Virus record (IMG/VR): IMGVR_UViG_3300020400_000037
Span: 1-24,820 of that record
DNA: 24,820 nucleotides
Strand: one strand, 5' to 3'
Origin: a virus
Part shown: in pieces, positions 1 to 24,820 of the stretch
Layout of the letters: each line of letters begins with the position of its first letter
Position numbering within the stretch: position 1 is the stretch's first letter
The notes under the pieces: model-generated
The model's database searches: none
Told to the model about the DNA's origin: nothing
What the model saw: only the letters and a program-made list of their open reading frames with translations
Position numbers and translations under genes: made by a program

Positions 1-289
1 TGAGCTGGATAACAGTAGGATTCCAAGCATCAGTATAAAGAAAGTAATCGCCATCTTTAACTTGTCCATTACAAAACATTTCTCCTATTTGCTCTAACTG
101 TTTGCTTTTGTATACGTTAGTGCCTCCAAAGTTTAAAAATGCACCTGGAGTAGTAGCCTGTGGAGTATCTCCTCCACTTATAACAGTAACTTCTTCATTA
201 GTAGAACGTTTAAGTTGCTTTGGAAGATATTCCTTCCACTGCTTTGTATAACGTGTTTCTACTGCTTCAATATCAACAATGTATATCAA
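1..289 (-). CDS. Glycosyltransferase-like protein, 3' end cut by window edge
   Basis: This open frame runs off the left edge of the window, so only about 96 N-terminal residues are visible. It starts (M)IYIVDIEAVETRYTKQW and contains TTPGAFLNFGGTNVYKS and GDYFLYTDAWNPTVIQL. These stretches recall glycosyltransferase-like proteins of marine T4-like phages, in which a Rossmann-type N-terminus is followed by a YTDAWNP-like segment. That assignment is from memory of the family and is only moderate. I place the start at TTG 289-287, which overlaps the upstream stop as TTGA and sits 7 nt after an AGAGGA ribosome site. An in-frame ATG at 310-308 would add seven residues but has no visible ribosome site. 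It is last in the queD-like operon, so a role in decorating DNA or a surface sugar is possible but not shown. Confidence 0.5.
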   Translation of the reverse strand, partial: MIYIVDIEAVETRYTKQWKEYLPKQLKRSTNEEVTVISGGDTPQATTPGAFLNFGGTNVYKSKQLEQIGEMFCNGQVKDGDYFLYTDAWNPTVIQL

Positions 290-501
290 TTTAGTTTCCT
301 CTTTTTCCATCGAGCAATTCTACGTCTTTTTCTTTCTGCCCTTGCGGCATTTGGATCTAAAAAAGCCTTGTATGCTCGACTTTGTTCATTATACAAATCT
401 CTCTCATTAAATTTGTATCCTTCAAACCTACAAAAGTTTTTAAACTTTTCAAGGTCATCAAAAATTTGTACTACTTGGGGGTTATCAGCAAAATATGACA
501 C
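286..501 (-). CDS. Small basic protein of unknown function, GTG start
   Basis: A 71-residue protein that I do not recognise. The N-terminal two thirds look helical (FADNPQVVQIFDDLEKFKNF, then EGYKFNERDLYNEQSRAYK), and the last 20 residues are very basic (RAERKRRRIARWKKRK), which suggests nucleic-acid binding. The frame stays open upstream to ATG 555, inside the preceding gene. The start is better placed at GTG 501-499, because a strong AGAGGAG lies 8 nt upstream and the previous stop is at 518. It lies between a QueD/PTPS-like gene and a glycosyltransferase-like gene, so it may belong to the same DNA-modification unit, but nothing in the sequence proves this. Confidence 0.6.
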   Translation of the reverse strand: MSYFADNPQVVQIFDDLEKFKNFCRFEGYKFNERDLYNEQSRAYKAFLDPNAARAERKRRRIARWKKRKLN

Positions 502-517
502 GTCACGTTCTCCTCTT

Positions 518-901
518 CTATTTTGCGTATTCGATATGTGCACCATTTTCTCCATCTTCAGAAACGTCTATGTGAACTTCTCTGCCTGGATACTTTTCAT
601 TAATTTTTGCAAAAAGATCATCACTGATCATTTCACAACTCTTGTAGTCTAGTTCTAATGTTTTTTCAGCATATAGTTTTTCCAACCATCTCTTGAATTG
701 TATAAATTCAATGTCTCTATCATCATGGAATACTTCTATTGCTACTTTAAATTTAAAAATGTGTCTATGAATGTAGCCTAAGAAACTTACATCATATTCA
801 TCACCTGTTGCTAGTTTTGGATCATCAAGTGCCGCAGGATACTTATGTAAGCCTTCCTTTTGAAACGTCACCCAAATCATTCTCTTTGTATTGTTGTCCA
901 C
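518..901 (-). CDS. PTPS/QueD-family-like protein (6-pyruvoyl/6-carboxy-tetrahydropterin synthase fold)
   Basis: About 127 residues, close to the roughly 120 of QueD. Visible features match the fold in order: a His near the N-terminus (EGLHKYPAA), the pair HRH in GYIHRHIFKFKV (like the HGH zinc motif), IEFIQFKRWLEKL (like the VDF segment), SCEMISDDLF (like PT-x-EN), and a C-terminal strand ending GAHIEY (like E-T-x-x-x-AEY). Together these offer the three-His zinc site. The catalytic Cys that precedes HGH in QueD is not evident, so the reaction may differ. QueD makes 6-carboxytetrahydropterin on the way to preQ0, which fits the DpdA/TGT-like gene at 2246-3781. The start is GTG 901-899, with AAGGAGG 5 nt upstream and an early-type promoter just before it. 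Upstream in-frame ATGs at 934 and 970 lie within or beside the promoter and are less likely. Confidence 0.6.
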   Translation of the reverse strand: MDNNTKRMIWVTFQKEGLHKYPAALDDPKLATGDEYDVSFLGYIHRHIFKFKVAIEVFHDDRDIEFIQFKRWLEKLYAEKTLELDYKSCEMISDDLFAKINEKYPGREVHIDVSEDGENGAHIEYAK

Positions 902-947
902 CTTTGCCTCCTTAATAGTTACAGCCTTTTGCATTTCTACTTCTTCA

Positions 948-976
948 AGTATAGCACTATTACCCCACATTGTCAA
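948..976 (-). promoter_or_regulatory. Sigma70-type early promoter before the queD-like gene
   Basis: Minus-strand TTGACA (976-971), a 17-bp spacer and TATACT (953-948). The predicted start is near 941, giving a leader of about 40 nt that contains AAGGAGG and leads to GTG 901. The promoter overlaps the 3' end of the preceding gene. The hexamer match and the well-placed ribosome site downstream support it. Confidence 0.75.
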
Positions 977-1496
977 CCTCTTCTAATGGAGTATCTCTAC
1001 CATACTCGTCCCAATTTGTAAAGTTTGCATCTAATTTTAGATCTTTTACATTATGGATCCAAACACCTTTGTTGCTATGTTTGAAATCTTGATCATCAAC
1101 TTTGATACAAGCATTTTCATTTAAGTTTTCAATTTTTGGCATCTTTACACTTATCTGCGAAATAAAGTTTTCAAAACGATTATAATCAAAATCAACCACG
1201 TGTTGATGATACTTGATATCATAATCCAAAGTTACCAACCAACCTTCTTCAAGAAGTGGCATAATCATATCGTCCCAGTCTTCCTTTTGATCATCGTTGT
1301 TTGGATTGAAACTTTGATTAGCACCCAAGTATATGTGTTTGCAATCATTTTCTCTTGCCTTGTCCATTATATCAACTGAAAACTGTGTGCCTACAACAAA
1401 CAAAGTTCTCATCATGTGTGCTGGAGTCTTTTCAACTTCGTTGCCCACAAAGAAAACTACATTGTCTTTTACACCGTTATCATAATCTCGTTTCAC
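960..1496 (-). CDS. Conserved phage protein of unknown function, GTG start
   Basis: A 178-residue soluble protein with no signal peptide or membrane segment. It shows an alpha/beta pattern: DNVVFFVGNEVEKTPA, MRTLFVVGTQFSVDIMDKA, CKHIYLGANQSFN, then EEGWLVTLDYDIKY. The C-terminal half (ISVKMPKIENLNENACIKVD, NKGVWIHNV) reads as beta strands. I recall similar proteins in T4-like marine phages only as hypotheticals, and I cannot name a catalytic motif. The GTG start at 1496 overlaps the upstream stop as GTGA and has GGGAG 6 nt upstream. It is translationally coupled to the 2OG oxygenase before it and followed by the queD-like gene, so a role in base or nucleotide modification would be a guess from context. 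Confidence 0.7.
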   Translation of the reverse strand: MKRDYDNGVKDNVVFFVGNEVEKTPAHMMRTLFVVGTQFSVDIMDKARENDCKHIYLGANQSFNPNNDDQKEDWDDMIMPLLEEGWLVTLDYDIKYHQHVVDFDYNRFENFISQISVKMPKIENLNENACIKVDDQDFKHSNKGVWIHNVKDLKLDANFTNWDEYGRDTPLEEVDNVG

Positions 1497-2086
1497 TGAA
1501 AACTCCCATCATTTATATCTCCATTAAAAGCAATACTGATTCTATCTCTATTGCTTAGGTTAGCATTTGCATTATGTAATAGATAGCTTGGAAAACAAAC
1601 TAACTTGCCTACTTCTGGCTTAATCCTAAATCTAGTCGAATTCCACATATTAGGATTCTTTATGTGTCTATAAGGAATTGCATAGTCAAACAATTGATGT
1701 GGTGGAAACAAAGTTAAGTTGCCACACTTTTCACTTGCCTGAGCATAATAAACACAACTTAAAACATTTCTATCATGCATATGAACTGTATTGATGTTAG
1801 TACCAGCACCTGCAGGATAATTTATGTTTATCCAGTTATTCTTTATTTGAATAGGACAGTTTATGGTATAGTATTCTTCCGTTACCTTATCCATCATTTT
1901 TTGCACATGACTTTTAAGTTCATCAAATCTTGGATCCGGAAGCCACCAATCACTTTGCCAACCGCCATCAGCCTCTCCCCATGTTTGCTCTTTCTTCATA
2001 TCATAACAAGCATCAACAATAGCTTTATTGTCAATGTGAAGAAAGTCTTCTAGCAAAAGAGTTGGAAAGAGAGTTGTGTGTTGCAT
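1493..2086 (-). CDS. 2OG-Fe(II) oxygenase family protein (2OG-FeII_Oxy_5 type)
   Basis: This 197-residue protein has the pattern of the phage-rich 2OG-Fe(II) oxygenase family. HMHDRNVLSCVYY at 102-114 supplies an H-x-H/D iron-ligand region. GKLVCFPSYLLHNANANLS at 160-178 supplies the distal His171. RDRISIAFN at 180-188 contains the Arg expected to bind the 2-oxoglutarate carboxylate. Such enzymes hydroxylate protein, small-molecule or nucleic-acid substrates using O2 and 2OG; the substrate cannot be read here. The ATG start overlaps the stop of the upstream DUF465-like gene as TAATG. It stands two genes downstream of the DpdA-like enzyme and is one of two such oxygenases in the window (the other is at 10522-11067). 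They differ enough not to be a recent duplication. Confidence 0.85.
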   Translation of the reverse strand: MQHTTLFPTLLLEDFLHIDNKAIVDACYDMKKEQTWGEADGGWQSDWWLPDPRFDELKSHVQKMMDKVTEEYYTINCPIQIKNNWININYPAGAGTNINTVHMHDRNVLSCVYYAQASEKCGNLTLFPPHQLFDYAIPYRHIKNPNMWNSTRFRIKPEVGKLVCFPSYLLHNANANLSNRDRISIAFNGDINDGSFQ

Positions 2087-2259
2087 TAATGACCTGCCAA
2101 TTTATCCTTTAGTTTTAGTTTGATCTTTTTGTGTCGTTGTAATAGTTCTTTGGTTTCCCATGTTCTATCTTTTTCACGTTCTTCTGTTAGTTCAGAAGTC
2201 TTTTTATCATAATACCTGTGATCATGTTCAAGTTTTTTGTATGCTTTACTTTTGTTCAT
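2086..2259 (-). CDS. DUF465/YdcH-like short helical protein
   Basis: A 57-residue, highly charged helical protein starting MNKSKAYKKLEHDHRYYDKK and ending QRHKKIKLKLKDKLAGH. An early E-x-x-H-x-x-Y/L-D segment and a late LKL-KDKL segment match the antiparallel hairpin layout of DUF465/YdcH proteins, whose role is poorly known. Its ATG lies inside the 3' end of the DpdA-like gene (14-bp overlap), and its stop overlaps the next start as TAATG. The tight coupling on both sides is the main evidence that it is a real gene; the family call is by pattern only. Confidence 0.65.
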   Translation of the reverse strand: MNKSKAYKKLEHDHRYYDKKTSELTEEREKDRTWETKELLQRHKKIKLKLKDKLAGH

Positions 2260-3781
2260 TTTCTAACTCCTCCAACTTACTTTCTTGTAAGTCTTCTGTG
2301 TCTGTTTCCGCAACTGGCACACTATCAGCATCATCAAACAATGCATTGAATTGCGTTTGTGCATTTATAGTTTTTTTACCTGTTGCTCCTCTAGTGCCTA
2401 TAATAGACATCCAGAATCTTGAATATTCCTCAATGATTGCTTCTGCCTTACCTCTGTCGCTTGTAGAAAATATTGCATCAATCACATCACGGAAATAAAG
2501 TCTATCAAATTTTTCTTGTACCAACATAGCAGGATATATACCGTTGTCATAGCATCTATTAGCTTCTTGTACTGCATTAATATGATGCCATACGTTATGT
2601 GCCATCTGTATTGCATAACTAAAACTATCCCAACTAGTTTTACCTTCCTTGCCAATCTTGTTTAAATCACCTGGAGCATAAATGCAAATATCTTTTACAA
2701 GTATGTCCTTTGATACAGGGCTGTCTTGGAAGTTTTTAAATATACCATCTTGTAGTACACCATCTTTAAATAATCTTGTATCACTTGCATACTTCTTGTC
2801 ATCAATGCTAGGCACCATTCTGTACACCCACTTTGTTCTATCAAGTGTTTCTGTTTGTATGTACAGTTGACCATTAGCAGTTGCCAAGAAAGGACTTGCA
2901 CAATCAAATGTTATTGTAAAGTTTTCGTTGTGATACTTTCGAACTGCTCTTTGAATATCTGTTAATAATACTGCCCATTCTAATTTACTTGTACCTAAGA
3001 AGTGCATAAAGTCATGCAATCCTTTTTCCAAGAATCCATCAAAACGTAGTGCAACAAGTCTTTTTAGAACAAGATGTATATCACACATATTCTGGCCACC
3101 CATTGACCAACCATTAAAGTGATCTGAATATTTCTTAGGATCACAATAATCTTTCATCTGTTGATACCAATCTTCAGCATCTGTATGATTCTCACCTTGC
3201 AATACATTTAAGAATTTACAATTACCATTTCTATTTTTCATAAAGTAATCATTGTTTATTCTAGTTGCATTTACAGCCTCTTGATATGTAGTAATACCAG
3301 TTGCTTTTTGACCAGCTTCGGATCTTGACACCCATGCTGGAATATCAAGTATCATACCATAATCCATATACTTGTCCATCCAAGTAAGGACTTGTTCACG
3401 TTTCTTTTTTGCTTTAGGACAGTTAGGATCTTTCCAATCACCTTCCCACACACCTTTACCAATCTGGAATCCTCCAGAGTCACCTAGTAACCAACTAGAG
3501 TTACGATCTCTGTTTCGGATCATGTCTTCCTTGGGTGCGTGTTTGTTTACATCAAGTTCGGCGTGTCCTGCCGAATATAAACTCCAATGATATTGAAACA
3601 TACTAGCTTGTGGTTCAAGCCAGTTCAAACTTTCTACTTCTGTAGGAAAAGATTTAGGAATACGTGTCTTTTCAACATATTCCTCATATCTCTGTTTACC
3701 GACGAAAGTCGCAAAAAACCCACTAATGGCAGGGAGAAAAACTGCATAATCTTTTTGTGCATTAGTAAGATTTGTATTCAA
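2246..3781 (-). CDS. DpdA/TGT-family (queuine tRNA-ribosyltransferase-like) transglycosylase
   Basis: A 511-residue enzyme with tRNA-guanine transglycosylase landmarks in the right order. DSGGFQ at 101-106 contains the Asp general base. NVLQG at 192-196 matches the (I/V)VQGG loop, and GWSMGG at 224-229 matches G(Y/F)AIGG. HFLGTSK at 260-266 matches YLMGVG. FDCASPF followed by ANGQLY at 292-306 matches FDCVxPTRxxxNG, which carries the nucleophilic Asp. The usual C-x-C-x-x-C zinc site of tRNA TGTs is not apparent, and about 120 extra C-terminal residues follow the core. Phage members of this superfamily (DpdA) swap guanine in DNA for 7-deazaguanine bases, which protects against host restriction. 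With a QueD-like gene downstream, DNA modification is likelier than tRNA modification. It directly follows the sliding clamp and probably shares its early promoter. Confidence 0.8.
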   Translation of the reverse strand: MNTNLTNAQKDYAVFLPAISGFFATFVGKQRYEEYVEKTRIPKSFPTEVESLNWLEPQASMFQYHWSLYSAGHAELDVNKHAPKEDMIRNRDRNSSWLLGDSGGFQIGKGVWEGDWKDPNCPKAKKKREQVLTWMDKYMDYGMILDIPAWVSRSEAGQKATGITTYQEAVNATRINNDYFMKNRNGNCKFLNVLQGENHTDAEDWYQQMKDYCDPKKYSDHFNGWSMGGQNMCDIHLVLKRLVALRFDGFLEKGLHDFMHFLGTSKLEWAVLLTDIQRAVRKYHNENFTITFDCASPFLATANGQLYIQTETLDRTKWVYRMVPSIDDKKYASDTRLFKDGVLQDGIFKNFQDSPVSKDILVKDICIYAPGDLNKIGKEGKTSWDSFSYAIQMAHNVWHHINAVQEANRCYDNGIYPAMLVQEKFDRLYFRDVIDAIFSTSDRGKAEAIIEEYSRFWMSIIGTRGATGKKTINAQTQFNALFDDADSVPVAETDTEDLQESKLEELENEQK

Positions 3782-3790
3782 TGTTCTCTC

Positions 3791-4522
3791 CTACTTAGAC
3801 TGTGCAGGTAAAATATAATTGTACTCCGCTAGTCCACTATCAACTGTGATCTGCATAGCACCTTGATCGGAAATCTTCATTGTTAGTTTTCCATCAAGTC
3901 CAAGTATAGCTTGTACCTGTGCTACTGGCCAACTCCATGCGTGTTTAAGTTCGCCACTGATACCTTTTGCAAAATCAAATGATCCTGCGTGTGTACTGTG
4001 ATCACCAAAGTAAAATACTAAATTATTGTTTTCAGTTTTTACTGTAAAAACAGTTTCTTCTGAATGAGCCGCACTCTGCAACTTCATTCTTTGTATTGAA
4101 GCAATAGTTGGTTCAATCTCAACTTCCCAACTTGCACCTTTAAACTTAACACTCTTAAGTTTTTCATTGATGATCTCTTGATTCATAAATCTGTAATCAT
4201 TTTGGAAATCACCAGCTTCATTTTCAAAGTGAATGTGTGTTGGAATCTCTTCACCATTTCTAGTTGCTTTCTCAACTGAAAGTTTTGCATTTTTCTGATA
4301 TTCTGGATTCTTCAAATGCAAAGCAAGTTTATCCAAATTGGGCATACCAAACGTTGCCGCAAATTCTGTAACAGGTTTTTGTGTATTTGCAGTCAATATA
4401 ACACTTCTATCTTCTGCCATACTATCTATTTGTGTAGATTGATCATCACCTGTAACTTTCACTAGATTCAAAAAGCCTAGTGAATGTGTATGAGCAACCA
4501 TATCTTGTAAGATGTCTTTCAT
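3791..4522 (-). CDS. 45: DNA polymerase sliding clamp, gp45-like
   Basis: A 243-residue, beta-rich protein starting MKDILQDMVAHTHSLGF and ending SGLAEYNYILPAQSK. I recognise the end segments and the internal GDFQNDYRFMN and YFGDHSTHAGSFDF as typical of sliding clamps from marine T4-like phages. Length fits T4 gp45 (228 residues). The trimeric clamp encircles DNA and tethers the polymerase; in T4 it also acts as the mobile activator of late transcription with gp33 and gp55. A strong early-type promoter lies directly upstream, and AAGGAG precedes the ATG by about 7 nt. No clamp-loader gene is present in this window. Confidence 0.8.
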   Translation of the reverse strand: MKDILQDMVAHTHSLGFLNLVKVTGDDQSTQIDSMAEDRSVILTANTQKPVTEFAATFGMPNLDKLALHLKNPEYQKNAKLSVEKATRNGEEIPTHIHFENEAGDFQNDYRFMNQEIINEKLKSVKFKGASWEVEIEPTIASIQRMKLQSAAHSEETVFTVKTENNNLVFYFGDHSTHAGSFDFAKGISGELKHAWSWPVAQVQAILGLDGKLTMKISDQGAMQITVDSGLAEYNYILPAQSK

Positions 4523-4545
4523 CAGTTTTTCTCCTTTGATTTATT

Positions 4546-4574
4546 ATTGTACAAAAGATCTGTCATTTAGTCAA
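4546..4574 (-). promoter_or_regulatory. Sigma70-type early promoter before the sliding clamp
   Basis: Minus-strand TTGACT (4574-4569), a 17-bp spacer and TACAAT (4551-4546), each 5 of 6 to consensus. The predicted start is near 4539, just ahead of AAGGAG and the clamp ATG at 4522. The -35 box overlaps the stop codon of the upstream epimerase gene. No hairpin terminator separates the two genes. Confidence 0.75.
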
Positions 4575-5294
4575 GTCCTTTTGTTGACTTAGGTAGTCAA
4601 ATAATTCTATTTTTGGTGACCAACCTAAATTCTCTAGTTCCGAAATGTCAGCTTTATTGCATAACCTTTCGTGTTCGTCTCCGATTCTATGATCTACTTC
4701 TAGATCAAGAAAAGTTGTTATATCACCTAGTGGTGTGCTTTTGCCAGTACCAATATCAACAACACCGTTGATATCTCTGTTCATTAAAAAACAAATGGCA
4801 CTACACACGTCATCTATGTGTATAAAATCTCGTTTGTGATTGGAATGTATGTAAGACAGATCATTTCGAAGTAGTCTTGGGATAAACATATTGGGCCTTT
4901 GCTGACTGTTACTGTATATAGTGCAAAAACGTAAACCTAAACTGTTTCTTGGAGCAATCTCTTCTACTGTCCTTTTTGTAAGTGCATAAGGATTTCTTTC
5001 TGGCTCCTTTGATGTGCTTGAACTTGCATACATTACTCTCGTGTCTTTGAAATGGTCAAAAAGTCTTTTGGTAGCAATAACATTGTTGTTCCAATATTCT
5101 TTTGGTCTTTCTAAACTATTCCTTATTCCTGAAGAAGCCGCCAAGTGTATCACAAGGTCAACTTTGTAATTCAAATCACAAGTAAGCAAATTGTTGCCAT
5201 CGGATTTGTCTAGTGTATAGACTTGATGTGCTTTTAAATGTTGAACAAGATGTGATCCAACATATCCTTTGCTACCTGTTAATAATATTTTCAT
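4563..5294 (-). CDS. NAD-dependent epimerase/dehydratase (extended SDR family)
   Basis: A 243-residue extended short-chain dehydrogenase. TGSKGYVGSHL at 6-16 is the G-x-x-G-x-x-G nucleotide-binding motif. DLVIHLAASSG at 46-56 is the HxAA strand, and SSSTS at 91-95 with Y103-x-x-x-K107 (PYALTK) forms the catalytic set. RDFIHIDDV at 155-163 is the usual C-terminal landmark, and LGWSPKI at 223-229 is the typical end motif. It is shorter than cellular GalE-type enzymes (about 310-340 residues), so the substrate domain is trimmed. It should act on a nucleotide-sugar; phages use such enzymes to supply sugars for DNA or surface glycosylation. The substrate is not readable. Its start overlaps the upstream small zinc-protein stop as ATGA. 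Confidence 0.85.
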   Translation of the reverse strand: MKILLTGSKGYVGSHLVQHLKAHQVYTLDKSDGNNLLTCDLNYKVDLVIHLAASSGIRNSLERPKEYWNNNVIATKRLFDHFKDTRVMYASSSTSKEPERNPYALTKRTVEEIAPRNSLGLRFCTIYSNSQQRPNMFIPRLLRNDLSYIHSNHKRDFIHIDDVCSAICFLMNRDINGVVDIGTGKSTPLGDITTFLDLEVDHRIGDEHERLCNKADISELENLGWSPKIELFDYLSQQKDLTK

Positions 5295-5497
5295 ACTTCA
5301 TAATCTCCTGGTGTCGGAGCACCTGGTGTTTCGAATCCTTCTGGTGCAACGTAAAGTGTATGGTAAGCATCTATCTCTGAGGCACACTCAGCACAAAAAC
5401 CATAACCACCTGATAGTATTTCTACCACATGATCCTTTTCACATCTTCCTACCTTGCCAGTGAAACTAGTCAATGTCTTTGTTACTCCAATCGCCAT
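5291..5497 (-). CDS. Small putative zinc-binding protein
   Basis: A 68-residue protein with C19, H23, C35 and C38 spaced as C-x3-H-x11-C-x2-C, which fits one zinc site, followed by an acidic Pro/Gly-rich tail. An upstream TTG at 5545 would lengthen it. However, ATG 5497 overlaps the upstream stop exactly (TAATG), and that upstream frame encodes another plausible small protein, so I use ATG 5497. It is translationally coupled to the epimerase through ATGA. Function unknown. Confidence 0.65.
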   Translation of the reverse strand: MAIGVTKTLTSFTGKVGRCEKDHVVEILSGGYGFCAECASEIDAYHTLYVAPEGFETPGAPTPGDYEV

Positions 5498-5664
5498 TAC
5501 CACCACCCCATTATATGACCATTGCCTAATATTATCATTAAGCAAGTTACTATGTGCAATATTACCCAGAACGTTCTAACAAGTAATACTTGCTTGTCAT
5601 AGTCCTTGGTCTTGTCATCTGAAAAAGATCCAAGTGCATACTGCCATATTTTTAACAATCTCAT
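5497..5664 (-). CDS. Small single-pass membrane protein
   Basis: A 55-residue protein, MRLLKIWQYALGSFSDDKTK with a TM segment at about residues 28-46 (LVRTFWVILHIVTCLMIIL) and a short GNGHIMGWW end. It starts with ATGA overlapping the upstream stop and ends with TAATG overlapping the downstream start. This perfect coupling on both sides is the main evidence for a real gene. No family recognised. Confidence 0.6.
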   Translation of the reverse strand: MRLLKIWQYALGSFSDDKTKDYDKQVLLVRTFWVILHIVTCLMIILGNGHIMGWW

Positions 5665-5840
5665 TCTTCGTCCTCTGGAATATAAGGATCCATGTCATCG
5701 TCATTGTTGATAACTTTTACAGATTTGTTTTCCCATTTCATTATTATTTCATTTATCTTACCCATAGGGTAATTTTTATGTACAAGTTCTGCACGATATT
5801 CTTTTAGCTCAGCTAATAGTTCTTCTATCTCCCCAGCCAT
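5661..5840 (-). CDS. Small acidic protein of unknown function
   Basis: A 59-residue protein, MAGEIEELLAELKEYRAEL at the start (helical) and an acidic end, VINNDDDMDPYIPEDEE. The ATG follows AGGAG by 7 nt, overlaps the 3' end of the preceding coiled-coil gene by 16 bp, and its stop overlaps the next start as ATGA. No family recognised. Confidence 0.6.
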   Translation of the reverse strand: MAGEIEELLAELKEYRAELVHKNYPMGKINEIIMKWENKSVKVINNDDDMDPYIPEDEE

Positions 5841-6031
5841 CTTTTTACTCCTTCGATAGGATTTTTAAGTCCTTCGTATGTTTTGTCAATAAAATTAATG
5901 TGTTTTTCTAACGTCAATTTTAATGTACTGATTTCACTTTCTAGACCATCTAGTCTTTTGTGAAGTTTTTTCATTTCACTTAAAAATACTTCCTTGTTTT
6001 GTTCCATATATTTTTTAAGATCTGAATCCAT
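5825..6031 (-). CDS. Small coiled-coil protein
   Basis: A 68-residue, almost entirely helical protein. Heptad-like leucines run through KKLHKRLDGLESEISTLKLT, and it ends GVKRWLGR. Its ATG lies inside the last codons of the exonuclease gene (17-bp overlap) with GGAG 6 nt upstream. It may be an oligomeric accessory factor; no function can be assigned. Confidence 0.6.
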   Translation of the reverse strand: MDSDLKKYMEQNKEVFLSEMKKLHKRLDGLESEISTLKLTLEKHINFIDKTYEGLKNPIEGVKRWLGR

Positions 6032-6569
6032 TTGTTACTCCAAAGTGTTTATAAGTTGACTGTATACATTTTGCTTGATAATAACAGTCAGCCAATGCAT
6101 TGTGCATTTCTTCTTGTATTGCTTTACGTGGATCACTTGGCATCATGCTGAACACAGTTCTGCTGTCTCTGATTTGCCAGAAGTTCCAAGGCGTAGGCTT
6201 TTTTATGTTTTTGTATAAATTTTGTAATATTGCATAGTCAAACAAGGGACCTTGACACCATAGTTGATCAAGTCCAACACAAAATTTATTAATTGCTTTT
6301 GTTAGTTGATCCATGTTTACACGATCCTTGTGTTCACCAAATGCTTCGTCCTGTATATTTTGTGGTTGCTTCTTCCACCAGTCGATAGTGTTTGGATCTA
6401 TGGTTCTGCCTAATTGTTCTGATTGTTCTTCGATGTCACAACGCAGATACAAACCACCATGCGGTTCTGCGTTGGAGTATGGATCAAACTTGATAGCACC
6501 TACAGTCATTATTACTGCATCTGGTTCTACACCAAGTGTCTCTAAGTCTATCATTCCATGTGTTGCCAT
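6015..6569 (-). CDS. dexA: DexA-like 3'-5' exonuclease (DEDDh, Rv2179c-type fold)
   Basis: A 184-residue exonuclease. MIDLETLG at 6-13 gives D8 and E10. LWCQGPLFDYAIL at 103-115 gives D111. HNALADCYYQA at 156-166 gives His156 and Asp161 of the H-x4-D motif. This completes the DEDDh catalytic set that binds two metal ions. The layout matches phage DexA and Rv2179c-like exonucleases (T4 DexA is 227 residues, so this one is compact). It likely degrades single strands or RNA during replication or nucleotide recycling. It follows DNA polymerase with only a tiny membrane protein between. The polymerase has its own proofreading domain, so this is a separate activity. Confidence 0.85.
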   Translation of the reverse strand: MATHGMIDLETLGVEPDAVIMTVGAIKFDPYSNAEPHGGLYLRCDIEEQSEQLGRTIDPNTIDWWKKQPQNIQDEAFGEHKDRVNMDQLTKAINKFCVGLDQLWCQGPLFDYAILQNLYKNIKKPTPWNFWQIRDSRTVFSMMPSDPRKAIQEEMHNALADCYYQAKCIQSTYKHFGVTNGFRS

Positions 6570-6570
6570 A

Positions 6571-6705
6571 CTACACCAATTTCATTAATATGATCACTTG
6601 AAGCACTAAGACTGCAATCGGCACAACAGTTCTAATAAGTTCCATTGTATGATTGTATTCGTCTAGCTTTCTTTCAAGTTTATTTCTTTCTCTTTTCAGT
6701 TGCAT
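6571..6705 (-). CDS. Tiny single-pass membrane protein
   Basis: A 44-residue protein: a charged helix (MQLKRERNKLERKLDEYNHT), then one TM segment (RTVVPIAVLVLQVIILMKLV) to the end. It is preceded by GGAGGAGGCGAG and starts one base after the DNA polymerase stop. It ends one base before the exonuclease start. Position, ribosome site and amphipathic-plus-TM design support a real gene; function unknown. Confidence 0.6.
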   Translation of the reverse strand: MQLKRERNKLERKLDEYNHTMELIRTVVPIAVLVLQVIILMKLV

Positions 6706-6706
6706 A

Positions 6707-9382
6707 TTACTCGCCTCCTCCAAAGTCAAACAAGTTGTTAAAAGTATTTTTTTGAAGTGTACTTGCTATGTCATAATTAAGCACACCTATTAAGTTGCCT
6801 AGTTTGTTGTCAATGATTGTAGACTCCATAGCATCATTGTCAAATGGAAGTTCTTTAAACCATTCTGGCAAACGTAATTCATCTGTTGGATACGCAACAC
6901 TTGTATAACCTAGTGGGTTAGTTTTAAGTTTACACACAATAACTTTCATGCCGTCAACAATTTCTTGCGAATACTTGTCACCATTCATACGTTTTAGTGT
7001 GTTCCAATTAATACTTGCTCTTACGTGACCAGGCATATTAGCTTTACCTTCACGTTGTTCTTTTCTCATATAGTCACCAATCCTGTTAGCACGTTTAGGA
7101 GAACCTTTTTCATACCCAGGACGTATTTTAAATTCTGTTCTAAATTCACTGATACGTGCAAGAATATCCTTTTCACTTTTTTCTTGCAACACCATCATCA
7201 ATATTTCACTCAAGAAGTCTTGCATAAACACAGGAGTATCTGAACGTTTAAGATCCAAGCCCATGGCTTTTACTTTACCAGGCTTGCCATTAGTATCTGT
7301 ACGTTCTCCTTCGTTGTCATAAATCAATGCCGCATATCTTTTCTTAGTGATATACAATCCAGACTCTGCAACAATCTCTCTACCTGCCGCAATAACATCT
7401 GATCTGCTTTTAGGACAATGGAATGCCTCCATCATAAACTTGCCAAATGTTTTGTTTGCTTCTCCACAAACTTGATCATACAGTTTAATAACACTATCCT
7501 TTGTCCAAGGAATCTGTCCTGCTTCTATTTCTTTCTTCAATATAGGAAACGCACTAAAATACACTGAGTCTGTATCACCATATATAATGCTATCACCTAC
7601 GTGATCATATGTGCCTGTAATAACTTTGTTTACTTCTGCCGCCATGTGTTTAGCAATAGCTCTGCCTGTAAGTGTAGTTGACTGTCCTATACGTTTATCA
7701 AAAAATCTACAACCAGGATTTAGTATTGCACCATATAAACTATTTAGGTTAATCTTCTTAACTAGCTGTCTTTTGTCCCAGAAAGCAATCTCTGTTTCGT
7801 TACCGGCATCAATGGCTTTCTTTTTCATTGCCTGTAATTCTTTACGTTCTGAATACCAACGTTTCAGCAAACCTGGAATAACACCATCAAATTCATTTGT
7901 AAGTATTGTACCATTGGCAGTAAGCATCCATGGTTGATTGCTGTCATAAATTAATTTGTAAACTTCCGCGGCACTTAATATTTCACTTTCGCCACTTTCA
8001 AAGTCAACAGTAATGTCAACATCTTTTCTTTGCTCCATTACCGCAGTATATTCTAGTGTACCAAACTTGCCTTCCCAAGCACCTGCGAATGACTTCTTTT
8101 GTAATGTCATTTGATCATCAATGAATGCCTGTGTTAAATCTTGTCTTAGTTGTCCAACAATGGTTGCTGGATCCATGTTCAATGCTCTAATTACACTAGG
8201 ATACAGACTGTTTAAGTCCATAGAGCCTATCCATTTATGCACACCTTTTTTAGGAAATGCCACATAGGCACCTGCCGCCGCAGTATTTTCTTCATCACGT
8301 TTTGGCCTGTTAGGAACCTGTAGTCCTCTGTGATGTGCTTCGTTGATAATTGCTTGTTCTGTAACTGCGACAGCACCCATTGTGGTCTGTAGCAAAACAG
8401 TATTTGCATGAGCTAGTTCATTTGATAAATCTATGAACTTTAATTTTTTATCCAGCTTGTCCAGTAGTGCAACGTCTTGTCTGTTGTACTCAATGAATGT
8501 TCTGAAGTCATTGTTATAAAGTTGATCGAGTGTGCCTTCATACACAGTTTTCTTTTCACCGATCTCCATCTCTCCAATGGCATCAAGTCTGTAAGTATGT
8601 CTTTCTTCATATGTGTATTTACGATATAGTTCCAAACTATCTAAATGCACTCTGCCTATTAGGTCATAGGTTTCAGCCTTCTTACCATACTTTTCATACT
8701 CACGTTTCTTAGGAAGTTGTTTCCATAAACAAAAACGTCTTGTATCATCTTTGCTTAAAATTCTTTTTACTCTGTTGACACAATATGGAATATCATATCC
8801 TTCACTGTTCCAACCACTCAACACATCTGCATCTTTAAGCAAATCTAAGAATGCTTCTAGCATATCAGATTCTTTTTCAAAAAGATGTGTGTTTTCAAAA
8901 TCTTTAACTTGATCTTTTGCTTGATCTATTGTTAGTGTCTTTGGCGGAATTGCAAGTGTTACCAAACTATCTAACCATTGTAGATGTACAGTGATTGCAG
9001 TGATTGGCATAAACGGATCGCTTGGATCAGCAAATCCTCTTTCAGGATCAAAGTCTGTTTCAATATCAAAGAATGCTACATTAAGTTTAGGAGCATCAAT
9101 GTTCAAATAGTTTTCACTCAAACATTGGAATATTGGATTTACATCACTTTCAAATAAATCTTTGTTTTGATTGATAGCAAGTTCTTTTCTAAATTGTTTT
9201 GTGTTTCTTGCTACTATACGATTCAGAGGATCGCCATAAATGCTTTTGTATTTTCCTCTTTGATCTTTGTAATAGAATGTGTACTTTACGGGATATTCAG
9301 TAAAATGTCTTTTACCATCTTTTCTTTCGACTACACGGATAACATCTTGATCCCTATCGAATTGTGCGTCTACGTAACTCAT
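6707..9382 (-). CDS. 43: DNA polymerase, family B, T4 gp43-like
   Basis: An 891-residue polymerase, near T4 gp43 (898). Exonuclease motifs: FFDIETD at 104-110 (Asp106, Glu108), SGWNSEGYDIPY at 189-200 (Asp197) and YNRQD at 299-303 (Asp303). Polymerase motifs: DLNSLYPS at 389-396 (A), KKINLNSLYGA at 542-552 (B) and YGDTDSVY at 601-608 (C). All metal-binding acids are present, so both synthesis and proofreading should be active. The sequence is complete without an intein or split, unlike some marine T4-like phages. It is driven by a near-ideal early promoter at 9468-9496. Translation is probably controlled by paired hairpins just before the AGGAG ribosome site (see 9397-9441). The clamp is encoded further downstream. 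Confidence 0.97.
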   Translation of the reverse strand: MSYVDAQFDRDQDVIRVVERKDGKRHFTEYPVKYTFYYKDQRGKYKSIYGDPLNRIVARNTKQFRKELAINQNKDLFESDVNPIFQCLSENYLNIDAPKLNVAFFDIETDFDPERGFADPSDPFMPITAITVHLQWLDSLVTLAIPPKTLTIDQAKDQVKDFENTHLFEKESDMLEAFLDLLKDADVLSGWNSEGYDIPYCVNRVKRILSKDDTRRFCLWKQLPKKREYEKYGKKAETYDLIGRVHLDSLELYRKYTYEERHTYRLDAIGEMEIGEKKTVYEGTLDQLYNNDFRTFIEYNRQDVALLDKLDKKLKFIDLSNELAHANTVLLQTTMGAVAVTEQAIINEAHHRGLQVPNRPKRDEENTAAAGAYVAFPKKGVHKWIGSMDLNSLYPSVIRALNMDPATIVGQLRQDLTQAFIDDQMTLQKKSFAGAWEGKFGTLEYTAVMEQRKDVDITVDFESGESEILSAAEVYKLIYDSNQPWMLTANGTILTNEFDGVIPGLLKRWYSERKELQAMKKKAIDAGNETEIAFWDKRQLVKKINLNSLYGAILNPGCRFFDKRIGQSTTLTGRAIAKHMAAEVNKVITGTYDHVGDSIIYGDTDSVYFSAFPILKKEIEAGQIPWTKDSVIKLYDQVCGEANKTFGKFMMEAFHCPKSRSDVIAAGREIVAESGLYITKKRYAALIYDNEGERTDTNGKPGKVKAMGLDLKRSDTPVFMQDFLSEILMMVLQEKSEKDILARISEFRTEFKIRPGYEKGSPKRANRIGDYMRKEQREGKANMPGHVRASINWNTLKRMNGDKYSQEIVDGMKVIVCKLKTNPLGYTSVAYPTDELRLPEWFKELPFDNDAMESTIIDNKLGNLIGVLNYDIASTLQKNTFNNLFDFGGGE

Positions 9383-9396
9383 TTACTCTCCTATAT

Positions 9397-9441
9397 GTCA
9401 TTTGAGGCTGACAAATACCAAATATGTCGCTTGTGGCCGAC
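9397..9441 (-). promoter_or_regulatory. Tandem hairpins in the polymerase leader, candidate autogenous translational operator
   Basis: The leader contains two copies of GTC-R-GCC-W-CAA-R-Y-GAC-ATAT. Copy 1 (9441-9426) is GTCG, loop GCCACAAG, CGAC. Copy 2 (9412-9397) is GTCA, loop GCCTCAAA, TGAC, and gains a fifth T-A pair. Each is a short stem with an 8-nt loop, and the G-C to A-T change preserves pairing. Copy 2 ends four bases before AGGAG (9392-9388). T4 gp43 represses its own synthesis by binding a hairpin with an 8-nt loop at its ribosome site, so this is the natural comparison. The binding itself is inferred. Confidence 0.6.
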
Positions 9442-9451
9442 TTTACCTTTA

Positions 9452-9694
9452 TCATGATGTTGCTAATATTATACCCGCAATCCCAACTATTGTCAAGACC
9501 CCGTTTGTTATTATCAACGCCGGTTCTTTCCACATGAAAGAAACTATCAACCAAATTGCTCCGCCCAATGCTAGTATGGCTGGGCCTATTGGATAAAACT
9601 CAGGATAACCTGCGTTTATGAAAGTTCCAATTATAAGTGTGATTGTTGCTACCCATTTAAGTATTGCATCAATCTTTAAAGAACTCCTTGTCAT
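9452..9694 (-). CDS. Small membrane protein, three TM segments
   Basis: An 80-residue hydrophobic protein. Three segments are visible: ILKWVATITLIIGTFINAG, PAILALGGAIWLIVSFMW and LIITNGVLTIVGIAGIILA. Similar small polytopic proteins occur in marine phages without assigned function. ATG 9694 has TAAGG 6 nt upstream and overlaps the end of the HAD gene by 26 bp. A longer TTG/ATG frame from 9724 is less likely. Together with the protein at 9962-10234 it brackets a HAD phosphatase, and the two share size and TM count. The 3' end of this gene contains the polymerase promoter. Confidence 0.65.
   Translation of the reverse strand: MTRSSLKIDAILKWVATITLIIGTFINAGYPEFYPIGPAILALGGAIWLIVSFMWKEPALIITNGVLTIVGIAGIILATS
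9468..9496 (-). promoter_or_regulatory. Consensus sigma70-type promoter for DNA polymerase
   Basis: Minus-strand TTGACA (9496-9491), exactly 17 bp, then TATAAT (9473-9468): both hexamers match consensus fully. The predicted start near 9461 gives a leader of about 79 nt carrying the tandem hairpins and the polymerase ribosome site. The promoter lies inside the 3' end of the upstream membrane-protein gene. Confidence 0.85.
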
Positions 9695-9965
9695 TAATTG
9701 CCTTATCGTCAATCCATTTATCATAATGTTCTTTGCCTGTTCTTACCGAAGTATATTTTACACCCCATTTTTCTAATTGTGCCTTTGTAAATTCTTGCCA
9801 ATCTTTGCCTGATACAGAGCCTCTTGCAGTATAGTAATGTACTTCGTGACCTGCTTCAAATAGGCCGTTTAAACGCAATATGCGGTCTTTATACGGTCTA
9901 CTTTCTTCATAATTACTGTTTACAGTATAACATATTGTTCCGTCTATGTCAACTATATATTTCAT
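9669..9965 (-). CDS. HAD-superfamily phosphatase-like protein
   Basis: A 98-residue minimal HAD domain. VDIDGT at 5-10 supplies the nucleophile and acid Asp residues, YYTARGS matches motif II (Thr), and KWIDDKAIND near the end supplies the motif IV acids. No cap domain is present, as in small phage and capsular-type HAD proteins that act on phosphorylated sugars, nucleotides or nucleic-acid ends. The frame extends upstream to 10031. ATG 9965 overlaps the previous stop as ATGA and has GGAG about 9 nt upstream, and the HAD strand begins right there, so I use ATG 9965. Substrate unknown. Confidence 0.75.
   Translation of the reverse strand: MKYIVDIDGTICYTVNSNYEESRPYKDRILRLNGLFEAGHEVHYYTARGSVSGKDWQEFTKAQLEKWGVKYTSVRTGKEHYDKWIDDKAINDKEFFKD
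9924..9952 (-). promoter_or_regulatory. Possible internal promoter in the HAD gene
   Basis: TTGACA (9952-9947), a 17-bp spacer and TATACT (9929-9924) lie inside the first codons of the HAD gene. The -35 overlaps codons for the conserved VDI, so coincidence is possible. If active, it would transcribe the downstream membrane protein and polymerase. Confidence 0.35.
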
Positions 9966-10234
9966 AGAAAAAGTCTCCAAAGTGCTATGGTGTTCATTGT
10001 TGTGAACCATGCAGTCAGCACCATTACCCATGCTGACCCTCTGTAGTATGCTCCAAAGAATCCAGTTACACTACCAATCCAATAAAATGGAATGAATATG
10101 TCTGGCCTTGGAGCAAGAACTGTGTAGGTTAATATCGCACTTCCAATTATAACTGTGATCGCACTCACCATTTCTAAATTAAAAGCAAGTGGATGACTTA
10201 TATAACTTTTACGAAAAAACTCTACAATCTTCAC
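9962..10234 (-). CDS. Small membrane protein, three TM segments, GTG start
   Basis: A 90-residue protein. Hydrophobic segments lie at about 23-41 (MVSAITVIIGSAILTYTVL), 49-65 (FIPFYWIGSVTGFFGAY) and 68-85 (AWVMVLTAWFTTMNTIAL). The GTG start at 10234 overlaps the dsbA-like stop as TAGTG, and the gene ends with ATGA overlapping the HAD start. No family recognised. Shared size and topology with the protein at 9452-9694 suggest related roles, but sequence identity by eye is low. Confidence 0.65.
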   Translation of the reverse strand: MKIVEFFRKSYISHPLAFNLEMVSAITVIIGSAILTYTVLAPRPDIFIPFYWIGSVTGFFGAYYRGSAWVMVLTAWFTTMNTIALWRLFL

Positions 10235-10494
10235 TATTTGTCCTTGCCGACTGTAACAATTAAAGTTTCCAAATCGTCAAATGCATCAGCAACTTTGTGC
10301 CAATCGCCTTTGTGTGCAATTTTGATTGCCTTATTAATTAAAGCAGGTTTAACGTTCAATTCTTCTGCTACTGCTTTTACAGTATCTCTTAAACCTGTTT
10401 GTAAGTCTTCAACTTCTTGCATAACTTGTGATCCTTCATTTACAAGTCTCTCAAGTTTTTGCTTTTCGTCTTGACCGTATACTCTATCACTCAT
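10234..10494 (-). CDS. dsbA: DsbA-like dsDNA-binding protein of late transcription
   Basis: An 86-residue, all-helical protein. Its core, LRDTVKAVAEELNVKPALIN followed by KAIKIAHKGDW, resembles the T4 DsbA segment in which an acidic/basic helix is followed by ELGV, a turn and a Y/HK helix. Length is close to T4 DsbA (89). T4 DsbA is a double-strand DNA-binding protein that binds near late promoters. Match is by pattern, so moderate. It has its own strong early promoter (10521-10550) and an AGGAG site 9 nt before ATG, consistent with early synthesis of a regulator. Confidence 0.6.
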   Translation of the reverse strand: MSDRVYGQDEKQKLERLVNEGSQVMQEVEDLQTGLRDTVKAVAEELNVKPALINKAIKIAHKGDWHKVADAFDDLETLIVTVGKDK

Positions 10495-10520
10495 GATATG
10501 ATTCTCCTATTTGATTGTAT

Positions 10521-10550
10521 ATTATACACTCGTTGCCTGTGGTCTGTCAA
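10521..10550 (-). promoter_or_regulatory. Sigma70-type early promoter before the dsbA-like gene
   Basis: Minus-strand TTGACA (10550-10545), an 18-bp spacer and TATAAT (10526-10521). The predicted start is near 10514, followed by AGGAG and ATG 10494. The promoter overlaps the end of the upstream oxygenase gene. Confidence 0.8.
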
Positions 10551-11067
10551 TACTTAAATTTCCTGCAACAATTACTCTTTCCTTATCACTTTTTTCGGGC
10601 GGTACACTATGAGTTACCCAACCAGGAAATACAATCATAAGTCCTGTATTTGGATATATTGCGTTACCACTTGTTGGAAATACCAAAGGAGCATTGTCTG
10701 GATCTGCTTCTACATAATAAACAAAACTCCAAACAGCAGGATGATGTGCGTGTGGATTACAACTTTCACCTTTTTTGTAAATTGCACCCCAACAATCAGT
10801 AGCAAAAAAAGTTCCTTGTGGTATGCTAACCAAACCTCCTTTAGTGACATCAATGGCAAAATCAATTATCTTTTGAAAATGTTCATCTTTAAACATTGTC
10901 CATTTGGTCATGTCTGCTTGAACATTGGTCTTACGATATTGTTGATCGCCTTGTGCTTTTATTTTTTCTATAAGAATTGGTTTGATATCTTCTGCTTCTG
11001 GATAAAGCATTGTAAAGATGTCAGCCGTTTCTTTGAATTCTAAAGTCTGTAAGTTAGGTACTAACAT
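10522..11067 (-). CDS. 2OG-Fe(II) oxygenase family protein
   Basis: A 181-residue oxygenase. NPHAHHPAVWSFVYYVEA at 104-121 offers the H-x-H ligands (His106/His108). GLMIVFPGWVTHSVPPE at 142-158 gives the distal His153, and KERVIVAGNLS at 162-172 gives the 2OG-binding Arg164. The layout is that of the 2OG-FeII_Oxy_5 family, as in the gene at 1493-2086, but the two share little outside the motifs. Substrate unknown; marine phages often carry several. The start ATG 11067 lies 14 bp after the preceding stop, with no strong ribosome site (AT-rich TTAAATAACTGT), so its translation start is less certain than the family. Confidence 0.8.
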   Translation of the reverse strand: MLVPNLQTLEFKETADIFTMLYPEAEDIKPILIEKIKAQGDQQYRKTNVQADMTKWTMFKDEHFQKIIDFAIDVTKGGLVSIPQGTFFATDCWGAIYKKGESCNPHAHHPAVWSFVYYVEADPDNAPLVFPTSGNAIYPNTGLMIVFPGWVTHSVPPEKSDKERVIVAGNLSIDRPQATSV

Positions 11068-11081
11068 ACAGTTATTTAATC

Positions 11082-11735
11082 TTAATCAGAATTGGATTCT
11101 TCTTCTTTGGTTTTGTATGACCATTCGTCAGTGTGTCCTACTGACCATTTTGGTGTGTTTTCTACTGTGTAATTTTGTGTGCATACTTTGAAGTCAGGCA
11201 TTTTCTTGTCTGGGTGTACCAAACTTTGATCTGTGAAAATGACTCTATTATTTGGTTGTGCGGCAAATTGTCCGTTGTCCAATTTAATTACATTAAATGA
11301 TTTGTGTTCTGGATCATGTTCTGAAAAGTTTGTGTCTAATGTGCTATTATCTCTATGACATGAATCTATAGAAAATATGTAGTTGCCTTTGTGCATCTTT
11401 TTATCTTTGCCAAAGAATTCGCAATCAGCTAACATAGGCTTTTTAATTATTGTGATATCATAATCAAAACAATCCCATATTTGAAGTGTATCTAATGGCA
11501 GTTGATTATCTTTGTCATAATCTTCTTTCCAAACAAATGCACTAATAGGTAGCTTGTCAAACAGAGCTCCGTAGTCTGTAAGTAAAGTTTCAAAATATAA
11601 TGCTTTTCCTTGAATGGATCTTACACTGATCCAGTAGCCTGGAGTCAATTCCCCATGACCTTTTTGATGATCATACAAGTATTCTTTTTTTACAAATACT
11701 TCTACAGGTGGTAGGTTATGAACTAAAAAAGCCAT
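11082..11735 (-). CDS. Conserved T4-like marine phage protein, unknown function
   Basis: A 217-residue soluble protein starting MAFLVHNLPPVEVFVKKEYL. It has segments such as LLTDYGALFDKLPISAFVW, LPLDTLQIWDCFDYD, HKSFNVIKLDNGQFAAQPNN and DFKVCTQNYTVENTPKW. I recall similar sequences in cyanophage/pelagiphage genomes, always uncharacterised. The pattern is beta-rich with no signal peptide. It has AAGGAG 6 nt before ATG and a late-promoter motif about 26 bp upstream, so it is probably made late, perhaps for morphogenesis. Confidence 0.75.
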   Translation of the reverse strand: MAFLVHNLPPVEVFVKKEYLYDHQKGHGELTPGYWISVRSIQGKALYFETLLTDYGALFDKLPISAFVWKEDYDKDNQLPLDTLQIWDCFDYDITIIKKPMLADCEFFGKDKKMHKGNYIFSIDSCHRDNSTLDTNFSEHDPEHKSFNVIKLDNGQFAAQPNNRVIFTDQSLVHPDKKMPDFKVCTQNYTVENTPKWSVGHTDEWSYKTKEEESNSD

Positions 11736-11760
11736 ATGACTCCTTGTTGTAATTTTAAAG

Positions 11761-11768
11761 TATTTATG
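11761..11768 (-). promoter_or_regulatory. T4-type late promoter
   Basis: Minus-strand CATAAATACTTTAAA just after the stop of the upstream gene and 26 bp before ATG 11735. It matches the T4 late consensus TATAAATA at 7 of 8 positions and sits in a short true intergenic gap. Confidence 0.7.
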
Positions 11769-11776
11769 CTAAATTA

Positions 11777-12211
11777 TTATTTGCTACCTAGAAAGGCTTG
11801 TCCTTTGCCTTGGGCTTTTTGAAACTTTTTCCAACCCTCAGCGGAACCTATCTGTTTTCCAGACTGTGAATTCCAGTTTTGTCCGTCCCAAGTCCATACT
11901 TCGCCACCTTCTGAATAACCACTGCCTTTTGCAAGTTGATCTGGTTTGGTAATGCTTGGCTCTCTTTTTGCTTTTACTGGCTTCTGCTTAACTGGTTTTT
12001 CCTTAGGTGTAACAATTTTTCCACCTTTGCCACGTATTGCACCCATGCCAGTTGGACCTCTATCTTGTGCTGTACCTGGAGGAGATACTCCAGCAAATCC
12101 TGATTTCTTATTGAATGTTTTATTTAGGTCAGCAAAATATCCAGCAATACTTCCTGGTATGCTTTTAAGTCTATCTAACTCCGGACCTTCTGTTAAATCT
12201 TTTATCTTCAT
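11777..12211 (-). CDS. Basic low-complexity protein with capsid-targeting-like N-terminus
   Basis: A 144-residue protein starting MKIKDLTEGPELDRLKSIPG. The first eight residues, ending L-T-E before Gly, fit the I/L-x-E cut rule of T4-type prohead protease. A Gly/Pro/Lys-rich middle (KPVKQKPVKAKREP) follows, then a WTWDGQNW segment and GWKKFQKAQGKGQAFLG. No enzyme motif. ATGA coupling to the upstream Cys/Lys-rich gene and the late promoters around it suggest a virion or internal head protein; this is inference. Confidence 0.65.
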   Translation of the reverse strand: MKIKDLTEGPELDRLKSIPGSIAGYFADLNKTFNKKSGFAGVSPPGTAQDRGPTGMGAIRGKGGKIVTPKEKPVKQKPVKAKREPSITKPDQLAKGSGYSEGGEVWTWDGQNWNSQSGKQIGSAEGWKKFQKAQGKGQAFLGSK

Positions 12212-12603
12212 GTCTTTACGTTCTTTGCTTTACCACGTCTATCTGGGTTAGGATCTTTTCTACGTTTCCTAGCGGCAGAAGTTTTTCTTTTCTTCTTGCC
12301 CATTGCGTATGCTTTTGCGGCTGGTAAACATTTAGGCTTGCCTTCTCCTTTTGACTTGCCTCCGCATGATCCACGCACTTTGCCATCTGGACCAAAACGC
12401 ACCCACTTTTGTTTGAACCACTTTTTTAAATCTTCGTGTAAATCCATTTCTTCTGAAAATACTAAATCTCCACAATTTACACAATAGTCTACGTGTTCAC
12501 GTTTTACACAGTTGGGTACACGTTTTCCGAACATGGTTTTCATGCCCTTCTTTTCGTAACCCTTCCAACAGCGAGTACCTTCTTCTATTTCATTCCAACG
12601 CAT
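12208..12603 (-). CDS. Cys/Lys-rich modular phage protein
   Basis: A 131-residue protein built of short modules. An N-terminal MRWNEIEEG is a capsid-targeting-like start. GTRCWKGYEKKGMKTMFGKR followed by PNC is one module (C12, C32), YCVNCG is a CxxC knuckle (41, 44), and WVRFGPDGKVRGSCGGKSKG followed by KPKC is another (C80, C92). The tail is very basic. I recall the GTRCWKGY and RGSCGGKSKGEGKPKCLPA modules from many marine phage proteins, uncharacterised. The Cys spacing suggests zinc-stabilised, nucleic-acid-binding units. It is coupled upstream by TAATG and downstream by ATGA. Confidence 0.75.
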   Translation of the reverse strand: MRWNEIEEGTRCWKGYEKKGMKTMFGKRVPNCVKREHVDYCVNCGDLVFSEEMDLHEDLKKWFKQKWVRFGPDGKVRGSCGGKSKGEGKPKCLPAAKAYAMGKKKRKTSAARKRRKDPNPDRRGKAKNVKT

Positions 12604-14039
12604 TACTTTTTACTCTTGCCCCAGTTCGCCGCACCTTTTTTACGACACTGAACTAGAGCACCAGAGGCGTAAGCTGATGGCCAAACTTTATATCTTGATT
12701 TTACTTTGTGGTAGCAGGCATCTTTCTTTTCTGCTAATGTATCGAACTCTTCTTCTGTGATTGATTTACCTACTGATTCTTCTAAAGAGCCGTATGATTC
12801 TTTTTTCTTTTTATTGTGCTTGTCTTTGATTTTACCAATCTCTTCTGCACTTGCACCCTTACCAGCGGCACTTTGAATCTTTTTCATTCCGTCTTTGCCG
12901 TACTTTTTTACGCCGGCTCTGTACATTATTCCAGATTCGTCTGTGTCTTGGTCAGTCTTTTTTTTTAGGTTTAAATTTTCTGCTAATCTGTTTGCTAAAG
13001 ATTCTTTGTAATCTTTTGCTTTCTTTTCTTTTTTCTTATCTACTGGTGCTTCGTTTTTAATTTCTTTGATTTTGTTTCCACAACAACTACACTCTTTACC
13101 TACTTCTGCCATTGTGTGGTCACCGCCACAATGTCCGCAATCGTCTTTACATCCACAAGTTGCTTTGCCCTTGCCTTCAGTAACTTCATCAAACTTCATT
13201 TCATAATCCATGTTATGATAGACAGCACCCATGTAATCAGCGGCTTTTGTAATTTTAGATTGTACCCAACCTTCTAATCCTTCTTGTTCTGATACGCCTT
13301 TAAGCATATCATGAAGTTTGATTGAGTATTTTGCTATTTTATACAGTTGAGCTCTTGCCATTTGCACTTCATGGTCTTGCTCTGCCTTGCTGGCCAAATC
13401 TGCTAAATCTTCGTTTAATTCTTTGCTTTTGTCCATTGTAACTTCCTTACTATTATTTAGCCTTTTTAAGGGTTGACCAAATAGTCCGTGACTTTTGTTA
13501 TCTAGTGCATTATCCGTTGGTTTTTGCTTCTTAGGCTTTGCTTTACTGTTTGCTATGTGTGGATTTGCCACAGTTGCTATGTTACCAGCACTTGTTGAGC
13601 CTGGTGTAGCAGTTTCTTTCATTTTAGGGTGATATGCCCAGTGTATTTTCTTTGCTTCTTTGTCTACTGATTTGCCATCTATTTTGATTTCAATTGGCAT
13701 TGGTTTGTCAGGACTTCCTGCCCAGTAATAAGAATCATAGCTACCATCTGCATTACTTGTAATTACAAGTCCTCTAGTGTACTTGTCGTCATCTGCTTGA
13801 AACACCATCTTCTTACCATTAGGTAATTTCATGTCTGCATCAATCTTTTTCTTTGGTTTATTCTCGCTATGTGCGTCTTCTACTTGTAAATCTTTGTTTT
13901 TGTGTTTTGCTTTGCGTGGAATTTCTTTTGTTTTGTCACCATGGCTTCCTGCGGCTCCACTTTTACGTAGGTCCTGCATAGCCTTTGCATTAGGATCTCT
14001 TGGCTTACTTGGTGTCTTTTTTACTTCTCTTATACGCAT
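12603..14039 (-). CDS. Large modular Lys/Cys-rich protein with internal start site
   Basis: A 478-residue mosaic. Residues 1-50 are basic, starting MRIREVKK and containing NAKAMQDLRKSGAAGSHGDK. A beta segment lies near 74-140. STSAGNIATVANPH at 148-161 is a linker. From 202 comes a helical module (SKELNEDLADLASKAEQDHE, then GWVQSKITKAADY), then a Cys cluster (C295, C297, C301, C304, C317, C319, C320). YRAGVKKYGKDGMKKIQSAA at 373-392 and a final CYHKVKSRYKVWPSAYASGA with C465 close it. These modules recur in marine phage proteins of unknown role. An internal ATG at 13436 (residue 202) has AAGGA and a CTAAATAA late-type box directly upstream. The gene may therefore give a full-length product and a 277-residue C-terminal product, or be a fusion of two genes. 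Confidence 0.75.
   Translation of the reverse strand: MRIREVKKTPSKPRDPNAKAMQDLRKSGAAGSHGDKTKEIPRKAKHKNKDLQVEDAHSENKPKKKIDADMKLPNGKKMVFQADDDKYTRGLVITSNADGSYDSYYWAGSPDKPMPIEIKIDGKSVDKEAKKIHWAYHPKMKETATPGSTSAGNIATVANPHIANSKAKPKKQKPTDNALDNKSHGLFGQPLKRLNNSKEVTMDKSKELNEDLADLASKAEQDHEVQMARAQLYKIAKYSIKLHDMLKGVSEQEGLEGWVQSKITKAADYMGAVYHNMDYEMKFDEVTEGKGKATCGCKDDCGHCGGDHTMAEVGKECSCCGNKIKEIKNEAPVDKKKEKKAKDYKESLANRLAENLNLKKKTDQDTDESGIMYRAGVKKYGKDGMKKIQSAAGKGASAEEIGKIKDKHNKKKKESYGSLEESVGKSITEEEFDTLAEKKDACYHKVKSRYKVWPSAYASGALVQCRKKGAANWGKSKK
13453..13460 (-). promoter_or_regulatory. Late-promoter-like box and internal ribosome site
   Basis: Minus-strand CTAAATAATAGTAAGGAAGT followed by TACA and ATG 13436. 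The box resembles phage late promoters, and AAGGA lies 7 nt before an in-frame ATG at a module boundary of the 12603-14039 gene. This supports a separately expressed C-terminal product. Confidence 0.45.
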
Positions 14040-14044
14040 AGTAG

Positions 14045-14052
14045 TATTTACC
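14045..14052 (-). promoter_or_regulatory. Late-promoter-like box before the modular protein
   Basis: Minus-strand GGTAAATACTACT directly before ATG 14039, overlapping the stop of the upstream gene. It shares TAAATACTA with the T4 late consensus but differs at the first two bases. No strong ribosome site follows. Weak candidate. Confidence 0.3.
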
Positions 14053-15625
14053 TTTTCATTAAATCCATGATCTCTTTTAAGTTTCCACCTATCATGGATA
14101 CTTTTGCAGTAGGAACGCCTAATAAACGTAGTGCATCGTATCTGTGATGTCCGTTGATTATGTGTCCTTGATTGTCTACAATAATATCAGGCATCTTGTC
14201 TGTCAAAACTCTTACCATTGCTTTTCCAAGTTTTTTAAACTTTCTATCTTTTTGCACAGGAATAAGTCTGTCAACTGGTGCATTTCCTTTTTTAGCAATA
14301 AAGTCTTCAACATCTTCTGATTTAACTTGTGGCGGTGCTTTACCTTTTGTAGGTTTTTCATCATAGTGTGCGTCTGTGTATCCGTCGTTGTCTTGCACTT
14401 TGTAACCCAAACGTTTAAGTTGTCCCATCATGTATTCTTTTTCTTTTTCACCACCAAAGAAATTAACAAGAACATCAGGTTCATCAGGATTCATATCATC
14501 TGGATTTACGTCTTTGATATTTGCCATGTTCACACCCAACTTTAAAAAGTCATAGGCTGTGTCTGCTTTACTTACTATTGTACCTTTTGGAAAAGGAATC
14601 AAGTCACCCTCATCAACGTCATCTTCATTCTTTGCCATCTTTGTTGCAGTTGCATACATGACAGCTTTTGCATCTTTACCATAACGTTTTTCAAAATCTG
14701 CTTTGTTTTTCTTCATGCCCTTTACAAAACGTTCTTTGTCTTTTTCTTCACCCTTTGTAAGTTCTCTTTCGGTTGCTGGTTTTTCAAAATATTTTTTCAA
14801 GTTGTTTGCAGTCCTTTCAAACTTGTGATCCTTGTGTTTGAATCCTACGCCACCTGCGGCTTCCCATTTTGCTACATTTTGTCCAAAGTCATCTATCAAT
14901 ATGTTAGGTGTTCCATCAGGTTGTGTTGCAAATTTACTTTTTTGTGCAGTAATGATAACTTCTTTAGGAGCAAATGATGTAAGATTTTTCTTGACCCATT
15001 CACGTTTGCTAGGTTCTACTCTTTCATCATCTGACATAGGAGCAGATAGAATATTATATTCACCTTTTAATTCTTTAATGATTGATAGCAAGTTACTTGC
15101 GTTTGGAGTAGGTTTTAAATCAATCCAAAAGTCTTTTGTATCTCTAATTTTTTGTAAAGCGGCATCAACGTCTTTAATTTCTTTCCAACTTTTTACTCCA
15201 AGTAATTTTGTCCACGCATCAAAAAAGTCTACAAGTACTCCGTCCATATCAACATAAATTTCACTTGCACTTGATATTTGAGTTGCGTCTGCTTCGTTGG
15301 CTTTGTTGTTGCCTTTGTTTTTGTAATCAAATCTGTTGTTAGGACCTTTACCTGGTTTGTGTATTAACCCCATTGGTTTAATGCTTTGTGGCATAATTAT
15401 CCATTCATCTTTTTTTGACTCTGCCATTCCTAAATTAAACAAAGTATTTGGATCACTATTTTTGTGAGCCTTTTTGTGCATAGTATAAGCGGGTTTTCCT
15501 TTTTTGTCAACCTTAAATCCAAACTTGGCCGCTTGTTTTGTAATAGCATCAACGCCGACGTCAGGTGTTGTGTTAACACCTTTAACTACTAATCCAACTC
15601 CTTCTGTGATATGTCTTAGTCTCAT
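14048..15625 (-). CDS. Fusion: targeting-like N-terminus, 5'(3')-deoxyribonucleotidase-like HAD domain, ParB-like domain
   Basis: A 525-residue mosaic. It begins MRLRHITEG, a capsid-targeting-like start with I-T-E before Gly. Residues 121-280 form a HAD domain of the 5'(3')-deoxyribonucleotidase type: VDMDGVLVDFFDAW (Asp126, Asp128), NILSAPMS (Ser194 region), a Lys at 229/231, and ILIDDFGQN (Asp245/246). It would dephosphorylate deoxynucleotides. KKNKADFEKRYGKDAKAVMY at 305-324 is a module common in marine phages. Residues 436-525 look like a ParB/sulfiredoxin-type domain with NGHHRYDALRLLG (GHHR at 492-495), a fold that binds nucleotides or cuts nucleic acid. The ATGA overlap couples it to the upstream gene. 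The domain mix plus targeting-like start suggest a packaged enzyme; this is inference. Confidence 0.8.
   Translation of the reverse strand: MRLRHITEGVGLVVKGVNTTPDVGVDAITKQAAKFGFKVDKKGKPAYTMHKKAHKNSDPNTLFNLGMAESKKDEWIIMPQSIKPMGLIHKPGKGPNNRFDYKNKGNNKANEADATQISSASEIYVDMDGVLVDFFDAWTKLLGVKSWKEIKDVDAALQKIRDTKDFWIDLKPTPNASNLLSIIKELKGEYNILSAPMSDDERVEPSKREWVKKNLTSFAPKEVIITAQKSKFATQPDGTPNILIDDFGQNVAKWEAAGGVGFKHKDHKFERTANNLKKYFEKPATERELTKGEEKDKERFVKGMKKNKADFEKRYGKDAKAVMYATATKMAKNEDDVDEGDLIPFPKGTIVSKADTAYDFLKLGVNMANIKDVNPDDMNPDEPDVLVNFFGGEKEKEYMMGQLKRLGYKVQDNDGYTDAHYDEKPTKGKAPPQVKSEDVEDFIAKKGNAPVDRLIPVQKDRKFKKLGKAMVRVLTDKMPDIIVDNQGHIINGHHRYDALRLLGVPTAKVSMIGGNLKEIMDLMKR
15482..15510 (-). promoter_or_regulatory. 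Possible internal promoter in the nucleotidase-ParB gene
   Basis: TTGACA (15510-15505), a 17-bp spacer and TATACT (15487-15482), near the 5' end of the gene and followed at once by an in-frame ATG. The hexamers are as good as at the clear early promoters, but the location inside a late-block gene is unexpected. Treat as a candidate. Confidence 0.35.
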
Positions 15626-15840
15626 TTTTTACGTCCTCGAAACTTTGGAGTTCCCATCCAGAAAGGTTTTCCAAACCAAAGTTTAAACCATTCTTGGTCA
15701 CCTGGTTTAATACCAAGTTTCTTTTCTTTGGCTTTTAGAGCAGTTGCAGTAATGCTAGGGTTTTCGTCAATTTTGTATTCCGTATAACCTTCGAATTGCC
15801 CTATCCCTGCTAGTTTCTGTAGTTTCTTTATTTCGTCCAT
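15622..15840 (-). CDS. Small basic phage protein
   Basis: A 72-residue protein starting MDEIKKLQKLAGI, with KAKEKKLGIKPGDQEWFKLW in the middle and a basic FRGRKK end. I recall similar LQKLAGI starts in marine T4-like phages, without function. GAAG lies before the ATG, and the gene is coupled by ATGA to the large nucleotidase-ParB gene. Its first 74 bp overlap another small frame (15767-15940), so one of the two could be spurious. Confidence 0.6.
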   Translation of the reverse strand: MDEIKKLQKLAGIGQFEGYTEYKIDENPSITATALKAKEKKLGIKPGDQEWFKLWFGKPFWMGTPKFRGRKK

Positions 15841-15940
15841 CTTCTTTATATAGTGTTTCTTTGTGTTTGTGCTTAAAACCTCTTATTCGCATTTTCAAGT
15901 TGTCAATTTTATCATCTAAAGACATCTCATCAAACTTCAC
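15767..15940 (-). CDS. Small basic protein, GTG start, overlaps next gene
   Basis: A 57-residue frame beginning (M)KFDEMSLDDKIDNLKMRIRG and continuing KHKHKETLYK. Its GTG overlaps the upstream stop as GTGA and has GGGAGG 5 nt upstream. It fills the only gap (15841-15936) in this tightly packed block, which argues for a real gene. The 74-bp out-of-frame overlap with the following gene is larger than usual here, so confidence is moderate. No family recognised. Confidence 0.45.
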   Translation of the reverse strand: MKFDEMSLDDKIDNLKMRIRGFKHKHKETLYKEDGRNKETTETSRDRAIRRLYGIQN

Positions 15941-16134
15941 TTTTTCCTCCCTGACTTCATGTTAGCACACCAGTGATACATTTTTGCACGTTCGCCTGAT
16001 GCTTTCTTAGCCTTTGCTCTTAAACTTGTTACTGATCCTTTGCAACTTGCTCCTGAACGTTTAACACGACCAGGTCTGCTTTTGCCTTTCTTTTTTCCAT
16101 CTGCAAAATTTTCTGAAAACTCATATGCTCTCAT
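15937..16134 (-). CDS. Small basic Cys-containing phage protein
   Basis: A 65-residue, strongly basic protein. MRAYEFSENFADGKKKGKSR is followed by PGRVKRSGASCKGSVTSLRA and a KMYHWCANMK end. The SRPGRVKRSGASCKGSV and MYHWC modules recur in uncharacterised marine phage proteins. F-S-E near the N-terminus resembles the targeting-like starts of its neighbours, though more weakly. ATG 16134 overlaps the adenylyltransferase stop as ATGA; an upstream start at 16155 is less likely. Possibly nucleic-acid binding. Confidence 0.65.
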   Translation of the reverse strand: MRAYEFSENFADGKKKGKSRPGRVKRSGASCKGSVTSLRAKAKKASGERAKMYHWCANMKSGRKK

Positions 16135-17072
16135 TTCTTTTTCTTTCCTGCACAATGAGCCTTTTGTGAAAATCCTTTTGGATTAGAACAGTTAATACTT
16201 TTTTTATATTTTGCTGACCAACCTTCGCCTAGTTTAAAAGGAAAGCCTAAATTTTTAAATAAATTTGCAGTAGTCTTTGCACTTCTTAAAGCCTTCTGCA
16301 TTAATTCTTGTTCATCTGATGAACGTGAGTCGTAAAAACGTAAAAATTTATTTGCAGTAGCAGGATCAACATATAGTTTTCCTCCTACACTTATTTCATT
16401 GTCATCTGCGTTCCAACTTAACGGAAAAGGTTTGCCATCTTTTCTAGATGCAATATTGTTTAACACATCTATCTTTGGTTTCTGTTGTTTAACTTGAAGT
16501 TCTGCTATTGCTTCTGCAACTCCCATACCAACACGTACTTTGTCAAACATCATTTTAGCTAATTTTTCATCACCAGCAACACCTGTTTTAAAAGTTTCAA
16601 AGTCACCTTCTGCGGCCGCGGCTTTAAGTTTACTTGCACTCATACCTTCTGCACCTTCGGCATCTGGATCACGTTGTCCTGCATTCACAACATTGATAGA
16701 ATTAAAATTATAATCCTTGCCGTTGTAATCATTTAATAGTTTTTCAAACTGAGCAACCCTATCAGATCCTGCAACGTATATGATGTCTGAATATCCTTTT
16801 GCTTCTAAAAATTTCATAGCATCTATAATTGTTTTTACTGATTGATCCCCTATCTTTATTCCACTAAAACTTTTTTCTGCAAAGAATACTTTTTCTGCAA
16901 ATGATAAAGGATCTGTTTTAGGTTTTTGTGTATGTGTTAAAAAGAGAAAAGGTTCACCGTCTTGTGATTTTATTTTATCAACAAGTTTTGCGTGTCCAAT
17001 AGTCGGAGGATTCATTCTGCCAAAAGCGAATGTGGCAACTTTAGGTGCTTCGAATATTTCTCTTAAAAACAT
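16131..17072 (-). CDS. Nicotinamide-nucleotide adenylyltransferase-like protein with basic Cys tail
   Basis: A 313-residue protein. Residues 11-160 are a nucleotidyltransferase alpha/beta-phosphodiesterase-type domain: FAFGRMNPPTIGHAKL (the x-x-GH motif at 24-27), YVAGSDRVAQFE at 99-110, and EGMSASKLKAA at 142-152 (the counterpart of ISSTxxR). NadM/NMNAT enzymes make NAD from NMN and ATP, and phages such as KVP40 carry NAD-salvage genes. A C-terminal extension ends in CSNPKGFSQKAHCAGKKKK, a Cys/Lys module seen in other marine phage proteins. The start MFLREIFEA resembles a capsid-targeting sequence (I-F-E before Ala). ATG 17072 overlaps the upstream stop as TAATG, so I reject the longer frame from 17138. 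Confidence 0.8.
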   Translation of the reverse strand: MFLREIFEAPKVATFAFGRMNPPTIGHAKLVDKIKSQDGEPFLFLTHTQKPKTDPLSFAEKVFFAEKSFSGIKIGDQSVKTIIDAMKFLEAKGYSDIIYVAGSDRVAQFEKLLNDYNGKDYNFNSINVVNAGQRDPDAEGAEGMSASKLKAAAAEGDFETFKTGVAGDEKLAKMMFDKVRVGMGVAEAIAELQVKQQKPKIDVLNNIASRKDGKPFPLSWNADDNEISVGGKLYVDPATANKFLRFYDSRSSDEQELMQKALRSAKTTANLFKNLGFPFKLGEGWSAKYKKSINCSNPKGFSQKAHCAGKKKK

Positions 17073-17416
17073 TAATAGGCTCCATCTCTGATCAACTCCA
17101 TTTCCTCTTCGTAGATTTTTTCTATTACTGCTGTACACTGATCGTCAGTTAACAGGTCTTCAGGTCTCTTTGGAATATCATACTTAGAACAGTAATGACT
17201 TTTTGCCTTGTCAATCATAGGCATTAGCATTTCACGTTGATCAACAGGTTCACCCTTTTTTAATTTATCTTGCATAAGTGCAAGTGTTGGGTAATATTGT
17301 TTTCTGTAGAACATAGGATCGTTCTTCATGTGTATGCAAAGATCCTCAACAACATCAAACTCTAACGGTTTGAATTCTTGTTTTTCCTGTTCTATGAATT
17401 CTGCAAGTTTTACCAT
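17072..17416 (-). CDS. Conserved phage protein of unknown function
   Basis: A 114-residue acidic, mostly helical protein starting MVKLAEFIEQEKQEFKPLEF, with MKNDPMFYRKQYYPTLALM in the middle and IEKIYEEEMELIRDGAY at the end. I recall DPMFYRKQ-type proteins as conserved hypotheticals in T4-like marine phages. ATG 17416 has GGAG 9 nt upstream and overlaps the preceding stop by 7 bp; an upstream TTG (17431) is less likely. Unlike its neighbours it lacks a Cys/Lys tail or a targeting-like start. Confidence 0.7.
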   Translation of the reverse strand: MVKLAEFIEQEKQEFKPLEFDVVEDLCIHMKNDPMFYRKQYYPTLALMQDKLKKGEPVDQREMLMPMIDKAKSHYCSKYDIPKRPEDLLTDDQCTAVIEKIYEEEMELIRDGAY

Positions 17417-17784
17417 TTGCGACAACTCCAATATCTTGCTTTTGTTCTTGGACCTGGATTATCGCAGTTGTGTCTTGCTCTAAATGATCTGCGTCTTGCA
17501 GGATTTGACTTCTTAATCTTCATGTTAGGATCACCGAAGTTTACCTTTTTGATATTTTTTGTTTTAGGATCTCTGACGTATACTTTGAACTTTTTGACGT
17601 CGCCACGCATTGGCTTTCCAAGTTTAACTTTACGCCCTTGGTATTCAGCTTCGTCTACAATCTCATCTTCGTTGAACCACATATCACCATATGCGATGTG
17701 GAAATCATCACCATCATATGTTTCTTCAACCCAGCGGTTTTGTTCCTCTGTTTCTTTTAAATAATCTTTAAATGTTTTAGACAT
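17410..17784 (-). CDS. Modular phage protein with basic Cys-containing C-terminus
   Basis: A 124-residue protein. MSKTFKDYLKETEEQNRW resembles the T4 internal-protein leader (MKTYQEFIAEA) in its aromatic, Leu and Glu positions. EAEYQGRKVKLGKPMRGDVK then KFKVYVRD, then VNFGDPNMKI, form a compact beta module. RRRSFRARHNCDNPGPRTKA followed by RYWSC is a basic Cys module. This pairing is familiar from many marine phage proteins of unknown role. It heads the coupled block and has a GATAAATA late promoter and AGGAG upstream. Confidence 0.75.
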   Translation of the reverse strand: MSKTFKDYLKETEEQNRWVEETYDGDDFHIAYGDMWFNEDEIVDEAEYQGRKVKLGKPMRGDVKKFKVYVRDPKTKNIKKVNFGDPNMKIKKSNPARRRSFRARHNCDNPGPRTKARYWSCRKW

Positions 17785-17805
17785 AGAATACTCCTATACT
17801 AAGAG

Positions 17806-17813
17806 TATTTATC
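17806..17813 (-). promoter_or_regulatory. T4-type late promoter heading the modular block
   Basis: Minus-strand GATAAATACTCTTAG in a 40-bp intergenic gap, 22 bp before ATG 17784 and followed by AGGAG. It matches the late consensus at 7 of 8 positions. It probably drives 17784 down through the coupled genes to about 11.8 kb. Confidence 0.75.
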
Positions 17814-17824
17814 ATAGTTTAAAG

Positions 17825-18097
17825 CTAGACGGAAATTTCGATATCGAAGTTTGTATGCCCTAAATCAAACAATTTATTAGCTAATCGCTCTGCTACAACC
17901 TTGGATTCTGCTTCATCAAGGCCTTTGTGTAGCTCTACTGCAAGTACCACACCACCGTTTTCAGTGTCAAATGTTTCATAGTTTGTTTCATCTTCTACAA
18001 GTCCTTCATCTGCTGAATCCAACACAGTATCTACTAGATATTCATCTAGCTCTGCCTTGTCCTTGTTTTCCCAAACTATATTAATAAAATGCTTCAT
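17825..18097 (-). CDS. Small acidic protein of unknown function
   Basis: A 90-residue acidic protein starting MKHFINIVWENKDKAELDEY. It has an alternating beta/alpha pattern (GGVVLAVELHKGLDEAES, then AERLANKLFDLGHTNFDIEI) that reads as a small ferredoxin-like fold. No family recognised. It lies 8 bp after the beta-rich virion-like gene and ends before the late promoter at 17806-17813, so it belongs to the transcription unit above. Confidence 0.65.
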   Translation of the reverse strand: MKHFINIVWENKDKAELDEYLVDTVLDSADEGLVEDETNYETFDTENGGVVLAVELHKGLDEAESKVVAERLANKLFDLGHTNFDIEISV

Positions 18098-18105
18098 AAT
18101 ATACC

Positions 18106-18444
18106 CTAATGATTCAATAAAACGTTTTGTATTGTACCGCTAGTAAAGTTTGCTACCACACGTACCCATACAAAGTTACCTGTAAAATTGTGGAAAAAAC
18201 TACCGTTTGATCCTTGTGATTCAGTACCTGCTATGTCAAAGTAATCAGCTTCTACAGGTTCCGTTGCAAGTGTGCCTTGCATCTTAATTGTACCATTGAA
18301 ATCTGACAAGTTGTATTGCACAGTATGAAAGCCATCTGATCTACCATAAAAGCCATCACCTTTGAACTTTTCACCAGTGACCGTAGTTGTAGTAGAGTCA
18401 CCTGCGTGTACTTGATTTGTCAATATTATTTCTGAACTGGACAT
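18106..18444 (-). CDS. Beta-rich virion-like protein
   Basis: A 112-residue, Thr/Ser/Gly/Phe-rich protein with no charged helices: GFYGRSDGFHTVQYNLSDF, GTIKMQGTLATEPVEADYFD, SFFHNFTGNFVWVRVVANFT and a final NVLLNH. I recall this pattern in small proteins of marine phages, apparently a beta-sandwich with structural or fibre-like character. Function is inferred from composition and from the late-promoter motif just upstream. It could be a head-decoration or tail-associated protein. Confidence 0.6.
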   Translation of the reverse strand: MSSSEIILTNQVHAGDSTTTTVTGEKFKGDGFYGRSDGFHTVQYNLSDFNGTIKMQGTLATEPVEADYFDIAGTESQGSNGSFFHNFTGNFVWVRVVANFTSGTIQNVLLNH

Positions 18445-18448
18445 ACTA

Positions 18449-19111
18449 TTATTTATCCGTATTTGTTTGATGTACTATCTTGTCCAAACGTATGATATTA
18501 TCGTGTAAAAACATTCTAATTAAGGTCAAAACCTTCTCGTTTTTTGCATACATATACCTACCACGTAGCTCACTGCTGGATTTAAAACTGCGTAATAGCA
18601 TATCTCCAACCCGTACCTTGTCCTTGTTGTTTAAGCACCAGTCATAAAAATTAGGGTGAGCAGTTCCATTCAGAAACACTTTGTATTCATATGGAAAAGG
18701 TTCATCTACATATATAATATTTGCTTTTGCATTAATATTTTTAGGCTCCCATAACCATGGCACATCATGAAGTTTTTTGCCAATCCTTTTCAACCATTTA
18801 GCATTGTTGGAATATATTCCTAATCTAAATCCCTCACATCTTAGCATATATTCTACATCATCTTGGAAAGCATTGATCAATATTTTTAGATCGTGTAAAT
18901 CGTTTTGAGATATATCTGTTTTCTTTTGTGACCATCTAGAAGGTTTATATCCTATTGGTTCACCTTTCATGTATTGTAGGTTTAAGCTGTCGATTATGTC
19001 ACGTGCTTGGTCAAGCCTTTTATTCCTAAAGATGGAGGCTCCAGTGTTCATTACACCTAGCTTGTACAGGTACTTGTCCCAGAAAAGTTTATTTGCTTTG
19101 CGTGTGATCAA
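18449..19111 (-). CDS. Conserved phage protein of unknown function, TTG start
   Basis: A 220-residue basic, mostly helical protein: KLFWDKYLYKLGVMN and SIFRNKRLDQARDIIDSL early, GIYSNNAKWLKRIGK in the middle, WLWEPKN, then YDWCLNNKDKVRVGDMLL and a helical end (LTLIRMFLHDNIIRLDKIVH). I recall related hypotheticals in T4-like marine phages but no function. The TTG at 19111 lies inside the clpA 3' end (23-bp overlap) with AAGGAG 10 nt upstream. An internal ATG (residue 21) is an alternative, but it would cut the KLFWDKYLYKL segment. Confidence 0.7.
   Translation of the reverse strand: MITRKANKLFWDKYLYKLGVMNTGASIFRNKRLDQARDIIDSLNLQYMKGEPIGYKPSRWSQKKTDISQNDLHDLKILINAFQDDVEYMLRCEGFRLGIYSNNAKWLKRIGKKLHDVPWLWEPKNINAKANIIYVDEPFPYEYKVFLNGTAHPNFYDWCLNNKDKVRVGDMLLRSFKSSSELRGRYMYAKNEKVLTLIRMFLHDNIIRLDKIVHQTNTDK
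18450..18457 (-). promoter_or_regulatory. T4-type late promoter motif
   Basis: Minus-strand GATAAATAATAG overlapping the stop of the upstream gene and ending 5 bp before ATG 18444. The motif is good, but transcription from it would begin at or within the start codon, so the mRNA could be leaderless. Alternatively it serves only the genes further down. Confidence 0.5.
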
Positions 19112-21350
19112 CTTTCTCTTGCTCCTTAACTTTTACCGTATTTAACACAAAGGTTTCTTCATTAACATCTATGTTTAATTTACCACCTTCTTTTAAATCA
19201 CCGAACAAGAGTTGTTTAGACAATGGGGTTTTTATTTCTTTATCAATTACACGTTGTAAAGGTCTAGCACCCATCTTTGCATCAAACCCTTTGTCAACTA
19301 ATAAGTCAATAGCACTATCAGATATTGTAGTTTCTACTTCTTTTTCTTTTAGCATATTTTTAAGTTCAAGTAAAAACTTGCCTACAATCTTGATCATTGT
19401 GTTCTTTTCAAGTTTACTAAATGTCATTATACCATCAAGTCTATTTCTAAACTCTGGTGGAAAGAATTTTTTAAGTTCTTTATCTTCGTATTCTTTATCT
19501 AAAGAACCAAACCCAATGGCATTTGTGTCTGCTTCTTGTGAACCTAAGTTAGTTGTAAGTATCAAAACAATATTTCTACAGTCAGCAGTTTTACCATTTG
19601 ATCCTGTTACAAAACCATTGTCCATTATCTGTAACAACAACGAGCTAACATCAGGATGTGACTTTTCAATCTCATCTAGTAGCAATACACAATTAGGATT
19701 TTCTTGTAATTTTGTAATCAATAAACCTGCATTCTCTTCAAAGCCTACGTATCCTGGAGGAGATCCAATAAGTTTAGCTACTGAATGTTTTTCTTGATAT
19801 TCAGACATATCAAATCTAACAAGTTTTACACCTAACTGATTTGAAAGTTGTCTTGCAGTTTCAGTTTTACCAACTCCAGTTGGTCCCATGAACACAAAAG
19901 ACCCAACGGGTTTGTTTTCAGTTTTAAGTCCTGCCTGTGCAACAAGTATTTTATCAACTATTTCGCCAATAGCTTTATCCTGTCCATACACTTCGCCTTT
20001 AAGATTCTTTTCTAGGTTAGCAAGATTGCTTGTTTCTTTTTCTTTAACCTGTGCTTCAGGTAAGTTTACTGCTTTTGCTATTTCAAATTGTATTTCGTCT
20101 TCGCCTACAACCTTTTCAGTATCACTTTTTAGATTGAATCTAGAACAAGCACAATCAATCAAATCAATTGCTTTATCTGGCAGTTTCTTATCTGCTTGGT
20201 ACTTAATACTTAATTTAATTGCACTACAAATAGCTTCTTCAGTAATAGTTGTCTTATGAAACTCTTCGTAATACTTCTTGATGCCCATTAATATTTCTTT
20301 TGTAACTTCTTTGCTTGGCTCGTCAATAGTAACTCTAGCAAATCTACGCATCAATGCTCTGTCTTTTTCAAAATACTTTCTGTATTCTTCCCAAGTGGTT
20401 GAAGCAACAATTTTAATATTGCCTTTGGTCATTACAGGCTTCAACATATTTGCTAAATCATTAGAACTATTTCCGCCACCTGCTCCTGCACCACTAATCA
20501 TGTGTGCTTCATCAATGAACACAATGGTCTTGCCACGTTTTTTAAGTGCGGCTAATACCAGTTTAAATCTTTCTTCAAAGTCACCTCTGTATTTTGAACC
20601 TGCTAACATACTTCCTATGTCTAAGTTGTAAACACTATACTCCATTAAGAAGTCTGGGCATGACTTTTGTACGATGTTCCAGGCGAGGCCTTCTGCAATA
20701 GCAGTTTTACCTACACCTGGATCACCCACTAGCAATACGTTGTTCTTGCTTCTTCTTCCTAAAGCAAGTGCAATAGAATCAAGTTCAGGATGTCTTCCTA
20801 TTACAGGATCAATTTTACCTTTATCTACTTCTGCATTTAAATTAGTTGTGAATGAACGTAAAGCTCTAGTTGCCATACCGGACATTTCTTCATCTTCGTA
20901 GTTTTCTACTAATTCATTCTGCAAGTAGTCTTGGAACTTGTCTTTGTCAATATCAGCTTTTGTGATATGATAGTGACTCCAGCTTTTCTTTTCATTCATT
21001 ATGCTTAAGAATACATCAGCACATTCTATATGACTTCTACCACTAAACAATACTTGAGTGAAAGCTCTGTTCAATACTCTTTCAACTGCGTGTGTTTTCT
21101 TTGGCTTGTATTTCTTTGACTTTTCTGGCGGTAATTGTATTTTTTCAGTTTGCTTTTTTAAATAGTTTTCAATATTCTTTTTTAAGAATTCAGGATCAGC
21201 ACCAAAGCCCTCAATGACCTTTGCAAAACTTTCTTCGCATAGCATGGCAAAGAGCAAATGCTCAATAGTAACGTATTCGTGTTGTAGCTTCTTAGCTACA
21301 TCAACTGCTTTATCAAATACTAATTGTAACTGTTCACTAGGTTCTACCAT
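19089..21350 (-). CDS. clpA: ClpA-type AAA+ unfoldase
   Basis: A 753-residue two-ring AAA+ protein, near E. coli ClpA (758). Residues 1-145 are a Clp N-domain (SEQLQLVFDKAVDVAKKLQH, IEHLLFAML). First AAA+ ring: Walker A GDPGVGKT 209-216, Walker B IVFIDE 276-281. Second ring: GPTGVGKT 489-496, VLLLDE 555-560, arginine-finger region EFRNRLD 633-639. AIGFGS at 611-616 sits where ClpA carries its IGL tripeptide, the loop that docks into ClpP, so it should still feed a host ClpP. No long ClpB-type middle coiled coil is present. It is coupled to def upstream by a 14-bp overlap. Role: unfolding proteins for degradation, possibly redirecting the host protease. Confidence 0.95.
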   Translation of the reverse strand: MVEPSEQLQLVFDKAVDVAKKLQHEYVTIEHLLFAMLCEESFAKVIEGFGADPEFLKKNIENYLKKQTEKIQLPPEKSKKYKPKKTHAVERVLNRAFTQVLFSGRSHIECADVFLSIMNEKKSWSHYHITKADIDKDKFQDYLQNELVENYEDEEMSGMATRALRSFTTNLNAEVDKGKIDPVIGRHPELDSIALALGRRSKNNVLLVGDPGVGKTAIAEGLAWNIVQKSCPDFLMEYSVYNLDIGSMLAGSKYRGDFEERFKLVLAALKKRGKTIVFIDEAHMISGAGAGGGNSSNDLANMLKPVMTKGNIKIVASTTWEEYRKYFEKDRALMRRFARVTIDEPSKEVTKEILMGIKKYYEEFHKTTITEEAICSAIKLSIKYQADKKLPDKAIDLIDCACSRFNLKSDTEKVVGEDEIQFEIAKAVNLPEAQVKEKETSNLANLEKNLKGEVYGQDKAIGEIVDKILVAQAGLKTENKPVGSFVFMGPTGVGKTETARQLSNQLGVKLVRFDMSEYQEKHSVAKLIGSPPGYVGFEENAGLLITKLQENPNCVLLLDEIEKSHPDVSSLLLQIMDNGFVTGSNGKTADCRNIVLILTTNLGSQEADTNAIGFGSLDKEYEDKELKKFFPPEFRNRLDGIMTFSKLEKNTMIKIVGKFLLELKNMLKEKEVETTISDSAIDLLVDKGFDAKMGARPLQRVIDKEIKTPLSKQLLFGDLKEGGKLNIDVNEETFVLNTVKVKEQEKVDHTQSK

Positions 21351-21882
21351 ATAACTGTGTATCCTTTACTTGTCTTTCAATTCTCTTCATTAACTTTTGT
21401 TGTTTTCTTTTAGCCATATCTAGTTTAAGTTTACTTACCCTATCTATGTAGTTGATTCCGTATAGATGATCATATTCATGACCAAAGATTCTAGCATTCC
21501 AACCTGTTAACTCTATTGTACACTCTTTTCCGCTAGAGTCAAGACATTCAGTTACCAAACCAACTGGTCTTTTTACCTTAAAGTATAACAACGGAAAACT
21601 TAAACAACCTTCTTCACCGTCAACCATCTCCTCACTTACCGCAGTAATTTTCGGATTGATGATTGCAAAAGGTTTTTCATCTTCATAATCCTTTAATCCG
21701 TTTGGTTTAATAATAAAAATTTGTGCATCAAGTTCAACTTGATTGGCCGCAAGTCCTACACCTTGATTCTTTTCCATGATTGATATCATGTCAGCTTCAA
21801 CCTTTTTGGCATCATGCTTTTCAAAATCAAAAGGTTCTACCTTTTTGTCTAACCAGTCGTTAGGATGATAAATCAGTTTCAT
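21337..21882 (-). CDS. def: Peptide deformylase
   Basis: A 181-residue enzyme with all three motifs: GVGLAANQ at 41-48 (I), EGCLS at 91-95 with metal ligand Cys93 (II), and HEYDH at 135-139 with ligands His135/His139 and catalytic Glu136 (III). It removes N-formyl from new proteins. Length is bacterial, with a C-terminal basic helix (LDMAKRKQQKLMKRIERQVK); some marine phage deformylases lack this helix. Cyanophage deformylases are known and act on short host photosystem-type peptides, but nothing here shows a substrate bias. Its ATG lies 23 bp inside the dnaJ 3' end, and its own end overlaps clpA, so the three are co-translated. Confidence 0.95.
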   Translation of the reverse strand: MKLIYHPNDWLDKKVEPFDFEKHDAKKVEADMISIMEKNQGVGLAANQVELDAQIFIIKPNGLKDYEDEKPFAIINPKITAVSEEMVDGEEGCLSFPLLYFKVKRPVGLVTECLDSSGKECTIELTGWNARIFGHEYDHLYGINYIDRVSKLKLDMAKRKQQKLMKRIERQVKDTQLYGRT

Positions 21883-22723
21883 CTTTTATCCGTGCTAATA
21901 TCTCTCTTTTGTTTTCATCTGTAATTTTTGGTGTTCGTGCATTTACTTTTACAAATAAACTGCCCGTTGTACCTGACCTTTGATCTGGTAAGCCTTGTCC
22001 ACTTATGCTGAAAGTTGTACCTGGATTGGAGCCTGGAGGAACTGTTACACTTAATTGTCTACCATGTAAAGTATCTACTCTAATGTTTGTGCCTAGTATA
22101 AGATCGAACACGTTTACTGTTCTCTCTATATATAAATTTATGCCATCTACCCTATACTCGGGGTCTCTCTTGACTCTTATTTTTACATACAAGTCTCCTC
22201 TTGGCATTTGGCTAATGTTGTCTCCACCCATTCCACCATATCTCATAGTGTCTCCTGGACGTACACCTTTTGGAACTTTTATTGTAACAGTTTGCTCTTT
22301 GCCACTTGGTAATCTATATGAGGCAATTAGTTCTTTACCATTTACAATATCCTTTAATGTGATGTCCGCGGCTATTGTGATGTCTTGGTTACGCATCTGT
22401 CTTTGTCTGCGTTGAAATGGATCACCAAATCCATTGCCAAAAAAGTTTGTAAACACTTCTTCAAATCCACCATCGCCCATGTTAAAATGGAACGACTGGT
22501 TTCTATTCATTTGTGCTTGTTGTGGATCAGATGTTCCAAATTGATCGTACATCTGTCTTTTGTTGCTGTCGGATAAAGTTTGGTATGCTTCGTTGACTGC
22601 TTTGAATTGGTTAGGATCACCACCCTTGTCAGGATGATGTTGTGCCGCTTTTTTGCGGAAAGCAGATTTTATCTCTTTTTGTGATGCGTTACGATTAACG
22701 CCTAACGATTCATAATAATCCAT
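21860..22723 (-). CDS. DnaJ/CbpA-type co-chaperone (no zinc finger)
   Basis: A 287-residue J-protein. The J-domain spans 1-65 with HPD at 30-32 (AAQHHPDKGGDPNQF). A short Gly/Phe-rich region (70-110, DGGFEEVFTNFFGNGFGDPF) follows, then two beta-barrel substrate-binding domains (KVPKGVRPGDTMRYGGMGG, SVTVPPGSNPGTTFSISGQG). There is no CxxCxGxG zinc domain, so it is the CbpA/type II form. HPD allows it to stimulate host DnaK, perhaps for capsid folding or to pass substrates to the neighbouring ClpA. The promoter at 22730-22758 would start transcription at about the ATG, and no good ribosome site is seen, so translation may be leaderless. Confidence 0.93.
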   Translation of the reverse strand: MDYYESLGVNRNASQKEIKSAFRKKAAQHHPDKGGDPNQFKAVNEAYQTLSDSNKRQMYDQFGTSDPQQAQMNRNQSFHFNMGDGGFEEVFTNFFGNGFGDPFQRRQRQMRNQDITIAADITLKDIVNGKELIASYRLPSGKEQTVTIKVPKGVRPGDTMRYGGMGGDNISQMPRGDLYVKIRVKRDPEYRVDGINLYIERTVNVFDLILGTNIRVDTLHGRQLSVTVPPGSNPGTTFSISGQGLPDQRSGTTGSLFVKVNARTPKITDENKREILARIKDETDLSS

Positions 22724-22729
22724 AATAGT

Positions 22730-22758
22730 ACTATAACACCTTTTTGTTTAAAGGTCAA
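22730..22758 (-). promoter_or_regulatory. Sigma70-type promoter for dnaJ-def-clpA, predicted leaderless
   Basis: Minus-strand TTGACC (22758-22753), a 17-bp spacer and TATAGT (22735-22730), each 5 of 6. The -10 box ends six bases before ATG 22723, so the predicted start coincides with the start codon. It lies in one of the few true intergenic gaps. Confidence 0.7.
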
Positions 22759-22774
22759 CACTATTACTTATCGA

Positions 22775-23095
22775 TTATTTTTTTCCTGGGATAGTCGCTC
22801 CTGGCTTACCTACATATAAACCAAAGAAGGCCGCTCCAGCACCAACGATAGTCGATATAAATGCCGCCTGTGCATTTGTTGGATCAGGCAAAGCCATAAA
22901 CCATGTTGTTGCACTATAAAAGGCATAGATGTAAGCCATCATAATCAGTCTTGGAATAAGTCTAAACTTGTCCATTATTCCTGCTGTCTTGTTGTACCAA
23001 GTTTCAGCTTCATCTCCTGATGCAGGAACAAGATCGGCTTTGTCTAATTCATATTCTTTTGCTGTGCTAGTTTCTTTAACTTTTATTTTTTCCAT
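22775..23095 (-). CDS. Two-TM membrane protein, holin candidate
   Basis: A 106-residue protein with a charged N-terminal 45 residues and two TM segments, about 48-69 (IPRLIMMAYIYAFYSATTWF) and 76-96 (QAAFISTIVGAGAAFFGLYV). A short Gly/Lys tail follows, giving an N-in/C-in hairpin. I recall related proteins in marine phages. The small size, two TMs and nearby spanin pair make a class II holin plausible, but no lysin is in the window and no signature proves it. It overlaps the MscS-like gene by 20 bp and ends before the dnaJ promoter. Confidence 0.6.
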   Translation of the reverse strand: MEKIKVKETSTAKEYELDKADLVPASGDEAETWYNKTAGIMDKFRLIPRLIMMAYIYAFYSATTWFMALPDPTNAQAAFISTIVGAGAAFFGLYVGKPGATIPGKK

Positions 23096-23513
23096 TTTTC
23101 ATTCTCTCAATTTCAATCTTATTCTTATTAATCTTATCGTTCTGTGCCTGATCGATCATTGCCTGTAATCTACGTCCTTTTTCTGCATCACTGTCTAAAT
23201 GTAAATCTTTATTGATAATCTTTTCTAGTTTGTGTAATTTTAATCTATCGTTTGAAATAAATCTCCACACATAACCCTTTTCACTATACACACCAAACAC
23301 AGTTTCTCTCAATCCTATTCTTACAATTATAGCATCTTCACCATCTAGTATGATATGATCACCTTCATTAAATGCAGGATTAAATTTAAACTTTAATCCA
23401 CTCATTAAATTTACTGCAAAGTCTTTAAACCAAAATACTGCCGACAGGGATATTAAGATAGCTATCCACGGAGCAAGTACATCTGCTAAATCTAGTCCTA
23501 ATTGGTCAAACAT
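23076..23513 (-). CDS. Miniature MscS-like membrane protein
   Basis: A 145-residue protein. One TM helix at about 12-40 (LAPWIAILISLSAVFWFKDF) leads into FNPAFNEGDHIILDGEDAII followed by VRIGLRETVFG (44-74). This matches MscS TM3 plus its beta domain: an F-x-x-GD-x-I segment, a V-x-x-I-x-L-R-x-T strand and an ISNDRL counterpart of the IPN loop. The C-terminus is a charged helix. Cellular MscS has three TM helices and about 280 residues, so this is a stripped version. It could oligomerise into a pore, modulate host channels, or help lysis, given the flanking membrane and spanin genes. Confidence 0.65.
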   Translation of the reverse strand: MFDQLGLDLADVLAPWIAILISLSAVFWFKDFAVNLMSGLKFKFNPAFNEGDHIILDGEDAIIVRIGLRETVFGVYSEKGYVWRFISNDRLKLHKLEKIINKDLHLDSDAEKGRRLQAMIDQAQNDKINKNKIEIERMKNGKNKS

Positions 23514-23514
23514 A

Positions 23515-23763
23515 TTATTTTTTCTTTTCTAATTTCTTGATTCGGGATTCCATTGCATCTAATTTATTTTTCAATGCAGGAAACTTTTGCATTGTTTTTT
23601 CTTCAGCGGTTAGTATTTTAAGATCATACCTTTCAGCCGCCCAGTTGTACCACGATTCCATCTTTCCATAGAACCATTTACCCATAGCGGTCTTTTTGAA
23701 CCAGGCATTAGTTGCCTGTCCAAGAACAGCACCGACAATTGACTTAACTAAGAAAAACCACAT
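23515..23763 (-). CDS. Small membrane-associated protein with coiled-coil tail
   Basis: An 82-residue protein: hydrophobic or amphipathic first 25 residues (MWFFLVKSIVGAVLGQATNA), an aromatic basic centre (MGKWFYGKMESWYNWAAERY) and a charged coiled-coil end (LDAMESRIKKLEKKK). No family recognised. It begins the unit driven by the late promoter at 23788-23795. Its ATG lies in the 3' arm of a perfect inverted repeat, with the ribosome site in the loop (see 23761-23785). Confidence 0.65.
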   Translation of the reverse strand: MWFFLVKSIVGAVLGQATNAWFKKTAMGKWFYGKMESWYNWAAERYDLKILTAEEKTMQKFPALKNKLDAMESRIKKLEKKK

Positions 23764-23785
23764 ATAATTCCCTTTCGATTATATG
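23761..23785 (-). promoter_or_regulatory. Perfect inverted repeat enclosing the ribosome site and start codon
   Basis: Minus-strand CATATAAT, a 9-nt loop CGAAAGGGA, then ATTATATG. The 8-bp arms are exact complements. The loop holds the ribosome site AAGGGA, and the 3' arm ends with the ATG of the 23515-23763 gene. It lies just after the late promoter, so late mRNA would begin with this hairpin. It may tune or block translation, or be a protein-binding palindrome. Confidence 0.55.
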
Positions 23786-23787
23786 TG

Positions 23788-23795
23788 TATTTATC
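23788..23795 (-). promoter_or_regulatory. T4-type late promoter for the membrane-protein unit
   Basis: Minus-strand GATAAATACACA in the 34-bp gap between the o-spanin and the next gene, 7 of 8 to late consensus and starting two bases after the o-spanin stop codon. Confidence 0.75.
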
Positions 23796-23797
23796 AG

Positions 23798-24175
23798 CTA
23801 TTTCTTGTCTTTACCTTCGTAATATTCTTTATATGATTTGATTATTTCGTCTTGTTGTAGCATATAAGCACGTATTTGTGCAAAATTCTTTGCTAGTGCT
23901 TCATAGCCATCGTCTGTCAAGCCAAATAGCACAGGATCTATGCCACCTGCTTTAAGTTTTTCGAACACTTCGTCAGCATTGTCAGACGTAATTATAGTCC
24001 ATTTAAGTTCTTCTAATTTAGGAGTTAGTGGTTCTGGAAGTTCAAGAGGTTCTCTGTCGATTTCAGTGTTGAAAATCTCTAATTGCTTAACTGCTGTACC
24101 GCAACTAGTGAGGAACGTAGTTAGGGTTAGCAAGACTAGGACACTCAGAATTGATTTCAGACTTCTTAGTTGCAT
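23798..24175 (-). CDS. Outer-membrane lipoprotein spanin (o-spanin, Rz1-like)
   Basis: A 125-residue lipoprotein. It has a signal peptide with LTSC lipobox at 22-25 after a hydrophobic run (ILSVLVLLTLTTFL). A Pro-rich segment (REPLELPEPLTPKLEELKW) then resembles the Pro-rich linker of Rz1 proteins, and a helical end follows. Cys25 should be lipidated and tethered to the inner leaflet of the outer membrane. Its 5' end overlaps the i-spanin gene out of frame by 71 bp, the usual Rz/Rz1 arrangement. Spanins fuse inner and outer membranes in the last step of lysis of a Gram-negative host. It is longer than lambda Rz1 (60 residues). Confidence 0.8.
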   Translation of the reverse strand: MQLRSLKSILSVLVLLTLTTFLTSCGTAVKQLEIFNTEIDREPLELPEPLTPKLEELKWTIITSDNADEVFEKLKAGGIDPVLFGLTDDGYEALAKNFAQIRAYMLQQDEIIKSYKEYYEGKDKK

Positions 24176-24590
24176 TTTTCTCTTTCTCCGTTAATGGACT
24201 TCCCATTGCAATTTCGCTACATCTCATTGCATTGTTACTTCCTTTATTAATTATCTTTTCAACTGATGATGGCCTCTTCGTTGCGAGATCACCCATATCA
24301 CGTACTTCGCCTTTTCCGTTTATTTTATTGAATTTTTTATCCAAAGCCTGAAACTCTGCTTTCAGGATACTATTTTGTTTTTCTATTTCTGCTTTAATCT
24401 TGGTTATTGCTTCAAAGTCTGCTTTCATCTGTTCAATCACAGCTTTCTGACTATCTATACTTTGTTCCAATTTAAGATTATTTGCTTCTGATGTAGCCAA
24501 GTCTGCTTTTAGATTTTTAACATACATAAATCCTCCGCCAGCACCTGCTAACATCATTAATACTATTGCAATTTTTATAGAACTAAACAC
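24105..24590 (-). CDS. Inner-membrane spanin (i-spanin, Rz-like)
   Basis: A 161-residue protein with a short cytoplasmic start, one TM segment (KIAIVLMMLAGAGGGFMYV), and a long periplasmic coiled coil (NLKADLATSEANNLKLEQSI and onward through KAEIEKQNSILKAEFQALDK). A Cys-containing tail follows (MRCSEIAMG, NSECPSL). This topology plus the embedded lipoprotein gene identify an i-spanin. The start is GTG 24590, with GGAGAG 5 nt upstream and an 8-bp overlap with the ACP-like stop. The TTG at 24623 would add 11 residues without a ribosome site. It should bind the o-spanin C-terminus and collapse to fuse membranes. Confidence 0.8.
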   Translation of the reverse strand: MFSSIKIAIVLMMLAGAGGGFMYVKNLKADLATSEANNLKLEQSIDSQKAVIEQMKADFEAITKIKAEIEKQNSILKAEFQALDKKFNKINGKGEVRDMGDLATKRPSSVEKIINKGSNNAMRCSEIAMGSPLTEKEKNATKKSEINSECPSLANPNYVPH

Positions 24591-24807
24591 TTTTGCTCTC
24601 CACCAATTTAATAAAGTCGCCAACTGTTTTTACGTTAGCTTCTTCTTCACTTGAAATGCTTGTACCTGTTGCTTCTTGTATCGCAATGGTAAGCTCAACG
24701 ATATCAAAGTCGTCAGCACCTAAATCATCTATCAAAGATGCTCCTGGTACGACCTTAGACGCATCAACGTCTAAATGTTCTGCTATTGCTTTAACTACTT
24801 TTTCCAT
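24583..24807 (-). CDS. Acyl-carrier-protein-like protein lacking the phosphopantetheine serine
   Basis: A 74-residue acidic four-helix protein that aligns end to end with ACP: VVKAIAEHLDVDASKVVPGA, LIDDLGADDFDIVELTIAIQ, and a final VKTVGDFIKLVE. In true ACP the segment reads GADSLDTVEL, and the Ser carries 4'-phosphopantetheine. Here it is GADDFDIVEL (codons GAC GAC TTT), so the attachment Ser is Asp. It therefore should not carry acyl groups. It may be an ACP mimic that binds host ACP partners, or may have a scaffolding role. GAGGAAG lies before ATG 24807. It precedes the spanins with an 8-bp overlap. Confidence 0.85.
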   Translation of the reverse strand: MEKVVKAIAEHLDVDASKVVPGASLIDDLGADDFDIVELTIAIQEATGTSISSEEEANVKTVGDFIKLVESKSV

Positions 24808-24820
24808 CTTCTTCCTCGTA

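Follow-up and report, generated by a model that had tools for sequence, protein, structure and literature searches.

A late operon of tagged, partly modular proteins as a probable set of internal head proteins in a T4-like jumbo phage

The stretch of viral DNA analysed here (the window: IMG/VR virus record IMGVR_UViG_3300020400_000037, positions 1 to 24,820; 24,820 nucleotides) contains at 11777-17784 ten minus-strand genes, B1-B10, arranged as a single operon with a T4-type late promoter ahead (Table 1). Gene starts were taken from the ORF list of the window, and neighboring genes overlap or abut. An earlier note, made from the sequence alone, had described the region as a coupled block, an arrangement borne out by the coordinates, and had quoted seven N-termini, all of which are present on the minus strand. 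The late promoter core ATAAATA was found 4 times in the window versus 10 expected, in 4/4 cases on the minus strand and immediately upstream of a gene start. In the relative G001, 40/54 ATAAATA elements lie <=45 nt upstream of a start, compared with about 7-18% for shuffled motifs. ATAAATA is the informative core; a scan of the window with the strict motif TATAAATA yielded zero matches. Judged by promoter sequence only, the block is predicted to be expressed late, and the element at 11761..11767 probably marks the downstream limit of its transcription unit. The DNA polymerase, together with gp21 and gp23 of relatives, is of T4 type. Genes for gp21 (PF03420) and gp23 are present in the close relatives G001, G002, and G003; the window itself is a fragment not covering gp21, gp22, and gp23.

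Table 1. Features of the block and its flanks. All lie on the minus strand; a slash marks a candidate cut position, and h denotes a hydrophobic residue.
Feature	Position	Strand	Description
Next late promoter element	11761..11767	-	Upstream of gene 11082-11735
B1	11777..12211	-	144 aa, MKIKDLTE/G, pI 10.0; sole h-x-E site is the tag
B2	12208..12603	-	131 aa, pI 10.0; MRWNEIEE/G and m1 (GTRCWKGYEKKGMK..), then LHE/D and m6 (DLKKWFKQKW..)
B2 tag	12580..12603	-	MRWNEIEE
B3	12603..14039	-	478 aa, multi-module; start MRIREVKK without site at residue 8
Module m4 in B3	12606..12728	-	KKDACYHKVKSRYKVWPSAYASG.., after LAE/K
gp23-like segment in B3	13569..13622	-	MKE/TATPGSTSAGNIATV
B4	14048..15625	-	525 aa, MRLRHITE/G; predicted 5'(3')-deoxyribonucleotidase (residues 120-279), basic module m8, ParB-like domain (about 442-513)
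B4 tag	15602..15625	-	MRLRHITE
B5	15622..15840	-	72 aa, start MDEIKKLQKLAGI, no tag
B6	15767..15940	-	57 aa, GTG start, no tag
B7	15937..16134	-	65 aa, MRAYEFSE/N, then m2 (NFADGKKKGKSRPGRVK..); ATG at 16134
B8	16131..17072	-	313 aa, predicted nucleotidylyltransferase (PPAT/NMNAT class), MFLREIFE/A; C-terminal basic module
Module m3 in B8	16134..16223	-	GWSAKYKKSINCSNPKGFSQKAHCAGKKKK, after LGE/G
B8 tag	17049..17072	-	MFLREIFE, predicted propeptide
B9	17072..17431	-	119 aa, acidic, no tag; conserved in relatives
B10	17410..17784	-	124 aa, basic, pI 9.6; T4-type tag MSKTFKDYLKE/T
B10 C-terminal module	within 17410..17784	-	RRSFRARHNC...YWSCRKW
B10 residues 1-11	17752-17784	-	Fit T4 form [FYLW]..[FY][ILMFV].E
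Late promoter element	17806..17812	-	ATAAATA, T4-type, driving the block

The starts shared by these otherwise dissimilar products had been the central observation of the earlier note. This holds for five 8-residue tags and for MSKTFKDYLKE of B10 as a sixth, T4-type one, but not for MRIREVKK, which lacks a site at residue 8. MRAYEFSE of B7 is alone among the five in having Phe at P3. The tagged proteins are basic (pI 9.2-10.7). The exact 8-residue form M-x-h-x-x-h-x-E was found in 5/10 block genes versus 0/31 other genes of the window (Fisher p=3e-4), with a pattern devised after the window had been seen. Four relatives, a better test yet not a fully independent one, were searched gene by gene as the note had proposed, and the block was again enriched, with 7/43 block genes versus 3/991 others for the exact form (p=1e-8) and 12/43 versus 14/991 for a relaxed form (p=3e-11). 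A whole-genome scan with a loose pattern was uninformative, matching 12-15% of genes, near background. ATGA start/stop overlaps bias residue 2 to Lys or Arg; they cannot explain either Glu-8 or the hydrophobic residue 6.

Orthologue alignments revealed which tag positions are kept. In both the adenylyltransferase (B8) and the nucleotidase (B4) family, Glu-8 and the hydrophobic residue at -2 are retained while adjacent tag residues vary: Glu-8 occurs in 32/34 and a hydrophobic residue 6 in 34/34 B8 orthologues, and in the 28 B4 orthologues Met-1 and Glu-8 are invariant, residue 6 is hydrophobic in 96%, and residues 4, 5, and 7 vary. Tags of the cytidyltransferase orthologues form a gradient from the T4-like MKNFSSFLTE/A via MKKFSEIIE/A to MFLREIFE/A; the cytidyltransferase of HTVC008M has no tag. 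T4 gp21 cleaves behind L/I-x-E; within the T4 tag, targeting depends on residues 4 and 7 and processing on residues 8 and 10 (PMC9026906). The tagged starts can be read as putative propeptides ending in L/I-x-E, as in T4-type internal head proteins (CTS class).

Protease-type sites, which the note had placed at the N-termini, are supported there but are not confined to them, since internal module borders carry h-x-E as well. In B3, such border sites include MKE142/T, LNE210/D, and LAE437/K. In relatives, module m1 is preceded by MRWAEIEE, MRISEIVE, MLLRELIE, or MKTWEITE. P1 is Glu in 59/59 distinct contexts of m2, with a hydrophobic P3 in 45; among 34 distinct upstream contexts of m3, P1 is Glu in 32, and 29 combine this with a hydrophobic P3. 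After dereplication, P1 Glu was present at 56/65 N-terminal and 111/133 internal borders, a count biased by module starts having been picked partly for following Glu in the window, which affects P3 much less. Given P1 Glu, P3 is hydrophobic at 95% of N-terminal and 72% of internal borders versus 29% at other Glu residues (72% versus 29%, p=7e-21), and P2 and P4 are hydrophobic in about 20%. The remaining 28% of internal borders with P1 Glu have a non-hydrophobic P3; the m8 border of B4, ATE/R, is of this kind. Folded domains also contain h-x-E, so this motif alone is insufficient. In AF2 models, the tags and several border sites fall in low-confidence, probably flexible stretches.

One border is followed by a sequence of a different kind. 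The B3 segment behind MKE aligned to the G001 gp23 segment LNE/TATAGSTSAGNVATL with z=6.4 versus shuffles (controls, 0.8 and -0.1). Among jumbo relatives z was 5.7-7.5, and in cyanophages it reached 13; there the segment has a different sequence, matching the phage's own gp23. This module copies the stretch that directly follows the presumed cleavage site in gp23 of relatives and may point to a second signal for loading or anchoring; none is described in the literature searched. S-SM1_226, annotated 'major head protein', was rejected as gp23-like (z -0.2 versus its gp23). The B5 start was likened to the gp22 scaffold C-terminus of relatives (DIRRLAGLK; LAG[IVL]), a motif too short to be more than suggestive.

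B8 matched a PHROG cytidyltransferase (E=6e-49) and, by Foldseek, PPAT/NMNAT structures (E=7e-6). Its AF2 model (pLDDT 85) places the tag outside the fold, with a mean pLDDT of 59 for residues 1-10. Both N-P-P-T-x-G-H and M-S-A-S-K motifs are present, and G18, R19, N21, P22, H27, S145, and A146 are invariant. Fold and active-site motifs thus assign B8 to the nucleotidylyltransferases of the PPAT/NMNAT class, with predicted activity. B4 matched PHROG 2643 (E=1e-24), Pfam NT5C (E=5e-6), and the ParB-like PHROG 620 (E=4e-4), and its tag has a pLDDT of 32. The HAD catalytic motifs D126-M-D128-G and D245-D246 are invariant, which identifies the nucleotidase part as a predicted NT5C 5'(3')-deoxyribonucleotidase.

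Orthologues of the adenylyltransferase were found in published virion proteomes of the T4-like cyanophages S-SM1, S-SCSM1, and S-CREM2, and multi-module relatives, S-CREM2 ORF160 and S-SCSM1 ORF29, were likewise detected in virions; the latter two carry module m4 as well as relatives of m1 and m6. The S-CREM2 virion contains four enzymes other than lysis enzymes (SAM hydrolase, kinase, Cas9-like nuclease, and cytidylyltransferase), and each has a tag near the T4 capsid-targeting sequence. Among S-CREM2 genes with a T4-like start, 5/6 were detected in the virion versus 47/213 others (p=0.003), with the pattern chosen post hoc on data already seen; the tag comparison for S-SCSM1 covered annotated virion proteins only. 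The S-SCSM1 authors pointed out that proteins carried over into CsCl-purified virions may show up in mass spectrometry. Head packaging, as the earlier note had envisaged it for a tagged set, gains support from these virion proteomes and from the late promoter, but the MRIREVKK gene and three others are untagged. Packaging of the block proteins is a prediction well supported by the virions of relatives.

We consider it likely that the block is a late operon from which a marine, T4-like jumbo phage makes internal head (core) proteins, comprising propeptide-targeted, partly modular polyproteins cut by a gp21-type protease. Propeptides roughly 8-11 residues long (M-[KR/F]-h-x-[DEQ]-[IL]-x-E) would draw otherwise unrelated proteins into the core of the prohead during assembly, and the prohead protease would then cut behind h-x-E, both in the tag and wherever a border between small basic modules is exposed. 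The mature head would retain, together with the DNA, the nucleotidylyltransferase, the deoxyribonucleotidase-ParB protein, and a number of basic peptides rich in Cys and Lys. Some of these products may enter the host with the DNA, if the analogy with T4 Alt and IPI holds. We infer targeting by the tag and cleavage at h-x-E from sequence and from the T4 precedent. Ejection into the host and function of the block proteins, including the effector role suggested in the earlier note, are putative.

The same proteins might be packaged and stay unprocessed, as minor core or DNA-binding head proteins in which h-x-E is a scaffold docking motif. The presence of relatives in virions is indeed no proof of cleavage, and Asp at position 10 of a T4 tag leaves targeting intact but the tag uncut. 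However, the constrained positions, P1 Glu and hydrophobic P3, are the T4 processing positions and recur at internal borders, where docking is unlikely, and the segment behind one border copies the region behind the gp23 site; we therefore regard this possibility as unlikely. We think it quite improbable that the products are a late intracellular set whose enzymes act on NAD or nucleotide pools. The enzymes would be plausible as metabolic genes, virion preparations may hold carry-over, and module shuffling together with start/stop overlaps, which favor Lys/Arg at residue 2, could generate the likeness of the tags; against this stand the orthologues in three virion proteomes, beside other virion proteins, the late promoter, and the failure of overlaps to explain Glu-8 or the internal borders.

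The h-x-E borders might also be conserved first residues of modules, inherited by recombination without any protease, in line with the invariant Glu ahead of m2. We give this very little credence, because constraint falls on P1 and on P3 (I, L, V, M, and F being interchangeable there) and leaves P2, P4, and P5 free to vary, and because one rule covers several unrelated modules and the likely gp23 site. A search for B7 in named phages gave no match, hence no gp21-less phage as a negative control, and an artificial chimeric query of tag plus module gave no match.

As internal head proteins, the block products have several known counterparts. T4 IPI, IPII, and IPIII (IPIII tag, MKTYQEFIAE/A) are likewise basic late proteins with a short h-x-E propeptide and unrelated bodies, made in a phage with a T4-type head and gp21 protease, here seen in relatives. 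Unlike them, the block has tags of mostly 8 residues, and its bodies include enzymes and module strings with further h-x-E borders; PHROG and Pfam scans of the block gave no match to IPI-III bodies. T4 Alt, a packaged ADP-ribosyltransferase from which gp21 removes an N-terminal propeptide of 7 residues (PMC9026906), resembles the block enzymes as a head enzyme with a very short propeptide, whereas the families, nucleotidylyltransferase and deoxyribonucleotidase, differ. Closest in content are the NMNAT/cytidylyltransferases of S-SM1, S-SCSM1, and S-CREM2, found in virions by mass spectrometry, which share the orthologous domain and a tag-like start before the fold, although the cyanophage tag has 10 residues and is near that of T4; the accessible text of the papers on these phages names no targeting tag. 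The T4 core proteins gp22, gp67, and gp68 undergo several L/I-x-E cuts inside the prohead, but the pieces of the block are conserved modules, rich in Cys and Lys, that have been shuffled between proteins and in some cases fused to enzymes. By description, the ejection proteins of phiKZ-like SPN3US, of a different lineage, are a comparable head-packaged, protease-processed set accompanying the DNA.

NMNAT-type metabolic enzymes have repeatedly been found in cyanophage virions, their entry route unexplained. It is conceivable, though we advance this tentatively, that marine T4-like phages possess a general cargo-loading system, in which swappable propeptides and copies of the phages' own gp23 cut region load enzymes and modular polyproteins, the protease dices the polyproteins into small basic peptides, and the cargo, on entering the next host, changes its NAD and nucleotide metabolism at the outset of infection. 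With a recognizable tag and cut rule, packaged cargo could be predicted from sequence in phages that are very abundant in the ocean, and early delivery of host-altering enzymes becomes open to direct test.

The window is a 24.8-kb piece of a T4-like jumbo myovirus, and its nearest relatives are marine viral contigs; four long relatives (G001 to G004) were examined over their full length. Every N-terminal start quoted in the earlier note for the block of ten minus-strand genes (B1 to B10, 11777-17784) was confirmed in the window ORFs. The exact pattern M.h..h.E (h, hydrophobic) occurs in 5/10 block genes versus 0/31 other window genes (p=3e-4), and the search across relatives suggested there found it in 7/43 block versus 3/991 other genes of the four contigs (p=1e-8). 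A tag common to the whole set held in part: besides the five exact starts, B10 matches the longer T4 form with MSKTFKDYLKE, but MRIREVKK lacks a site at residue 8. Three block genes carry no tag.

Among orthologues of the B8 adenylyltransferase, Glu-8 is present in 32/34 and residue 6 is hydrophobic in 34/34; the 28 orthologues of the nucleotidase all keep Met-1 and Glu-8 and differ from one another at residues 4, 5, and 7. Tag residues 6 and 8 correspond to P3 and P1 (the residue before the presumed cut) of the L/I-x-E rule of the T4 prohead protease gp21, and targeting by the tag of T4 IPIII depends on its residues 4 and 7, processing on residues 8 and 10 (PMC9026906). The adenylyltransferase tags are graded from MKNFSSFLTE/A through MKKFSEIIE/A to MFLREIFE/A (slash, presumed cut); in this comparison, the HTVC008M orthologue has no tag. 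Tag-like starts were also seen in non-block genes of G001 to G003 (MKTFADYLTE/S, MKTFKEYLVE/N, MRINELLTE/S, and MKVHQIISE/S), three of them downstream of a late promoter element.

The block protein bodies have in common small basic Cys/Lys-rich modules, shuffled among proteins, and h-x-E usually precedes each module, both after tags and within longer proteins. After dereplication, Glu occupies P1 at 56/65 N-terminal and 111/133 internal borders, a count partly biased by the choice of module starts, which affects P3 far less. At borders with P1 Glu, P3 is hydrophobic in 95% (N-terminal) and 72% (internal) versus 29% at other Glu residues of the same proteins, and P2 and P4 are near 20% hydrophobic. 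B8 is, judging from its structural model, of the PPAT/NMNAT-class nucleotidylyltransferase fold, and B4 combines a deoxyribonucleotidase, its HAD motifs intact, with a ParB-like domain. In the models of both proteins, low-confidence stretches contain the tags and several of the border sites (in B8, residues 1-10 and 188-197 and the part from about 283 onward; in B4, residues 1-13, 47-111, and 335-344).

The earlier note took the set to be head-packaged, and virion presence has been shown by others for relatives. The adenylyltransferase orthologue is reported from virions of the cyanophages S-SM1, S-SCSM1, and S-CREM2 in PMC3037559, PMC9602691 (which cites further cases), and PMC10665884, respectively, and its S-SCSM1 neighbours ORF89, 90, 92, 93, and 97 are annotated virion proteins. 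The C-terminus of ORF93, RTFKEFLEYIE, is itself tag-like. Multi-module relatives of B2 and B3 are virion proteins too, namely S-CREM2 ORF160 (7 peptides; PMC10665884) and S-SCSM1 ORF29, with h-x-E at or shortly before module starts (e.g., LEE/KKNCWPGYEKKG, ISE/GKKDACYHKVK, and FNE/DCWDGYEKKG). T4-like tags begin the packaged S-CREM2 SAM hydrolase (MKDFDSFLEE), kinase (MKRFDAFLTE), and cytidylyltransferase (MKNFSSFLTE), and one (LRFASFMAE/A) lies near residue 24 of the Cas9-like nuclease, for which 28 virion peptides were reported (PMC10665884). Virion detection in S-CREM2 covers 5/6 genes with a T4-like start versus 47/213 others (p=0.003, with the pattern set after the data).

One segment resembles the capsid protein gp23. 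G001 and G002 each have ATxGxTSAG in exactly two genes, gp23 and one block gene, and G003 has the same pair once the gp23 variant TAGAGATSAGN is counted. In gp23 the segment directly follows a likely cut site, e.g., KWLNE/TATAGSTSAGNVAT; these sites are predicted by the L-x-E rule. Window B3 carries MKE/TATPGSTSAGNIAT, with a likeness to gp23 of z 6.4. The segment copied in cyanophages has another sequence, yet matches each phage's own gp23 (S-CREM2 ORF160, z 13.2; S-SCSM1 ORF97, z 13.2; S-SM1_197, z 6.1; two control pairs, z 0.8 and -0.1). SSM1_197 is annotated 'major head protein', although its best gp23 match covers residues 8-28 only and the remainder looks like an unrelated basic protein. 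Separately, B5 and its relatives begin MDxxxLxxLAG[IV] or similar, a short and at most suggestive likeness to the end of the gp22-like scaffold, DIRRLAGL[KN] or DIRRLAGLKV.

The motif ATAAATA forms the T4 late-promoter core. Its copies in the window are fewer than chance predicts (4 versus 10 expected) and restricted to minus-strand gene starts, each immediately upstream of a gene. One copy (17806-17812) precedes B10 and the next (11761-11767) follows B1, which suggests a single late transcription unit spanning all ten genes. In G001, 40/54 copies are followed by a gene start within 45 nt, versus about 7-18% for shuffled motifs; the corresponding counts are 33/47 in G002, 27/45 in G003, and 16/24 in G004.

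Coordinates of features in the window and in related phages
Feature	Source	Position	Strand	Remark
Family-B DNA polymerase	window	6707-9382		named from sequence by eye, then confirmed
Clamp, Clp ATPase, DnaJ, peptide deformylase	window			named by eye from sequence
ATAAATA	window	11761-11767, 17806-17812, 18450-18456, 23788-23794	minus	at gene starts
B5	window	15622-15840	minus	scaffold-end-like start
gp22-like scaffold	G001; G002; G003	98391-99494; 89371-90465; 18397-19503		C-terminus
Non-block genes	G001; G002; G003	40337-40903; 41968-42564, 99127-100098; 30271-30867		tag-like starts
SSM1_197	S-SM1	22805-23353		gp23 match
ORF93	S-SCSM1	91626-91835		virion protein
ORF12	S-CREM2 (OR473000)	7704-10313	minus	Cas9-like nuclease

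In the open-access literature searched, 'capsid targeting' and 'cyanophage' occurred together only in a T4 review, so we found no published internal-head-protein reading within that scope. The best reading of the block set is that its products are internal head proteins of the T4 kind, in which the propeptide that would direct targeting is shortened and the modular bodies would be cut by the protease; both targeting and cleavage are predicted from sequence.
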